Of a DNA stretch of 64,000 nt, positions 1 to 64,000 are shown one piece after another. The DNA lies in the NCBI RefSeq assembly GCF_040739495.1, contig NZ_CP145263.1:2046001-2110000 (forward strand), given 5' to 3'. Made by a program: the position numbers and the translations under genes. Under the pieces are notes generated by a model, which ran no database searches, had not been told where the DNA came from, and saw nothing but the letters and a program-made list of their open reading frames with translations. This DNA comes from Staphylococcus capitis subsp. capitis (GTDB lineage Bacteria > Bacillota > Bacilli > Staphylococcales > Staphylococcaceae). Position 1 is the first letter of the stretch; each line of letters begins with the position of its first letter.

Positions 1-889
1 ATACTAATATACCGCCAAATAATGCAGTAAGTGGAATCACTTTTGAATAATCTGTACCTATCATAAAGCGAACAATGTGAGGTACCATTAAACCTACAAA
101 AGCAATTTGTCCAACCATTGCCACAGCGACGCCAGCTAGTATCATTGATAAAATTAAGCTTAGTCCACGAATCGCAGACACGTTTTGACCTAATCCCTTA
201 GCAAGTGATTCACCTAAATTTAAAATAGTAAGTTGCTTGCTTATAGCTAAAATTATAATTAATGTAACGATAATTATTGGGCCACTCCATATAAGCTGCG
301 CCCACGTTGTGCCTGATATTCCTCCAGCACTCCAAAAAGTAAGAGATTGATTTAACCTGAATATTAGAGCAACACCTTGACTTAGTGCCGTTAATAACGC
401 ACTTATTGCAGCACCAGCTAAGATAATACGCATAGGATTAAATCCATCACGTCTTGACCGACCAATCATTAAAACGATAAAGCCACCCAAAAGTGCACCT
501 AAAAATCCACATACCATAAGTAATAAAAATGGTGCTTCAGTATAAAAAGCATACATCAATGCCAACCCAAAAGTTGCACCTGAATTGAGTCCAATTAAAC
601 TTGGATCAGCAAGACCATTCTTAGTTACACCTTGGATAACAGCACCAGCCACAGCTAGGGCCATCCCTACCAGAACTGCGCCTAAGTCTCTAGGTATTCT
701 AATTTCACTGATAATATTATGATTTTGATTTTTAGGATTATAATTGAAAATTGCATCAAATATAGTAGGGATATCAACATGTGCTTTCCCAAATAATATA
801 GAAAGAAATAGTGCTAGTATTAGCACTATTACTCCTCCAATTAAAAACGATATAAACTTAAAGTTTCCAGTTTTCTTTTTTTCTAACAT
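1..889 (-). CDS. fhuB: FhuB-type iron-hydroxamate ABC permease, 3' end off window
   Basis: Membrane permease of the ferric-hydroxamate (siderophore) importer; with FhuC it moves iron-siderophore across the cell membrane. The reverse strand reads MLEKKKTGNFKF, then a hydrophobic segment, the family stretch RIPRDLGAVLVGMALAVAGA and further membrane segments (for example GLNSGATFGLALMYAF). It stays open to the window edge, so the C-terminus is missing. The start at 889 has an AAAGGA ribosome site about ten bases upstream, close to the fhuC stop at 916, so the two genes form one operon. The family is the BtuC/FecCD permeases. FhuB is preferred over FhuG because it follows fhuC directly, as in S. 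aureus fhuCBG. Confidence 0.88.
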   Translation of the reverse strand, partial: MLEKKKTGNFKFISFLIGGVIVLILALFLSILFGKAHVDIPTIFDAIFNYNPKNQNHNIISEIRIPRDLGAVLVGMALAVAGAVIQGVTKNGLADPSLIGLNSGATFGLALMYAFYTEAPFLLLMVCGFLGALLGGFIVLMIGRSRRDGFNPMRIILAGAAISALLTALSQGVALIFRLNQSLTFWSAGGISGTTWAQLIWSGPIIIVTLIIILAISKQLTILNLGESLAKGLGQNVSAIRGLSLILSMILAGVAVAMVGQIAFVGLMVPHIVRFMIGTDYSKVIPLTALFGGILV

Positions 890-915
890 TGCATTTTTAT
901 CCTTTGTCTTCCCAA

Positions 916-1713
916 TTACGAGTATGTCTTACTAAACAAATCATAAGTTACAAGTAGAGGTTTACCTGTTCGAGGATCTTCATCTAATACAACATCTATA
1001 TTGAACACTTTTTCTAAAATATCTTTAGTAAGTACTTCTTGTGTTGTACCATTTGCTACAATATTCCCCTCTTTCATAGCAATTAAATGATCAGAGAATC
1101 GAATAGCTTGGTTAATATCATGCAATACCATGACAATCGTACAACCTTGTTCTTTATTCAATTTCTGCACAAGTTCAAGTATTTCTAATTGATGACAAAT
1201 ATCTAAATAAGTTGTAGGTTCATCTAAGAATATAATATCTGTACGCTGTGCTAATGCCATTGCTATCCACACACGCTGTCTTTGACCACCACTTAAATCA
1301 TTAATTGAGCGATGACGGAATTCACTAGTACCAGTGACTGATAATGCCCAATCGATTTCTTTTTTATCTTCTGCTGTTAAACGGCCAAACCCTTTTTGAT
1401 GAGGGAAACGCCCGTAAGATACGAGTTCACCTACCGTTAAACCGTCAGCAACTTCAGGTGATTGTGGAAGTATCGCAATCTTCTTCGCAATTTCTTTGGT
1501 GGACTGAGCATGAATACTCTGACCATCTAAATGAATTGCACCGTCTTTAATAGACAACAAGCGTGATAACGCTTTAAGCAATGTAGATTTGCCGCAACCA
1601 TTCGGACCAATTATAGAAGTCACTTTACCGTCTGGAACTTCTACATCTAAATTATTAATAATCGTAGTATCACCGTAACCAATTTTAACTTGTTCACCGT
1701 TTAAACGACTCAT
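916..1713 (-). CDS. fhuC: FhuC, ATPase of the ferric-hydroxamate importer
   Basis: Cytoplasmic ATPase that powers siderophore-iron import; in S. aureus the same ATPase also serves other siderophore permeases. Walker A is GPNGCGKST at residues 36-44. The signature LSGGQRQRVWIAMALA and Walker B IIFLDEPT follow, then a switch His in VLHDINQ. I start at MSRLNGEQVKIGYG (1713) because GGGGAA lies five bases upstream and S. aureus FhuC begins at the matching residue. The longer reading frame to 1761 has no good ribosome site. A perfect Fur-type palindrome lies about 95 bases upstream, so iron repression is expected. Length 265 aa is normal. Confidence 0.93.
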   Translation of the reverse strand: MSRLNGEQVKIGYGDTTIINNLDVEVPDGKVTSIIGPNGCGKSTLLKALSRLLSIKDGAIHLDGQSIHAQSTKEIAKKIAILPQSPEVADGLTVGELVSYGRFPHQKGFGRLTAEDKKEIDWALSVTGTSEFRHRSINDLSGGQRQRVWIAMALAQRTDIIFLDEPTTYLDICHQLEILELVQKLNKEQGCTIVMVLHDINQAIRFSDHLIAMKEGNIVANGTTQEVLTKDILEKVFNIDVVLDEDPRTGKPLLVTYDLFSKTYS

Positions 1714-1805
1714 AATTCCCCTACTTTCATCTAAATAATACATTTTATATCGTAAAAACATTAAATTTATTTTATCGTGTTAATTATTTCATTATCGGAT
1801 GTAAT

Positions 1806-1820
1806 TGATAATCATTATCA
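1806..1820. promoter_or_regulatory. Fur box upstream of fhuCB
   Basis: TGATAATCATTATCA is a perfect 7-1-7 inverted repeat matching the classic Fur operator. It lies between fhuC and the preceding gene, upstream of the fhuC start on the minus strand. Iron-dependent repression of the fhu operon follows from established Fur biology. Confidence 0.92.
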
Positions 1821-1908
1821 TAGACTTCATTATAACATCTATAGCTTTTGATGACTAACAAATATTTTTATCAATAGGTTAAATTATATATTTTTGAAAA
1901 ATGACGAC

Positions 1909-1945
1909 AAAAAAGCGGGACAGAAAGGATTTCCGCCCCGCTTTT
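1909..1945 (-). terminator. Terminator of the YitT-family gene
   Basis: Inverted repeat AAAAGCGGGGC / GTCCCGCTTTTTT on the minus strand, ending in a T run just after the stop at 1963. Confidence 0.8.
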
Positions 1946-1962
1946 CACTATATAAAATAATG

Positions 1963-2796
1963 CTATTCATCTAGTAAGAAACCATTACCATATACATCTC
2001 TCACATCGTGAATAACTAAAAATGCATTTTCATCAATATTTCTAATAATACGTTTAGCACGTGAGACCTGTGTTTTAGAGATAACTACATATAAAACATC
2101 TTTCTCTTTACGTGTGTAATATCCATGTCCATTGAGTATTGTTAACCCTCTACCGACTTGTTCATCAATGGCTTTAGCTACCTCATCAGGTGTACTTGAA
2201 ATAATTGTCATTGCTTTCTTGGTGTTTAATCCTTCGATTACATATTCCATTACTTTAGTTCCTATATATAAAGAAATAATAGTTACTAAAACCTTGTTTA
2301 ATGAAATTTGAGTTAGAGATATTAATACCACAAGTAAATCAAAGAAAAGCAATGCATATGGAGTACTGATATCTAAATATTTATTAACAATTCTAGCCAA
2401 TATGACTGTACCAGCAGTTGTACCTCCAGCTAATACGACGAGTCCGATACCAACACCTACGCAAGTACCACCAAAAACAGCGTTAACAATTACATTACCT
2501 GTATGCACGTGCCATGAATCAGTAAGGTCTAAAAAGATAGACATTAAAATGGTTGCTACTACTGTTAAGTACATACTACGTTTACTCAAAAACTTATAAC
2601 CAATGATGATTAATACAGCATTAACTACAAAGTTAGTAATCGCAGGTGATAAATGAAACGCATAATATAATACAATCGCAATACCGGTAACTCCTCCCTC
2701 ACCTAAGTTACCAGAAATAATAAAAGCATTAACTCCTGCTGAGAAAATGAATGATCCAGCAATAACTAATAATATATCTCTGATTGTTCTTTTCAT
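1963..2796 (-). CDS. YitT family membrane protein (DUF161/DUF2179)
   Basis: Integral membrane protein of the YitT family. The transported substrate or function is not established. Five or so hydrophobic segments occupy about residues 1-185 (for example IRDILLVIAGSFIFSAGVNA and GTCVGVGIGLVVLAGGTTAGT, a Gly-rich pair typical of the family). A soluble C-terminal DUF2179-like domain follows (MTIISSTPDEVAKAI, GRGLTILNGHGYYTRKEKD, VISKTQVSRAKRIIRNIDENAFLVIHDV). Length 277 aa is usual. It is transcribed alone, with its own terminator. A gene of this kind lies next to fhu in the matching S. aureus region, so this is core genome. Confidence 0.85.
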   Translation of the reverse strand: MKRTIRDILLVIAGSFIFSAGVNAFIISGNLGEGGVTGIAIVLYYAFHLSPAITNFVVNAVLIIIGYKFLSKRSMYLTVVATILMSIFLDLTDSWHVHTGNVIVNAVFGGTCVGVGIGLVVLAGGTTAGTVILARIVNKYLDISTPYALLFFDLLVVLISLTQISLNKVLVTIISLYIGTKVMEYVIEGLNTKKAMTIISSTPDEVAKAIDEQVGRGLTILNGHGYYTRKEKDVLYVVISKTQVSRAKRIIRNIDENAFLVIHDVRDVYGNGFLLDE

Positions 2797-3010
2797 TCAA
2801 CCACCCCTTTATTTTCTCTTAATATAAAAATGGTAGCACAAGCATGTAAAATTCCACAACACCACTTCTACAAAATCTTTTATATTTAACAAAGTCATTT
2901 ATTAAATAATGTAAAAAATTATAACTTTACTATTATTATCTTCTCATTTTGCATTAACTCATTAATAAAACACCAATCGACTAACAAATCAAAATATTCT
3001 GAATTTTTAA

Positions 3011-3039
3011 TTTACTTATGATGAAAGTTCTGCTATAAT
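3011..3039 (+). promoter_or_regulatory. Promoter of RsaD-like RNA
   Basis: TTTACT at 3011-3016 and TATAAT at 3034-3039, separated by 17 bases. It points at a non-coding stretch that ends in a strong terminator near 3215. Confidence 0.65.
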
Positions 3040-3045
3040 TATTTT

Positions 3046-3216
3046 AACTTCTTGAAAGAGAAGTTATCTCCTTTGTGTTGTTTATAGTAACAAAACAAAT
3101 TTTGCTCGAAGTACTGTGACAGTACCTAGTCCTTACCGTTACAAGTACATTAATATTCATTTCCCATAAAAGCCAAGTATAAGAAGTGTCTCCTCACTTT
3201 CTATACTTGGTTTTTA
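3046..3216 (+). ncRNA. rsaD: RsaD-like regulatory small RNA
   Basis: A sigma-A type promoter is followed by about 170 non-coding bases ending in a long hairpin (AAGCCAAGTATA ... TATACTTGG, 3170-3210) and a T run. Two C-rich patches are visible (TTTCCC near 3162 and GTCTCCTC near 3189), like the UCCC motif of the RsaD/RsaE/RsaH class that pairs with ribosome sites. I recall RsaD lying in this chromosomal neighbourhood in S. aureus with a length near 175 nt. The name rests on position, length and motif, not on an alignment. Bases 2797-3010 hold nothing else I can identify. Confidence 0.58.
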
Positions 3217-3594
3217 TTATTAGAAAGATCTCACCCTTTCAATAATAAAAAAGATTGTTTCAACAATTTCTTTAACATATTTACGAAATATTATTTTTGG
3301 AGATAAGAACTGAAGTTTTTATTGGTAGTGTAAGTTAAATCATGCTATAAATTTTTGAATAGATTGATGTAAAATCACATGTTAATACGTAGTAATAATG
3401 GTGAGACTCCAGAAGGAACAGTGTGAGTCGAAGATTACGGCTGATACGGTAGCCTAAAAACGCAAAGCCATACAATTCGAAGTAAAGAATATAAAAGTAA
3501 CAGTAAGAAGATTCTAACTGAAATCTTCTTACTGCTATTATCTTGGGTAATGATGTCCCAAATGCTTAGAAAAATAAACTTCTTAATATTTAAA
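3217..3594. other. Intergenic stretch with the nupC terminator hairpin
   Basis: No gene is supported. A perfect 13-bp inverted repeat (CAGTAAGAAGATT, 3501-3513 with 3522-3534) followed by T-rich sequence on the minus strand probably terminates nupC. The short open frame at 3435-3617 runs through this hairpin and the nupC end and is not considered a gene. Confidence 0.6.
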
Positions 3595-4824
3595 TTACCA
3601 AGCAAATAATCCAACAAATGCTGCAGTGAGTAATGAAACTAGAATACCTGCTAATAACATCATTGGCACGTATTTTGATACAAAATCTGACGTTTTCTTA
3701 TCAACAATTCCTTTTAATGTACCCACAATCATACCTATAGTAGAAAAGTTAGCAAACGACACTAAGAAAGTTGAGATAACCGCTCTATGATGTGGCGAAA
3801 GTGAATTGACCTGCTTAGAAACTTCACCCATCACTACAAATTCGTTCGTAACAATTTTCTTAGCCATTTGTTGAGCAACTTCCCACGCTTCATTCCACGG
3901 CAATCCAAGTAATAAAGCGAATGGATACATGAAGACACCTAAAATTTGATTTAATCCAAAGCTACCTTTCCAACCAAAACCATGTGCAATCAGACCAGTG
4001 ATCAAATGAATAAAACGATCAATTAAATCAGCTAGCGCTACGAAACTAATTACAAACGCGATGATAATAAGCACTAGCTTACCAGCTGCTAAAACTGAAT
4101 CTCCTAAGAAAGAGAAGAATGGTTGGCGTTCTTCTTGATGATCCTTAATGCTGTAAATAACGTCTTCTTTTTCCTCAACAGAAACTGGATTCAGAATAGA
4201 CGACACGATGATTGCGTTAATTATGTTTAGAGGAATAGCTGTCAAAACAAGCTCACCAGGTATCATTTGAACATATGCACCAACGATAGCTCCTGAAACC
4301 GAACTCATAGACATCATAGCTAAAGTTAATACACGCATTTCATTCATACGTTTCAATTGTTCATTAGAAACCGCTAAAGCTTCAGTATTGCCTAAGAACA
4401 TCATTTCCACACCAAAGAATGATTCAAATTTTGGTTGACGAGTAACCTTAGCAAGTAACCAGCCAATGCCTCCAATAATCTTTGGAAGTATATTAAAATA
4501 CATTAAAATATCAAATAATGGTACAACTAATAAGATAGGAAATAACGCGCTAATAGCCATATCCATCTGCTTTCCAGAGGTGAAACTAGCAAAAGCGAAT
4601 CCAGTTCCCTTATGCGCAGATTCTATTACCCATGCTATTCCATTTGCCGCACCTTTTACTCCATTTCTTCCCCATGGAAAATAAATAAAGAACCATGCTA
4701 AGAACAAATTCAAGATGACTAAAATCAGTATCGATTTCCATTGAATATTTTTACGGTCTCTTGAAAAAATAACCGCAATACCCAAAAATACGATTAACCC
4801 AATGATATTAATTAGTAAAAACAT
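3595..4824 (-). CDS. nupC: NupC-type concentrative nucleoside transporter
   Basis: Cation-coupled nucleoside importer of the CNT family in the cell membrane, used for purine/pyrimidine nucleoside salvage. The 409 residues carry the three family regions in order: an N-terminal hydrophobic block; a gate-like region with GTGFAFASFTSGKQM; the core VEMMFLGNTEALAVSNEQLKRM and SSVSGAIVGAYVQMIPGELV; and a C-terminal part with FVSFANFSTIGMIVGTLKGI. It is a single gene, between the RsaD-like RNA and abcA as in S. aureus. The start at 4824 has a GGTAGGTGCCA ribosome site. Confidence 0.9.
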   Translation of the reverse strand: MFLLINIIGLIVFLGIAVIFSRDRKNIQWKSILILVILNLFLAWFFIYFPWGRNGVKGAANGIAWVIESAHKGTGFAFASFTSGKQMDMAISALFPILLVVPLFDILMYFNILPKIIGGIGWLLAKVTRQPKFESFFGVEMMFLGNTEALAVSNEQLKRMNEMRVLTLAMMSMSSVSGAIVGAYVQMIPGELVLTAIPLNIINAIIVSSILNPVSVEEKEDVIYSIKDHQEERQPFFSFLGDSVLAAGKLVLIIIAFVISFVALADLIDRFIHLITGLIAHGFGWKGSFGLNQILGVFMYPFALLLGLPWNEAWEVAQQMAKKIVTNEFVVMGEVSKQVNSLSPHHRAVISTFLVSFANFSTIGMIVGTLKGIVDKKTSDFVSKYVPMMLLAGILVSLLTAAFVGLFAW

Positions 4825-5062
4825 TTGGCACCTACCTATTAATTTATTTTCATAAAAAAATTAAACATCCAATATATATTGTAGCAAGACTATAAAACTC
4901 TTTAAGAAGGGCTTCTCAATTTGAAACTAATTATAACCCGTACTTTATAACATTATGTATATCTAGCGTTCTTTTAATCTTACAAGAGACATTATACCAC
5001 TTGTAAAAATAGGTTAAAATATTGGCTTTACGAAAAAACCACAATATTTAAGGAGACATTTA

Positions 5063-5099
5063 ATAAAAAAACACGCTCCACATGATAGTGGAACGTGCT
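5063..5099 (-). terminator. Terminator of abcA
   Basis: Minus-strand hairpin AGCACGTTCCACTATCATGTGGAGCGTG followed by a seven-T run directly after the abcA stop. The interval 4825-5062 holds no gene. Confidence 0.85.
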
Positions 5100-5105
5100 A
5101 TAAAC

Positions 5106-6833
5106 TTAGTCTGATAATTTTTGAGATGTGACAAAGTTTTTATATTTTTCATGTGATGCCATTAATTCACCATGAGTACCTTTACCAGTGACTTGGCCTT
5201 TATCAATAAAGATAATTTGTCCTGCTTTTTTAATAGTGGAAAGTCGATGCGCAATCACTACTGTTGTTCTACCTTCCATTAACGTCTCAAGTGCTTCTTG
5301 TATTTTAACTTCACTTTCACTATCTAAATTGGCAGTAGCCTCATCTAATAATAAAATATCTGGGTTCTTAACAAAACTTCTCGCAATATCAATACGTTGA
5401 CGTTGACCACCAGATAACTTAAGGCCTCTTTCACCTACCATAGTGTCATAGCCTTCATCAAATTGCATGATGAATTCATGGCAATTCGCAAGTTTAGCAT
5501 ATTCAATTAATTCATCATCTGTAACTTTTCTATTGATACCATATAGTATATTATCTCGAATTGAACCACTCATCATTGAGTTAGATTGCATAACGTAACC
5601 AATTTTATTACGCCATTTAGACAATGGAATGTCATATATACTGCGATGATTATATTTAATGTCTCCACTTTCAATATCATACATACGTTCAATTAAATTG
5701 AAAATCGTACTTTTACCTGAACCTGAAGGACCCACAAAGGCACTTACCTTGCCTTGAGGTATATTAAATGTAACATCATTTAAGATTTTCTTAACATCAT
5801 ATTTGAAATCTACATTTTCAAAACTTAGCTCGCCATCTTCAACGATTTCATCTTTAGATTCAGATAATGCTTCAGTTGGTTCGATTGGTTCTTGCATGAT
5901 TTCATGTATACGCTGACTTGCACCAACAGCTCTTTTATAATCTGTAACCAACGTTGATAAGTTGATTAAAGGCATTGAAAGTTGGATAACATAGAAAATC
6001 ATAGCGATTAATGTACCCGGCGTAATAGCACCTGTACCAATTTCTAGGGCACCGAAGCCCAAAATAATCGCAATTGTAAGTAACATAACCACACCTGAAA
6101 TTGGTTGTACAATTGCTGAAATTTTAGCTTGTTTCAAGCCAAGATGATAAATCTTTTTCAAATTCACATGTGCATTATCTAACTCTAATCTTTCAGTATT
6201 AGAAACTTTAACTAGTCTCATTTCAGTAAGTACACGACCGAGTAAACCACTAAAGTTAGCTATTTCAGATTGTGTATTTGTAGAAATCTTTTGCATTACT
6301 CGACCAAGTGGAATCATGATAAAGACAAATATAGGTATCGTAATAAATGTAAGTAATGTTAATTTCCAATCCATGATAAATAACATTACTAAAGAACCTA
6401 TTAAAGTTAATACTGATGGTAATAAATTTGGTAATTTTTGAGATATAAATTCATTAATAACCTTTGTGTCATCAGTGAGACGACTCATTAACTGGCCACT
6501 TTCGTTTTTATCAAAGAACGGCATTTTTAATTGGATGATATGTTCCCACAATATAGAACGAATGGCATAAATAATTTTCTCACCAATTTTACTAAGTAAA
6601 TAAAGGCCGACACCACTTAGTAACGCGTTAACTAAGAAAATAGCGCCAAAAATTCCTATCATGCCCCAATTAATACTACTTACAGAGAATTTATCTACAA
6701 TACGGCCTGTAAATAATGGCACTAATAGCCCACTTAAACTTCCTAACGAAGTAATAATAACCGCTGCAATGATTAACCCATATGGCCATGAAAGCCTCTT
6801 AAATAAGAAAAATAAAGGGTTTTGTTGTTTCAT
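5106..6833 (-). CDS. abcA: AbcA multidrug/peptide ABC exporter
   Basis: Homodimeric half-transporter of the MsbA/BmrA class. AbcA of S. aureus exports beta-lactams and other hydrophobic compounds and has been linked to peptide toxin export. Residues 1-310 form six membrane helices (start MKQQNPLFFLFKRLSWPYGL). The ATPase domain carries Walker A GPSGSGKST near residue 370, the signature LSGGQRQRIDIARSF, Walker B ILLLDEATANLD and the switch IAHRLSTIK. Length 575 aa is normal. In S. aureus the divergent neighbour sharing its promoter region is pbp4; here that gene is absent. Confidence 0.92.
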   Translation of the reverse strand: MKQQNPLFFLFKRLSWPYGLIIAAVIITSLGSLSGLLVPLFTGRIVDKFSVSSINWGMIGIFGAIFLVNALLSGVGLYLLSKIGEKIIYAIRSILWEHIIQLKMPFFDKNESGQLMSRLTDDTKVINEFISQKLPNLLPSVLTLIGSLVMLFIMDWKLTLLTFITIPIFVFIMIPLGRVMQKISTNTQSEIANFSGLLGRVLTEMRLVKVSNTERLELDNAHVNLKKIYHLGLKQAKISAIVQPISGVVMLLTIAIILGFGALEIGTGAITPGTLIAMIFYVIQLSMPLINLSTLVTDYKRAVGASQRIHEIMQEPIEPTEALSESKDEIVEDGELSFENVDFKYDVKKILNDVTFNIPQGKVSAFVGPSGSGKSTIFNLIERMYDIESGDIKYNHRSIYDIPLSKWRNKIGYVMQSNSMMSGSIRDNILYGINRKVTDDELIEYAKLANCHEFIMQFDEGYDTMVGERGLKLSGGQRQRIDIARSFVKNPDILLLDEATANLDSESEVKIQEALETLMEGRTTVVIAHRLSTIKKAGQIIFIDKGQVTGKGTHGELMASHEKYKNFVTSQKLSD

Positions 6834-7189
6834 AATTTTACCTCGTCTTAAATTGTCATATTTTCATTTTGCTCAATCATACTATAAATCCATTTCTATC
6901 CCAAATAATAATACATTTAACAATCTATTAAATGATTAAAATGATTTTGCTTTATTAAATATGATAAACAAAAAAGCTTATCAAGTTCTGTAAAATAATT
7001 CTTATTAATTCCCTTTATTTTAAGCTATTTACGTTCATTATAACTTTGTACTTCGCATTAAGTATTATAACACCTTTTAGTTCAACTGACGAAGGTGCAC
7101 ATCAATAATTTTACACAATAATGATTTAATTCCTATATAAAAAATATGCGCACCACTATAAGTAGTACGCATGCATATGGATTTAAAAG
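6834..7189. other. Intergenic region where pbp4 would lie; tagD terminator inside
   Basis: This gap separates abcA from tagD. It has AT-rich sequence with abcA promoter signals near 6890-6960 and no coding frame for a penicillin-binding protein or a fragment of one. A hairpin at 7144-7172 (ATGCGTACTACTTATAGTGGTGCGCAT arms on the minus strand, then TTTTTT) terminates tagD. Confidence 0.75.
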
Positions 7190-7588
7190 TTATTTCGCAT
7201 CTTTTCCATATAATTCTTGTTTAATCTTAGTTGTTGAAATACCTTCTGTACGATTAAGATAAATCACTTCGCATTTATCTTTTAAGAAATCAAATTCGCC
7301 TTCCCAATCGTGACCCATAACAAAGACATCAACATCAAAACGATCAACATCTTTTTCTTTTTGGCCCCATCCTTCTTCTGGGATTACTAAATCTACATAA
7401 CGAATAGACTCTAACATCATTTTACGTTGTTCATAATCATAGTATGACTTTTTATTTTTTATTTGGTTGAATTCATCTGTAGAGAGCGCCACGATTAAAT
7501 AATCGCCCATTTCACGTGCTCTTCTAAGTAATTCGATATGACCATAGTGTAGTAAATCATATGTACCATAAGTAATTACTCGTTTCAT
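7190..7588 (-). CDS. tagD: TagD/TarD glycerol-3-phosphate cytidylyltransferase
   Basis: Makes CDP-glycerol from CTP and glycerol-3-phosphate, the donor for wall teichoic acid linkage and chain units; cytoplasmic. The 132 residues show the nucleotidyltransferase signature YDLLHYGHIELLRRA (HxGH at residues 14-17), the substrate loop NQIKNKKSYYDYEQRK and the C-terminal TEGISTTKIKQEL motif. It is downstream of tagX and tagB on the same strand, with a terminator after it. Confidence 0.95.
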   Translation of the reverse strand: MKRVITYGTYDLLHYGHIELLRRAREMGDYLIVALSTDEFNQIKNKKSYYDYEQRKMMLESIRYVDLVIPEEGWGQKEKDVDRFDVDVFVMGHDWEGEFDFLKDKCEVIYLNRTEGISTTKIKQELYGKDAK

Positions 7589-7724
7589 GATACGTATTCT
7601 CCTTAACTTAAAATTTAATAAAAATTTACAATCTTAATGTAGCATAAATATTTCACCCTCACCATTATTTCAATATAAGCTAAGGGCACATTAATATAAT
7701 TTCACAAATTTCGTTACTACAATG

Positions 7725-8789
7725 TTACTTATTCAATATGCGTTTAAGTGATTGCTTTCCTGAAAATGATGCACGTCTAGGAAGTACTGCAACTTTGAAA
7801 CGTAAATAACCGGGACGACCTATACCAACACCTTGTAATGTCTTTCTCCACTGTTGATATAACGTTTTCGTCCAATTTGTCGCACTTTGTTCAACAGCTC
7901 TTACAATTCTAAACATTGCATTTCCAGAGTAATGCGTATGTTGCATCGCCTTGATATAGGTCGTAACACTATCCATGAATGATTGAGTCATTTGACTATT
8001 TTTCATTAAATGCGCTTGTATTAAATAACTTACGATAAGATCATCCATACGATAACTGTAGTATGTCTTTTCATCAATCAGTAACAATAACTCCATGACA
8101 CGTCGACGCACTTTTAATGCGTCTTTCATATAAGGGAGAAATGTATCAGCACGTTGAGCTGTAACTGAGCCTTCTCTTTCATTATATCCGTAAACAATAT
8201 TAGGAATAAGTTGAATATCTCTTGCTTTAGAAAAGGCTCTCACAATAAACGTGTGTTCTTCACAGAACACAACATCCTCATCAAAGCGTAACCCTGCATA
8301 TTTGGCACTAAATAATTTAGCGCCAGGGCCTATCGACTGTAAAATTTTAGGCTTACGATCGAGCGTGACTAACTCATCCAATACGATATCATCATGTGTC
8401 GGAATCACTTTCCAATCACCATTAATACCTCTACCCATTTGTCCTATAACTACATCTGTTTCTTCGTTCTTTTGAAAGGCTTCTACCATTAACTCAATTC
8501 TACTAGGTAAGAACTCGTCATCTGCATCTAAGAATAAAAATCCTTCAACATCATCAGACATTGCGTCTAATCCAACGTTTCTACTGCGTGCTGCACCTTG
8601 ATTATCTTGATTAATCACTTTAATATTCTGATGTTCCTTCTGAAGTTCAGTAAGCACGCGCTTTGTATTATCGGTCGAACCATCATTCACACAGATAACT
8701 TCATAATCTGACTTAGTATCCACAGAGAGTATTGCTCGTTTAATCGTGTCTTCAGCATTAAATGCCGGAATAATTATTGCTAATTTCAT
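7725..8789 (-). CDS. tagX: TagX-like family 2 glycosyltransferase of the teichoic acid cluster
   Basis: Cytoplasmic GT-A glycosyltransferase, 354 aa. The N-terminus IIIPAFNAEDTIKRAI, VNDGSTDNT and the DXD-type FLDADDEF (about residues 90-97) give the family 2 fold. EEHTFIVRAF is the likely acceptor/catalytic segment. TagX sits in the tag cluster of S. aureus but its exact reaction in teichoic acid synthesis is not settled. Its start overlaps the tagB stop by four bases, so the two are translationally coupled. Confidence 0.87.
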   Translation of the reverse strand: MKLAIIIPAFNAEDTIKRAILSVDTKSDYEVICVNDGSTDNTKRVLTELQKEHQNIKVINQDNQGAARSRNVGLDAMSDDVEGFLFLDADDEFLPSRIELMVEAFQKNEETDVVIGQMGRGINGDWKVIPTHDDIVLDELVTLDRKPKILQSIGPGAKLFSAKYAGLRFDEDVVFCEEHTFIVRAFSKARDIQLIPNIVYGYNEREGSVTAQRADTFLPYMKDALKVRRRVMELLLLIDEKTYYSYRMDDLIVSYLIQAHLMKNSQMTQSFMDSVTTYIKAMQHTHYSGNAMFRIVRAVEQSATNWTKTLYQQWRKTLQGVGIGRPGYLRFKVAVLPRRASFSGKQSLKRILNK

Positions 8790-9880
8790 GATTTCACCAA
8801 CTTATTTATAAAATTGACTAACTCGTTTAAACTTTCTTTAGTATTATATCGATGCCAAGTATTAAATAAAGATTGTAATGGTACATCATTCTCTTTAAGC
8901 GCTTGAATTAAACTATTTTCATCAATAAATTTGTAAGCATTCGGTATAGCATAATAAAACGAATTCAATCCTCTAACATTTTCATATTCTTTCTCATCAT
9001 AGTTATAGAATATGGTAGGTTTATTGAGCAAACTTGCCTCAATTGGCAATGAACTATAATCACTAATAATCACGTCAGCCATAATCATTAAAGAAGTTAT
9101 ATCAATATCTTGTGAGGATTGTCTATCTCTAATCGAAGGATGCAAATGGCTCAATAACGTATAATGAGGTAAGCTTTGTTCAAACTTCTCTTTATTTAAA
9201 GTTCGATTTGCAATTTTAGATTCCCTATACGTAGGCACATATATCGCTAATTTATCTTTAATCTGATATTGCGCTTTTAAACTACGTTGTGCTTCTTCAA
9301 TATCCATATTTAAATACTTTACTAGTCTAGGAAGTCCAAACTTTAACATTTGTTCAGGACGTGCTTCAAATGATTCCTTAAAGCACTGAGCCATTTCCTC
9401 TCCGCCTACTAAATAATAGTCTGTTGCATCGTAAACACGCTTATACTGTTCAACCATCGCTTGATTATTTACGTCCACCTGATGGTCAGTCAAACCGAAG
9501 TCTTTGAGAGCACCTGCAGCATGCCACGTTTGAATCACAGTCTGTCCTTTCTTTTTATTATATCCACCCATGATAAGATAATACGTATCAATAATAATGA
9601 CTTTAGCAGAGCTTAGTGCCTTAATATGGCTAATCACTTTTTTATTTCCTGCAGGTATGAACATTATATTTTTCAAATTTTTTAACTGAGCTTGATCTTC
9701 CACTTTTCCAACAACTGTAATATTGTATCCTTGATGACTTAATGCTTCAATAATTGGAAACACATCTTGTTTAAAGGTCATCATAACTACAACATGATCT
9801 CGATTGATTTTCTTAGGTTTAAATATAATATTTAACACCATAATCATTAACATATATATTTTTTTTATTAGAATTCTCAT
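8786..9880 (-). CDS. tagB: TagB/TarB teichoic acid glycerophosphotransferase (primase)
   Basis: Adds the first glycerol phosphate from CDP-glycerol to the lipid-linked ManNAc-GlcNAc linkage unit at the inner membrane face. It belongs to the CDP-glycerol glycerophosphotransferase family. An N-terminal amphipathic/hydrophobic helix (IYMLMIMVLNIIFKPKK) tethers it to the membrane. Family motifs are QTWHAAGALKDFGL, YVPTYRES, LHPSIRD and SDYSSLPIEASLLNKPTIFY. Length 364 aa. The overlap with tagX indicates a tagB-tagX-tagD operon reading away from tagG. Confidence 0.92.
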   Translation of the reverse strand: MRILIKKIYMLMIMVLNIIFKPKKINRDHVVVMMTFKQDVFPIIEALSHQGYNITVVGKVEDQAQLKNLKNIMFIPAGNKKVISHIKALSSAKVIIIDTYYLIMGGYNKKKGQTVIQTWHAAGALKDFGLTDHQVDVNNQAMVEQYKRVYDATDYYLVGGEEMAQCFKESFEARPEQMLKFGLPRLVKYLNMDIEEAQRSLKAQYQIKDKLAIYVPTYRESKIANRTLNKEKFEQSLPHYTLLSHLHPSIRDRQSSQDIDITSLMIMADVIISDYSSLPIEASLLNKPTIFYNYDEKEYENVRGLNSFYYAIPNAYKFIDENSLIQALKENDVPLQSLFNTWHRYNTKESLNELVNFINKLVKS

Positions 9881-10050
9881 GTTTTCACCGTCTTTATTTA
9901 CTCAATCATATTATTAAATTATAAACGATTCTTCCCTTCATAGAAAATGATATTAATGTCTTTAATACTCAGTAATAAGTTGTAGTGTTTGATTATATTT
10001 TTCAAAAATAAAACCTTGATCCGCAATAGACCAAGGCAAGGTATAAATCA

Positions 10051-10863
10051 TTATAAGAAATCTGCAAAATGGTCTCTATAACGTTTATGAAGAATAGAGC
10101 CAATAATGAAAAATAAAATAATAATACAAATGTTATATAACATCAATTTCCAATGATCAATAAAGTACCATTGATGGAATAATATTGCAGCACGATATGA
10201 TTCGGCAATGAAATACACTGGGTTAAACATCATAATTCGATGTATTACACCACTCACACCATGATCTTTAGGTACCCATAAAATCGGAGACATATAGAAT
10301 AATATTCTCATAAGTGCTTGCATAATCATTTGTGTGTCCCTTACAAGTATTCCTAGCGTTGACGTTAACAAAGCTACAGATGAAGTTAATAAAAATGCAA
10401 ATGGCACATAAATTAACAATTGAACAATATGAATACTTGGTATAATCCCTTTAAACATACAGGCAATTATAATAATTGCTAACAATCCTAAATGGCCATA
10501 AAATCTGCTAGTTACAATGTACGTTGGAATAATTGATAATGGAAAATTCATTTTAGCAACTTGATTAAATTTTTGTGAAATTGATTTGGTACCTTCAAGA
10601 ACACCTTGGTTAATGAAAAACCACATACTAATCCCCACAAGCAACCAAAATACAAATGGAATACCATGTATTGGTGCGTTACTTCTAATTCCTAAACCAA
10701 AAACTAGCCAGTAAACCATAATTTGTAGCGCTGGGTTTAAAATTTCCCATGCCATTCCTAAATAGTTACTGTGATTTGAGATTTTAATTTGAAATTGTGC
10801 CAGTCTTTGAATTAAATAGAAGTTTTTGAGGTGTTCCTTTAAAACAGTTCCAACTGCTGACAT
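10051..10863 (-). CDS. tagG: TagG/TarG wall teichoic acid ABC permease
   Basis: Membrane component of the TagGH exporter, which flips completed wall teichoic acid across the membrane; known target of the WTA inhibitor targocil in S. aureus. The ABC-2 fold has six hydrophobic segments. Conserved stretches are HSNYLGMAWEILNPALQIM, VFGLGIRSNAPIHGIPFVFW and NPVYFIAESYRAAILFHQWY. I start at MSAVGTVLKEH (10863): TGGTTGGG lies just upstream and S. aureus TarG starts there. The longer frame to 10890 lacks a ribosome site. It is divergent from tagH across a 170-base promoter region. Confidence 0.92.
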   Translation of the reverse strand: MSAVGTVLKEHLKNFYLIQRLAQFQIKISNHSNYLGMAWEILNPALQIMVYWLVFGLGIRSNAPIHGIPFVFWLLVGISMWFFINQGVLEGTKSISQKFNQVAKMNFPLSIIPTYIVTSRFYGHLGLLAIIIIACMFKGIIPSIHIVQLLIYVPFAFLLTSSVALLTSTLGILVRDTQMIMQALMRILFYMSPILWVPKDHGVSGVIHRIMMFNPVYFIAESYRAAILFHQWYFIDHWKLMLYNICIIILFFIIGSILHKRYRDHFADFL

Positions 10864-10934
10864 TAAACCCAACCACACTTTCTCATGCAATAGAAATCTA
10901 TCTATTGTAAAACTTAATTAAATAATATTTTTAA

Positions 10935-11828
<894 letters not shown>

Positions 11829-12003
11829 GCAAATATCATACTTGACTGTCACAATATGCGTTGTTGATAGTTTTTGTGTGCTTTTAAATCTAAGAGTTAA
11901 AATCATTATACTTCTCATATGATAATTATTTTCAATTAATTTGAGCTTTACCCTTTTCAAAAATCAAAAGTAGTATTATGATGAAAATAAGAGATACACA
12001 AAG

Positions 12004-12392
12004 TTGTCACAACTGAAACGTAAATTAAAGAGGGTGAAAGAGATAGTATCTAATAAGAGAACCCAACAATTTGCGAATTTAGTACGCTCTTACCGTAAAT
12101 CTTATATCGGCAAAGGCCCCGAACAAGTTAAAGTCTTTTTCAAAGATAATTGGGCAATATGTCATATGACAGGTAGTTTAAGTAAAGTTGAAAATTTTTA
12201 TTTGAGAAATAAAGATTTTCAGAGTATGCTTAAATATGGACGTACTGAAGAAATTAAAGAATTATATAAACAGAATCCTCCCGTTGAAATGGAGGAACTT
12301 GTTGGAGCAAAATTCGTAAAATTTTTACAGATGTTAATTTAGAAGACGACGAAGTGGTTTCAATCTTCGTATTTGATAAATCAATTGAATAA
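12004..12392 (+). pseudogene. DUF2294-like protein, frameshifted near the 3' end
   Basis: The frame from a TTG at 12004 reads LKRVKEIVSNKRTQ, YIGKGPEQVKVFFKDNW and MTGSLSKVENFYL, which I recognise as DUF2294-like. It ends early at 12342 (FVKFLQMLI stop). The +1-related frame continues with IRKIFTDVNLEDDEVVSIFV and stops at 12392, giving the expected acidic C-terminus. One A lost in the AAAA run near 12310 explains the break. The family function is unknown to me. It lies upstream of the formate dehydrogenase gene. A sequencing error in the A run is a fair alternative. Confidence 0.62.
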
Positions 12393-12431
12393 TAAATAGT
12401 AAAGTAATCATACTATGGGATTGGTGTAAGG

Positions 12432-12529
12432 TACTCAGTGCTGTTTGCTAACCCACTTACATTTTAAATGTTTATGAGAATTCATACATTTAAGGAGGTG
12501 GTTTAGACAAATAGGCTGAGTATTTTTTT
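12432..12529 (+). ncRNA. Long structured hairpin RNA between DUF2294-like gene and fdh
   Basis: A nearly 100-base imperfect hairpin. TACTCAG (12432-12438) pairs with CTGAGTA (12516-12522), CTAACCCAC pairs with GTGGTTTAG, and an inner ACATTTTAAATGT stem is present. It ends in a seven-T run. It may be the terminator of the upstream gene, a free small RNA or an attenuator for fdh. It does not fit a riboswitch class I know. Confidence 0.5.
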
Positions 12530-12609
12530 ATAAACGTTATAAGTGCTCTCATCATAGAATAGCTAGAAATTTTACTAGATAAAATTCTAAATTTAGGAGT
12601 GTATAGATT

Positions 12610-13635
12610 ATGAAAATTGTAGCATTATTCCCAGAAACTGAAGAAGGTTTAGACAATCAATTATTAAATACAGATAAAGCCATCGGTCTTAGAGATTTCT
12701 TAAAAGATTCAAACCATGAATTAGTTATCTTAAAAAATGGTGAAGAAGACTTAGATAAACACTTAAGCGATATGGATATTGTTATTAGTGCACCATTCTA
12801 TCCTGCTTATATAACTAAAGAAAGAATCGAGAAAGCACCTAACTTAAAATTAGCAATCACTGCAGGTGTTGGTTCTGACCACGTTGATTTAGACGCAGCA
12901 AGTAAAAATGATGTCGGTGTAGTAGAAGTAACAGGTAGTAATACTGTAAGTGTAGCTGAACATGCCGTAATGGACTTACTTATTGTATTACGTAACTTTA
13001 TGGAAGGACACCGTCAATCAGTTGAAGGAGAATGGGACTTATCTAAAGTCGGTAACCAAGCTCGTGAACTTCAAAACAAAACAATCGGTATCTTTGGTTT
13101 CGGTCGTATTGGTCAATTAGTTGCTGAACGCTTAAAACCATTCAATGTAACTATCCAACACTATGATCCAATTAACCAAAAAGATAACGAAAACTCAAAA
13201 TTCGTTGAATTCGAAGAACTTGTTAAAACTAGTGATGCAATCACTATTCATGCACCATTAACACCTTCTACTGATAATTTATTCAATGAAGATGTATTAA
13301 ATAAAATGAAAAAAGGTAGTTATTTAGTCAATACAGCACGTGGTAAAATCGTTAACACTCAAGCATTAGTTGACGCTGTTAATAGCGGTCAAATTCAAGG
13401 TTATGCCGGCGACGTTTGGTACCCACAACCAGCTCCAGCTGACCACCCTTGGAGAACTATGCCTAGAAATGGTATGACTATTCATTATTCAGGTATGACT
13501 TTAGAATCTCAAAAACGCATTGAAGATGGTGTGAAAGATATTTTAAATCGTTTCTTTAATGATGAAGCTTTCCAAGACAAAGATGTCATCGTTTCAAGCG
13601 TAAAAATCTCAAGCTCAAGCTATACAGCTAAATAA
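12610..13635 (+). CDS. fdh: NAD-dependent formate dehydrogenase
   Basis: Oxidises formate to CO2 with NAD+; cytoplasmic, cofactor-free D-2-hydroxyacid dehydrogenase family. The Rossmann motif is GIFGFGRIGQLVAERL. The FDH-specific tail GYAGDVWYPQPAP-DHPWR is followed by IHYSGMT holding the catalytic His, and TARGKIVN holds the catalytic Arg. The 341 residues match the short staphylococcal form. TTTAGGAG precedes the ATG. It stands alone between tagH and tagA, a position where S. aureus has no such gene. Confidence 0.92.
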   Translation: MKIVALFPETEEGLDNQLLNTDKAIGLRDFLKDSNHELVILKNGEEDLDKHLSDMDIVISAPFYPAYITKERIEKAPNLKLAITAGVGSDHVDLDAASKNDVGVVEVTGSNTVSVAEHAVMDLLIVLRNFMEGHRQSVEGEWDLSKVGNQARELQNKTIGIFGFGRIGQLVAERLKPFNVTIQHYDPINQKDNENSKFVEFEELVKTSDAITIHAPLTPSTDNLFNEDVLNKMKKGSYLVNTARGKIVNTQALVDAVNSGQIQGYAGDVWYPQPAPADHPWRTMPRNGMTIHYSGMTLESQKRIEDGVKDILNRFFNDEAFQDKDVIVSSVKISSSSYTAK

Positions 13636-14039
13636 TTGCACTATAATACGTTAAATTATATTTTCGAATTAACTTTTATTAAAAAATCACTCAACTATTT
13701 CAATAATTATAATCCTGAGTATAGTTTAATTGAACGATTATATAACTAAAAGAGGCATTGCTATTAAAAGCGCCATTTAGATTTAATAGTATATATGTAC
13801 TCTTAGATAGCTTTAGTAAATGTCTTATGGCAAGCCTATAAACGTTATACCTTTCCCAAAAATCAAAAATGTTCTTAGCCATGTAAGTTTCCCTGTTCGC
13901 TTATAAAAGGCATTGAACGAGCTTTCACAACCTTGATATTATAAAATTAAATTAACTCAACTCAATTATTTTCTCCCCTTCCCCTGTGAAATAATTGAGA
14001 CGTAAAATCCCTAAAATCATGTTATCCCTATTCAAATAG
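13636..14039. other. Intergenic stretch, possible decayed element
   Basis: No convincing gene. On the minus strand the run VKARSMPFISEQGNLHG at about 13,930-13,880 and a neighbouring open frame (13,700-13,882) read like fragments of a protein in different frames, perhaps an old insertion sequence, but I cannot assign a family. Confidence 0.35.
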
Positions 14040-14076
14040 AAAGTGAGAGGTGGCCCCCTGAACCACCTCTCACTTT
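14040..14076 (-). terminator. Bidirectional terminator after tagA
   Basis: Perfect 14-bp stem AAAGTGAGAGGTGG / CCACCTCTCACTTT immediately after the tagA stop, with T-rich flanks. Confidence 0.9.
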
Positions 14077-14079
14077 GTT

Positions 14080-14841
14080 TTATTTTACAGTTTTATTTTT
14101 CCTCTTTTGCTTAGCTACTTTTATCATAAATTTTGGAATACTTATCATTCTGCCTATACGCTTCCAATCTATAAGTAAACGGTACACCCATTCGATGTTT
14201 AGCTTTTGAAATAGTTTTGGAGCCCGCTTCTTCGCACCACTTAACACTTCAAATGAGCCACCAACACCCATCATAACAGTTTGATTAAATTTGTAACTAT
14301 GTTTGTGAATCCATTCCTCTTGTTTCGGAAAGCCCATTCCAACAAAGATATAGTCAGGATTAAAACTAGTTATTCGCTTGACCACTGTTTCATCCTCTAG
14401 ATTAATATATCCGTGATGGTGAGCGAACGTCACATTAGAATATTTCAAATGCAATTTACGTTCAGTCGCTTCGATAATTTCATTTTTAGAACCAAGTAAA
14501 TAGACACGCTGATGATTTGCATGAGCTATCTTTAAACATTCCTCGAGCAACTCAATCCCTGGCACTCGACGTCTTAAAGGTTGATTTAATCGCTTTGATG
14601 CTTTGACTACTCCAGTTCCGTCAGCTACAACATAATCCGAATTATTAATTAAATCCATATACGAAGGATGTTCAGTTGCATAAACAACGATTTCAGGATT
14701 AGCTGTCACTATAAATAAATTTTTTTCAGTTTTATTTTCGAAAAATGATTTGATATTCTCAATCATTTGCAACATCGTTGTATTATTAAATTTTACGCCC
14801 AATACGTTGACTTTACTGTTATTAAACTGCTCGTTATTCAT
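14080..14841 (-). CDS. tagA: TagA/TarA N-acetylmannosaminyltransferase
   Basis: Second step of wall teichoic acid linkage-unit synthesis: transfers ManNAc from UDP-ManNAc to GlcNAc-PP-undecaprenol at the inner membrane face (GT26, WecG/TagA/CpsF family). Motifs are LFIVTANPEIVVYATEHPSY, the catalytic-Asp segment DYVVADGTGVVKAS, and FVGMGFPKQEEWIHKH. The basic C-terminal tail (KRIGRMISIPKFMIKVAKQKRK) mediates membrane contact in this family. I use the ATG at 14841, which has GGGG ten bases upstream; a GTG at 14856 has none. Confidence 0.92.
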   Translation of the reverse strand: MNNEQFNNSKVNVLGVKFNNTTMLQMIENIKSFFENKTEKNLFIVTANPEIVVYATEHPSYMDLINNSDYVVADGTGVVKASKRLNQPLRRRVPGIELLEECLKIAHANHQRVYLLGSKNEIIEATERKLHLKYSNVTFAHHHGYINLEDETVVKRITSFNPDYIFVGMGFPKQEEWIHKHSYKFNQTVMMGVGGSFEVLSGAKKRAPKLFQKLNIEWVYRLLIDWKRIGRMISIPKFMIKVAKQKRKNKTVK

Positions 14842-15020
14842 CAAAATTTGCCCCACTTCACTTCGTGTAGTAATTTATTAGAGAAAATTAATTATAAAGT
14901 ACTGATAACATTACGCTTAAAAATGTACCGTCTATTTTACCACATCAAAATTTAAACAAGAAATCTTAAACCCCATGAATTACATCTAAAGTCTAAAAGC
15001 TAATTCCTAGTTTTTCATTT

Positions 15021-15098
15021 ATAATATTCTATAAATGAACTTATTCAAAATTATCAATTATAATATTCTATAAATGAACTTATTCAAAATTATCAATT
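15021..15098. repeat. Tandem 39-bp duplication at the promoter of the M50-like gene
   Basis: Two exact copies (15021-15059 and 15060-15098) beginning ATAATATTCTATAAATGAAC. Each carries a TATAAT-like box and an ATGAACTTATTC, so the duplication doubles a possible -10 region and a false start codon. Confidence 0.9.
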
Positions 15099-15109
15099 CG
15101 AGGTTAATT

Positions 15110-15856
15110 ATGTCCTATCTGGAAAACTTTTTCACAACAATCATCCATTTAAATATTTATCTCATCATTGTCATTGGAATAGTATATATTTTGATTCATC
15201 AAAACAGACATAAAGGTATCAATCAATTTCTAGATGTCTATTTGAACTATATACCAGTATTAACTCATGAATTTGGTCATGTATTATTTAATCGTCTTGC
15301 GGGTGGACGAGCTAAAGATCTAGTTATCGTTACTAGTCCCACTGAAAGACAAACAACATTACAACAAGGTTATGCCATCACTCAATCAAAAAGTTATCTG
15401 GGACAATTCATAACCACAATTGGGGGTTACTTAATGCCTCCTGTCATGTTTTTAATTGGTTTAGTTGCTGCACATTATGAACATCCAAGTATTTTTCTAA
15501 TTGTATATCTTGTTATTTTTATTTATTTTTTAATTTTGACCTCTCGAAAACTATCACCTATTATCGTCATTTTTCTAATTAGTATACTCTTATACTTTAT
15601 AGTCCAACATGACCATCTTATGATGATGTATGACATTGTATCTTTAAGTTATCATCTCATTTTAGGCATCCTATTAGGTGAAATTATTCAATCTTCATGG
15701 ACTATATTTAATCTTACTTTCCAACGACCTAAGCCAAGTTGGGATGGAAGTGCTTTAACTGATATTACTAAAGTACCTACAATCATTTATAGTACTATAT
15801 GGATTGCTTTCAATCTCTACACGATCTATCTACTCATTAAATATACGATTTTATAA
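15110..15856 (+). CDS. M50B-like membrane protein with HExxH motif
   Basis: Integral membrane protein, 248 aa, with the zinc-protease motif LTHEFGHVLFNRLAGGRA at about residues 45-62 and six or more hydrophobic segments. It matches the M50B-like family (YwmA-type). The substrate is unknown. The start at 15110 has GAGG seven bases upstream; the in-frame ATG at 15074 lies in the 39-bp repeat and has no ribosome site. It occupies the same place between tagA and mntR as an uncharacterised gene in S. aureus. Confidence 0.75.
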   Translation: MSYLENFFTTIIHLNIYLIIVIGIVYILIHQNRHKGINQFLDVYLNYIPVLTHEFGHVLFNRLAGGRAKDLVIVTSPTERQTTLQQGYAITQSKSYLGQFITTIGGYLMPPVMFLIGLVAAHYEHPSIFLIVYLVIFIYFLILTSRKLSPIIVIFLISILLYFIVQHDHLMMMYDIVSLSYHLILGILLGEIIQSSWTIFNLTFQRPKPSWDGSALTDITKVPTIIYSTIWIAFNLYTIYLLIKYTIL

Positions 15857-15911
15857 AAAAGCTTAAGCTCTTAATGATTTACAAGTACACTCATTAAGAA
15901 CTTAAGCTTTT
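15855..15911. terminator. Bidirectional terminator between M50-like gene and mntR
   Basis: AAAAGCTTAAG ... CTTAAGCTTTT arms with a second inner stem (CTTAATGA / TCATTAAG). It serves both convergent genes and overlaps the mntR stop. Confidence 0.88.
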
Positions 15912-16557
15912 ATTGTTTTTCAGCGAAGATATTCATTGCATTTTCGTAACTTAAAATAGTTACATTTTCATTTCGTTTAATAATAATTACTTTATTAGTA
16001 TCATCTTTCGAAACGATTTCTACTGTGTTACCTATATAGATATCTTTACTTGAAAGGTATACAAGTAAGTCTGTCTTATCACGCACTCTTCTGACTATAA
16101 CGTTGTCACCAGGTTCGAATTCTAATATAGACGTTGTATAAAGCTCTTTATAATGGTAATCACGCGGGATTACACCACCATGAGGACATGTTCTAGGATA
16201 ATTCAAGGTTTTATCTAAGCGTTCCACAAACAAATCAGAGATTCGATGTTCAAGGATTTCTGCCTCTTGATGCACCTCTTCCCAGTTGTATTGCAAGATT
16301 TCTATTAAAAATAATTCCAATAATCGATGACGTTTAATAATATCAAGTGTTCGGTTTAAACCTTCTTTAGTTAAACGCGCACCTTTATAATGCTTAGTTT
16401 CTACATAACCTTCCTTTTCTAAGCGTCCTATCATTTCGCTGACAGATGGGGGTTTAATATTTAGAAATTGAGATAATTGTTTATTAGATACAAAGGATAC
16501 ATCGCCGTCATTCGTTAAAATTGCTTTTAAGTAATCCTCTTTTTCTTCAGTTAACAT
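15910..16557 (-). CDS. mntR: MntR, DtxR-family manganese-responsive repressor
   Basis: Cytoplasmic repressor that binds DNA when loaded with Mn2+ and shuts off mntABC. The N-terminal winged helix is EDYLKAIL plus SNKQLSQFLNIKPPSVSEMIGRL. The metal/dimer domain is EEVHQEAEILEHRISDLFVERLD and TCPHGGVIP. A C-terminal SH3-like domain (about 145-215) indicates the long DtxR type. Divergent from mntA with its operator between them. ATG at 16557 has GAGGTG at proper spacing; the ATG three bases earlier is too close to it. Confidence 0.93.
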   Translation of the reverse strand: MLTEEKEDYLKAILTNDGDVSFVSNKQLSQFLNIKPPSVSEMIGRLEKEGYVETKHYKGARLTKEGLNRTLDIIKRHRLLELFLIEILQYNWEEVHQEAEILEHRISDLFVERLDKTLNYPRTCPHGGVIPRDYHYKELYTTSILEFEPGDNVIVRRVRDKTDLLVYLSSKDIYIGNTVEIVSKDDTNKVIIIKRNENVTILSYENAMNIFAEKQ

Positions 16558-16601
16558 CATTTCACCTCACACGCATTCACCTTATTGTATCATGAATTCA
16601 C

Positions 16602-16652
16602 TTGACATGTTAAAACTTCAACGTTTATTATAAAATAAATTAGGTTAACCTA
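16602..16652 (+). promoter_or_regulatory. mntABC promoter with MntR operator
   Basis: TTGACA (16602-16607) and TATTAT (about 16626-16631) form a promoter. The perfect palindrome TAGGTTAACCTA at 16641-16652 lies at the transcription start and matches the staphylococcal MntR/SirR box. Confidence 0.85.
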
Positions 16653-16678
16653 AACTTTTTATTAGGAGGTTATAATTT

Positions 16679-17440
16679 TTGCTAAAAATTGATCAATTAA
16701 ATTTATTTTTAGGGAAAAAGCATGTTCTTAAAGACGTGTCATTCTCATTACCTATATGTGGCGAAATCGTTGGCATCGTAGGGCCTAATGGAGCAGGTAA
16801 ATCATCAATGCTCAAAGCTTTTATCGGAGAGTTTAAAGCTACTGGAACTAGATTATTATACGATCGCCCTATACATACACAACTTAGATATATCACTTAC
16901 ATACCTCAAAAAGCTCAATTGGACTTAGACTTCCCTATCAAAGTAGAACAAGTAGTACTATCAGGCTGTTATCAAGACATTGGATGGTTTAAACGTCCTG
17001 AAATCACTGAGAGAGCGAAACTTAACCAATTACTTAAAGATTTAGAATTAGACGATTTGCGTCATAGACAAATTTCAGAATTAAGTGGTGGTCAATTACA
17101 ACGTGTACTTGTTGCGAGAGCATTAATGAGCGAGAGTGATATCTATTGTTTTGACGAGCCTTTTGTAGGTATTGATATCTACAGCGAAGAACTAATAATG
17201 AAAAAAATTAAGCACCTTAGACATTTAGGTAAGTTGATATTAATTGTACATCACGATTTATCAAAAGCTGAGGAGTACTTTGACCGTATTTTATTACTCA
17301 ATCAATCCTTAAGATATATAGGACCACCAAAAGAAGCTTTAACTTCTGAACGATTGAATGCAACTTTCATGAATTTTGACAATGATTTATCACCACTTCA
17401 ATCGTCACAGTGTTACAAGGGAGTGCGTGTTAAATGTTAG
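16679..17440 (+). CDS. mntA: MntA, ATPase of the manganese importer
   Basis: Energises Mn2+ uptake with MntB and MntC. Walker A GPNGAGKSS at about residues 34-42, signature ELSGGQLQRVLVARAL, Walker B IYCFDEPFVGID, switch VHHDLSK. The start codon is TTG with AGGAGG nine bases upstream and the frame matches S. aureus MntA. It overlaps mntB by seven bases. Length 253 aa. Confidence 0.93.
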   Translation: MLKIDQLNLFLGKKHVLKDVSFSLPICGEIVGIVGPNGAGKSSMLKAFIGEFKATGTRLLYDRPIHTQLRYITYIPQKAQLDLDFPIKVEQVVLSGCYQDIGWFKRPEITERAKLNQLLKDLELDDLRHRQISELSGGQLQRVLVARALMSESDIYCFDEPFVGIDIYSEELIMKKIKHLRHLGKLILIVHHDLSKAEEYFDRILLLNQSLRYIGPPKEALTSERLNATFMNFDNDLSPLQSSQCYKGVRVKC

Positions 17441-18270
17441 ACTTCTTTAATCATTTACTCAGTTATCAATTTTTAAATCGTGCATTAATCACTTCTATAT
17501 TAGTAGGGATTGTGTGCGGTACTGTAGGAAGTATTATCGTACTTAGAGGCCTGTCTCTAATGGGAGATGCAATGAGCCATGCGGTGTTACCAGGCGTTGC
17601 GCTATCTTTCCTATTCAATATTCCAATGTTCATCGGTGCATTAGTAACAGGTATGATTGCCAGTCTTTTTATTGGTTTTATTACTTCTAAAAGCAAGACA
17701 AAACCAGATGCAGCGATAGGTATTAGTTTTACTGCATTTCTAGCAACAGGAGTCATTATTATAAGTTTAATCAATAGTACGACAGATTTATACCATATTT
17801 TATTTGGTAATTTACTGGCTATAACCAATCAATCATTTTGGACAACTATCATTATCGGAATGAGTGTGATAACACTTATAGTTGTATTTTATCGACCTTT
17901 AATGATATCTACTTTTGACGCAACATTTAGCCGTATGAGCGGTTTAAACACAACACTCATCCATTATTTCGTCATGCTTTTACTAGCACTTGTCACAGTT
18001 GCAAGTATTCAAACGGTCGGAATCATACTTGTAGTGGCTTTACTTATCACTCCTGCATCAACTGCATTTTTGATTAGTAAACAATTGTACAGCATGATGA
18101 TCATTGCCAGTCTTATTAGTATTATCAGTTCAATTACCGGACTATATTTTAGTTATATATATAACGTCCCAAGTGGTGCTACAATCGTGATTTGTACATT
18201 TACTATTTACGTTATAACGTTAGCAATTACGAGAATGAATAACAGACAGAAAAGAGGCGCTTTAACATGA
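17434..18270 (+). CDS. mntB: MntB, permease of the manganese importer
   Basis: Metal-type ABC-3 permease, 278 aa, with about eight membrane segments. Family stretches are RGLSLMGDAMSHAVLPGVAL, PDAAIGISFTAFLATGVI and TVASIQTVGIILVVALLITPAST, which includes the conserved coupling region. Translationally coupled to both neighbours (7-bp and 4-bp overlaps). Confidence 0.94.
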   Translation: MLDFFNHLLSYQFLNRALITSILVGIVCGTVGSIIVLRGLSLMGDAMSHAVLPGVALSFLFNIPMFIGALVTGMIASLFIGFITSKSKTKPDAAIGISFTAFLATGVIIISLINSTTDLYHILFGNLLAITNQSFWTTIIIGMSVITLIVVFYRPLMISTFDATFSRMSGLNTTLIHYFVMLLLALVTVASIQTVGIILVVALLITPASTAFLISKQLYSMMIIASLISIISSITGLYFSYIYNVPSGATIVICTFTIYVITLAITRMNNRQKRGALT

Positions 18271-19196
18271 AGAAGATTTTTGCTTTAGCATTAATATTTA
18301 TCATGATTCTTGCCGCGTGTGGGAATCAACATAACAAGGATCATAGCTCTACCGAAGGTAAGTTAAAAGTTGTAACAACCAACTCAATTTTATATGACAT
18401 GGTCAAACATGTCGGCGGTGATAAGGTCGAAGTCCATAGTATTGTACCAGTCGGTCAAGACCCTCATGAATATGAAGTAAAACCCAAAGACATTAAAGCT
18501 TTAACTGACGCAGATGTTATTTTCTATAATGGGTTAAATCTTGAAACAGGAAATGGTTGGTTTGAAAAAGCGCTCAAACAAGCAGGCAAATCTACTAAAG
18601 ACAAGAGCGTTGTTGCTACATCTAAAGATGTTACACCTATTTACTTAAACGGTGAAAATGGTAACAAGAACAAACAAGATCCACATGCTTGGTTAAGTTT
18701 AGATAACGGTATTAAATACGTTAAAACAATTCAACAAACGCTAATTCAACATGATAAACAAAATCAATCTACGTATAAAAACCACGGAAAAACTTACTTA
18801 GCTAAACTCAAAAAGTTAAATAAAGAAAGTAAAAACAAATTCAATGATATTCCTAAAGCGCATCGAGCTATGATGACTAGTGAAGGTGCATTTAAATACT
18901 TTGCTAAACAATTTAAAGTGAAGCCAGGCTATATTTGGGAAATCAATACTGAAAAGCAAGGTACACCAGGACAAATGAAACAAGCTATTCGTTTCGTTAA
19001 AGACAACCATCTCAAACATCTATTAGTTGAAACAAGTGTGGATAAAAAAGCCATGCAAAGTTTATCAGAAGAGACAAATAAGGATATCTATGGAGAAGTA
19101 TTTACAGATTCTATAGGTAAAGAAGGCACTAAAGGTGATTCATACTACAAAATGATGAAATCCAATATCGAGACAATTCATGGCAGTATGAAATAA
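18267..19196 (+). CDS. mntC: MntC, manganese-binding lipoprotein
   Basis: Solute-binding subunit of the Mn2+ importer, anchored by lipid at Cys18 (lipobox ILAAC). The expected metal ligands are visible: His in DPHEYEVKP, His in DPHAWLSL, Glu in TSEGAFKYF and Asp in VFTDSIGKEG. Length 309 aa equals that of S. aureus MntC, a vaccine-candidate surface lipoprotein. Last gene of the operon; the RsaC-like 3' RNA follows. Confidence 0.94.
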   Translation: MKKIFALALIFIMILAACGNQHNKDHSSTEGKLKVVTTNSILYDMVKHVGGDKVEVHSIVPVGQDPHEYEVKPKDIKALTDADVIFYNGLNLETGNGWFEKALKQAGKSTKDKSVVATSKDVTPIYLNGENGNKNKQDPHAWLSLDNGIKYVKTIQQTLIQHDKQNQSTYKNHGKTYLAKLKKLNKESKNKFNDIPKAHRAMMTSEGAFKYFAKQFKVKPGYIWEINTEKQGTPGQMKQAIRFVKDNHLKHLLVETSVDKKAMQSLSEETNKDIYGEVFTDSIGKEGTKGDSYYKMMKSNIETIHGSMK

Positions 19197-19722
19197 CTAG
19201 AAATACACGGATGAACACGGATGAACACGTAAGAAAGTGTAGAAGATTAATCATAAGTCATGTTCATCCGTGATAATTCTAGAACTTTTATATATTATTT
19301 TGTAACTAGCAGTCCCATATCGTGTGTTTTTTCATTTATATTACCCTCCTATAATATAAACTACATCTTTTTTACACACGATATGGTGGTGTTAGTTAAG
19401 GGGATATTTCGCAAACTTATTTGAGCCCCACTCTCTCACGAATTACAGAGTAAATATTTTAGCGGAAATCACTCATTCTTTTTGTTGTTTTCGAGCGATA
19501 AACAATAGAAGGAAACTAACAATGTGCTACTAATCTTAACATCTCAATCAATCCTCGAGTAGTACATAACAGTTCTATTCAACTCTGAGTAGTTACTGAA
19601 GCCACAAATAATCACTTGATGTGATAGCTTCATCTATCACTAAGCTACCTCCATGGATATTCAATCCTCCCCCATGGAGACATTAGTTGCACTAATTAGT
19701 TGAGATTAGTGCAACTTTTTTT
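19197..19722 (+). ncRNA. rsaC: RsaC-like 3' UTR-derived regulatory RNA
   Basis: About 520 non-coding bases follow mntC with several stems and no gene: ACGGATGAACACG / CATGTTCATCCGTG at 19208-19272, and a TATCACTTGATGTGATAG-type stem near 19613. A single-stranded C-rich patch (CCTCCCCCATGG near 19667) precedes the terminator. In S. aureus RsaC is cut from the 3' UTR of mntABC and represses sodA through a C-rich seed. Assignment rests on position and the C-rich motif. Confidence 0.5.
19685..19722 (+). terminator. Terminator of mntABC / RsaC-like RNA
   Basis: Stem AGTTGCACTAAT / ATTAGTGCAACT followed by seven Ts. Confidence 0.9.
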
Positions 19723-19736
19723 ATGATGATATATGT

Positions 19737-19776
19737 AAAAGAGCCCTCATCACTTTATGAATGAGGGCTCTTTTTT
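19737..19776 (-). terminator. Terminator of the CPA1 antiporter gene
   Basis: Stem AAAAGAGCCCTCAT / ATGAGGGCTCTTTT, T-rich on both strands, 31 bases past the stop at 19808. Confidence 0.88.
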
Positions 19777-19807
19777 AGAAAATTTATAAACAAACGTATA
19801 TTTTTTA

Positions 19808-21847
19808 TCATGTCATACTATCAACGATAACCATTTCATCATAGTTAATAGATTCTCTAAGCTTCAATGCTGTACCTTCTGTAATTTCTTCATCTTCTAT
19901 TAATTCACGAAGAATTCGACGCTGTTCTCTTAAAGCATTCAACTTAATTCTAGTAATCGTATCTTCACTTTGAGAATTGAAGAAATTATTCGGAGTTAAG
20001 TTATCTATACGCATAAGATAACCATCGCATATCATACCAATCTCTAGTTTGTTATCTGTTGTTGCCTCTTTAGACAATCTACTTACTACATTGTAATGAA
20101 CTAATTTATTTATTTTACCTAATTCAAGTAAGTTATCTGTAACACTTAAAGAAGATGCAGAATTTATTTTAGTTTTAACACGGCGTTTCAATAACATTCC
20201 TCTTAAAACAACTGTAATCCTTCTAAATAGTGACGCTTGTTTGTAGACTTGTGTACGTTCAGCATAGCGCATATAGTTTTCAAGTACACTATCTGTAATC
20301 TCACCATCATCAACAAGTTGTTCTAATGTTTTTGTTTCTACATTAAACGCAATTTTTTGAAGACGTTCTAACTCTTTAGAGTTTTCATCTTCCTTTTCAA
20401 CTGTTTTAAGGAACGTGAGTTTATCATGATATTCTTTAATCACATTTCCATAACGGTAACTTGTTTCAAATGTAGATTTCTGATTTAAATAATCAATCAC
20501 ATGTTCCAAAATATATACTCTTGCTTCTTTGAATGTCATATTACCTAATTTCACTTTTGGTTTATTAGGCGTAACTAAAGGAAGTAATACTTGAGCAATG
20601 ACCAAGCTAATGATGACCATTCCTGACGCAATAAATAATAAATCATTTCTATAATGGAATGAATGATGATTTGCCAAGTAATAAGGTAATGTTAATGCGA
20701 TTGCTAGTGAAATTGTCCCGTGTACACCGCAAAGCGTCATAATAAGTGCATATAAGCTTCTCTTAGGCTTTTTCTCTGGGGCTTTATCGTCATCGTCTTT
20801 TGATATCATTTTCTGGAAAGGACTGACTGATAAATAGAAATAAGGATAAAGCACATATACCCATACAAATCTGAAGAGGTATACCGCTAAAGCGACTAGT
20901 ACAGTGATAACTACTAAGAATAGTAAATTATGTGGTTCTGTCTTAATAATCTTCACAATAACCTCAGGTACTAAGAAACCTAATATTGAAAAGACAAAAC
21001 CATTTAAAACATAACCTAGAATATTCCATGTGTGGTTATAACTCATTTGTAATTGTGTACGTGTTTGAGCGATACGATCTCGTTCAAATCCATGGACGAG
21101 TCCGGCTACTACAGCTGCGATAATACCTGACGCATGAAACAGTTCTGCAATAAGATATGTCACAAATGGCGTTAATAACTGTATAAATGTGAACATATTA
21201 ATATTCTCAATGCCTCGTCTCATCAGAGTTAAACGAAAACGAACAAGTGCCATACCTATAAGTAAACCAACAATTGCCCCACCTATAGATGCAATTAAAA
21301 ATTGTTGTACCGCATCGAAAAGTGAAAACGTACCTGTGACTAATACGCCTACAGCAATTTTAAATGAAATGATACCGGCTGCATCATTAAGTAATGATTC
21401 ACCTTCAAGAATCGTCATCGCACCTTTAGGCAACACCTTACCGTTAGTGATTGCTTGAACTGCTACAGCATCTGTAGGACAGAGAATTGCTGCAATTGCA
21501 AAGGCTGCACCAATCGGTAGTTCGGGCCAAATCCAATGTACGAACAATCCTACACCAATCACTGTTGTAATAACGAGACCTAAAGCCATCATCATTACAG
21601 GTTTAATATACTTTCTTAAATGTACTCTTGAAACGTTAACCCCTTCTACAAATAATAATGGGGCAATTAATGTGACCATAAATAGTTCTGAGTCAAAGTT
21701 AAATTCAACTGGAATTGGAGTGAGGTATAAAATCATTCCAAGAACGATTTGAATAAACGCAAGAGGTACCTTTGGTATGAAACTATGGACAAAGGAGCTT
21801 ACGATAACTACTGTAGTAAAAATAAGTAAAGTTTCAAATATCTCCAA
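19808..21847 (-). CDS. CPA1 family Na+/H+ antiporter (NhaP/NhaG-like)
   Basis: Exchanges Na+ (or K+) for protons at the cell membrane. About twelve membrane segments fill residues 1-410, with the diagnostic AIAAILCPTDAVAVQAITNG and TILEGESLLNDAAGIISFKIA (ion-binding Asp). A long soluble tail of roughly 260 residues rich in charged helices follows; such tails regulate CPA1 exchangers. Length 679 aa. It is next to mnh2 in S. aureus too, forming a cation/pH homeostasis neighbourhood. Confidence 0.87.
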   Translation of the reverse strand: MEIFETLLIFTTVVIVSSFVHSFIPKVPLAFIQIVLGMILYLTPIPVEFNFDSELFMVTLIAPLLFVEGVNVSRVHLRKYIKPVMMMALGLVITTVIGVGLFVHWIWPELPIGAAFAIAAILCPTDAVAVQAITNGKVLPKGAMTILEGESLLNDAAGIISFKIAVGVLVTGTFSLFDAVQQFLIASIGGAIVGLLIGMALVRFRLTLMRRGIENINMFTFIQLLTPFVTYLIAELFHASGIIAAVVAGLVHGFERDRIAQTRTQLQMSYNHTWNILGYVLNGFVFSILGFLVPEVIVKIIKTEPHNLLFLVVITVLVALAVYLFRFVWVYVLYPYFYLSVSPFQKMISKDDDDKAPEKKPKRSLYALIMTLCGVHGTISLAIALTLPYYLANHHSFHYRNDLLFIASGMVIISLVIAQVLLPLVTPNKPKVKLGNMTFKEARVYILEHVIDYLNQKSTFETSYRYGNVIKEYHDKLTFLKTVEKEDENSKELERLQKIAFNVETKTLEQLVDDGEITDSVLENYMRYAERTQVYKQASLFRRITVVLRGMLLKRRVKTKINSASSLSVTDNLLELGKINKLVHYNVVSRLSKEATTDNKLEIGMICDGYLMRIDNLTPNNFFNSQSEDTITRIKLNALREQRRILRELIEDEEITEGTALKLRESINYDEMVIVDSMT

Positions 21848-22329
21848 ACTTTCACCTCTTTATTATTTTTTTAATTGAAAATTAAGTAACAAATAGCACG
21901 TATATGCCTATTTCCACATTGCATATAAGAGAGATGCATCATTTGAATGATCTACATTAGAGGAAGATAATAAGAAGAAAAAAGAGATTGCTTATTCTTA
22001 TTGCTTAAATATATTAAGTATAAATTGATTATTTAGAATATTTTATCTATTTCAATGATGCATATTCCAGTTATCAGTGAAATCAAACATGAACATTTTC
22101 ATTTAAGATAATCACAAATTCGTTTCATCAAACGAGAAAATGTTTATGTGTAATCTCATTGAATCAACATTTTACTACTTAATTTTACAATTATTCTTAT
22201 TTATAATTTTATCATTAATTGTATCAATGCTTAAATAAATAGATCTCTTCCATATTCATACTTCAGTCTTATTTATAAAAGAAAACCGTTAACATATATA
22301 GATTAACTCTTATACGTTAACGGTTATGA
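21848..22329. other. Intergenic stretch ending in the mnh2 operon terminator
   Basis: No gene is seen in 21,848-22,280. At 22,284-22,326 the stem AACCGTTAACGTATA / TATGTTAACGGTT with flanking T-rich sequence on the minus strand terminates the mnh2 operon. Confidence 0.75.
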
Positions 22330-22800
22330 TTAATTCTCATTGTCAAATTTTCTCTCTTTTTCACGTTCTTTATAATAAAGTTTTTCCCTACGTTGTTCTC
22401 TTAGTTTCGCACGAGATTTTAATTCTTCAGGTGAATTAAACTCATTTTTACTTAACAATATTGAAGATTGCCTAGGGACGTCATCTTTACGGTACATATA
22501 CGCACCGTTACGATAGGCAGCACGCGCTACCAAATGCATTCCAACAGGAGAAGTAAGGTTGATGAAAACCAATGATAAAAGTAAACGAACGCTAAAGAAT
22601 CCTTGATTGACCGTGAAGTATATTAAGACACCAATAATAGTTAATAATACTGATAAAGTTGAACTCTTTGTAGAGGCGTGACTACGTAAAAAAACGTCTT
22701 GGAACTTTACAATACCAATCGCACTAATCAATGCAATGATACTTCCTAAAAATATAAATATCGCTGAGATGAGACTAACGATTTCTTTTGTTATTTCCAT
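22330..22800 (-). CDS. mnhG2: MnhG2, Mrp antiporter subunit G
   Basis: Small membrane subunit of the seven-part Mnh2 (Mrp) monovalent cation/proton antiporter. Three hydrophobic segments and the family stretches [20 protein letters not shown] and [22 protein letters not shown] start at [11 protein letters not shown] (22800), as in S. aureus. The open frame to 22866 lies inside mnhF2. Overlaps mnhF2 by 26 bases. A charged C-terminal tail of about 40 residues. Confidence 0.92.
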
Positions 22801-23077
22801 TAAAGACTCGACCTCCTCCGATAAATCTAGAAATAGATACCGAACTAACAAATGAAATAATGGCAATGAGCATAATTGAGTCTAGGAACGAAACCGAATT
22901 ATATACGACACACAACACACCAACTATAGACATTACAACTGCACTTGTCGCATCAAATGAGACCACTCTATCAGCTGTTGTTGGTCCTTTAATTAATCTG
23001 AAAAGGCACACGAGTAAAGCAACACCAAATATAATTAATGCACTTATAATTAAACATTGTGTGATTAACGTTATCAT
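22775..23077 (-). CDS. mnhF2: MnhF2, Mrp antiporter subunit F
   Basis: 100-residue membrane subunit with three helices. Conserved [22 protein letters not shown] and [15 protein letters not shown]. It overlaps mnhE2 by four bases and mnhG2 by 26, consistent with strict translational coupling of the operon. In the Mrp complex subunit F packs against the MrpA C-terminal part and G. Confidence 0.92.
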
Positions 23078-23556
23078 CGTGTCACCTCCAAGATTAAATC
23101 TTCATACTGTTTAATACTTCTTAAAAGATTTTGCTTGTCTTTTTCAGAAACATCAATACTATGAATAAAGAACTTATTCGTATCTTTAGAAATGCGAATC
23201 ACTGTTGAACCCGGAGTGATAATGATTAAAATAGTTAAAAATGTAATTGCCCAATCATTCTTTAGAGAAGTCTCATAAGAAAGTAAACCAGGATTCATTT
23301 CTTTAGTTTTAAACAGAATATAATTAATCGTACTAATACTTGATGTTAATAGTTGATAGAGATATATTGCTAAAAATTTAATCGCTACCCATATCTTTTT
23401 GAGATAAAATTCTTCCCCAAAGAACCTATGAAGGATATAGATGACAATTAAACCAATTAAAAATCCTGAGAAGAAGGTTGTAAATTTAAATTCATCCTCG
23501 TCTTGGAATAAAACCCAAAGGAACGCGATGACAATATTAAGTACAACTTGTTTCAT
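23074..23556 (-). CDS. mnhE2: MnhE2, Mrp antiporter subunit E
   Basis: 160 residues. Two N-terminal membrane helices ([31 protein letters not shown]) and a cytoplasmic domain with [20 protein letters not shown] and an exposed acidic C-terminus. Stop is directly next to the mnhF2 start with overlap, and its start abuts the mnhD2 stop at 23557. The complex exports Na+/K+ in exchange for H+ and supports growth at high pH and salt. Confidence 0.92.
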
Positions 23557-25056
23557 CTATTTTTCAACCTCCTTCAAATGCGAATTAACATTCTCTTGGA
23601 AAACATGTTCTTTCATATTGAGGTTTGTAGCATTATCAGTCACTTTTAAGACAACTGGTGCAGCAATACCCATAGCAAGTACAACGGCAACTAGAATACC
23701 AAGAATACCTTTACGATGAGGAGGAATCTCTTTGAATTTGACCTCTTCACCATCAGTATCGCCAAAGTACATTACAAACATGACTCTAAACAGACTATAC
23801 ATCGCTAGAAGACTAGTCAGAATCATTAAAGCAAGACCAATATAATTACCGTTTTGAATCGCACCTTGGAATATAAGCACCTTACCTGGGAAACCACTAA
23901 ACGGAGGTACACCACCTATTGCAAATACCATCACAATAAATGCAACACCAAAGAAGGGTTCCCTTTTGGCTAAACCACTTAAATACTTATAATTTCTAAA
24001 GCCAGAAATATAAACGAGACTACCTATAATAAAGAAAAGTAACGTTTTAACGATAATATCATTTGATAAATAGAAAATTGCACCATTCACTCCAGCATGT
24101 GTATGAGATCCTAATCCTAGGATAATAAAACCAATCGATAATATAACTTGATAAGCAGCAATTTTCTTAATATCTTTATAAGCGATTACACCAAATGCAC
24201 CGATTATCATCGTAATACATGACATAAAAACGAGTAATGGATGTGTGATACCAGGATGATGATCAAATAATAAGGTAAAGAAGCGGATTAACGCGTATGC
24301 GCCGACCTTTGTCATCAACGCTGCAAATAAAGCTGCAAGTTCTGTATTGAGCACAGCATAAGCTTTAGGCAACCACATAAATATCACTAAAGCAGCTTTA
24401 GAACTAAAAGCGACTAAAAAGACGAGTGAGATAATCGTGATAGTTTGATTACTTTCCATATGGTTCAAGCGTGATGCAATATGAGAAAAATTTAAGGTAC
24501 CAACAGTCTTATATAACATACCGATACCTAATAAAAACAACCATGAGCCAATAATGTTAAGTACTACATAAATAATGGCAGCACGTAACTGTTCAACTGA
24601 TTGGCCTAATGTTACAAGCACAAATGACGCGAGTAACATAATCTCAAACATAACGTATAAGTTAAATAAATCTGAGGTTAAAAATGAACCTATTACACCA
24701 ACAGTAAGTAATAAGATAAAAGTTGGTAAATGGAAAAGATTTACACGCTTTTCACCTCGTCCAAATCCATAAGCCATAATCAACGTCACAACAAATGACG
24801 ATACTGTAACCATGAGTAAGCTTAGTGAATCGCCAAGGAATTGAATACCAAATGGTGCTTTCCAACCACCAAAATCTAATGTGATTGGCTTATGGTTCAC
24901 AACATAGATAAGCAATGCTAAAGAAATTAAAGTCGAAACAATCATAGTCGTAATTGAGAGTATTTTCGATGTTTGATTTTTATTTTTTATAAAAACTAGA
25001 ATCAAAGCACATAAAAAAGGAAGAAGCATTGGCATAATCAATAAGTTACTCATCAT
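23557..25056 (-). CDS. mnhD2: MnhD2, Mrp antiporter subunit D (complex I-like)
   Basis: Proton-translocating subunit homologous to NADH dehydrogenase subunits ND2/4/5. About fourteen helices. Key region [20 protein letters not shown] holds the conserved Glu, [21 protein letters not shown] the conserved Lys, and [20 protein letters not shown] the C-terminal motif. The ATG at 25056 follows GAGGGG eight bases upstream; a GTG nine bases earlier is inside that ribosome site. Length 499 aa. Overlaps mnhC2. Confidence 0.94.
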
Positions 25057-25390
25057 CTTCTTCACCCCTCAATGCACTAATTTCATACTCTTTCGTCACG
25101 CGATATGTTCGGTAAATTAATACGAGTAAGAATGCAGTCATACCAAATCCAATTACAATCGCAGTAAGTACAATGGCTTGTAATAATGGATCTACAAAAT
25201 TCGAATGATTATTTTGAATTAATGGTTCAGACATATGTGGACCATATTTGCCCATATTCATAATAATTAAATTACCTGCATGAGTATAAATAGAAATACC
25301 AATAACAATACGTATTAAATTAATGGATAGAATCATGTACGTTCCTATAAATACTAAAAATCCTATCACCAGTAAAAGTATCAAGTTCAT
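25046..25390 (-). CDS. mnhC2: MnhC2, Mrp antiporter subunit C (NuoK-like)
   Basis: 114 residues with three membrane helices, homologous to NuoK. Visible family stretches are [31 protein letters not shown] and [20 protein letters not shown]. Overlaps both mnhD2 (11 bp) and mnhB2 (4 bp). Confidence 0.93.
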
Positions 25391-25812
25391 GACTTACCAC
25401 CACTTATTGACAACATAACTGTCACAATAACACCTACCACCGTAAGTAATACGCCTAATTCAAATAACGTTACAGTCGTAACGTGCACATGTCCTAATAA
25501 TGGAAAAGCCACATTAGCTTCAGTTTGGTATAAGATTGGTTTACCAAAGAACATAGGAACTACTGCCGTACACACAGATACTAATGATCCAATAATCATT
25601 AATTTCTTAAAATCTATAGGTAAACTAATCAATACTTCTTTAACATCAAAGGCAAGGAACATAAGGATAAAAGCTGAACTAAAGATAAGGCCGCCAATAA
25701 ATCCACCACCTGGATTATTATGTCCTGCAAAGAAAACATAAAATCCAAATGTTAATAGAATGAAAACAACAATCTTAGTGACCGTTTTTAATACCACATC
25801 ATTCTCTTTCAT
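25387..25812 (-). CDS. mnhB2: MnhB2, Mrp antiporter subunit B
   Basis: 141-residue MnhB-family membrane subunit. Four helices and the Gly/Asn-rich loop [20 protein letters not shown] typical of the family. It lies between mnhA2 (14-bp overlap) and mnhC2 in the standard Mrp order A-B-C-D-E-F-G. Confidence 0.93.
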
Positions 25813-28201
25813 CTTGTCCCCTCCTATCTTTGTAATTAAGTAGTGTGTAGATACCTAAACCTGCAATGATTAATACTAATCCCTCAAATAAAGTATCTAA
25901 CGCTCTGAAATCACCTAATATAGCATTAACAATATTTTTGCCACCTGTTAATTTATAGGCATCTTCATAGAATTTTGAAATCGATGGCATACCATCCGCT
26001 TGCTGAGCGATAAAAATTAGAGAAACAACAGAAACAGCCATTATAAGTGAAACTACAATTTTAAGCGTCTCCTTCTTCAAGTTTGCTTTTGCTCTTGGAA
26101 TATTTGGTAATCTTGAAAAGCTCACGATAAACAATATCGTCGTAATGGTTTCAACCACTAATTGTGTGAGAGCTAAATCAGGTGCCTTCATTGCAATGAA
26201 GTAAAGCGTCACTGCAAACCCGATAATACCGTTTAAAATAACCATCGTTAAGCGTTGACGTATAAATATAAGAGAAATACCGATGATTACTGTAACGATT
26301 GATAAGATAATCTCGAGCGGTCCAAAAGATGAAACATGTAAATCATGAACTTTAGGGAAACCAACCGAAAGATAGCCATATGCAATAATTGCTACAAATA
26401 TGAGTAACGTAATCATAATATAATAATTGAGTTTAGCACTCATTAAGCTTCTTATTCCATAACCTGAATAAGATTCAAACTCTCTATAAACACGTCGATA
26501 AGTATCTGTGATTGAAGCTTGTTTAATCATTCGATGTGTCAATGATTTCCAATTTATAGCAAGTGCTAAAATAATTCCTGACACAATAACGATGACACTT
26601 AATATTAATGGAAGGTTGATACCGTGCCATTGTGAAATGTTAGGTGCTACGCTGTCTACTTGAGTTCCAACACCAGATACCGATCTTAATGCAGGTATAA
26701 GTATATTATGTCCGAAAACGTTAGGTATAAAGAATACAATTGGTATAAGTACCATAAGAATCATAGCAGGTAAACTAAACAACCATGGTTCGTGAATACT
26801 TTTCTTAGTAAACTTTTCAGTATTAAATTGTCCCCAAAATGTTTCTTTAATCATGTAAAGTGCATAAGTAAAAGTAAAAATACTTGCTATCACACCTAAT
26901 GCAACAACTATGATAGTAAGGCTAATTCCATACTGATCTAGTTCAATAGCTTTTACAAGTGAATCAAAGAACATTTCCTTACTAAGGAAACCATTTAAAA
27001 ATGGGACCCCTGCCATAGAAAGAGCAGCTAGCAACATAACAATGTGCATCTTAGGAAAGACATGACGCATCCCATTGAGTGAACGAATGTCTCTCGTACC
27101 TGACTCGTGGTCAATAATACCAACACCCATGAACAATGCACATTTAAAAATAGCATGGTTCATCAAATGAAATAAGCCAGCAAAAAGGACTAAAGCGTAA
27201 AACTCTGACAAATGATCTGAGGTATGTTGTGCATAGCCCCCACCTATACCTACCATAGACATAATCATACCGAGTTGGCTGATAGTAGAATAGGCTAAAA
27301 TGCCTTTAATATCATATTGGCGTAATGCGGTAAGCGAACCAAAAAGCATGGTTATAAGTCCTACAAACGTAACAATATATACATATATATCACTTAGTCC
27401 TAATAATGGCGTAAACCTAAACAGTAAGAATATACCAGCTTTAACCATAGTCGCTGAATGAAGATATGCACTCACTGGCGTGGGTGCAGCCATCGCTTTC
27501 GGTAACCATATATGAAATGGAAATTGAGCTGATTTTGTAAATGCTCCCAACAATAGCATGAGCATCATTGGGATATACAATGGATGCTTCTCAATCGCAT
27601 GACGTTGAGCTAGTATTTCTGAGATATTATTTGTACCGGTAATGATGTATAACATAATAAAACCAGTTAATAACGCTAATCCACCAAATACGGTAATCAT
27701 AAATGATTGAATAGCCCCGAGTTGACTATTACCATTGTTATACCAATAAGAGATAAGCAAGAAAGAAGACACACTCGTTAATTCCCAGAATACATACATT
27801 AATATAGTGTTATTCGCAATAACGATGCCAATCATACTAAACATAAATAATAATAAATAGACAAAAAATCTAGGCAGATTATCAGTTTGAGGTGATAAGT
27901 ATTGTGTAGCATAGAAAAATACACCTACACCTATAAGAGAGATAATCAAACCAAACATTAAACTTAATCCATCTAATTTCATATCTAAATTGATATCTAT
28001 TGAAGACATCCATGGAATATGAATAGAAGTGAAATGATGGTGATAGACATTTGGTATTTGTGTAATGAAATAAACAGATGAAATGATGGGCGCTAGTAAC
28101 GACAAGTAACCAGCATATTTTTTAAGTATTTGATGACTCAAAGTGAGTAAAACTAGAATCATCACAACTATTAGCACGCCCATAAGGTACATCAGACTCA
28201 T
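25799..28201 (-). CDS. mnhA2: MnhA2, Mrp antiporter subunit A (complex I-like, fused)
   Basis: Largest subunit, 800 aa, first gene of the operon. The N-terminal 500 residues resemble Nuo[41 protein letters not shown] with the essential Glu, [20 protein letters not shown] and [18 protein letters not shown]. The C-terminal part (about 640-790) resembles NuoJ/MrpB-like domains, with [27 protein letters not shown] precedes the ATG. Only 26 bases separate its start from the integrase remnant upstream, so its promoter lies in or beyond that remnant. Confidence 0.94.
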
Positions 28202-28227
28202 TTAAAGCCTCCTTTAAATATATTTTT

Positions 28228-28672
28228 TTATAAGTTGAGTGCAATCACAGTTTGATGAATCGATTTATCTTGAATCCCAATAAATTTTATAGTTTCTTGA
28301 GTTGTTTGATATCCCAAATATTTCTGAATAATTGAGATTGAAATGCCTGCTTGATAGGCATGATAGGCAAACGTCTTTCTTAATGTAGTCAGTCCAATAT
28401 GTTTCATACCTAATTGTTCAGCAGAACGATTTATTATTCTATAAGCTTGTTGTCTTGAAAGACATTGATGCGTCCTCGTAGATTGAAAAATAAGTTCTTC
28501 ATCTTCCAATTTACAATCCTCTATGTAAAGTTTTAATTCGTTTCGCAATTCAGATGGCAACTTAGTTTTAATAGTTGGCTCATCATCTATTATCCAAGAT
28601 GTTTTTATATTCCCTATTTCAGAAGTTTTAAGGTACTTTACTTTCATATTTAACAAATCTGTCAGTTTAATT
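28228..28672 (-). pseudogene. Tyrosine recombinase/integrase-like gene, 5' end cut by IS431
   Basis: The C-terminal part of an integrase-like protein, about 148 residues, is left: LKTSEIGNIKTSWII, then QAYRIINRSAEQLGMKHIGL, the catalytic-Arg segment TTLRKTFAYHAYQAG and IIQKYLGYQTTQETIKFIGI. The usual nucleophile Tyr position reads FIGI, and the second His box reads LGY, so it may already have been inactive. The N-terminus is replaced by the IS431 end at 28,673. I recall an integrase-like gene beside mnhA2 in S. aureus, so this is probably a core gene that marks where the core is interrupted. Confidence 0.72.
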
Positions 28673-29461
28673 GGTTCTGTTGCAAAGTAAAAAATATAGC
28701 TAACCACTAATATATCATGTCAGTGTTCGCTTAACTTGCTAGCATGATGCTAATTTCGTGGCATGAGGAAAATCCGTAGATCTGAAGAGACCTGCGGTTC
28801 TTTTTATATAGAGCGTAAATACATTCAATACCTTTTAAAGTATTCTTTGCCGTATTGATACTTTGATATCTTGTCTTTCTTACTTTAATATGACGGTGAT
28901 CTTGCTCAATGAGGTTATTCAGATATTTCGATGTACAATGACAGTCAGGTTTAAGTTTAAAAGCTTTAATTACTTTAGCCATTGCTACCTTCGTTGAAGG
29001 TGCCTGATCTGTAACTATCTTTTGAGGTTTTCCAAATTGTTTAATGAGACGTTTGATAAACGCATATGCTGAATGATTATCTCGTTGCTTACGCAACCAA
29101 ATATCTAATGTATGTCCCTCTGCATCAATAGCACGATATAAATAGCTCCATTTTCCTTTTATTTTGATGTACGTTTCATCAATACGCCATTTGTAATAAG
29201 CTTTTTTATGCTTCTTCTTCCAAATTTGATATAAAATTGGGGCATATTCTTGAACCCAACGGTAGACCGTTGAATAATGAACGTTTACACCACGTTCCCT
29301 TAATATTTCAGATATATTACGATAACTCAATGCATATCTTAGATAGTAGCCAACGGCTACAGTGATAACATCCTTGTTAAATTGTTTATATCTGAAATAG
29401 TTCATACAGAAGACTCCTTTTTGTTAAAATTATACTATAAATTCAACTTTGCAACAGAACC
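28673..29461 (-). mobile_element. IS431 (IS6/IS26 family) copy 1
   Basis: 789 bp bounded by the inverted repeat GGTTCTGTTGCAAAGT, with an intact transposase on the minus strand. Flanking octamers differ (GTTTAATT before, CGAAAAAT after), so there is no target duplication. Its left end truncates the integrase-like gene. Confidence 0.95.
28731..29405 (-). CDS. tnp: IS431 transposase, copy 1
   Basis: 224-residue DDE transposase of the IS6 family, full length. HTH region ISEILRERGVNVHYSTVYRW, catalytic Asp in WRIDETYIKIKGKWSYLYRAID, second Asp in VTDQAPSTKVA and the Glu in LIEQDHRHIK. The family moves by replicative or conservative cointegrate formation and can fuse replicons. This copy differs from the others at few sites (KIVTDQ for KVVTDQ, SSCHE for SPCHE). 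Confidence 0.96.
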   Translation of the reverse strand: MNYFRYKQFNKDVITVAVGYYLRYALSYRNISEILRERGVNVHYSTVYRWVQEYAPILYQIWKKKHKKAYYKWRIDETYIKIKGKWSYLYRAIDAEGHTLDIWLRKQRDNHSAYAFIKRLIKQFGKPQKIVTDQAPSTKVAMAKVIKAFKLKPDCHCTSKYLNNLIEQDHRHIKVRKTRYQSINTAKNTLKGIECIYALYKKNRRSLQIYGFSSCHEISIMLAS

Positions 29462-29470
29462 CGAAAAATT

Positions 29471-29644
29471 ATGAAAGAGGGAAAATTTAAAGGGCAATAT
29501 AAAGGTAAAAGAACTTCTAAAACACTTAGAAATATGAAAAGTACTTTTGTTAGTTCTCTTTATAAAGATATTAATTTAATGAAAGAAATTCATCAGTTAA
29601 AAAAGGAAATGAGAAAAGAGGTAAAAATCAATCTCTCACGCTAA
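29471..29644 (+). CDS. Small basic protein, possibly a truncated gene end
   Basis: A 57-residue open frame, very basic (MKEGKFKGQYKGKRTSKTLR, then a helix with KEIHQLKKEMRKEVK). It begins nine bases after the IS431 end, has no ribosome site of its own and could be the tail of a gene cut by the insertion. I do not recognise a family. Confidence 0.3.
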   Translation: MKEGKFKGQYKGKRTSKTLRNMKSTFVSSLYKDINLMKEIHQLKKEMRKEVKINLSR

Positions 29645-29984
29645 TGTAAAGATTGGACGGCTTCTTTAAATGTTAAGATGAAGAAATTGAAAAAAGAAAT
29701 GAAAAGAATAAGGAAGTAATAAATATACCAAATAATAAAAAATCTTACTCTTAATGCCACTATTTCAAGCATAATAGATAAAAGCTAAAGATATTTTAAT
29801 ACATATAATGCTGTTTTTAATGCGACACCAAGCTTCACGAAGAGTACAGATTTTCATTAATGAAAGGGTATAATTAAAAAACAACGTGTTGTTATTTGTA
29901 ATAAATAATGTCTCTAATTATCATGTATCTATTTTTGAAGTATAAATATAAAAATATGATTTTCTATATGATGAATTATTTATT

Positions 29985-30212
29985 TTGAATATTTTTATAA
30001 GTTCACATGTTTCATATTTCTTCTAATGGTCCTTGTTTAAAGCATTTTAACCATACTTTTGTTAATACAGACATTATTAATATCGTTATCACTGATATTA
30101 AAATCGATTCACTTGGTGTAGGACAATTAGAATTGAAAAAGATTCTAATAATAGAATTTGTAATATAAAGTCGGTAAATGCGATTTTAACCATTGTCGAA
30201 CCATTTGACGAT
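29985..30212 (-). pseudogene. Decayed duplicate of the DUF418 gene 3' end
   Basis: The sequence is closely similar to 31,388-31,640, the C-terminal coding part of the intact DUF418 gene, including the segments for FKQGPLEKIWRMW-like and SVITILIMSVLTKVWLK-like residues. It has substitutions, an internal deletion and no start, so it is a broken partial copy. The interval 29,645-29,984 holds no gene I can support. Confidence 0.75.
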
Positions 30213-30264
30213 TATATCCTGTTAGAGGATTAGTTTATGGGTGATGAAGCAAAAGTATCATGAA

Positions 30265-30405
30265 TTAATCTGAAAAAACAAGTGTTAATCTGCCGTTTAA
30301 TATAAGATTAGTTAGAAGAAATGTAGATAGAATCATCGCGCCTTCTATCATATTAGGAGACAACAGAATATTCATCAATCCTAGTAAAAGTGATGAGCCA
30401 TATTA
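30265..30405 (+). pseudogene. Remnant of an unrecognised protein
   Basis: After a frame break the reading SVNLPFNIRLVRRNVDRIIA continues into PSIILGDNRIFINPSKSDEPY before a stop at about 30,405. No start codon or ribosome site precedes it. It looks like the last 50 or so residues of a lost gene; I do not recognise the family. Confidence 0.35.
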
Positions 30406-30667
30406 AATAATTAGAGTTAATGTATGTTAAATTACTGTGAATAAGACATGAAATTTCTTCGAAATTAATTCAATATGATAGACAATCAAGAAAGATTGAT
30501 TAATAATTTAATTATAGAGATGATTATACTCCCCAAATGTTCTTCTCTATATGCTAATCATCTTCATGATTGTCATTCATACTTAGCTAATCGTGGTTTA
30601 TAGTGCTACATTTAGCCAAAAGTCTTATAATGATGCTGTTCAATCCAAACAATTAGAGGTGAAAGTG

Positions 30668-30748
30668 ATGAGCGACTTTGTAAAATTTGCTGAAAAAGTA
30701 ATCAATTTTTTACGTAGCATTTTAGTCAATGGCGAACCAAACAATTAA
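30668..30748 (+). CDS. PSM-like short amphipathic peptide (26 aa)
   Basis: ATG at 30668 follows AGAGGTGAAAG and the frame gives 26 residues beginning MSDFVKFAEKVINFLRSILV and ending NGEPNN. As a helix it places F, V, I, L on one face and K, E, R, D on the other, as in alpha-type phenol-soluble modulins and delta-toxin, which are exported without a signal peptide. TATAAT lies at 30626-30631 and a strong terminator follows at once, so it is a one-gene unit. No match is claimed to a named PSM; a role as a cytolysin or biofilm surfactant is inference. Confidence 0.58.
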   Translation: MSDFVKFAEKVINFLRSILVNGEPNN

Positions 30749-30756
30749 TGAAAAAT

Positions 30757-30785
30757 GGCCACTCCTTAATTGGGGTGGCTTTTTA
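30757..30785 (+). terminator. Terminator of the PSM-like gene
   Basis: Stem GCCACTCC / GGGGTGGC followed by five Ts. Confidence 0.88.
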
Positions 30786-31387
30786 AGTATAAAGCATTTA
30801 TTCTTAGATCATTTGACTTTTTCAACTATTTTAATAAATAGTGAACAATTTTAAAACACAGTACAAATCACTAGACAATTCTTGTATACAGATTAACAAT
30901 TAGTTTGTAAGAGTTGTTCACCTCTTATTATATTTTTCACATAGGTTCTCCGAAACTTACTGACAAATTTTAAGATTTGTGCTACACCACAATTGGTGTA
31001 GCTTTTTAAGTTATTATGTTATTATCTAAAAAATAAAGTAGCAATTTGTATAACTGTATTTAAAATTATGAGGTAAAAAACTTCTGTTGTGCAAAGAAAA
31101 TAATATTATTAAGATTAAGAAAGTTTTAAGAGAAACTAACATAAAAGAATAGTATATTTCTAGTCGTTATAGGACATTAACATTTTGTCTTAGATGCTTT
31201 AATATTATTTTTCATTTTTAGATGAATTACCGTTTGACATAGAATTAAACTTCTCTTCTTGACTAGTTATTCTATTTTTACATTTATTTTTTTGAAAACT
31301 ATCGCTATGAGAAGTATTATCTTCATTATACAATCCTTCCTTTTACCAATTGTCGTATTTATATAATCAGTAGTATTTTCTTCTAAA
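30786..31387. other. Gene-free stretch with one terminator-like hairpin
   Basis: AT-rich sequence. At 30,981-31,007 the stem GCTACACC / GGTGTAGC plus a T run resembles the terminator of the PSM-like gene, but no open frame for a peptide precedes it; it may mark a decayed small gene. Nothing else is supported. Confidence 0.5.
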
Positions 31388-32359
31388 TTATTTATTTTGA
31401 ATATTTTTATAAGTCCACATGCGCCATATTTTTTCTAATGGTCCTTGCTTAAAGAATTTTAACCATACTTTTGTTAATACAGACATTATTAATATCGTTA
31501 TCACTGATATTAAAATCGATTGACTTGGTGTAGGACAACTAGAATTGAAGAATATTCTAATAATTAAATTTAATAATAGAATTTGTAATATAAAGTTGGT
31601 AAATGCGGTTTTGCCAACTTTTTCAGCTGGCTTTAACCATTGTCGAACCATCTGACTTTGAGTAATAAACATTAGTAAAATAAAGTAAATAAAAGTTTGT
31701 AAAGGGGTTATTAAATATAATATTAAATTTTTATCGATATTAAAGTATTTTTGGTTTAAGCCTACTATAATAATAGTAATAAATCCTATGATTAATGAAA
31801 TTAAATATTGACGCTTATATTTTTTGAAATTAGATATTGTTCCACTTTGCCATAAAAATAGTCCTAAAAGCATGTCTAAAGTAATGGTAAGAGTAAGATG
31901 AAATAAGTTACTCTGATAAATACTGATACCAATAAAAGATAGAATAACAATTATTAATAAACTTAATGTTAATTTTGGTTTTTTTAAATTTTCAACGAAC
32001 ATAATAATTAAGCCTATGATAGCATAAGCAAAAAAGGGTGTTAAAAACATAGAGGTTATAATACCTACGATTAACAGGAATAAAAGTCTCCTAAACATTA
32101 ACTTTAAAGGTGATAAGCTTTTTCTACGTGCATTATCCATAAATATACCCATACTAATACCGAATAGTAATGAGAATAAACCAATGAACTTATTTTCTAT
32201 AAAAACTTCTTCAATATTATAAATGGTAGCATCTGTATGCGTCTTTATAATATTTTCACCGGCTACTCTAGGAAATACTTCTAAACTATTCATAAATACT
32301 ATAAGATATATCGCTAAACCTCTAATAATATCTAAACTTACAATACGTTTTTGTTTCAT
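31388..32359 (-). CDS. DUF418 family membrane protein
   Basis: 323-residue integral membrane protein. It begins with the family signature IVSLDIIRGLAIYLIVFMNS and has about nine hydrophobic segments; KVGKTAFTNFILQILLLNLI is the conserved DUF418 region. Proteins of this class often lie beside antimicrobial-peptide or drug transport genes, but their role is not established. It heads a minus-strand block with a 130-aa gene and an ABC transporter upstream. A broken copy of its 3' end lies at 29,985. ATTTCTCC (GGAGAAAT) precedes the ATG. Confidence 0.78.
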   Translation of the reverse strand: MKQKRIVSLDIIRGLAIYLIVFMNSLEVFPRVAGENIIKTHTDATIYNIEEVFIENKFIGLFSLLFGISMGIFMDNARRKSLSPLKLMFRRLLFLLIVGIITSMFLTPFFAYAIIGLIIMFVENLKKPKLTLSLLIIVILSFIGISIYQSNLFHLTLTITLDMLLGLFLWQSGTISNFKKYKRQYLISLIIGFITIIIVGLNQKYFNIDKNLILYLITPLQTFIYFILLMFITQSQMVRQWLKPAEKVGKTAFTNFILQILLLNLIIRIFFNSSCPTPSQSILISVITILIMSVLTKVWLKFFKQGPLEKIWRMWTYKNIQNK

Positions 32360-32449
32360 AATTTCTCCTTTATTATAAAAATTTAATTGAATTTTATATT
32401 TCAGTTAATTTCTATAGATAAGTAATATTCAATCAAGATTTTAGAGGGA

Positions 32450-32842
32450 TTAATTAGGCTTACATGCTATACGTTTCTCTAATTGATCTTTAGATATGTC
32501 ATTAAAGATCGTTTTAATTTCTTTTTTCGAATAATCTTTTACGCTTACTTCTAAAGTACGGTATTCTTCTAAAAATTTCTGTCCTTGTATGTACTTTAAA
32601 ATTGGAGGAACCTTACTACTCTTTTTATAATATAAGTAATCCAATATAAATTTATGTTGTTTATAATAAGCATCACCTTTGTATTTTTTAGAAAGTAATT
32701 GTATTTTTCTTAGAGAATTAGTTTTTTTAAAAGCTTTTTTAATAAGTCTATGTTTATTATAATTTGGCAACGCCACACATAACATCTCATATTCAAGAAT
32801 TGTTAAGTCAAAGATTAAGTTTTTTAAATAGTATGTGTCCAT
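32450..32842 (-). CDS. Uncharacterised 130-aa protein
   Basis: Soluble, Lys- and Tyr-rich protein with no signal peptide or membrane helix. Visible stretches are LIFDLTILEYEMLCVALPNY and KEIKTIFNDISKDQLEKRIA. GGGAGG lies upstream of the ATG. I do not recognise a family. It lies between the DUF418 gene and the ABC transporter on the same strand; size and context would fit an immunity or accessory protein of a lost bacteriocin locus, which is inference only. Confidence 0.6.
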   Translation of the reverse strand: MDTYYLKNLIFDLTILEYEMLCVALPNYNKHRLIKKAFKKTNSLRKIQLLSKKYKGDAYYKQHKFILDYLYYKKSSKVPPILKYIQGQKFLEEYRTLEVSVKDYSKKEIKTIFNDISKDQLEKRIACKPN

Positions 32843-33035
32843 TTATTATACCTCCCTAATAAATTCTAATTTTACTCACTATGTAGTTTTATTAACAATA
32901 TGACAATCTCCTTTATTTCTATCTTCAGTATAAATAAAGAGATGTTTGTGGTTAAAGTATTCTGACTATCTATCTATATTTTTGGTGAAGTTTTTCATAT
33001 ATGATTAAATACTAATATTGTGTGATAGATTATCT

Positions 33036-33072
33036 AATAAAAAAGAGATCACTCAATAAACGAGTAACCTCT
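33036..33072 (-). terminator. Probable terminator of the ABC transporter operon
   Basis: Stem GAGGTTACTCG / TGAGTGATCTC-type with a six-T run on the minus strand, about 130 bases beyond the permease stop. The interval 33,073-33,203 is otherwise empty. Confidence 0.6.
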
Positions 33073-33203
33073 ATAAAAAGTGCATTTATATTTAAAGAAA
33101 ATTAGAAACTGTTTAATACACACATGTATATATCATCAATTATTGGGTTTAGTTTATATACATCAATCTCTATATGAATTAGAAGATAGTGTAATGTTAA
33201 TTA

Positions 33204-33965
33204 CTAAACGTTTTTCTTTTTAAAAACAAAAACTACTAGAATTAAGAAAATAATTATATAAAATATATTGCCTAGAACTAGTTCATGTAACTCTAGTTTT
33301 GTAGTTGCTTTAAGTGAATGATCACTTATTTGTGAAGTAATATTCATCATATTTATAGGTCCCCATTTTAACCATGGCCATCTATCTATGGCCCTAGCTA
33401 ATATAGAAGAGAGCAAAGAAGTGATTAAGAAAAATACTATGCCTACAGCTATAGAAATTTCTGATCTATTCATTGCACAAGATATTAACAAAGTAATACT
33501 CAACACTAGCCAAGTACCAATATAACATCCCAACGTTCCTAATAGCATTTGATTAAATAATGATAATTCATTTCCAACATTAGAAAATATATTAATATCA
33601 TGGTAGAAAATGGCGCATAAAATTAAAGAAAATACAATTGTAATCGCAAAATATATAAAAGAATATATAGCTAAAATTAATATTTTACTTAATATAATAT
33701 TTTTACGAGAGGCGTTACGATACAGTATATTTTTGATAGTTCCATAATGAAACTCCATTGTAATAATAGTACTAGATTGAATGATTAATAAAAGTGTAAC
33801 CCAAAAAACACCACCAAAGTTAGATTCTAGTAAAATTTTAGGTGGTACGTAATTTTTAAGAAGTAAAGCCTGAAGTGTCATTAATGCAATAATGATAAGT
33901 GGTATGATGAATGTTGATTTTTTTTTGAGTAATTTAAAGTTTTCTTGTTTAATTGAATTAATCAT
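33204..33965 (-). CDS. ABC-2 type permease (lantibiotic-immunity/bacitracin type)
   Basis: 253 aa with six hydrophobic segments: STFIIPLIIIALMTLQALLL, GGVFWVTLLLIIQSSTIITM and, after a loop, four more. The stretch IITMEFHYGTIKNILYRNAS is characteristic of ABC-2 permeases of bacteriocin self-protection systems (LanE/G, BcrB-like). It follows the ATPase gene by seven bases. Export of or protection against a peptide is a family-based inference. Confidence 0.78.
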   Translation of the reverse strand: MINSIKQENFKLLKKKSTFIIPLIIIALMTLQALLLKNYVPPKILLESNFGGVFWVTLLLIIQSSTIITMEFHYGTIKNILYRNASRKNIILSKILILAIYSFIYFAITIVFSLILCAIFYHDINIFSNVGNELSLFNQMLLGTLGCYIGTWLVLSITLLISCAMNRSEISIAVGIVFFLITSLLSSILARAIDRWPWLKWGPINMMNITSQISDHSLKATTKLELHELVLGNIFYIIIFLILVVFVFKKKNV

Positions 33966-33972
33966 AATTGTT

Positions 33973-34662
33973 TCATTCCTCCTTATCTATAATATCAAGC
34001 AATACATTTTCTAAATCTTGTTCCTCATTTTGTTCTAAATCTTCTCGCGTAACTTCTTTTATAATCTTTCCTTTATCAATAATAAGCGTAGAATCAGTAA
34101 TTTTAACTAACTCACTTAAAATATGACTTGATATTAAAAAAGTACTACCTTCCTTTGCTTTATTTAAAATCAATTGACGAACATCTCGAACAGCTTTAGG
34201 ATCTAAGCCATTCATGGGTTCATCTAAGATTATCAGTTTTGGACTATTTAAAAAAGCTACGGCAATACCTAATTTTTGTTTCATACCTAAAGAATAGGTT
34301 TTGACTTTATTATGTATATATTTATTCATTTTTAAATCATCTACGATTTTATTAATGGGACTTGTACTATTCGATTCATTTAGTAATTTTAAATTATCGT
34401 ATCCAGACATGAAAGGATATAAACCTGGATTTTCAATCAGTGCACCTATGTTACAGTGATTTTCATCTTGTCTGACAGAAGTAAAATTCCCTTCTTGATA
34501 ATCCGAATAGCCTAATATCACTTTCATCAAAGACGTTTTCCCAGCACCATTGGCACCGACAAGACCGACAATATGACCTTCATCTAATGAGAACGATATA
34601 TTTTTAAGAATTATTTTATTATTAATTTTTTTTGATAAATGATTTACGCTTAATATACTCAT
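33973..34662 (-). CDS. ABC transporter ATPase (BcrA/LanF type)
   Basis: ATPase partner of the permease downstream. Walker A GANGAGKTS near residue 37, signature YSLGMKQKLGIAVAFL, Walker B LIILDEPMNGLD and switch SSHILSE. YSLGMKQKL is the form seen in BcrA/LanF peptide transporters. I start at MSILSVNHLSKKI (34662) because AAAGGAGA precedes it; the frame extends seven codons upstream through that ribosome site. Length 229 aa. Confidence 0.85.
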   Translation of the reverse strand: MSILSVNHLSKKINNKIILKNISFSLDEGHIVGLVGANGAGKTSLMKVILGYSDYQEGNFTSVRQDENHCNIGALIENPGLYPFMSGYDNLKLLNESNSTSPINKIVDDLKMNKYIHNKVKTYSLGMKQKLGIAVAFLNSPKLIILDEPMNGLDPKAVRDVRQLILNKAKEGSTFLISSHILSELVKITDSTLIIDKGKIIKEVTREDLEQNEEQDLENVLLDIIDKEE

Positions 34663-34697
34663 ATTATCGTCTCCTTTAATCAAAAATGGAATAGAAT

Positions 34698-35075
34698 TTA
34701 TTTTAATCTCATAGCTTCTAAAATTTCTTCGTAAGTATAATCATTAATGTAGTAATGAAAAGAACAAACTTCCTGAATAATTGTAAAGACAACTTGATAA
34801 TGATATTCACGGCGTTTTATATTAGTATTTTCTGTCAAAATATTTACAAGATTTTTAAATGATTTTGGTTCGTTATAGATTTTACGCATTCCTAAATAGC
34901 TGTCTTTAGGAATTGATTCTGTAAAAATAATATCATTATAGTCTTCATTAATATATTTTGTTATAGATTGAATCAATAGTTTTTCATCAATAATTATTTT
35001 TGCTTTCGTTTTAATGTGAATAAAAGTTGATATGATTTTTTGAATTTGATTTTCTGATAATTTATTCATTTTCAT
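34698..35075 (-). CDS. Uncharacterised 125-aa protein upstream of an ABC transporter
   Basis: Soluble protein without signal or membrane segment. Readable stretches are LSENQIQKIISTFIHIKTKA and YQVVFTIIQEVCSFHYYINDY. It precedes the ATPase gene by 35 bases on the same strand and is probably the first gene of that operon. Family not recognised. Confidence 0.55.
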   Translation of the reverse strand: MKMNKLSENQIQKIISTFIHIKTKAKIIIDEKLLIQSITKYINEDYNDIIFTESIPKDSYLGMRKIYNEPKSFKNLVNILTENTNIKRREYHYQVVFTIIQEVCSFHYYINDYTYEEILEAMRLK

Positions 35076-35190
35076 TTACTCTTTTCCATTACAGATTAAG
35101 ATTAAAACTAGCTAATTTTTAATTCTAATATCATTATGTAATAAAATTCTATCGTAGACATTAAGATTCTGTAAATTTTCATGTGATAAA

Positions 35191-35224
35191 TAAGAGACAG
35201 TGAAAACATTTTAACTGTCTCTTA
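35191..35224. terminator. Hairpin beside IS431 copy 2
   Basis: Perfect 11-bp stem TAAGAGACAGT / ACTGTCTCTTA. It lacks a clear T run; it may be the old terminator of a gene removed by the insertion. Confidence 0.5.
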
Positions 35225-35250
35225 TAACTAAGGTATAACTTATTGTAATT

Positions 35251-36039
35251 GGTTCTGTTGCAAAGTTGAATTTATAGTATAATTTTAACAAAAAGGAGTC
35301 TTCTGTATGAACTATTTCAGATATAAACAATTTAACAAGGATGTTATCACTGTAGCCGTTGGCTACTATCTAAGATATGCATTGAGTTATCGTAATATAT
35401 CTGAAATATTAAGGGAACGTGATGTAAACGTTCATTATTCAACGGTCTACCGTTGGGTTCAAGAATATGCCCCAATTTTATATCAAATTTGGAAGAAGAA
35501 GCATAAAAAAGCTTATTACAAATGGCGTATTGATGAGACGTACATCAAAATAAAAGGAAAATGGAGCTATTTATATCGTGCTATTGATGCAGAGGGACAT
35601 ACATTAGATATTTGGTTGCGTAAGCAACGAGATAATCATTCAGCATATGCGTTTATCAAACGTCTCATTAAAAAATTTGGAAAACCTCAAAAGGTAGTTA
35701 CAGATCAGGCACCTTCAACGAAGGTAGCAATGGCTAAAGTAATTAAAGCTTTTAAACTTAAACCTGACTGTCATTGTACATCGAAATATCTGAATAACCT
35801 CATTGAGCAAGATCACCGTCATATTAAAGTAAGAAAGACAAGATATCAAAGTATCAATACGGCAAAGAATACTTTAAAAGGTATTGAATGTATTTACGCT
35901 CTATATAAAAAGAACCGCAGGTCTCTTCAGATCTACGGATTTTCCCCATGCCACGAAATTAGCATCATGCTAGCAAGTTAAGCGAACACTGACATGATAT
36001 ATTAGTGGTTAGCTATATTTTTTACTTTGCAACAGAACC
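35251..36039 (+). mobile_element. IS431 copy 2
   Basis: 789 bp between GGTTCTGTTGCAAAGT and its inverted copy; transposase on the plus strand. Flanking octamers TTGTAATT and AAAAAAAG differ, so no target duplication. Confidence 0.95.
35307..35981 (+). CDS. tnp: IS431 transposase, copy 2
   Basis: 224-residue IS6-family DDE transposase, intact. It differs from copy 1 by an Asp in RERDVNVHYST and Lys in LIKKFGKP. All catalytic segments (IDETYIK, TDQAPST, LIEQDHR) are present. TTTTAACAAAAAGGAG precedes the ATG. Confidence 0.96.
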   Translation: MNYFRYKQFNKDVITVAVGYYLRYALSYRNISEILRERDVNVHYSTVYRWVQEYAPILYQIWKKKHKKAYYKWRIDETYIKIKGKWSYLYRAIDAEGHTLDIWLRKQRDNHSAYAFIKRLIKKFGKPQKVVTDQAPSTKVAMAKVIKAFKLKPDCHCTSKYLNNLIEQDHRHIKVRKTRYQSINTAKNTLKGIECIYALYKKNRRSLQIYGFSPCHEISIMLAS

Positions 36040-36040
36040 A

Positions 36041-36070
36041 AAAAAAGCACCTAATTTTAGGTGCTTTTTT
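36041..36070 (-). terminator. Terminator of the putative bacteriocin operon
   Basis: Stem AAAAAAGCACCTAA / TTAGGTGCTTTTTT, starting right after the IS431 end and 11 bases beyond the small hydrophobic gene stop. Confidence 0.88.
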
Positions 36071-36080
36071 GCTAAAGCAT

Positions 36081-36209
36081 TTATTTATCTTCCGGAAATA
36101 CAAATAAATTTAAAAATAATAAAAATACTGGTGGAAATATAAAAAATAAGGATAAAAATCCAATAGTAAATGGCAGAGTTATACATGCTAACAAAATGCC
36201 AACAATCAT
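36081..36209 (-). CDS. Small hydrophobic peptide (42 aa), candidate immunity protein
   Basis: The frame reads MIVGILLACITLPFTIGFLS then a second hydrophobic run and the charged end FPEDK. It is almost entirely membrane-spanning, probably two helices. It begins 24 bases after the stop of the secreted glycine-rich precursor and shares its terminator, so the two are an operon. AAAAAAAGG lies 15 bases upstream of the ATG; an in-frame TTG two codons earlier has better spacing. A role in self-protection is inferred from context only. Confidence 0.55.
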   Translation of the reverse strand: MIVGILLACITLPFTIGFLSLFFIFPPVFLLFLNLFVFPEDK

Positions 36210-36232
36210 TAGCAAAATAGTTTTACCTTTTT

Positions 36233-36790
36233 TTAATCGAAACAACTAGCAGATGCTCCTACCATTCCAGAAGATACACCACCTATTACTCCACCAATAG
36301 CAGAACCAACTCCTACAGAAACCGGTGTTGCACCAATAGCTCCATATCCTGCACCACTGGCAGCTCCACCACCAGCGCCACCTAATGCAGAACCCCCAGT
36401 ACCTAAGGCACATTTTTTCCAATTAGTTTTGCGCTCAGCAGTTCCACTATCCTCAGATAATTTAACATCTCCAACTATGTTATTATCAACGATTTTATAA
36501 CTAACGTTAGCTTGTTTATTATTTTTATTTTTAACTTTTACAGGTAATTTCTCAGACTTACCAGTATTTTTATCAACTATAGTGGCTTTACCATCCTTAA
36601 CTTTACCTTCAGCATATTTATTAGGCACAACTTTAAATTGTCCATCATTAATTTTAACAACTTTAACTTGAGCTTTAGTAGATTTTTCTTCTTGAGCATT
36701 TACACCATTAACGTGATAATCAGCTATTCCAATGCTTGAAGTAAATAATAATCCTGTAACAGATAATGAAGCTAATATTTTTTTATACAT
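36233..36790 (-). CDS. Secreted precursor with Cys-bounded Gly-rich C-terminal domain; putative bacteriocin
   Basis: 185 residues starting MYKKILASLSVTGLLF, preceded by AAAGGGG; six further codons upstream lie in that ribosome site. A Sec signal probably ends at VNA before QEEKST. The middle (about 35-125) is Lys-rich (QFKVVPNKYAEGKVK). The last 60 residues are a hydrophobic Gly/Ala-rich block (GTGGSALGGAGGGAASGAGY ... GGVIGGVSSGMVGASAS) with only two Cys, one at each end. Such a tail released from a longer precursor is known for halocin C8-type and several pore-forming bacteriocins. Toxic activity is inference; no family match was tested. Confidence 0.6.
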   Translation of the reverse strand: MYKKILASLSVTGLLFTSSIGIADYHVNGVNAQEEKSTKAQVKVVKINDGQFKVVPNKYAEGKVKDGKATIVDKNTGKSEKLPVKVKNKNNKQANVSYKIVDNNIVGDVKLSEDSGTAERKTNWKKCALGTGGSALGGAGGGAASGAGYGAIGATPVSVGVGSAIGGVIGGVSSGMVGASASCFD

Positions 36791-36860
36791 TAAGTAGACC
36801 CCTTTCAAAATGTAAACAGACCCTTATTAAACATCCCCCCACACACTTTATCATAATATA

Positions 36861-37098
36861 GCTTTATTCCAATTGCTTTATTGACGTTGAGCCTCCGAAC
36901 CCTTAACAATCCCTAAACTTGTCGAATCGTCGGCTTAATAGCTCACGCTATGCCGACATTCGTCTCCAAGTTTAGTTAAGGGTTCTTCTCAACATCAATA
37001 AATTTTCTCGGCATAAATGCTTGTGGTATGCTCAATATAGTGCTCACTTTTAATTGCACACCATTATAACTATTCTCTGGCTACTCAAAAATGAGTAG
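36861..37098 (+). other. oriT-like mobilisation site, copy A
   Basis: A non-coding block with several inverted repeats: GAACCCTTAA / TTAAGGGTTC outer arms, CGTCGGCTTAATAGC ... GCTATGCCGAC, AACTTG / CAAGTTT, then TTTTCTCGGCATAAATG. The stem CTACTCAAAAATGAGTAG follows. Five such blocks lie in this region. I recall this layout from pWBG749-family oriT sequences that let small staphylococcal plasmids be mobilised in trans. The nick site was not determined. Confidence 0.6.
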
Positions 37099-37251
37099 GC
37101 TTTTTATTTTGCATTTTAAGGAGTCATTTTAAAGAATTAGGGGTTTGTTTGTTTCTTTTACCTAAGAACCTATATTAGCTCTTAAAACGCAAATAAGGGC
37201 CAAATAAAATGATATTAAAAGAATAATTATATTGAGGAGAGAACTTTTAAA

Positions 37252-37617
37252 ATGAAATGGTTAAAAATCATTATATTAATTTTATCTTTAGTTCCAATAG
37301 AATTTATCGGATTATTTACTGATTATCAAACAGGTTTATTAATAGGTTACATCCCATTTATAATAGTTGCTATATTAATAAGTACATCTATTTTTAAATT
37401 TGGCTTAAAAAATAATATAAGTATTATAATAAGTCGATGCATTGGAATATTTCTTTCTTGGGAATGTGTTCATTGGTTTATGAGCCATTATGAGCCGGAA
37501 TTTTACTTTGAACCTTTTATGGCTGACGATTTTGCATTATTTTTAGGAGTTATTCATTTCATAGTTATTATGCTTATATATTTAGCTATCTATGGTTTTT
37601 CTCATCGTAATCAGTAA
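37252..37617 (+). CDS. Uncharacterised 121-aa membrane protein beside oriT-like site
   Basis: Four hydrophobic segments (KIIILILSLVPIEFIGLF, LLIGYIPFIIVAILISTSIF, IGIFLSWECVHWFM, FLGVIHFIVIMLIYLAIYGF). GAGGAGAG precedes the ATG. A paralogue with about ten differences clustered around residues 65-95 lies inverted at 46,933-47,298, also beside an oriT-like block. The leader region (37,125-37,250) with CTTAAAACGCAAATAAG is repeated at 47,300 and, without a gene, at 60,050. Function unknown; constant linkage to oriT suggests a plasmid-transfer or maintenance role. Confidence 0.65.
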   Translation: MKWLKIIILILSLVPIEFIGLFTDYQTGLLIGYIPFIIVAILISTSIFKFGLKNNISIIISRCIGIFLSWECVHWFMSHYEPEFYFEPFMADDFALFLGVIHFIVIMLIYLAIYGFSHRNQ

Positions 37618-37639
37618 TTATTATGTTTCTTATTAAAGG

Positions 37640-37675
37640 ACACAAAGATTAATTTAACAATGTTTGTGTTTTTTA
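37640..37675 (+). terminator. Terminator of the 121-aa membrane protein gene
   Basis: Stem ACACAAA / TTTGTGT followed by six Ts. Confidence 0.65.
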
Positions 37676-37726
37676 GTATTTATACAATTCCACTACCTAT
37701 AATAACGAATTATGTCAACTACACAA

Positions 37727-37764
37727 AAAGGCTTAAACGCTGTTAAATCAACGTTTAAGCCTTT
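37727..37764 (-). terminator. Terminator hairpin of a lost minus-strand gene
   Basis: Perfect 13-bp stem AAAGGCTTAAACG / CGTTTAAGCCTTT with T run on the minus strand. A related sequence (ATGTATAAAATATGAATAA then a hairpin) stands right of IS431 copy 3 at 39,305, so this is a repeated gene tail whose coding part has been lost here. Confidence 0.6.
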
Positions 37765-37947
37765 GTCTTGTGATTATCGTTTATTCATATTTTATACATC
37801 ATTGATTTCACGCGCTTTCATGAGTTTTCATCACGTGAACTTTTGTATCTTTATTCACAATTTCACGTGATAACACACCGTTTTAAATTATAGGTTTCTG
37901 TTATACTGGAAAAGCACTTCCTGTGCAGAAAGGAGGTGTCACATACA

Positions 37948-38022
37948 ATGATAATCTTGCTATTTGTATTAGATAAGCTCATTTTTCCAATTATTGTTGG
38001 TTATGTTCTTTATCTATTATAA
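37948..38022 (+). CDS. Fst/Ldr-type type I toxin peptide (24 aa)
   Basis: The 24-residue peptide MIILLFVLDKLIFPIIVGYV plus LYLL has one membrane helix with the Pro-x3-Gly spacing of Fst-family toxins (pAD1 Fst, S. aureus PepA1). AAAGGAGGTG precedes the ATG. The start region (CACATACAATGATA-TTGCTATTTGT) is repeated directly beyond the terminator, the DRa/DRb layout of par-type loci, and an antisense RNA promoter reads toward it. Function: plasmid stabilisation through membrane-damaging peptide held silent by the antisense RNA. The very short C-terminus, lacking the usual charged tail, is odd. Confidence 0.7.
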   Translation: MIILLFVLDKLIFPIIVGYVLYLL

Positions 38023-38035
38023 CAAGAACATAAGT

Positions 38036-38099
38036 AAAAAGGAACCCCCAGCCGGCACGCTGGGGGTTCTCACATACAATGATATATCTGCTATTTGTT
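38036..38099 (-). ncRNA. Antisense RNA II (antitoxin) of the Fst-like locus
   Basis: Minus-strand promoter: TTTACA about 18 bases before TATACT (38106-38111). The RNA of about 62 nt would start near 38,099, copy the direct repeat complementary to the toxin start (AACAAATAGCAGATATATCA) and end at the stem AACCCCCAGC / GCTGGGGGTT with a five-T run. This matches RNA II of par-type loci, which pairs with the toxin mRNA at the terminator and the repeats. Confidence 0.72.
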
Positions 38100-38169
38100 A
38101 CTTTCAGTATATCTTGTAACTTCTTCATCTGTAAAGTTTTTTACAAATTTTATGTGAGTAAAACTGTAA

Positions 38170-38307
38170 TCACTTCATTTTTTTACTAACTCCTATACCT
38201 ATACCTAGCCCCATTAATGTTCCTATAGGAAATCCAAATATAAAACTAAAAAATACCGCAAATCCTCCTATATATAGTGCTGGATGTATATTATATTTAT
38301 TACTCAT
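38170..38307 (-). CDS. Small hydrophobic peptide (45 aa) of the Rep_3-associated module
   Basis: Begins MSNKYNIHPALYIGGFAVFF and ends LGIGIGVSKKMK; one or two membrane helices with glycine zipper GTLMGLGIGIG. A GGAGACATAAGAAGGT sequence precedes the ATG. A near-identical copy occurs at 54,027-54,185, in the same order between a Rep_3 tail and an Fst-type locus. Conservation in two modules supports a real gene. Function unknown. Confidence 0.55.
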   Translation of the reverse strand: MSNKYNIHPALYIGGFAVFFSFIFGFPIGTLMGLGIGIGVSKKMK

Positions 38308-38323
38308 ACCTTCTTATGTCTCC

Positions 38324-38404
38324 TTAGTCATGTTTTTTCTTTTTTATTGATACGATAAATCCCATTATTAATGGGAATAAGAATAAAATATATATGTAGC
38401 TCAT
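38324..38404 (-). CDS. Small membrane peptide (26 aa) downstream of a Rep_3 tail
   Basis: Reads MSYIYILFLFPLIMGFIVSI then KKKKHD: one membrane helix with a Pro-x3-Gly pattern and a basic tail. An identical peptide is encoded at 54,202-54,282 in the same context. It could be another Fst-like toxin or a small regulator; no antisense promoter was found for it. Confidence 0.5.
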   Translation of the reverse strand: MSYIYILFLFPLIMGFIVSIKKKKHD

Positions 38405-38519
38405 TTAAATTATTATCCCCCCATTTTTCTTCTAATTGACGTTGAAATGCCTCTCGATCTTGTTTTAATTTTGCATCTTCATTATGTAACTCTTGAGATT
38501 GTTTATATATCTTTTCGTC
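38405..38519 (-). pseudogene. C-terminal remnant of a Rep_3 replication protein
   Basis: Reads DEKIYKQSQELHNEDAKLKQ then DREAFQRQLEEKWGDNN. The last part, DREAFQRQLEEKW, is shared with the C-terminus of the Rep gene at 55,677. It is cut on the left by IS431 copy 3 at 38,520, so the rest of the replicon was lost. Confidence 0.7.
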
Positions 38520-39304
38520 GGTTCTGTTGCAAAGTTGAATTTATAATATAATTTTAACAAAAAGGAGTCTTCTGTATGAACTATTTCAGATATAAACAAT
38601 TTAACAAGGATGTTATCACTGTAGCCGTTGGCTACTATCTAAGATATGCATTGAGTTATCGTAATATATCTAAAATATTAAGGGAACGTGGTGTAAACGT
38701 TCATTATTCAACGGTCTACCGTTGGGTTCAAGAATATGCCCCAATTTTATATCAAATTTGGAAGAAGAAGCATAAAAAAGCTTATTACAAATGGCGTATT
38801 GATGAAACGTACATCAAAATAAAAGGAAAATGGAGCTATTTATATCGTGCTATTGATGCAGAGGGACATACATTAGATATTTGGTTGCGTAAGCAACGAG
38901 ATAATCATTCAGCATATGCGTTTATCAAACGTCTCATTAAACAATTTGGAAAACCTCAAAAGGTAGTTACAGATCAGGCACCTTCAACGAAGGTAGCAAT
39001 GGCTAAAGTAATTAAAGCTTTTAAACTTAAACCTGACTGTCATTGTACATCGAAATATCTGAATAACCTCATTGAGCAAGATCACCGTCATATTAAAGTA
39101 AGAAAGACAAGATATCAAAGTATCAATACGGCAATACTTTAAAAGGTATTGAATGTATTTACGCTCTATATAAAAAGAACCGCAGGTCTCTTCAGATCTA
39201 CGGATTTTCCCCATGCCACGAAATTAGCATCATGCTAGCAAGTTAAGCGAACACTGACATGATATATTAGTGGTTAGCTATATTTTTTACTTTGCAACAG
39301 AACC
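38520..39304 (+). mobile_element. IS431 copy 3, carrying a 4-bp deletion
   Basis: 785 bp with both terminal inverted repeats. It lacks four bases in the transposase gene near 39,135, as does copy 4. Flanks TTTTCGTC and ATGTATAA show no target duplication. With copy 4 it brackets the repeat-protein gene pair in direct orientation. Confidence 0.94.
38576..39246 (+). pseudogene. tnp: IS431 transposase, frameshifted (copy 3)
   Basis: Identical to the intact transposases through INTA at residue 186. A 4-base deletion (ACGGCAATACTTT where intact copies have ACGGCAAAGAATACTTT) then causes IL and a stop at 39,142. The catalytic Asp, Asp and Glu are upstream of the break but the last 38 residues are lost, so activity is doubtful. 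Confidence 0.93.
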
Positions 39305-39340
39305 ATGTATAAAATATGAATAATCGATAATCCAAACAAC

Positions 39341-39384
39341 AAGGGACAAACGCTGTCATTTCAGCGTTTGTCCCCTTTCTTTTG
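39341..39384 (+). terminator. Strong hairpin after IS431 copy 3
   Basis: Perfect 13-bp stem GGGACAAACGCTG / CAGCGTTTGTCCC followed by C/T-rich TTTCTTTTG. It belongs to the tail of a gene replaced by the insertion. Confidence 0.7.
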
Positions 39385-39444
39385 TCGTTATCTTCTATAC
39401 ACCTTATTTAATAGTTAACAATGATTGTAAAGATTTATATTTTA

Positions 39445-41487
39445 TTATTCATTTGTTTTACGTTTGCGATTAACAAATAATGTCGCAAGTCCGCTTAAAC
39501 CTAATATACTTGCAATGCTAGCTAATAAGCCCTTGCTTTCTTGGTTTTCTTCACCTGTTTCAGGAAGTTCATTTGCACTGTGTTCAGTTTTTTCGCCATG
39601 TGTTACTTCTTTTTTATCTGGTGTTGTTTCAGTTGTGCTTGTTGTTATTGTTTTTGGAGTTTCAGTTGATTCCGAAGCAGAACCTTGACCATAACCTTGA
39701 CCATAACCATGTGCATGTGTCATAGCTGGTGTTATTGTAGCAGCTGTAATGGGTGCTACTGGACTTTTACCATTGTGTTTACCGTCTTTTGATGTTGTAT
39801 TGTGATTGCCTTTATTGTCAGTGTCTTTAGATGGTTCTGATTTTGAATCATCTTGACCATCATCTTTACCTTGGTGGTGATCATCTTTGTCAGATTGATC
39901 TGGTTTTTTAGTATCATCATCTTTTGAACCTTTGTGATGATCTTTGTCGTTATGGTCTTTGTCTCCTTTGTGGTTATCTTGACTATCATCTTTACCTTGG
40001 TGGTGATCATCTTTGTCAGATTGATCTGGTTTTTTAGAATCATCATCTTTTGAGCCTTTGTGATGATCTTTGTCGTTATGGTCTTTGTCTCCTTTGTGGC
40101 TATCTTGACCATCACCTTTACCTGGATGTTGATCATCTTTGTCACCTTTATGATGATTGTCTTTACCGTCATCTTTTGGGTCGTCACTATGATCTTTATG
40201 ATCATTATCTGAAGGTTTTGATGCGTCTTGGTGATCACCTTTATTTATATTGGATTGGCTTCCACCATTTCCAATTCCATTACCTTTATTTTCATTAGAT
40301 TGATCAGCTTTTCCGCCTTCATTTTTATTAGATTGAGAACCACCATTTGCAATACCATTACCAGCATGTGTATTTGATTGATGTGCTTCTCCACCTTTAT
40401 TTTTATTAGTTTGGCGTCCACCATTTAAGATACCGTTACCTTCATGATGATTTTCTTGAGAAGCTTTTCCACCATCATTTTTATTATGTTGAGCTCCTCC
40501 ATTTAATGCACCTTTACCATTATGTGTATTTACTTGGTCAGCTTCGCCTTTTTTATTTACGTTATCTTGCCAACCACCATTGGCAATACCACGTCCATCA
40601 TGACGATTTGTTTGGTTTGCTTTATCGCCTTTATTAAGGTTGCCTTGTGCACCACCATTAGCGATACCATTACCATTATGGTCATTTGTTTGTGTAGATT
40701 CACCATTTTTATTATGGTTGTCTTGGATGCCACCGTTTAAAATACCGTTACCTTTATTGTTATTTGTTTGTTCAGAATCTCCACCACGGTTTGTATTACC
40801 TTGCATACCACCGTTTAATTTACCATTACCTTGGTTTTTATTGTCTTGTTTTGCTTGACCACTTGTATTTAAATTGCCTTGTGTACCGCCATTTAATTTA
40901 CCGTTACCTTGGTTTGTGTTATTTTGATTTGATTTACCACCTGTATTCAAGTTACCTTGAGTACCACCGTTTAATTTACCATTACCTTGGTTGTCATTTT
41001 TTTGAGTAGCGTCGCCGCCTTCACTCTTATTGCCTTGCGCACCGCCATTAGCTACGCCATTACCTTGATGAGCGTTTGTTTGATCAGCTTTTCCGCCTTC
41101 ATTTTTGTTACCTTGTGAGCCACCATTAGCTACGCCATTACCTTGGTTGTCATTTTTTTGAGTAGCGTCGCCGCCTTCACTCTTATTGCCTTGCGCACCG
41201 CCATTTAGTACACCGTTACCTTGATGAGCGTTTGTTTGATCAGCTTTTCCGCCTTCATTTTTGTTACCTTGTAAGCCACCGTTAAGTAAACCATTACCTT
41301 GATTCTCGTTACTTTGAACAGTCTTTTGTTGTCCTGAATTGTCATTTGTTTGTGCTGCGTGAGCTGATGCATTACCGAAAGCTAAAGGAGCAGCTAGAGC
41401 TAGTGAAGAAATAGTAACTGCTATTAACTTGTTGTTATATTTTCTTAAACCTTTCTTTTGTATAGTGTTATTTTGAATTTTTTTCAT
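39445..41487 (-). CDS. LPETG wall-anchored protein with 26-residue Asn/Gly/Gln repeats
   Basis: 680 aa. Signal peptide 1-45 (GLRKYNNKLIAVTISSLALA ... SAHAA). From residue 60 come thirteen full and one partial 26-residue repeats of the form N-x3-GNG-x2-NGG-x-Q-x-N-x-N-x-GG-x3-Q (e.g. NDNQGNGVANGGSQGNKNEG). The repeat is itself two similar halves. Residues from about 420 are an Asp/His/Lys-rich spacer (DDHHQGKDDGQDDSKSE) with its own internal repeat, then a Ser/Thr-rich stalk. LPETG begins at 641, followed by a hydrophobic helix and RKRK: sortase A substrate. The repeats resemble curlin repeats in spacing of Gly, Asn and Gln, so a beta-solenoid or amyloid is plausible. Its paralogue 41,909-42,733 lacks the anchor. 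Confidence 0.85.
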   Translation of the reverse strand: MKKIQNNTIQKKGLRKYNNKLIAVTISSLALAAPLAFGNASAHAAQTNDNSGQQKTVQSNENQGNGLLNGGLQGNKNEGGKADQTNAHQGNGVLNGGAQGNKSEGGDATQKNDNQGNGVANGGSQGNKNEGGKADQTNAHQGNGVANGGAQGNKSEGGDATQKNDNQGNGKLNGGTQGNLNTGGKSNQNNTNQGNGKLNGGTQGNLNTSGQAKQDNKNQGNGKLNGGMQGNTNRGGDSEQTNNNKGNGILNGGIQDNHNKNGESTQTNDHNGNGIANGGAQGNLNKGDKANQTNRHDGRGIANGGWQDNVNKKGEADQVNTHNGKGALNGGAQHNKNDGGKASQENHHEGNGILNGGRQTNKNKGGEAHQSNTHAGNGIANGGSQSNKNEGGKADQSNENKGNGIGNGGSQSNINKGDHQDASKPSDNDHKDHSDDPKDDGKDNHHKGDKDDQHPGKGDGQDSHKGDKDHNDKDHHKGSKDDDSKKPDQSDKDDHHQGKDDSQDNHKGDKDHNDKDHHKGSKDDDTKKPDQSDKDDHHQGKDDGQDDSKSEPSKDTDNKGNHNTTSKDGKHNGKSPVAPITAATITPAMTHAHGYGQGYGQGSASESTETPKTITTSTTETTPDKKEVTHGEKTEHSANELPETGEENQESKGLLASIASILGLSGLATLFVNRKRKTNE

Positions 41488-41649
41488 AAATAAATTCCCC
41501 TTTCTAAAATAGTGTTTCTATTACATAAAATAACATTACCGTTTTTCAAGTATATCAAACATTTTTAGAAAATTTGTGCGAAAAAATGTAAAATATCCCT
41601 ATTTTTTGTAAAGAGATAGAAATATCTTTTTCTGATTTTAAAACAGAAC

Positions 41650-41850
41650 CGTTTATTTAAAGATAAGGTTAAGCATGTCGGTATGACTCATAGTATATCT
41701 CTAGTAGGAAAGTGCAATGACAATGATTCTATGGAAGGCATATGGAAAATTATGAAATGCAAATTGTATTTAAAGATTTCAATGAAGATAAACAAATTAT
41801 TAATGAGTATATTCATTTTTGGTTCAGAGAGAATTACATTGAAAATGGTT
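41650..41850 (+). pseudogene. IS3-family (IS150-like) transposase remnant
   Basis: The segment HSISLVGKCNDNDSMEGIWK matches the conserved catalytic region of IS3-family OrfB, which typically has HSMSRKGNC-DNA-ES/EG-F. After one frame change it continues as KDFNEDKQIINEYIHFWFRE, the usual end of the domain. Only about 65 residues are left. It lies between the two repeat-protein genes. Confidence 0.65.
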
Positions 41851-41880
41851 GATTCTGTTTTATACAAAATCAACCATCTC
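41845..41880 (-). terminator. Probable terminator of the secreted repeat protein gene
   Basis: Stem ATGGTTGATT / AATCAACCAT downstream of the stop at 41,909 on the minus strand. Confidence 0.6.
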
Positions 41881-41908
41881 ATTTATTTATTAATATTAAG
41901 TAATGTCT

Positions 41909-42733
41909 TTAACTATGAAATAATTCTTTGATTAGATTTACAATTCCTCCACCATTACTTTTATTGCCTTGTAATCCGCCATTAAAGAAGCCTTTACCTT
42001 CATGGGCATTGCTTTGAGCAACTGATCCACCATTATTTTTGTTACCTTGAGCACCGCCATTTTTGAAGCCATTACCTTGGTTGTCATTTTTTTGAGTAGC
42101 GTCACCGCCGTTGCTCTTATTACCTTGTAGTCCACCGTTCTTTATACCATTACCTTCGTGGGCATTGCTTTGATCAGTTTTTCCACCATTATTTTTGTTA
42201 CCTTGAGCACCGCCATTTTTGAAGCCATTACCTTGATCTTCGTTTTTTTGAGTAGCGTCACCGCCGTTGCTCTTATTACCTTGAGTGCCACCGTTTAATA
42301 TGCCATTACCTTCGTGGGCATTGCTTTGATCAGTTTTTCCACCATTATTTTTGTTACCTTGAGCACCACCATTAAGGAATCCGTTACCTCCATGATCATT
42401 TTTTTGGGCAGCATCACCGCCGTTACTCTTATTACCTTGAGTGCCACCGTTTAATATGCCATTACCTTCGTGGGCATTGCTTTGATTAGCTGATCCGCCA
42501 TTATTTTTATTACCTTGTAATCCACCATTAAGGAAACCATTACCATGGTTTTCATTACTTTGAACAGTCTTTTGTTGCCCTGAATTATCATTTGTTTGTG
42601 CTGCATCAGCTTCTGCATTACCAAAAGCTAGAGGTACAACTAAAGCCAGTGAAGAAATAGTAACTGCTATTAATTTGTTATTATATTTTCTTAACCCTTT
42701 TCTTTGTACAATATTAGTTTTAGTATTTTTCAT
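41909..42733 (-). CDS. Secreted, unanchored paralogue of the 26-residue repeat protein
   Basis: 274 aa. The first 60 residues are nearly the same as in the LPETG protein (GLRKYNNKLIAVTISSLAL, then ADAA-QTNDNSGQQKTVQSNE). Seven complete and one near-complete repeats follow, alternating two types (NAHEGNGILNGGTQGNKSNG and NxxxGNGFxNGGAQGNKNNG), so the super-repeat is 52 residues. Repeats are more uniform than in the anchored protein. It ends in GGGIVNLIKELFHS, a short amphipathic helix, with no LPXTG, membrane helix or Lys/Asp stalk. It should be released from the cell. Its separate AGGAGG-type site and promoter region upstream (42,740-42,985) suggest independent transcription. Confidence 0.82.
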   Translation of the reverse strand: MKNTKTNIVQRKGLRKYNNKLIAVTISSLALVVPLAFGNAEADAAQTNDNSGQQKTVQSNENHGNGFLNGGLQGNKNNGGSANQSNAHEGNGILNGGTQGNKSNGGDAAQKNDHGGNGFLNGGAQGNKNNGGKTDQSNAHEGNGILNGGTQGNKSNGGDATQKNEDQGNGFKNGGAQGNKNNGGKTDQSNAHEGNGIKNGGLQGNKSNGGDATQKNDNQGNGFKNGGAQGNKNNGGSVAQSNAHEGKGFFNGGLQGNKSNGGGIVNLIKELFHS

Positions 42734-42989
42734 AAATAAAATTCCTCCTTAATTAATAATTAATGTCTTTCCTATAACAATGTTTAACCACTAGTCGAAT
42801 ATATTAAACATATTTTCTGAATTTAAAAATTTGAAAAAACAACCTACTTATACCGAATGTGAATGCCATATTAAATAATATAACTGGATAATAAATAATA
42901 TATGAATTGCTCCCTACCTTCAATAATAATAAAACATCTTGAAAATCATACTAGGAGAACAAAAGGTTCAAATGAAACAAAAAATTGAT

Positions 42990-43774
42990 GGTTCTGTTGC
43001 AAAGTTGAATTTATAGTATAATTTTAACAAAAAGGAGTCTTCTGTATGAACTATTTCAGATATAAACAATTTAACAAGGATGTTATCACTGTAGCCGTTG
43101 GCTACTATCTAAGATATGCATTGAGTTATCGTAATATATCTAAAATATTAAGGGAACGTGGTGTAAACGTTCATTATTCAACGGTCTACCGTTGGGTTCA
43201 AGAATATGCCCCAATTTTATATCAAATTTGGAAGAAGAAGCATAAAAAAGCTTATTACAAATGGCGTATTGATGAAACGTACATCAAAATAAAAGGAAAA
43301 TGGAGCTATTTATATCGTGCTATTGATGCAGAGGGACATACATTAGATATTTGGTTGCGTAAGCAACGAGATAATCATTCAGCATATGCGTTTATCAAAC
43401 GTCTCATTAAACAATTTGGAAAACCTCAAAAGGTAGTTACAGATCAGGCACCTTCAACGAAGGTAGCAATGGCTAAAGTAATTAAAGCTTTTAAACTTAA
43501 ACCTGACTGTCATTGTACATCGAAATATCTGAATAACCTCATTGAGCAAGATCACCGTCATATTAAAGTAAGAAAGACAAGATATCAAAGTATCAATACG
43601 GCAATACTTTAAAAGGTATTGAATGTATTTACGCTCTATATAAAAAGAACCGCAGGTCTCTTCAGATCTACGGATTTTCCCCATGCCACGAAATTAGCAT
43701 CATGCTAGCAAGTTAAGCGAACACTGACATGATATATTAGTGGTTAGCTATATTTTTTACTTTGCAACAGAACC
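42990..43774 (+). mobile_element. IS431 copy 4, carrying the same 4-bp deletion
   Basis: 785 bp with both inverted repeats, same strand and same deletion as copy 3. Flanks AAATTGAT and ATATTCTT differ. Copies 3 and 4 together form a pseudo-compound transposon of 5,255 bp (38,520-43,774). Confidence 0.94.
43046..43716 (+). pseudogene. tnp: IS431 transposase, frameshifted (copy 4)
   Basis: As copy 3: 186 correct residues, then IL and stop at 43,612 caused by the 4-base deletion near 43,605. The two genes look identical, so one is most likely a duplicate of the other. Confidence 0.93.
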
Positions 43775-43889
43775 ATATTCTTTATCGCAAGATCAAGCAA
43801 TTAAATTTAATTCTCATTTACATCACGAATATTTAAATGCAAGTGAAAAAACGATATCATTTATTTCAATTTTACATTATAAAATGTAA
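43775..43889 (+). pseudogene. C-terminal remnant of an unrecognised protein
   Basis: Directly after the IS431 end the frame reads YSLSQDQAIKFNSHLHHEYL then NASEKTISFISILHYKM and stops at 43,889. It has no start and is taken as the tail of a gene cut by the insertion. Confidence 0.4.
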
Positions 43890-43905
43890 AGTCTATTTAA
43901 AGTTC

Positions 43906-43955
43906 TTTTCTTTGTAATTACAGTACTTTTCTTTGTAATTACAGTACTTTTCTTT
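43906..43955. repeat. Tandem 21-bp repeat upstream of the acetyltransferase
   Basis: Two complete copies and a partial third of a unit starting TTTTCTTTGTAATTACAG, just upstream of the GNAT promoter region. Confidence 0.8.
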
Positions 43956-44028
43956 AAACAATAGTGTTATATAATGAAATCGTCGTATGCTGAGCAATTA
44001 GAAATATTCTTATAAAAGAGGTACTAGT

Positions 44029-44538
44029 ATGACTTTTTCTATTCAACCTTTTTGTTTAGATCACTTAGTTGATATTAGTCGCATATGGAATGATGTTATT
44101 ATAGCAGGAACCCACTTCCCGCAAGATAAAACCTTAAGCTTAGAGGAGTGTCATTCTTTATTTACTCAAGCATCATATACAGCTGTTGCTGTACTTAATA
44201 ATGAAGTTGTCGGCGTGTATATATTGTATCCTAATAATATTGGACGATTAAGAAAAGTTGCTAATGCATCATATGCTGTTGATAAGAAAGCTAGAGGTAA
44301 AAAAGTTGGAAAAGCACTTATTATGCATTCACTAAACAAGTCTAAAGAACTTAACTTTCGGATATTACAATTCAATTCCGTCGTTGATTCTAACTCAGGC
44401 GCTAAATATCTTTATAATAAATTAGGATTTAAACATGCTGGTTATATTCCTAATTGCTTTAAAATCAACGATGTTAATTACCAAGGAGTTAACATTTTTT
44501 ATTGTTCTTTCAATCGTTTAATCGCATTTTTCAGTTGA
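44029..44538 (+). CDS. GNAT family N-acetyltransferase with a recombined C-terminus
   Basis: 169 aa cytoplasmic acetyltransferase. Acetyl-CoA motif A is KKARGKKVGKALIMHSLNKS at about residues 86-105; DSNSGAKYLYNKLGFKHAGY is motif B. The substrate is unknown; phosphinothricin-type or amino-acid acetylation is possible. AAGAGGTAC precedes the ATG. The last ten codons (FYCSFNRLIAFFS) come from sequence that elsewhere encodes the antisense strand of a DUF536-like gene, so the natural end was replaced by recombination near 44,497. Confidence 0.75.
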   Translation: MTFSIQPFCLDHLVDISRIWNDVIIAGTHFPQDKTLSLEECHSLFTQASYTAVAVLNNEVVGVYILYPNNIGRLRKVANASYAVDKKARGKKVGKALIMHSLNKSKELNFRILQFNSVVDSNSGAKYLYNKLGFKHAGYIPNCFKINDVNYQGVNIFYCSFNRLIAFFS

Positions 44539-44834
44539 CGATCATCGCGATATGTATTGAAGTTTAAAAATGCTGTACTATCAAAATGTTGTAATAAGTG
44601 ATGAAAGACGTCATTTTCTTGTCTCAGTTGGTCGATTTCATCTTCCAACTGATGAATATGATGCTGGAGTGCCTGATTGTTCGATTTGAGTGCCTCGTTG
44701 TCTTTTTTAAACAATTCACTGACTTCACTGGATTCTTTAATTTGTTCGATGACTGTCGGTTTAATGCGATTACCAATGGCTGTATGACGTAGATGTTTTG
44801 TATTATATTTTCTGATATATTTAGATACATAGGT
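44499..44834 (-). pseudogene. DUF536-like plasmid protein, N-terminus missing
   Basis: The minus strand reads VSKYIRKYNTKHLRHTAIGN then RIKPTVIEQIKESSEVSELF, a coiled coil (NQALQHHIHQLEDEIDQLRQ) and YRDDRQLKNAIKRLKEQ. The pattern of HTH remnant, coiled coil and basic end is that of DUF536-type accessory proteins of staphylococcal plasmids. The start codon and the HTH N-terminus are missing because the frame is closed upstream. Fragments of the same gene occur at 46,870 and 52,859. Confidence 0.65.
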
Positions 44835-44934
44835 TTATTAATTAAATCTTTCATATAAGCCCTACTTTCACTTATTTTTTAAATAAATATTTTATTTCTT
44901 ATATTTTTATAAAAATTATAAAAAGGAGAGCACA

Positions 44935-45798
44935 ATGAAAATATCAGATATTACTAAGAAGTACAAAGATAATACGGTATTAGATCATTTAAATTTTTCA
45001 TTTGATTCTAGTCATATCGTTGGATTAATTGGGAAAAATGGAGTCGGAAAAACTACCATTATGAAAATTATGAACGGCAATATTGTGAACTTTAAAGGCA
45101 AAGTTGATTTTGACCAAAATCAAAAAATTGGTTATTTAATTGAACATCCTAAGTTATATCAAGACCTATCGGGATTAAAAAACTTAAAAAATTTTAGTAA
45201 TATATTAGGTGTAAAGTTTGATAAAGACTATGCTAATAAAATTATAAAAGCATTTGATATGGAAAGTTATATTAACAAAAGAGTAAAAAAATATTCTTTA
45301 GGAATGAAACAAAAACTAGCAATCGCTGTGTCTTTAATAAACAAACCACATTACTTAATACTTGATGAGCCTACGAACGGTATGGATCCAGATGGTTCAA
45401 TAGATGTATTGAATACTATTAAAGATATAACTAACGAATTCAATATGAGAGTACTAATATCTAGTCATAAATTAGAAGATATAGAACTCATATGTGATAG
45501 AGCTGTGTTTTTACGTGATGGAAAGTTTGTTGAAGACATTGATATGAAAAATACATCATCACAAGAGTATACATCTATCTCATTTAATGAAAATGATGTG
45601 GAAAAAGCGAAACATCATTTAAGTTCGAAATCATATGATTCGATCAAGAAAAATGGAAACATTTTGATAATTCCAAAGCTCGATAATTATCAAAATTTAC
45701 TAAAAGATTTAGCTAATATTAATATATTTCCAATTAAAATTGAAGATAAAATAAGTACACTTAGGGATACTTACTTTAATATTAATAAAGGAGAATAA
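44935..45798 (+). CDS. ABC transporter ATPase (BcrA-like)
   Basis: 287 aa. Walker A GKNGVGKTT near residue 36, signature YSLGMKQKLAIAVSLI, Walker B YLILDEPTNGMD, switch SSHKLED, then a C-terminal extension of about 75 residues. GGAGAG precedes the ATG. With the permease that follows four bases later it forms a two-gene exporter of the peptide-resistance type. Sizes also resemble one ATPase/permease pair of the staphylococcal PSM exporter Pmt, but no specific motif supports that choice. Confidence 0.85.
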   Translation: MKISDITKKYKDNTVLDHLNFSFDSSHIVGLIGKNGVGKTTIMKIMNGNIVNFKGKVDFDQNQKIGYLIEHPKLYQDLSGLKNLKNFSNILGVKFDKDYANKIIKAFDMESYINKRVKKYSLGMKQKLAIAVSLINKPHYLILDEPTNGMDPDGSIDVLNTIKDITNEFNMRVLISSHKLEDIELICDRAVFLRDGKFVEDIDMKNTSSQEYTSISFNENDVEKAKHHLSSKSYDSIKKNGNILIIPKLDNYQNLLKDLANINIFPIKIEDKISTLRDTYFNINKGE

Positions 45799-45801
45799 AT
45801 A

Positions 45802-46530
45802 ATGAGTATATATCATTTAACAAAATTTAATATATCAAGATTGCTAAAAAATCCTTTCAATTATATTGGTTTACTATTTGTTCTAATAATCCCCATATTT
45901 TATACAATGACTCAGATTCATAATAACCATAAAGTTTCTGGAGAAACTATTTTAACTCTTTCAACATGGCTATTTGCATTTTGGGGAGTGATGATTATTA
46001 CTAGCTTTTTAGTCAGAGACTTTTCTCAGGGTACATCACAATTGTATTTGAATAGTTTAAAAAATAGAGCGAAATACTTTATATCTCAACTGATATCCAT
46101 CTTAATTGCTAGTGTCATAGTATTTCTAACATTATATGTATTCGTTTTAATAATGCAAAATATTGGCGATGGTCAACCTATAAAAAATGAAGTGGTTGGA
46201 AAAACTTTAGGAATATACATCCTATTATTTTTGTTCTATGGTCTATTTTTATTTCTAATCACTTTATTAGTAAAAAGTTCTTCTTTAGTATTTTCAATTG
46301 GTGTTTTTCTTATATTAATCATACCTATAGCAACCAATTTAGTTCCATTAATTCCAGAATATGGTGATGAAGTTAAAAAAGCCTTAAAATATATACCTTT
46401 TAACTTTTTAATTGATAATGTTTGGCTTGGATCTCTCAAATTAAATGGATGGCAAACATTTATCTCAATAGCTTCAGTAATACTACTAGCTATCATTGAC
46501 TTCTTCACTATTTCTAAAAAAGATTATTAA
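45802..46530 (+). CDS. ABC-2 type permease
   Basis: 242 aa with six membrane segments (PFNYIGLLFVLIIPIFY, TWLFAFWGVMIITSFLV, QLISILIASVIVFLTLYVFV, IYILLFLFYGLFLFLITLLV and two more) and the cytoplasmic stretch VRDFSQGTSQLYLNSLKNRA typical of ABC-2 permeases. Partner of the ATPase upstream; a terminator follows. Substrate unknown. Confidence 0.8.
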   Translation: MSIYHLTKFNISRLLKNPFNYIGLLFVLIIPIFYTMTQIHNNHKVSGETILTLSTWLFAFWGVMIITSFLVRDFSQGTSQLYLNSLKNRAKYFISQLISILIASVIVFLTLYVFVLIMQNIGDGQPIKNEVVGKTLGIYILLFLFYGLFLFLITLLVKSSSLVFSIGVFLILIIPIATNLVPLIPEYGDEVKKALKYIPFNFLIDNVWLGSLKLNGWQTFISIASVILLAIIDFFTISKKDY

Positions 46531-46558
46531 AAAGTAACAATTCATATAAACATATAAG

Positions 46559-46596
46559 AAAAGCTTAAACGTTGTTTAAAAACGTTTAAGCTTTTC
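46559..46596 (+). terminator. Terminator of the ABC exporter operon
   Basis: Stem AAAAGCTTAAACGTT / AACGTTTAAGCTTTT with a short T tract. Confidence 0.85.
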
Positions 46597-46751
46597 TTAC
46601 TTAATTAACATAAATTACGATTATAGGTAGTGAAATTGTATAGTCTATTCATTGACTGAATTATTATCAATAATTTTATTAACATTAAATTATTAGAGTA
46701 TTGTCTATATTTATAATATATTATAAATATTAGTAAAGGAGGAATTTAAAG

Positions 46752-46844
46752 ATGTTAGTAACTATAGTAAGTTGGATACTTACATTCTTAACTCTTGTAG
46801 CTATCGGCTCTTTAATTACAAAATTTAAAAATAAAAGTAAATGA
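46752..46844 (+). CDS. Small membrane peptide (30 aa), toxin- or bacteriocin-like
   Basis: Frame MLVTIVSWILTFLTLVAIGS then LITKFKNKSK after a strong AAAGGAGGAA site. One hydrophobic helix with a basic tail, no signal peptide. A TATAAT-like box lies near 46,713. It follows the ABC exporter operon but has its own promoter. It could be a leaderless bacteriocin, a type I toxin or a small membrane regulator. No antisense promoter was recognised. Sequence right after it (46,845-46,920) is a scrap of the DUF536-like gene. Confidence 0.5.
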   Translation: MLVTIVSWILTFLTLVAIGSLITKFKNKSK

Positions 46845-46932
46845 TTTATAAGTTTATGAATCACTTGCTTTTATATTGTTCTTTCAATCATTTAATCGCA
46901 TTTTTTAATGAAGTTAAAGAAAAGTAACATAA

Positions 46933-47298
46933 TTACTGATTACGATGAGAAAAACCATAGATAGCTAAATATATAAGCATAATAACTATGAAATGAATAA
47001 CTCCTAAAAATAATGCAAACATATCTGTGGTAAGAAGTTTAAAATAATCTGATGAATCGTAAATGTTCATAAATAAATGAACACATACCCAAGAAATAAA
47101 TGTTCCAATACATCTACTTATTATAATACTTATATTATTTTTTAAGCCGAATTTAAAAATAGATGTACTTATTAATATAGCAACTATTATAAATGGGATG
47201 TAACCTATTAATAAACCTGTTTGATAATCAGTAAATAATCCGATAAATTCTATTGGAACTAAAGATAAAATTAATATAATGATTTTTGACCATTTCAT
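46933..47298 (-). CDS. Uncharacterised 121-aa membrane protein, paralogue beside oriT-like site B
   Basis: Near-identical to the protein at 37,252-37,617 except for residues 65-95 (RCIGTFISWVCVHLFMNIYD here). Four membrane helices. GAGGAGAG precedes the ATG on the minus strand. It and its leader and oriT-like block are an inverted duplicate of the 36,861-37,620 segment. The clustered differences in one loop suggest recombination or selection there. Confidence 0.65.
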   Translation of the reverse strand: MKWSKIIILILSLVPIEFIGLFTDYQTGLLIGYIPFIIVAILISTSIFKFGLKNNISIIISRCIGTFISWVCVHLFMNIYDSSDYFKLLTTDMFALFLGVIHFIVIMLIYLAIYGFSHRNQ

Positions 47299-47454
47299 TT
47301 TAAAAGTTCTCTCCTCAATATAATTATTCTTTTAATATCATTTTATTTGGCTCTTATTTGCGTTTTAAGAGCTAATATAGGTTCTTAGGTAAAAAAGAAC
47401 TATTAAACAACCCCTAATTCTTTAAAATGACCCCTTAAAATGCAAAATAAAAAG

Positions 47455-47692
47455 ACTACTCATTTTTGAGTAGCCGGAGAATAGTTATAATGGTGTGCAA
47501 TTAAAAGTGAGCACTATATTGAGCATACCACAAGCATTTATGCCGAGAAAATTTATTGATGTTGAGAAGAACCCTTAACTAAACTTGGAGACGAATGTCG
47601 GCATTGCGTGAGCTATTAAGCCGACCATTCGACAAGTTTTGGGATTGTTAAGGGTTCGGAGGCTCAACGTCAATAAAGCAATTGGAATAAAG
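47455..47692 (-). other. oriT-like mobilisation site, copy B
   Basis: Inverse orientation to copy A, about 95 percent alike by eye: CTACTCATTTTTGAGTAG, TTTATGCCGAGAAAATTTAT, GAAGAACCCTTAAC, GACGAATGTCGGC and TTAAGGGTTCGGAGGC. In this copy the central stem differs from A at a few bases. Confidence 0.6.
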
Positions 47693-47719
47693 CATATATG
47701 ATTACTTGAAAATATAAGT

Positions 47720-47748
47720 TATAATACATTCAAAAATATTTTTGAATG
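47720..47748 (+). promoter_or_regulatory. cadD promoter and CadX operator
   Basis: TATAAT at 47720-47725 runs directly into a perfect 22-bp palindrome (CATTCAAAAAT and its complement, 47727-47748). It has the TTCAAAnAAATATTTGAA-like shape of CadC/CadX operators and lies just upstream of the cadD ribosome site. Confidence 0.8.
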
Positions 47749-47758
47749 AGGTGTAATT

Positions 47759-48376
47759 ATGATTCAGACTATTGTAACTGCTGCTATTCTTTATATTGCG
47801 ACAGCAGTAGATTTATTAGTGATTTTATTAATATTTTTTGCTAGAGCAAAGACTAGAAAAGAATATAGAGATATTTATATTGGTCAATATGTAGGATCTG
47901 TGACATTGATTGTCGTAAGTTTATTCTTTGCCTTTGTCTTAAATTATGTTCCTGAAAAATGGATATTAGGATTATTAGGGTTAATACCGATTTATTTAGG
48001 AATTAAAGTAGCTATTTATGATGATTGTGAAGGAGAAAAGAGAGCTAAAAAAGAATTGAATGAAAAAGGATTGTCTAAATTAGTTGGTACGGTTGCAATT
48101 GTTACGATAGCAAGTTGTGGTGCTGATAATATTGGTTTATTTGTTCCGTATTTTGTGACATTAAGTGTTACTGATTTATTAATTACTTTGTTTGTCTTTT
48201 TAATTTTAATTTTCTTCTTGGTATTTACTGCACAAAAATTAGCTAATATTCCAGGAGTTGGAGAAATTGTTGAGAAATTTAGTCGTTGGATTATGGCTGT
48301 TATTTACATAGCTTTAGGTTTATACATTATTATTGAAAATGACACTATTGGAACAATTTTAGGATTTATATTTTAA
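47759..48376 (+). CDS. cadD: CadD cadmium resistance transporter
   Basis: Membrane exporter of the CadD family giving low-level cadmium resistance. 205 aa with about five helices; family stretches AILYIATAVDLLVILLIFFA, YIGQYVGSVTLIVVSLFFAF and the conserved TIASCGADNIGLFVPYF. GAGGTG precedes the ATG. Co-transcribed with cadX 18 bases downstream. Confidence 0.93.
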   Translation: MIQTIVTAAILYIATAVDLLVILLIFFARAKTRKEYRDIYIGQYVGSVTLIVVSLFFAFVLNYVPEKWILGLLGLIPIYLGIKVAIYDDCEGEKRAKKELNEKGLSKLVGTVAIVTIASCGADNIGLFVPYFVTLSVTDLLITLFVFLILIFFLVFTAQKLANIPGVGEIVEKFSRWIMAVIYIALGLYIIIENDTIGTILGFIF

Positions 48377-48394
48377 TTTAGGGTGTGATTTTAT

Positions 48395-48742
48395 ATGAGC
48401 TATGAAAATGCTTGTGATGTGATCTGTGTACATGAGGATAAAGTTAACAATGCTTTAAGTTTTTTAGAAGATGATAAATCTAAGAAATTACTTAACATTT
48501 TAGAAAAAATTTGTGATGAGAAAAAATTGAAAATCATATTATCTTTGATTAAAGAAGATGAGTTGTGTGTTTGTGATATTTCTTTGATATTGAAAATGAG
48601 TATTGCTTCAACTTCACATCATTTAAGACTTTTATATAAAAATGAGGTGCTTGATTTTTATAAAGATGGAAAGATGGCATATTATTTTATTAAAGACGAT
48701 GAAATAAGAGAGTTTTTCTCTAAAAATCAGAAGGGTTTTTGA
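48395..48742 (+). CDS. cadX: CadX, ArsR-family cadmium-responsive repressor
   Basis: 115 aa winged-helix repressor of cadD. N-terminal VICVHEDKV, metal site DELCVCDISLIL on helix alpha-3, recognition helix STSHHLRLLYKNEVLDFYKD and KMAYYFI beta-wing. It should release the palindrome at 47,727 on binding Cd2+ or Pb2+. The pair is typical of staphylococcal plasmids, such as that of S. lugdunensis. Confidence 0.9.
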   Translation: MSYENACDVICVHEDKVNNALSFLEDDKSKKLLNILEKICDEKKLKIILSLIKEDELCVCDISLILKMSIASTSHHLRLLYKNEVLDFYKDGKMAYYFIKDDEIREFFSKNQKGF

Positions 48743-48779
48743 AACGAGTGAAACGAGTTTCTAAAAAAGAAAATCCATG

Positions 48780-48806
48780 TATAATTAAATCGTAATAATT
48801 ACGATT
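48780..48806 (+). promoter_or_regulatory. Promoter with perfect Zur-type box upstream of MerB-like gene
   Basis: TATAAT at 48780-48785 abuts AATCGTAATAATTACGATT (48788-48806), a perfect 9-1-9 palindrome matching the TCGTAATnATTACGA consensus of Zur in Bacillus and Staphylococcus. It overlaps the expected transcription start. It implies repression in zinc-replete cells. Confidence 0.82.
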
Positions 48807-48818
48807 GGAGACGGGAAA

Positions 48819-49391
48819 TTGAACTTTACAAAAGATTTAAATCAAAAAGAAAACGAATTAAGGATTAATATCATAAATAAAATTTGCGAAAACCCTAATA
48901 AAGAAATAGATATAATCCCTGAATATAAATCTTTAATAGACAAAAAAGTTATAACTACTGAAAATAACAAAATCAAATGTATATATCCTATATCTTCTGA
49001 AAAAACAAATAAACTCGTCTATACAAACAAAAGCAAAGAACCCTTATTTGCAATGTGTGCAATAGACGCTATAGGTATATATTATACAACAGGTTTAAAC
49101 ATATTAATTCTAAGCGAAGACGAATTAACTAAAGAAAAAATTAAGCTAGAAATAAAAGATGATAAAATAATCAATCACAGTAAAAGTAATATTTATATTT
49201 CATACAAAGATGTTTGTGTAAAAAAAGATTGTGACAAAAATTGCTGTCCTTACATACACTTCTTCACAAGTAGAAATAACGCCGAAAACTATTTAAATAG
49301 TTTGCCAAATAAAGAATCTCATAAAATATTAAATCTTAAACAAGCAAAAGAAATTTCAAAACAATTATTTAAAATTCATAGTTTGTCTTAA
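48819..49391 (+). CDS. MerB (alkylmercury lyase)-like protein under a Zur box
   Basis: 190 aa, starting at TTG with GGAGACGG upstream. The core EPLFAMCAIDAIGIYYTTG and CDKNCCPYIHFFTSRNNAENYL matches MerB, which splits C-Hg bonds with Cys96, Asp99 and Cys159; here Cys80, Asp83 and Cys142/143 correspond. Residues 1-75 contain a winged-helix-like segment as in MerB. There is no merA, merR or merT nearby; it follows cadD-cadX. The Zur-type operator suggests a role in zinc limitation, perhaps metal or ligand handling, rather than mercury resistance. Confidence 0.72.
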   Translation: MNFTKDLNQKENELRINIINKICENPNKEIDIIPEYKSLIDKKVITTENNKIKCIYPISSEKTNKLVYTNKSKEPLFAMCAIDAIGIYYTTGLNILILSEDELTKEKIKLEIKDDKIINHSKSNIYISYKDVCVKKDCDKNCCPYIHFFTSRNNAENYLNSLPNKESHKILNLKQAKEISKQLFKIHSLS

Positions 49392-49399
49392 AAGTAATT

Positions 49400-49615
49400 G
49401 CTTTATTCCAATTGCTTTATTGACGTTGAGCCTCGGAACCCTTAACAATCCCTAAACTTGTCGAATCGTCGGCTTAATAGCTCACGCTATGCCGACATTC
49501 GTCTCCAAGTTTAGTTAAGGGTTCTTCTCAACTTCAATAAATTTTCTCGGCATAAATGTGTGTGATATGCTTAATACAGTCCTCATTTTCACTCGCACAG
49601 TATGATAGCTATTCT
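49400..49615 (+). other. oriT-like mobilisation site, copy C
   Basis: Same orientation as copy A and almost identical through CTTTATTCCAATTGC, GAACCCTTAACAATCC, GTCGGCTTAATAGC, GCCGACATTCGTC and TTTTCTCGGCATAAATG. It begins nine bases after the MerB-like gene and is cut on the right by IS431 copy 5. Confidence 0.6.
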
Positions 49616-49621
49616 CCAAAC

Positions 49622-50410
49622 GGTTCTGTTGCAAAGTTGAATTTATAGTATAATTTTAACAAAAAGGAGTCTTCTGTATGAACTATTTCAGATATAAACA
49701 ATTTAACAAGGATGTTATCACTGTAGCCGTTGGCTACTATCTAAGATATGCATTGAGTTATCGTAATATATCTGAAATATTAAGGGAACGTGGTGTAAAC
49801 GTTCATTATTCAACGGTCTACCGTTGGGTTCAAGAATATGCCCCAATTTTATATCAAATTTGGAAGAAGAAGCATAAAAAAGCTTATTACAAATGGCGTA
49901 TTGATGAAACGTACATCAAAATAAAAGGAAAATGGAGCTATTTATATCGTGCTATTGATGCAGAGGGACATACATTAGATATTTGGTTGCGTAAGCAACG
50001 AGATAATCATTCAGCATATGCGTTTATCAAACGTCTCATTAAACAATTTGGTAAACCTCAAAAGGTAGTTACAGATCAGGCACCCTCAACGAAGGTAGCA
50101 ATGGCTAAAGTAATTAAAGCTTTTAAACTTAAACCTGACAGTCATTGTACATCGAAATATCTGAATAACCTCATTGAGCAAGATCACCGTCATATTAAAG
50201 TAAGAAAGACAAGATATCAAAGTATCAATACGGCAAAGAATACTTTAAAAGGTATTGAATGTATTTACGCTCTATATAAAAAGAACCGCAGGTCTCTTCA
50301 GATCTACGGATTTTCCCCATGCCACGAAATTAGCATCATGCTAGCAAGTTAAGCGAACACTGACATGATATATTAGTGGTTAGCTATATTTTTTACTTTG
50401 CAACAGAACC
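49622..50410 (+). mobile_element. IS431 copy 5
   Basis: 789 bp with intact ends and transposase. Flanks CTCCAAAC and TTTTTTAT differ: no target duplication. Confidence 0.95.
49678..50352 (+). CDS. tnp: IS431 transposase, copy 5
   Basis: 224 aa, full length. It carries Ser in place of Cys in LKPDSHCTSKY, the only copy with this change. The catalytic segments are intact, so it could act on the defective copies 3 and 4 in trans. Confidence 0.96.
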   Translation: MNYFRYKQFNKDVITVAVGYYLRYALSYRNISEILRERGVNVHYSTVYRWVQEYAPILYQIWKKKHKKAYYKWRIDETYIKIKGKWSYLYRAIDAEGHTLDIWLRKQRDNHSAYAFIKRLIKQFGKPQKVVTDQAPSTKVAMAKVIKAFKLKPDSHCTSKYLNNLIEQDHRHIKVRKTRYQSINTAKNTLKGIECIYALYKKNRRSLQIYGFSPCHEISIMLAS

Positions 50411-50623
50411 TTTTTTATCGCTGCCTTAGTGATGGTCGCCTTTTTAGTTATAAGTCCCTTAGGTGACTGGTTAGGCGTCCAACATTTTTATGAATGGCTG
50501 AACCATGTGCTTAAAACAGGACATTCAGCATGGCGTTATTTCATGCTTGTTTTTTATCTTATACCTTATATTTTATTTGGAGTGCTTATATATGCCATTT
50601 TAAGAGCATATGAGCGTCTTTAA
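50411..50623 (+). pseudogene. Membrane protein, N-terminus removed by IS431
   Basis: From the IS end the frame reads FFIAALVMVAFLVISPLGDW then HSAWRYFMLVFYLIPYILFG and AILRAYERL. Two or three membrane helices remain. A start at 50,432 is possible but has no ribosome site. The family is not recognised. Confidence 0.5.
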
Positions 50624-50710
50624 TATAAAACAAATAAAACTTACCCTTTGTTTAATGAAGAAGCTATATTAAGCTAAATATAACTTAGAAAGCAAAAAGG
50701 AGTAATCGCC

Positions 50711-50890
50711 TTGAATTCCATTGTTCACTTTATTTGTTTTTTTATTGTATTTTGTCTTTTTGGATATGTGGTCAATTTAATATTTTTTGAAGGAACAAAT
50801 ATTTTTCTGATTTTAGAATCAGCATTTATTTTATCATTACTAATCACATCGATATTAAAGGTTGTAAAAAATATGGGAAATGAAGAATAG
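50711..50890 (+). CDS. Small membrane protein (59 aa) beside oriT-like site D
   Basis: TTG start with AAAAAGGAG nine bases upstream. Reads MNSIVHFICFFIVFCLFGYV, a second helix (FLILESAFILSLLITSIL) and a basic end KVVKNMGNEE. Two membrane helices. Like the 121-aa proteins it lies directly beside an oriT-like block. Function unknown. Confidence 0.6.
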   Translation: MNSIVHFICFFIVFCLFGYVVNLIFFEGTNIFLILESAFILSLLITSILKVVKNMGNEE

Positions 50891-50899
50891 CACGTGCGA

Positions 50900-51056
50900 T
50901 TATGCCGAGAAAATTTATTGAGCATTGAGAAGAACCCTTAATTAAACTGTTTCGACGAATGTCGGTATAGCGTGAGCTATAAAACCGACGAGTCGACAGT
51001 TTTAGGGTTTATTAAGGGTTCAGAGGCTCAATGTCAATAAAGCAATTGGAATAATG
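50900..51056 (-). other. oriT-like mobilisation site, copy D (divergent)
   Basis: Orientation as copy B, but the central stem has changed: GACGAATGTCGGTATAGC ... GCTATAAAACCGACGAGTCG, while the outer GAACCCTTAA / TTAAGGGTTC arms and the CAATAAAGCAATTGGAATAA end are kept. Such centre changes separate oriT specificity types. Confidence 0.55.
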
Positions 51057-51192
51057 CATTAAAGTTATATCACTTATTGATTTTTAAGAAAACGTAAATT
51101 TGATTAAATTTATTTAAAAGTAGAAGACAATTATTATAATATATGTTATTTTGTTTTAGTAATGATTTTATATGTAAGGAGGTTTGTTTTTC

Positions 51193-51348
51193 ATGGAACA
51201 CATTTCAAAATTAGGTGAAGCTATCGTTAATACTATTTCAGCATCCCAATCTGGAGATAGTGCTGAATTAGCTAAATCAATTGTTGATATTGCAGCTAAT
51301 GGTATTGGTGTAGTATCAGACGTTGCTAAAGCTTTTGGTTTAATGTAA
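51193..51348 (+). CDS. Beta-PSM-like peptide (51 aa)
   Basis: AAGGAGG precedes ATG at 51193. The frame begins MEHISKLGEAIVNTISASQS, continues GDSAELAKSIVDIAANGIGV and ends KAFGLM. The arrangement xxKLxEAIxNTI-x-A-x(7)-AxSIVDI-x-NGI matches beta-type phenol-soluble modulins and SLUSH-type peptides (e.g. SKLAEAIANT and TSIVDIVESGV in S. epidermidis PSM-beta). It is longer than the usual 44 residues, with an Ala-rich end. Beta-PSMs act in biofilm structuring and spread. A terminator follows. It lies outside any psm-beta operon. Confidence 0.78.
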   Translation: MEHISKLGEAIVNTISASQSGDSAELAKSIVDIAANGIGVVSDVAKAFGLM

Positions 51349-51373
51349 TAAATATTTTAAATCAATACATAAG

Positions 51374-51411
51374 AAGAGATGAATTAAATAATATTTAATT
51401 CATCTCTTTTT
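51374..51411 (+). terminator. Terminator of the beta-PSM-like gene
   Basis: Stem AAGAGATGAATTAAAT / ATTTAATTCATCTCTT followed by Ts. Confidence 0.9.
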
Positions 51412-51479
51412 CATTTTTTTAATCAGAACACTATTATGTTACAATAGCTATATACCTTTTGAACTCATATATTATATCT

Positions 51480-51518
51480 TAAGACAGCGACACTGATATG
51501 TGTCGCTGTCTTAATTTT
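51480..51518 (+). ncRNA. Short stem-loop RNA in the segmental repeat
   Basis: A perfect stem TAAGACAGCGACAC / GTGTCGCTGTCTTA plus T run; the matching stem at 57,143-57,183 is preceded by TATAAT at 57,102-57,107. The conserved promoter plus terminator spacing gives a short RNA of about 70-80 nt, perhaps an antisense or copy-control RNA. Confidence 0.4.
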
Positions 51519-52026
51519 TAAAGTTTAATTTTAATATGAAAAAAGCACTCAAAATTGAGCGCCTTTCCTTGTACAAAGCAAAAAATTAACTTTTTAACAA
51601 GAGATACGAAGAATAATTATGGTTTACTACTTTATATATTGAGTAGCAATACTAGTGTAACAGTAACAAACATTAATTTGTGTTACTATAATTATGCATT
51701 CCTTTTCTTTAAACTATAAGATGATTAATTTTATCAAGTTAATATGTATCATTTTTCAAGACCCACTCAAACGAATGGGTCTTTTTTACTTCTAATATCA
51801 ATTTACTCATACTAAATCAATATAATTGCTATCTTTGAATTCTTATAATAATATAAAAATGCAAAGGCAATGTTCCTCCTTACAGAACTGTTCATTAAAT
51901 ACTGTAAGTAAGGTAATGATTGCTCTTAATAAGCTGACGACACTTATTAAGTTTTTAATTACTCCTTTCATTGAGATAAGCGCTCAAACAAGTATCATAC
52001 TTGTTTGAGCGCTTATTTTTATTGAT

Positions 52027-52640
52027 TTATTCTAATTCTAAGTCATTCTCTGTCTCTTTTTTAATAGGTGCTGATGCCTTTCTTATATGATGGTCTATCC
52101 CTGACACATTACCTTGATATGCATGTGTTAAAGCCCCCTGATCCACCGTATCGGGATCAATACCGACTTCTGGCATACGTTGATATTTAATTTCTGCGCT
52201 TAAATCAATGTTCCTATCTTTCAACGCACATCTAAGCCCCGCAAACAAAATACGTGTATCGTTTCTTACCATGTCGTTCATCGTTTGATGACGTGCATTT
52301 AACATGTCTAAATGGTGTTCGAGTTGATTATTTTGTGTTGTTAAATGTTGATTACGCTTGTCCAAATCTCGGTAATTCATTCTAAGGCCACTCAGAGACG
52401 CCTCATACGCTTCGATTTCTTGTTGGTACTTTTCTTCATCTTTTTTAAATCGTCCCTAGAAATCGTTCTCAGTTACTTGTATAGGTCGATATCTTCTTGA
52501 GCCTGTTGAGAATACTCTTGTAAAAAATGATTTTTCCGTTTTAAGTTTTGAATATCCCGAGTTAAATTTTCTTTTTCATCGTGTAAATCGTTGATATCCC
52601 TCAACAATTGTTTTTTCGTTTCAAGAGGTTGATTACGCAA
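52027..52640 (-). pseudogene. Plasmid mobilisation protein coiled-coil remnant, unit 1
   Basis: The last 117 residues are open (DLDKRNQHLTTQNNQLEHHL ... MPEVGIDPDTVDQGALTHAY ... KKETENDLELE). Upstream, after stops near 52,450-52,500, the coiled coil continues: QLLRDINDLHDEKENLTRDI and KNHFLQEYSQQAQEDIDLYK. Long coiled coils with such tails are typical of Mob/relaxase C-termini on small staphylococcal plasmids; the catalytic N-terminal domain is missing. The related copy is at 57,668. Confidence 0.5.
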
Positions 52641-52858
52641 TGAGAGTATAGCGATTTTTGCGAGGCTATCACGTCAGTAAAACATATATGTTTTACTTCT
52701 GTTACTAAAGCATACATATGACATATATACCTTCAAATATGTTTATTTGATAATATGTATATCATATGTAATCTTTACTTTGGTTTTATATTGGTTGTTC
52801 ATGTCTGTCATATGATATACAATAAAAAACAATATATAAGCATACAAAAGTATGCTTA
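52641..52858. other. AT-rich stretch with many TATG/CATA palindromes
   Basis: No gene. Short palindromes such as AACATATATGTT, CATATGACATATAT and ATATGTATATCATATG recur through about 52,675-52,830; then GCATACAAAAGTATGC. This may be a partition or replication-linked site, but no regular spacing is evident. Confidence 0.35.
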
Positions 52859-53086
52859 TTATTTAAAGAAGACAACAAAGCACTCAAATCGAACAATCAG
52901 GCACTCCAGCGCCATATTCATCAGTTGGAAGATGAAATCGACCAACTGAGACAAGAAAATGATGTCTTTCATCACTTATTACAATATTTTGATAGTACAG
53001 CATTTTTAAACTTCAATACATATCGTGATGATCGTCAACTGAAAAATGCGATTAAACGATTAAAAGAACAGTATAAAATCAAGTGA
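52859..53086 (+). pseudogene. DUF536-like C-terminal fragment
   Basis: Reads LFKEDNKALKSNNQALQRHI, HQLEDEIDQLRQENDVFHHL and ends LKEQYKIK at 53,086. It is the coiled-coil end of the same protein as at 44,499-44,834, with an additional YKIK tail and no N-terminal half. Confidence 0.7.
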
Positions 53087-53137
53087 TTTATAATTTTATA
53101 AATCACTTGCTTTTATTATATTAAGTAGCTTCTGACT

Positions 53138-53926
53138 GGTTCTGTTGCAAAGTAAAAAATATAGCTAACCACTAATATATCATGTCAGTGTTCGCTTAAC
53201 TTGCTAGCATGATGCTAATTTCGTGGCATGGGGAAAATCCGTAGATCTGAAGAGACCTGCGGTTCTTTTTATATAGAGCGTAAATACATTCAATACCTTT
53301 TAAAGTATTCTTTGCCGTATTGATACTTTGATATCTTGTCTTTCTTACTTTAATATGACGGTGATCTTGCTCAATGAGGTTATTCAGATATTTCGATGTA
53401 CAATGACAGTCAGGTTTAAGTTTAAAAGCTTTAATTACTTTAGCCATTGCTACCTTCGTTGAAGGTGCCTGATCTGTAACTACCTTTTGAGGTTTTCCAA
53501 ATTTTTTAATGAGACGTTTGATAAACGCATATGCTGAATGATTATCTCGTTGCTTACGCAACCAAATATCTAATGTATGTCCCTCTGCATCAATAGCACG
53601 ATATAAATAGCTCCATTTTCCTTTTATTTTGATGTACGTCTCATCAATACGCCATTTGTAATAAGCTTTTTTATGCTTCTTCTTCCAAATTTGATATAAA
53701 ATTGGGGCATATTCTTGAACCCAACGGTAGACCGTTGAATAATGAACGTTTACACCACGTTCCCTTAATATTTCAGATATATTACGATAACTCAATGCAT
53801 ATCTTAGATAGTAGCCAACGGCTACAGTGATAACATCCTTGTTAAATTGTTTATATCTGAAATAGTTCATACAGAAGACTCCTTTTTGTTAAAATTATAC
53901 TATAAATTCAACTTTGCAACAGAACC
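53138..53926 (-). mobile_element. IS431 copy 6
   Basis: 789 bp, minus orientation, intact ends. Flanks TTCTGACT and AAAAAGAA: no target duplication. Its right end abuts the terminator of an Fst-type locus whose toxin gene is missing. Confidence 0.95.
53196..53870 (-). CDS. tnp: IS431 transposase, copy 6
   Basis: 224 aa, intact DDE transposase; has the LIKKFGKP form shared with copy 2 and the common RERGVNVHYST form. Confidence 0.96.
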   Translation of the reverse strand: MNYFRYKQFNKDVITVAVGYYLRYALSYRNISEILRERGVNVHYSTVYRWVQEYAPILYQIWKKKHKKAYYKWRIDETYIKIKGKWSYLYRAIDAEGHTLDIWLRKQRDNHSAYAFIKRLIKKFGKPQKVVTDQAPSTKVAMAKVIKAFKLKPDCHCTSKYLNNLIEQDHRHIKVRKTRYQSINTAKNTLKGIECIYALYKKNRRSLQIYGFSPCHEISIMLAS

Positions 53927-53929
53927 AAA

Positions 53930-54001
53930 AAGAAACCCCAGCATATGCTTTGGTCGGCATGCTGGGGTTTTCACATCCAATGATGTGTCTGTCTGTTTGT
54001 T
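53930..54001 (-). ncRNA. Orphan antisense RNA II of a second Fst-type locus
   Basis: Promoter TTTACA-18-TATACT (54008-54013 for the -10) as in the first locus. The RNA would contain the repeat complementary to a toxin start (ATCATTGGATGTG) and end at the stem AACCCCAGCATGCC / GGCATATGCTGGGGTT type hairpin with a T run. Where the toxin gene should be, IS431 copy 6 begins. The RNA is therefore an antitoxin without its toxin. Confidence 0.62.
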
Positions 54002-54026
54002 ATTTTTAGTATATCTTGTAACTCCT

Positions 54027-54185
54027 TCATCTGTAAACTCTTTTACAAATTTTCATTTTTTTACTAACTCCTATTCCTATAGCTAGCCCCATTAATGTCC
54101 CTACAGGAAATCCAAATATAAAACTAAAAAATACCGCAAATCCGCCTATATATAGTACTGGATGTATATTATATTTATTACTCAT
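54027..54185 (-). CDS. Small hydrophobic peptide (52 aa), second copy
   Basis: Begins MSNKYNIHPVLYIGGFAVFF and shares IFGFPVGTLMGLAIGIGVSK with the peptide at 38,170. A deletion after KKMK removed the stop, so the frame now runs on to ICKRVYR, into the antisense RNA promoter. Confidence 0.5.
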   Translation of the reverse strand: MSNKYNIHPVLYIGGFAVFFSFIFGFPVGTLMGLAIGIGVSKKMKICKRVYR

Positions 54186-54201
54186 AATTTTTTATTTCTC
54201 C

Positions 54202-54282
54202 TTAGTCATGTTTTTTCTTTTTTATTGATACGATAAATCCCATTATTAATGGAAATAAGAATAAAATATATATGTAGCTCAT
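54202..54282 (-). CDS. Small membrane peptide (26 aa), second copy
   Basis: Same peptide as at 38,324-38,404 (MSYIYILFLFPLIMGFIVSI plus KKKKHD). Preserved exactly in two replicon remnants, which argues for function. Confidence 0.5.
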   Translation of the reverse strand: MSYIYILFLFPLIMGFIVSIKKKKHD

Positions 54283-54289
54283 TTAAATT

Positions 54290-54440
54290 ATTATTCCTCC
54301 CATTTTTCTTCTAATTGACGTTGAAATGCCTCTCGATCTTGTCTTAATTTGCATCTTCGTTATGTAACTCTTGGGATTGTTTATATATCTTTTCGCCTAA
54401 CCATTTAGGTGTTTTTTTCACGATTGATATATTGGTGCGA
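54290..54440 (-). pseudogene. Rep_3 C-terminal remnant, second replicon
   Basis: Reads ISIVKKTPKWLGEKIYKQSQ, ELHNEDAN and then stops because one base is missing; the other frame gives REAFQRQLEEKWEE. Homologous to the Rep tail at 55,677 (REKTPRWLE, DREAFQRQLEEKWEDN). Confidence 0.68.
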
Positions 54441-54461
54441 CAATAAAGATTTTATTTTTGT

Positions 54462-55271
54462 TTAATTGTTTGTACGTTTAGTTATCATAATTTGGATATA
54501 TAAAGCAATCCATACTTCATCAGGAAAAGGTTTATTAATCCGACTTTCAACTTCAATATTATGCTTTTCTCCTCGTTGTTTAGTAAATTGATTTTTCGAT
54601 AAATCGAAAAAACTTCTATGTGCATTTAATATTTCTTCTTTTCCACTTTTAATAACAGTATTTAAACTTAAATATGGATTATTAAATTTATATTCTTCAT
54701 TTTCTGTATAAAATATGTAAGGTAACTGTTGAGTCATTCCTTTTTCTGTAACTAATTTTTGTCTTTTTAGTACTCCAATTTTGCTTTCATTTAAAAAAAC
54801 TTGGTAATGTGGTCGTAGTGACCATAATTTAAAACGTTGAATTTTGACTATATTATCGTTTGATTTTAAAAAAACTCCAAACAATGGGAAAAATCCCGTT
54901 ATACTCATCCACTTTTGTAAAAAATTATTAAAATTAGGTACATAATACATTTTTTTATTACCATGAATTGGAATATATTGGCTATCCAAAGTTATTAAAG
55001 GAGACTGATAAAAATATTCTCCTTCCCTATAATTATTAAAATTATTAGAATAATCATTTTCTAAAACTTTTGAAAACCTTTTTTGTGTAGACTTTCTATA
55101 TAAAATAAAACCAGCAATAATCATAAACACAATAAACCATAATATTATTAGCATCCATAGACTTTCTACAGGAAAAACTATTCCCTTAATAAGGCATTGT
55201 ATGAATTCAATAATAAAAAATATAGTAAGAAACAACCAAATTACAAATACACCTGCTATACCCATTTTCAC
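54462..55271 (-). CDS. Uncharacterised membrane-anchored protein (tubby-like C-terminal fold possible)
   Basis: 269 aa. Two N-terminal membrane helices (GVFVIWLFLTIFFIIEFI, LWMLIILWFIVFMIIAGFIL) then a cytoplasmic domain of about 210 residues rich in beta-strand pattern (IPIHGNKKMYYVPNF, RPHYQVFLNESKIGVLKRQK) ending DEVWIALYIQIMITKRTNN. The final WIALYIQIMI helix and the strand pattern resemble tubby C-terminal-like proteins of Firmicutes. That is a weak, shape-based guess. GAGGTGTG precedes the ATG. Confidence 0.6.
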   Translation of the reverse strand: MKMGIAGVFVIWLFLTIFFIIEFIQCLIKGIVFPVESLWMLIILWFIVFMIIAGFILYRKSTQKRFSKVLENDYSNNFNNYREGEYFYQSPLITLDSQYIPIHGNKKMYYVPNFNNFLQKWMSITGFFPLFGVFLKSNDNIVKIQRFKLWSLRPHYQVFLNESKIGVLKRQKLVTEKGMTQQLPYIFYTENEEYKFNNPYLSLNTVIKSGKEEILNAHRSFFDLSKNQFTKQRGEKHNIEVESRINKPFPDEVWIALYIQIMITKRTNN

Positions 55272-55280
55272 ACCTCTTCT

Positions 55281-55472
55281 TTATTTGCTATATAAAGCAT
55301 GATACCAGAGAAAGATAGTACTTAAAATTGGAGCATGCCATAAAAATACATAGTCAAAAAAGACTAATAGCTGTAAATGTATAGGAGAATTTAAATGTAA
55401 ATAGTGAAACGCAATTTTAACAAGTGTATTTATAAGTATTGTATTAAATATGCAATTGTTTAGTATAGACAT
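55281..55472 (-). CDS. Possible small hydrophobic protein (63 aa)
   Basis: Frame MSILNNCIFNTILINTLVKI ... LSTIFLWYHALYSK, two hydrophobic stretches, ending nine bases before the next gene. No ribosome site is seen upstream. It may be a leader or chance frame. Confidence 0.3.
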   Translation of the reverse strand: MSILNNCIFNTILINTLVKIAFHYLHLNSPIHLQLLVFFDYVFLWHAPILSTIFLWYHALYSK

Positions 55473-55676
55473 GTATAAAAAGTATATTGAATGTTGTTTT
55501 TCTTAAATATCTTATATATTATATAATAATAAATCTTTTATGATAGGATACGGTATAGAGGCATTTAAACGTCTTACCTAAAGTCATTTTTGTTGTAAAC
55601 CATGAGATAAAATTTAATTTCCTTGTTATATCAAGAGGTTGAGTCTCTTAAGAACTACTTTTGCTACATGTAGTTT

Positions 55677-56546
55677 TTAATTATCCTCCCATTTTTCTTC
55701 TAATTGACGTTGAAATGCTTCTCGATCTTTTTTTAATTGAGGGTCATAGTCTGTATGAGCATGTTGTCCCTTATATAAACCAGTTTCAAGCCATCTAGGT
55801 GTTTTCTCACGATTAGTATATTAGCGCGACTTACCTATATTAGTTATTTGTGGTTGTCGTTTGTTGTAAATACGTTTCTCAGCGTCAAAGATAAATTCTA
55901 AGTATTCAATTTTTCGACCTTTTTTAGCTTTAACTTTATTAATATTAAGATTATTAAAAATAGGTGTAAGCTCTTTAGATATTGGCTTTAATACACGTTT
56001 AGTAATGTCACACATTTGATAAGACTTTGATACGTCTAATCGAGTTCTAAAATCTTCCATTGATAATTTTAAATATCCAGTATGTTTATATTGTTTAAGT
56101 AAGCGAAACATGGTTTTAGAGTACGAAGATTTTAAATTAGTCAGTTCTTTTAATTCGAATTTTGTAAAATTACGAGTAATATCATTTAAAACAAACTTTA
56201 AGTCAGGATTAGTGGAAATTTCAAGATACTTCTCCGTTTTATGAATTTTAAAGTGATTGAAAAGTACAAAAAACTCTATTACATCCTCATCTTCTCTTCG
56301 ATAAGTTATCTCGAGCATCTTTTTATAAATATTTTGTAAATCTCCAATAAAACGATTAAGATTTCTAGTTTCATAGTTATAATTACTTAAATATTTAAGT
56401 TCTTCAAAACTTAAATATAATTTATTAGTATCTTGTTCTTTTAGCTTATTACACATAGCGAAAAATAAATCTATTTCAACAGAAGTAAATTTTCTCAAAG
56501 GAACCAAATTCATTTCATTATGATAAATAACAGTTCCGTTCGACAT
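55677..56546 (-). pseudogene. rep: Rep_3 family replication initiator with in-frame premature stop
   Basis: Starts MSNGTVIYHNEMNLVPLRKF and carries both winged-helix halves of Rep_3: EIDLFFAMCNKLKEQ, FVLNDITRNFTKFELKELTN and LKSSYSKTMFRLLKQYKHTG, then TRLDVSKSYQMCDITKRVLK and KKGRKIEYLEF. After NIGKSR a TAA at 55,821-55,823 ends the frame at 241 aa. The same frame continues NREKTPRWLETGLYKGQHAH and DREAFQRQLEEKWEDN to a stop at 55,677, giving 289 codons. So a single nonsense change (CAA to TAA would do) removes the tail. Both DNA-binding domains remain, so partial activity is possible. Bases 55,473-55,676 and 56,547-56,849 hold no gene; no iterons were evident. Confidence 0.8.
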
Positions 56547-56849
56547 ATATCACTCCAAAAAGATCATTATTTTTATGTTATGAAATTTGCTGTCGCTCTA
56601 AGGATTAAATCATATTTGAAAAGGTTTATAAAAAGATATTAAAAAGTTCAATATAAAGCAGTTAATATTAAGTTTACTTAAGTTATGGTATTTCTAAAGA
56701 ATTTTTTGGTTCTTGTATTTTGGACTTTTACTAAGAAATATATAATACATAATGATTTTAAATCTTTGACATTGTCTCTAAAGTTTATTACATTTAAGGT
56801 GTGAAGCGATATAAAACTTCATAAAATCTATTTTTAGGAGGCATTTGTC

Positions 56850-57017
56850 ATGCAAGAACAATTTCAAAATTTAGGTTCAGCAATTGGTAACATTTTCGGA
56901 TCTGTATCTGGTGCCAAAGAAGCAATTACACACTTCCTTGGAAATGGTGCTTCAGATATTGTCAATAATGGTGCACAATTAATCGATGCTTTCTTAACAG
57001 CAGCAGGTCTTAAGTAA
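56850..57017 (+). CDS. PSM-like peptide (55 aa)
   Basis: TTAGGAGG precedes the ATG at 56850. It begins MQEQFQNLGSAIGNIFGSVS, continues GAKEAITHFLGNGASDIVNN and ends LIDAFLTAAGLK. Alternating small, hydrophobic and polar residues form amphipathic helices separated by Gly. It has no signal peptide. It is in the same position as the beta-PSM-like gene at 51,193, upstream of the repeated segment, so the two are paralogous loci, although the peptides have diverged. A strong terminator follows. Beta-PSM-like or bacteriocin-like. Confidence 0.65.
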   Translation: MQEQFQNLGSAIGNIFGSVSGAKEAITHFLGNGASDIVNNGAQLIDAFLTAAGLK

Positions 57018-57042
57018 TTAAAAGGTTTAACATGTGATACAA

Positions 57043-57080
57043 AGTGCGCAGTAGTTTAAACTACTGCGCACTCCTTTTCT
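57043..57080 (+). terminator. Terminator of the 55-aa peptide gene
   Basis: Perfect stem AGTGCGCAGTAGTTT / AAACTACTGCGCACT and following T-rich sequence. Confidence 0.92.
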
Positions 57081-57880
57081 TTAAAATAACCAACGTGATT
57101 ATGCTATAATATACATATACATTTTGAACTCATACATTATTTCTTAAGACAACGACATTTATATTGTATCGTTGTCTTAATTTTATTATAAAAAAAGCAC
57201 TCAAAATTGAGCGCCTTTCTTTGTAGAGAGTAAAAAATTAGCTTTTTAAAAAGGAATACGGAGAATGTTATAGCTTACTACTTTATATATTAAGTAGTAC
57301 TGCTAGTGTAACAAATATTAATTTGTGTTACTTTGATTATGCATACCTTTTCCTTAAACTATAAGATGATTAATTTTATCAAGTTAATACGTATCATTTT
57401 TTCAAGAACCACTCAAACGAATAAGTGGTTCTCTTTCACTTCCAATATAAATTTACTCATACTAAGTCAACATCTTTGCTATCTTTGAATTCTTATAATA
57501 GTATAGAAATGCAAAGGCAGTGTTCCTCCTTACAGAACTATTTAATAAGCGCTGTAAGTAAGGTAATGTTGATCTTAATCAGCTGACGACACTTATTAAG
57601 TTTTTATTTACTCTTTTCATTGAGATAAGCGCTCAAACAAGTATCATACTTGCCTGAGTGCTTATTTTTATTGATTTATTCTAATTCTAAATTTTCTCTG
57701 TCTCTTTTTTAAAATCGTCCTCAGTTGCTTATATAGGTCGATATCTTCTTGAACTTGTTGAGATTCTTCTGTTAAAAAATGATTTTTCTGTTTTAAGTTT
57801 TGAATATTTCGCGTTAAGTCTTCTTTTTCATCGTGTAAATCGTTGATATCTCTCAACAATTGTTTTTTCGTTTCAATTTA
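57080..57880. repeat. Segmental repeat unit 2
   Basis: Direct, diverged copy of 51,425-52,640: TATAAT at 57,102, the CTTAAGACAACGAC stem (57,143-57,183), AAAAAAGCACTCAAAATTGA, TATATTAAGTAGTACTGC, GCAAAGGCAGTGTTCCTCC and the coiled-coil tail. The 117-residue Mob-like end present in unit 1 is deleted here. Confidence 0.8.
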
Positions 57881-58010
57881 TTGGTCTAACTCATTTAAAA
57901 CATGCGCTTTCTTTTTGTATTAATGAATATCTTGAATATACGTTTTATTATCATCGGTACTCCCGCGTTCAACGTCAAAACTTTGTTGGCACAGATGTGT
58001 TGTTAATTCA
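57668..58010 (-). pseudogene. Plasmid mobilisation protein coiled-coil remnant, unit 2
   Basis: Open part: LLRDINDLHDEKEDLTRNIQ, NLKQKNHFLTEESQQVQEDI, DLYKQLRTILKKRQR. It corresponds to the coiled coil of unit 1; the upstream half (to about 58,010) is interrupted by stops. The frame that ends at 57,668 (FRIRINQ) is not the native end. Confidence 0.5.
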
Positions 58011-58159
58011 TCATATATATTATTAAAAGATGTTTATACTATGTCTTATAGAAAAAACAGTGAAACTAACTTTACTTTTTTTAATCAAAAATATGAATTA
58101 CAAAAAATATTGGTGAGTGGGCTTTCATAATTAATAAAAAGACAAAAAAAGATAGCTAA

Positions 58160-58277
58160 ATGGAAGAATCCTGCGAATTCACCTGCTTCTATTTATTTTA
58201 AACTTTTAGATGAGTCTTTAAAAGAATATGAACTTTTATTCTTAGGTATTTTTCATACCTATTTATACGGAGAATAA
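58160..58277 (+). pseudogene. Remnant of an unrecognised protein
   Basis: Reads KWKNPANSPASIYFKLLDES then LKEYELLFLGIFHTYLYGE and stops at 58,277. No start or ribosome site. Family unknown. Confidence 0.3.
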
Positions 58278-58331
58278 TTAATAAACCCGTTACAAAATAA
58301 GCAATATCTATAAGTCTTTTAAAAATTAAAA

Positions 58332-58475
58332 ATTCTAAAAGATGTAAGTATGAAAATAGATTTTGGAGAAATCCATAGACTAATTGGAAAAAATGGAGCC
58401 GAAAAAAGTACATTAATGAAAACTATAACAGGTCTAGAAAAACAAGATTTAGGCTTAATTTATTATTTTCAGTAA
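58332..58475 (+). pseudogene. ABC transporter ATPase N-terminal remnant
   Basis: Reads [20 protein letters not shown] then [20 protein letters not shown] and stops. It is the Walker A part of an ABC ATPase, with GAGKST changed to GAEKST, so it is both truncated and mutated. Confidence 0.7.
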
Positions 58476-58989
58476 AATCAATTTGTAAATTATACTGTTT
58501 AAAAGTAATGAATTTTGACATTTAAGTATTATAGCCTTACTTATCAATATCTTTATTTTCCAAAAAAGAACCATTCAAGTTAATGAATGGTTTTACGAAA
58601 AAATGAAAAGAATAGGGAAAATTATGGTAAGAGAAAAATCTCATTATCATATGTAATAAGAATATATTACATCACTACATAAATGATAACATTTATGTAG
58701 GTTTATTACACTAAAATTGTTACTAAATAATGGATATATTTTTGTGCAGGATTCCTCTTATACTCTTTAGAATATTAAAGTTACATTATACACCGGTTTT
58801 TCCGAGTTTTAGTTTAGTTTTTTATTAAGAGAGTAATCAATATAAAAATTACATTTGGCCTTTTAAAAGTTTTGAAAAATAAATTTTAAAGTGATTTATA
58901 GCCTCTCTGATAAACGAAAAATTTTGTTTGCTTTTTTTATATTCAAGATGATTAAACGTCCTAGAAAGGGCTTAAAAGACAAAATAAAA
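58476..58989. other. Gene-free stretch with half of an inverted duplicate
   Basis: About 58,785-58,985 is repeated in inverse orientation at about 60,395-60,605: both have TATACACC/GGTGTATA promoter-like sequence next to GTTACATTATA, CAATATAAAAATTACATTTG and CCTTTTAAAAG. The two arms enclose oriT-like block E and the RepA_N-like remnant. No coding frame is supported. Confidence 0.6.
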
Positions 58990-59150
58990 GAACCACTCAT
59001 TTTTGAGTGGTTTGGAGAATAGTTATCATATTGTGCAATTAAAAGGAGCACTGTATTGAGCATACCACATGTATTTATGCCGAGAAAATTTATTAATGTT
59101 GAGAAGAACCCTTAACTAAACTTGAAGACGAATGTCGGCATAAGGTTATT
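58990..59150 (-). other. oriT-like mobilisation site, copy E (partial)
   Basis: Keeps the ACCACTCATTTTTGAGTGGT stem, GCATACCACATG, TTTATGCCGAGAAAATTTAT, GAAGAACCCTTAACTAAACT and GACGAATGTCGGCATAAG, then breaks off at about 59,147. The GGCTTAATAGC and TTAAGGGTTC halves are missing. Confidence 0.5.
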
Positions 59151-59386
59151 TGGAATGTTGATATCTTTAGGAATTTTTAATTTTTCTATAGTCAAAATCA
59201 TCAACACCTTTACTTTGATAATATTTTAATTATAAAATATTATCAAAGAATATAGGTCACAATTCGATTAAAATTCGATTAAAAGTATTTAACTAAAATA
59301 ATATGAGTGAAAATATGTTTTCCTACATTTACAATTAATGTGATTCGTGATATTTTACTAACGAAATAACTAATGAAAACATGGGA

Positions 59387-59425
59387 AAACCCTCCAACCG
59401 TCGCCTCGGTATAGGAGGTTTTTTG
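59387..59425 (+). terminator. Hairpin terminator upstream of the RepA_N-like remnant
   Basis: AAACCCTCC / GGAGGTTTTTTG with an inner stem; T run on the plus strand. It may be the terminator of a replication control RNA. Confidence 0.7.
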
Positions 59426-59519
59426 TGTCATCTCTTAGCTATCGTGTTTATTCTTAAAATGTACAATGTACATCATTATAAGATCGGCTATTTCTCAGGC
59501 GTCAAATTTAGACGCAGAG

Positions 59520-59938
59520 AGAAGGTGCATTAACTGTTAATCATTTTCGCCAATTAGATTATAATACTGACTATATAAAGACTATAATAATGATGCTTTA
59601 AAATTTCAAATACTCGAAGAATTACCAAATCAAATTAAAGATTATCTAAACAATTTTGAAATTAGAGAGATTCGTATTATTAAAAGTACTTTACTTAAAG
59701 GAAAAAATCTTTTAATAATACACATGATACATATTACCGTTTAGAAGAAGTTGAATTTGAAATTGTCAGTGTCTTAAAACGTTTTAAAGCTATGTTATTA
59801 CAAAAAAATGAGTCTGTTGAAGCTATGCAAGCTTATTTAATGCAATCGATTAAATCAGAACTAGAAGAAGTACATGCGTTAAATATGCGTCGTCAAAGCA
59901 TGTCTAAGTACAATGTTTTCAATGAAAAATTCAAATAA
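59520..59938 (+). pseudogene. C-terminal remnant of a RepA_N-like replication protein
   Basis: Pieces in different frames read ALTVNHFRQLDYNTDY, KFQILEELPNQIKDYLNNFE, IREIRIIKSTLLKGK and, after a lost A in the A run near 59,706, YRLEEVEFEIVSVLKRFKAM, LMQSIKSELEEVHALNMRRQ, SMSKYNVFNEKFK. The end with SELEEVHALNMRRQ is what I recall from RepA_N-type initiators of larger staphylococcal plasmids. At least two frameshifts; not functional. Confidence 0.55.
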
Positions 59939-60811
59939 TTTGTGAGAATAAAAAATACATCAGAGTATCCTTGTTAAAATAGAAAATAAAGAATCAACTC
60001 CTTTTCAAAAGTTTTATCACAAATATTATTTAAATCTTAAATCCCTTTATTTTGAATTTTAAAGAATTAAGATGTTTATTATTTACCTAAAACTTACATT
60101 GGCTCTTAAAACGCAAATGAGAGCTAAATAAATATAATTTAATTTCACAAACTAAATTTTTGCATAAATTCGTTTCAAAAAACCAAAAATCTCACTGTTG
60201 AGTAGTTTTTGGATGAACTAAAAATAAATAAGTGTTAAAGTAAAAATATAGCATTATATTCATTCATCATTAAGTCTTTTAACATGAAGTAATTCTTCGT
60301 CTAACTTATAGCCACTCAACAAATTGAGTGGCTAATTTTAATTGAACAATATTATAACTATCTTTGACTACTCATTTTTTAGTAGTCTTTTTGTCTTGCA
60401 TTGCATTTTAATCTTTTTCTAAGAGATTTAATTATTTCACATAGAAACTAATTGAAATTTTTTCGTTTAGCAGAGAAGTTATAAATCATTTTAAAATTTA
60501 CTTTTCAAACCTTTTAAAAGGACAAATGTAATTTTTATATTGATTAATATTCTTAATAGGAAAACTAAAAACTAAGAAAAGGTGTATAATGTAACTTTAT
60601 TATTTTTAAGTGCATATGCGGTGTTTTTTCATCCATATGCACTGTTGCATATAAGATATTTTTTGCCCCATACTCTTTAATCAAAAGTTCTTTACTATCC
60701 TCAAAAAATCGTTTGATGAACAATAGGTATACACATATGTATAGCTATATATATAACTATATGCGTAAGTATTTATATTTATTAAGTCTTATCTAATGGA
60801 TATTTCTCATC
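59939..60811. other. Gene-free stretch of plasmid-derived repeats
   Basis: About 60,045-60,135 repeats the leader of the 121-aa membrane protein gene (TTACCTAAAACTTACATTGG, CTCTTAAAACGCAAATGAG) but the gene is missing. GCCACTCAACAAATTGAGTGGC and GACTACTCATTTTTTAGTAGTC (60,303-60,385) resemble the stems beside the oriT-like blocks. The inverted duplicate of 58,785-58,985 ends near 60,605. At 60,730-60,770 TATACACATATGTATAGC palindromes recur. Confidence 0.5.
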
Positions 60812-60840
60812 TTTACTTTTTGTACAACATGTTGTACAAT
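60812..60840 (+). promoter_or_regulatory. yefM-yoeB promoter and operator
   Basis: TTTACT (60812-60817) and TACAAT (60835-60840), 17 bases apart. The perfect palindrome TTGTACAACATGTTGTACAA (60820-60839) fills the spacer and -10. It holds two TGTACA cores, the hexamer known from the E. coli yefM operator, so autorepression by YefM-YoeB is expected. Confidence 0.82.
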
Positions 60841-60861
60841 TTTATTAAAGGAGGATATACT

Positions 60862-61116
60862 ATGACTGTTTTAACTTATTCAAACGCACGTAAGGATTTC
60901 CGAAAACTAATAGATAAAGTAAATGATGATAGTGATACAGTAACTATCACAACTAATGACCGTAACGCTGTATTGATTAGTGAAGATGATTATAACTCAA
61001 TTATGGAAACCCTCTACTTACAACAATCACCAGTCAATGCTAAACGCTTAGCTCAATCAATGGAAGAAGCTGAAAGAGTTAATACTGTAGAGGTAGATAT
61101 AACAACTTATGAATAA
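60862..61116 (+). CDS. yefM: YefM-family antitoxin
   Basis: 84 aa. Phd/YefM fold: MTVLTYSNARKDFRKLIDKV (DNA-binding N-terminus) and TITTNDRNAVLISEDDYNSI, then a disordered toxin-wrapping end QSMEEAERVNTVEVDITTYE. AAAGGAGGA precedes this ATG; the earlier in-frame ATG at 60,796 lies before the promoter. Neutralises YoeB and, with it, represses the operon. The 8-base overlap with yoeB couples translation. Confidence 0.92.
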   Translation: MTVLTYSNARKDFRKLIDKVNDDSDTVTITTNDRNAVLISEDDYNSIMETLYLQQSPVNAKRLAQSMEEAERVNTVEVDITTYE

Positions 61117-61375
61117 GTACAATGTAACTTTTACACCTACAGCTTTTGAAGATTATAAGTATTGGCAAACACAAGATAAGAAACTATTAAAGAAAATTAA
61201 TAGTTTGATTAAGAGTATTCAAAGAAATGGCATTTTAGAGGGTGAAGGCAAGCCAGAGCCTTTGAAAGGTAATTTGAAAGGTTACTATAGTAGAAGAATG
61301 AATCACGAGCATAGATTAGTTTATACTATTAAAGACCCTAGTATTATAATCATTGCATGTAGATATCATTATTAA
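61109..61375 (+). CDS. yoeB: YoeB-family mRNA interferase toxin
   Basis: 88 aa, RelE superfamily; cleaves mRNA in the ribosomal A site. Catalytic pattern is intact: Glu in GEGKPEPLKG, Arg in NHEHRLVYTI and the C-terminal RYHY. It corresponds to Txe/YoeB of S. aureus. Hairpin GAGCTCTAGG / CCTAGGGCTC follows at 61,380-61,404. Confidence 0.94.
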   Translation: MNKYNVTFTPTAFEDYKYWQTQDKKLLKKINSLIKSIQRNGILEGEGKPEPLKGNLKGYYSRRMNHEHRLVYTIKDPSIIIIACRYHY

Positions 61376-61406
61376 AAAAGAGCTCTAGGTTAATCCTAGG
61401 GCTCAT

Positions 61407-61490
61407 ATACATATTATTTATCGGTATAGTCGTTGCAATGATTAAAATAAGCAAAAGAATAACCATTCCCAACTTTTGGCAAGAGTAGGT
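61407..61490 (+). pseudogene. SprG-like toxin remnant
   Basis: The frame YILFIGIVVAMIKISKRITI runs to a stop at about 61,490 with no ATG at its beginning; a hydrophobic helix followed by basic residues, like the C-terminal half of SprG toxins. The downstream sequence (ATAACCATTC, TTTTGGCAAGAGTAG, GAATGGTTA) recalls the 3' part of S. aureus sprG genes. The N-terminus was replaced by the yoeB side. Confidence 0.42.
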
Positions 61491-61585
61491 AGAATGGTTA
61501 AAACTTAAAATGAAAGGTCACCGTCTTTTTAACGGGCTTACTAAGGCACGAGTGTTACTAGCGCTTGTGCTTTTCTATTTAGTCA
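61448..61585 (-). ncRNA. SprF-like antisense RNA, orphan
   Basis: Minus-strand promoter: TTTACA (61614-61619) and TATACT (61591-61596), 17 bases apart. The RNA of about 135 nt has the stems AAAGCACAAGCG / CACTCGTGCCTT and AACCATTC / GAATGGTT, the latter followed by ATTCTTTT. It overlaps the SprG-like remnant 3' end as SprF antitoxin RNAs do. Confidence 0.48.
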
Positions 61586-61685
61586 CTTTCAGTATATACT
61601 GTTTAATACTGTTTGTAAATTATTCAATTTCTGTTTTGAATTGATAATATACTAAAATTAAGTAAGATTAATAAATATTTATATC

Positions 61686-61712
61686 AAAAGACCACTCTTT
61701 ATGAGTGGTCTA
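61686..61712 (-). terminator. Terminator of the 33-aa peptide gene
   Basis: Stem AGACCACTCATA / AGAGTGGTCT with TTTTGAT on the minus strand, five bases after the stop. Confidence 0.88.
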
Positions 61713-61717
61713 AATTA

Positions 61718-61819
61718 TTATTTAGAAGTATTATCACTATCAGATGAAGAAGAACCACCGTTGATTAATTTTTGAACTTCTTCGATTAATTTTTTTACAA
61801 AATTAACTACGTTTTCCAT
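61718..61819 (-). CDS. PSM-like amphipathic peptide (33 aa)
   Basis: The minus-strand frame begins MENVVNFVKKLIEEVQKLIN and ends GGSSSSDSDNTSK. The first 20 residues form a clean amphipathic helix, with V, F, L, I on one side and K, E on the other, much like alpha PSMs and the 26-aa peptide at 30,668. The Ser/Asp tail is unusual for PSMs. AAAGGGGTGA lies upstream of the ATG and a terminator follows the stop, so it is a complete gene. Cytolytic or surfactant action is inference. Confidence 0.58.
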   Translation of the reverse strand: MENVVNFVKKLIEEVQKLINGGSSSSDSDNTSK

Positions 61820-61987
61820 TATGTATTTCACCCCTTTGTTTTGCGTCATACAATACTATTATTACATCCTATTTAAAAATTTACAAATAAAAAGGTAACG
61901 TTTGAATAAGAAGTTAAACACAAAAAATAAAGATACAACTTTAATACATAGTAAAATGAAAGAATTATAAAATAGCTTTCATTATTT

Positions 61988-62536
61988 TTATTTTTTGATT
62001 ACACGATATACAGTTGACCTACTTACGCCAGTAGCTTCGGCTATTTGTTCACCGGTCATTTTTTGTTCATCATATAGGAACTTAATTTCTCTTTTTTTAT
62101 GATCAGGCATGGGTGGACGTCCACCGACGCGCCCTCTCGCTCTTGCAGAAGCAAGCCCCTTTTTAGTACGTTCGCTTAAAAGATTGGCTTCGAGTTCAGC
62201 AAAAGCACTCATCATCGTAAAAAACATTTTACCCATTGCATCTTTTGTATTGATATTCATATCAATAATTTGTAATTCAATATTATTATTTTCTAACCAT
62301 TGAGCTAATTCTATTAATTGTTTCGTTGTTCGACCTAAGCGATCAAGTTTATAAACAACTAATGTATCTTCTTCACGTAAATATTCTAGACATTTGTCTA
62401 ACTCTGATCGTTTTATTTTTCGCCCACTCACTTTTTCTTTAAATATTTTTGAACAGCCAAAGTTTTTTAAAATATCGATTTGGCTATCTAAACTTTGATC
62501 TTGTGTTGAAACACGAGCATAACCAATTTTAGCCAT
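61988..62536 (-). CDS. Serine recombinase (resolvase/invertase, Bin/Tn552 type)
   Basis: 182 aa small serine recombinase. Nucleophile Ser10 in IGYARVSTQDQSLDSQ, VYKLDRLGRTTKQLIELAQW, FFTMMSAFAELEANLLSERT, hinge GRVGGRPPM and C-terminal HTH GEQIAEATGVSRSTVYRVIK. Function: resolves plasmid multimers or transposition cointegrates at a res site, probably in the 60 bases upstream. On staphylococcal plasmids such genes often lie beside ars or bla operons, as here. Confidence 0.9.
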   Translation of the reverse strand: MAKIGYARVSTQDQSLDSQIDILKNFGCSKIFKEKVSGRKIKRSELDKCLEYLREEDTLVVYKLDRLGRTTKQLIELAQWLENNNIELQIIDMNINTKDAMGKMFFTMMSAFAELEANLLSERTKKGLASARARGRVGGRPPMPDHKKREIKFLYDEQKMTGEQIAEATGVSRSTVYRVIKK

Positions 62537-62586
62537 TTGTTGTCAGTTTTGGAGTTATATGGCACAATTTTGTTTTTTAAATGGCA

Positions 62587-62619
62587 AAACACCCCTTATT
62601 TAGTTAATAAGAGGTGTTT
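62587..62619 (-). terminator. Terminator of the ars operon
   Basis: Stem AAACACCTCTTATT / AATAAGGGGTGTTT, T-rich on the minus strand, right after arsC. Confidence 0.88.
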
Positions 62620-62623
62620 ATTA

Positions 62624-63019
62624 TTATCTCAATTTAAACTTTTCTATAGCTAATTTAATCTCGTCTCTAACACGTTGAAATTCTGACCATTCTTTACCTG
62701 CTGGATCTTCAAAACCCCAATGCTCTTTTTTAACGTTTGGTGGTAAAATAGGACAATTATCGTCTGCATCACTACATAACGTTACGACCAAATCTGATTG
62801 TTTTAAAATATCATTATCAATCAAGTCTGACGTATGGTTTGATATATCAATATCTACTTCTTTCATAGCTTCTATTGCTTTAGGATTAACACCATGCGTT
62901 TCAATACCAGCTGAATAGACATTCCAGTCTTCACCCAATATTTCCTTTCCCCAACCTTCAGCCATTTGGCTACGACAAGAGTTACCAGTACATATAAAAT
63001 AAATTATTTTCTTTGTCAT
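62624..63019 (-). CDS. arsC: ArsC arsenate reductase (thioredoxin-dependent)
   Basis: Reduces arsenate to arsenite for export by ArsB; low-molecular-weight phosphatase fold. P-loop [13 protein letters not shown] with Cys10 and Arg16, and the redox pair in [12 protein letters not shown] (Cys82 and Cys89). 131 aa, like the pI258 enzyme. The start at 63019 has GAGGTG six bases upstream; the adjoining upstream ATG is slightly close. It lies 16 bases after arsB. Confidence 0.94.
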
Positions 63020-63035
63020 CATTGGCACCTCTTTT

Positions 63036-64000
<965 letters not shown>

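Follow-up and report, generated by a model that had tools for sequence, protein, structure and literature searches.

Two neighbouring genes of the window, the whole 64,000-nucleotide stretch of Staphylococcus capitis subsp. capitis DNA analysed here, encode a wall-anchored and a secreted protein made of the same 26-residue repeat. The pair is real, selected, and plasmid-linked, and its repeat family has no curated model. Each repeat is likely to form one coil of a beta-solenoid whose interior stacks Gln, Asn, and small residues and whose outer face carries the variable ones, a reading moderately supported by conservation and structure prediction. A role of the two proteins as template and subunit is plausible but unproven. 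We tentatively put forward, at somewhat short of an even chance, the reading that both proteins are uncapped beta-solenoids, the secreted one stacking on its wall-anchored partner to build a fibre.

Two open reading frames of 680 and 274 aa were found on the minus strand where the preliminary description had placed them. They are separated by a gap of 421 bases, and the 680-aa gene is downstream of the 274-aa gene. The signal peptides (residues 1-45) are putative and were assigned by eye from the sequence. There are 4 terminator-like sites in the stretch, versus a mean of 2.0 in shuffles. The features of the pair and its flanks are the following.

38520..39304, plus strand: IS257-type element, one flank of the pair (terminal inverted repeats; transposase ORF 38576-39142)
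39341..39376, minus strand: terminator-like hairpin 3' of the anchored gene (hairpin scan: 15 pairs, 8 G-C)
39445..41487, minus strand: anchored repeat protein, 680 aa (ORF; LPXTG anchor PF00746)
39553..39567, minus strand: LPETG sortase motif of the anchored protein (PF00746 match and motif scan)
39766..40236, minus strand: Asp/Lys/His-rich stalk of the anchored protein (composition; modelled part without predicted structure)
40258..41271, minus strand: 13 full 26-residue repeats of the anchored protein (repeat register; the AlphaFold2 model covers the last 7)
41272..41352, minus strand: lead-in coil of the anchored protein, residues 46-72 (residues 46-62 are the same in the secreted protein)
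41353..41487, minus strand: putative signal peptide of the anchored protein, residues 1-45 (by eye; compared with its secreted counterpart)
41846..41876, minus strand: inverted repeat 3' of the secreted gene, possible terminator (by eye; the hairpin scan did not report it)
41909..42733, minus strand: secreted repeat protein, 274 aa, without anchor (ORF; no family match; AlphaFold2 model)
41912..41947, minus strand: amphipathic C-terminal tail of the secreted protein, residues 263-274 (kept in 4 of 4 secreted copies)
41972..42517, minus strand: 7 full 26-residue repeats of the secreted protein (repeat register; AlphaFold2 model)
42518..42598, minus strand: lead-in coil of the secreted protein, residues 46-72 (comparison with the anchored protein)
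42599..42733, minus strand: putative signal peptide of the secreted protein, residues 1-45 (by eye)
42734..42989, minus strand: upstream region of the secreted gene (mean column identity of 98% over four loci, aligned as 42734-42990)
42990..43774, plus strand: IS257-type element, other flank, same orientation (terminal inverted repeats; transposase ORF 43046-43612)

In the 680-aa protein, Pfam PF00746 identifies a Gram-positive anchor with 23.5 bits (cut-off 20), and NCBIfam TIGR01167 scores just under its own cut-off (15.8 versus 15.9 bits). The protein shows the hallmarks of a sortase-anchored protein, namely a C-terminal LPXTG motif (here LPETG, at residue 641), a hydrophobic segment, and a charged tail, in a genome with two sortase genes. 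Its stalk has 157 residues, of which 30% are Asp, 20% Lys, and 13% His. Beyond the anchor motif, we found no Pfam or NCBIfam family in this protein at E up to 1, and the secreted protein has no anchor and no family match within the same limit. As described earlier, signal peptide, lead-in, and repeat are common to both proteins and the LPETG anchor is confined to the larger one; more precisely, the signal peptides are related and the lead-ins almost identical. A strict 26-residue register starts at residue 73 and gives 13 full units in the anchored protein and 7 in the secreted one, with partial units at both ends, which makes the earlier counts of 13-14 and eight repeats fair. The secreted repeats are indeed the more uniform (mean pairwise identity between units of 70.7% versus 59.5%). 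The tail that follows them is alike in the four secreted copies save for one E/K change, and its hydrophobic moment at 100 degrees (0.56) was reached by 1.4% of 20000 shuffles. A relation of this tail to phenol-soluble modulins, prompted by the PSM-beta gene of two of the plasmids described below, is a lead, for which amphipathicity is the one computed basis.

On average, two of the 13 anchored units have different nucleotides at a third of their sites, yet nine of the 26 amino acid columns are invariant (Q1, N3, Q12, N14, G18, G20, N23, G24, and G25). These invariant columns are not due to chance: 1000 neutral simulations, run on a neighbour-joining tree with a mean pairwise difference of 0.32 (0.33 observed), gave a mean of 0.2 such columns and a maximum of 2. 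Since the columns were chosen as invariant, nonsynonymous differences are zero there by construction, and the evidence lies in the synonymous changes. Over all pairs of units, eight of the invariant columns (G25 was left out of this count) show 185 synonymous and 0 nonsynonymous codon differences, and the remaining 18 columns show 253 and 821, all tallied over pairs of related units and hence non-independent. Synonymous changes occur at seven of the nine invariant columns; the two Gln columns kept their codons unchanged throughout and are thus uninformative on selection there. Conserved and variable residues also alternate from position 1 to 20 (conserved at 1, 3, 5, 7, then at 8, 10, 12, 14, 16, 18, 20), as expected for beta strands with one face inside. 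We scored this pattern by its best alternation across all phases and split points. With the 13 anchored units, 3 of 5000 permutations reached the observed score; with the 47 DNA units that are distinct among eight genes (the gene of plasmid p45A5, see below, was left out), 25 of 5000 did. The codon and column patterns indicate that the repeat is under selective constraint.

The alternating stretches coincide with the strands predicted afterwards by AlphaFold2 (AF2), which builds about three strands per 26-residue repeat with moderate confidence. The model of the secreted protein has a mean pLDDT of 67.3 and a pTM of 0.64; in the anchored protein, repeats 7-13 have block means of 61-80 and the stalk blocks of 38-54. 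Across the five models, mean pLDDT spans 38-67 (secreted) and 36-59 (anchored), with whole-model pTM of 0.64 and 0.49, respectively. These C-terminal repeats of the anchored protein, which have diverged, were modelled as coils, and the modelled part of the stalk was left unstructured in the same run. The top alignments of the models to solved folds were beta-helices, and Foldseek returned no match at E 0.001 or better. The two half-repeats per unit of the preliminary description are refined on two points: conservation alternates every second residue, and the predicted coil has about three strands instead. The proposal of a beta-solenoid made there is favoured by the alternation, the synonymous change at most invariant Asn and Gly codons, and the coils predicted on diverged repeats. 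Against it count the moderate confidence of the models, the tendency of AF2 to invent beta-solenoids on perfect repeats, described in a published study (PMC11795689), and the scarcity of strongly hydrophobic residues (only about 5-8% of the repeats), which implies a thin core.

Two IS257-type elements, oriented alike, flank the pair, whose contig accounts for 2.44 Mb of a genome of 2.48 Mb. The surroundings of the pair are plasmid-like (a Rep3 replication initiator, a cadmium transporter, a MerB-like protein, ArsB, and a resolvase), and 53% of window positions 36000-60900 aligns, with 95.7% identity, to plasmid pSE1 of S. epidermidis. This context indicates that the pair sits on integrated plasmid DNA. 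Roughly 182 kb from the first, the same genome has a second pair, with a secreted protein of 326 aa and an anchored one of 658 aa, again between two IS257-type elements. Neither the elements that flank the first pair nor this second pair fall within the span given in the preliminary description. Among 72,556 plasmid records, three have relatives, all from S. epidermidis. Plasmid pSE1 carries the same pair as the window. In pML7049-2, the neighbour of the secreted gene encodes an anchored protein of different build: its stalk is of Ser/Asp/Lys type, its motif is LPNTG, and the region upstream of its gene is a different one. Finally, p45A5 has the anchored gene alone, split into two frames within the stalk, and lacks the secreted gene. 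Secreted and anchored genes are adjacent at four of the five loci, three of these four pairs being near-copies of one element. A PSM-beta gene is also present on two of these S. epidermidis plasmids.

When 84 genomes of the genus were searched, a single one for each species, the window's own was the only one with the repeat protein or the repeat profile, and no match survived inspection in samples of 299 genomes of the phylum and 398 of the class. Two scans of a collection of contigs with one genome per species gave pattern matches and no confirmed relative, a weaker negative since the confirmation step may lose repetitive sequence. In the open literature, searched by titles and passages, we found no paper titled on such a repeat pair, which is not a claim of absence from print.

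The two genes would encode the wall-anchored and released forms of one beta-solenoid protein. The lead-in is itself repeat-like, so that, once the signal peptide is removed, the solenoid would start right at the mature N-terminus, without a capping domain. The anchored protein would be held on the peptidoglycan by its C-terminus, through a flexible charged stalk, and the N-terminal edge of its solenoid would thus face outward. The secreted protein would add by its C-terminal edge onto this exposed edge, which would act as a nucleus, and then onto further copies, giving a filament or mesh that we infer to grow outward from the cell and that may have a role in adhesion or biofilms. The first 17 mature residues (46-62) are common to the two window proteins, with 5 synonymous differences (over 9 synonymous sites) and 0 nonsynonymous ones; in the same comparison, pN is 0.20 in repeats 73-228 and 0.12 in the signal peptide. 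Because of this identity, the secreted protein probably docks on the anchored edge. The identity may come from a shared docking edge or, alternatively, from a shared need in export or processing. In pML7049-2, the lead-ins of the two genes are identical in DNA too, so that the docking argument has no test there.

The pair would move as a plasmid and IS257-linked cassette. That a skin staphylococcus has a sortase-anchored, plasmid-borne solenoid fibre system with no sequence relation to curli, in which a template covalently attached to the wall exposes a bare N-terminal edge and a separately encoded secreted solenoid, with the same edge and an amphipathic tail, extends it into filaments, is possible and rather doubtful. 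If true, carriage on plasmids means that such a system could give single strains a different surface and biofilm matrix.

The same fold could also serve without polymerisation. The anchored protein would then be a rod acting as adhesin or spacer, and the secreted one a soluble competitor, a decoy, or a free matrix protein for the same ligand. This account shares the solenoid with ours, but the mature protein starts straight in the repeat, without a separate domain or cap, a feature by which the window proteins differ from the solenoid adhesins known to us. It also leaves unexplained the identical first 17 residues and the conserved tail, and we regard it as rather unlikely. A further rival is disorder: flexible Asn/Gln/Gly-rich polymers, without a defined fold, could hydrate or phase-separate in the biofilm matrix. 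The composition of the repeats in nine genes (23-28% G, 20-25% N, 8-11% Q, few hydrophobics) suits such polymers, as do the wide spread among AF2 models and the bias of AF2 toward solenoids in repeats noted in the study cited above (PMC11795689). However, fixed Q/N/G columns alternating with variable ones are unexpected in a disordered chain, and AF2 kept the repetitive stalk of the same chain unstructured in the same run; we regard disorder as unlikely.

One may finally suspect, as the preliminary description allowed, that the secreted gene is merely a decayed, truncated, and functionless copy of the anchored one, given that signal peptide, lead-in, and repeat are common to both genes and that the locus is IS-rich and recombination-prone. 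This is contradicted by several features of the secreted gene. Its upstream region is 98% identical (mean over columns, four loci) and unlike that of the anchored genes. It has its own repeat subtype and its own tail, kept in all four copies, whose frames stay open (274, 326, 274, and 378 aa) and differ in length by whole repeats. It is also retained beside a different anchored partner on pML7049-2. Comparison of the loci thus indicates that the secreted gene is no truncated version of the anchored one, and we consider a functionless fragment very improbable. Even if only the solenoid part of the stacking model holds, the pair defines a repeat family matched by no Pfam or NCBIfam model, with a simple and testable Gln/Asn/Gly code, and useful for judging how far AlphaFold2 predictions of solenoids in repeat proteins can be trusted.

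Clf-Sdr wall proteins generally have a signal peptide, a charged low-complexity stalk, and LPXTG, and the anchored protein resembles them in all three. Unlike in these proteins, its whole exposed part is the repeat itself, and neither a ligand-binding N-terminal domain nor a YSIRK signal was matched by Pfam or NCBIfam in the window proteins. Bap and Aap are likewise staphylococcal surface proteins; the soluble form is a separate gene here and a proteolytic product there, and to our knowledge neither Bap nor Aap uses a second secreted gene. Pfam searches at E up to 1 found no Bap or G5 domain in the window proteins, the anchor motif being the sole match. Amyloid fibres in the biofilm matrix are reported for Bap (PMC4915627) and for the B-repeats of S. 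epidermidis Aap (PMC11178275). Right-handed beta-helix proteins (SufB/SufD, SRRP, pectate lyases) share 4-10% sequence identity with the pair, a likeness of fold class that implies no function. The functional amyloid FapC (PDB 9u4u) bears a weak and non-significant fold resemblance to the model of the anchored repeats (Foldseek rank 4, E 0.95, probability 0.01), and a FapC-like string had 0 matches.

The earlier comparison with curli stands as an analogy in gene logic and not as membership, since the searches indicate that the pair is not a curli member. The repeat-profile search against curlin proposed in the preliminary description gave no match: PF07012 was found neither in the two whole proteins at E up to 1 nor in their own genome (the E. 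coli positive control matched), and none of ten repeat segments matched any Pfam family. Alignment with hhalign to a two-sequence CsgA/CsgB alignment had a probability of 0.0, and BLASTP with CsgA an E of 13. CsgG (PF03783) is absent from the genome (controls were positive in 4 of 14 genomes), which is not unexpected in a bacterium without an outer membrane. The pair also departs from curli in its sortase anchoring and in the length of its repeat, 26 residues against about 22. The core of the minimal curli repeat, X6-Q-X-G-X2-N-X10 (Dueholm 2012, PMC3521004), occurs 4 times in CsgA and 5 times in CsgB of E. coli K-12 and 0 times in either window protein when searched as Q-x-G-x2-N. The same paper reports curli genes in a single Firmicutes and presents the Gln, Asn, and Gly of the repeats as a preserved feature of CsgA/B (PMC3521004). 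Like curli, the window pair has tandem repeats, here probably of solenoid type, in which Gln, Asn, and Gly are fixed, and neighbouring genes for a surface-held and a soluble paralogue; if the stacking model is true, a template-plus-subunit fibre would have arisen independently of curli in a Gram-positive commensal.

Genes for an ABC transporter pair lie near both chromosomal repeat pairs, the one in the window and the second one about 182 kb away in the same genome (locus L012), and their DNA is 98.4% identical. The repeat pair on the S. epidermidis plasmid pML7049-2 (locus L011) also has such genes nearby, with a DNA identity of 96.2%.

ABC transporter pair:
window 44935-46530
L012 3170-4765
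L011 3860-5455

The transporter genes are distributed as though they travelled together with the repeat pairs.

Anchored relatives are found on two S. epidermidis plasmids:
L011 9631-11427, anchored relative, pML7049-2
L010 7762-9952, anchored relative, p45A5, in two annotated frames

The pML7049-2 protein has the N-terminus and repeat of the window's anchored protein and is otherwise differently built, its stalk consisting of a long run of Ser/Asp/Lys units followed by a degenerate repeat directly before LPNTG. The p45A5 gene has no secreted neighbour at its locus, and the break between its frames, either a frameshift or a sequencing error, falls in the stalk.

Six IS257-type elements, each with exact 15-base end repeats, lie within window positions 28673-53926. 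The two that bound the repeat pair share an identical shortened transposase frame (188 codons, versus 224 in the other copies). The chromosome-sized contig also holds plasmid-like cargo (window 47759-63950):
47759-48376, cadmium transporter
48819-49391, MerB-like protein
55821-56546, Rep3 replication initiator
61988-62536, resolvase
63036-63950, ArsB

Two other exported proteins are encoded at these loci:
window 36233-36808, 191 residues, C-terminal part Gly/Ala-rich
L012 1728-2123, 131 residues

Searches of Pfam and NCBIfam with the former gave nothing above the curated cut-offs; the latter looks like a bacteriocin of the lactococcin 972 type.
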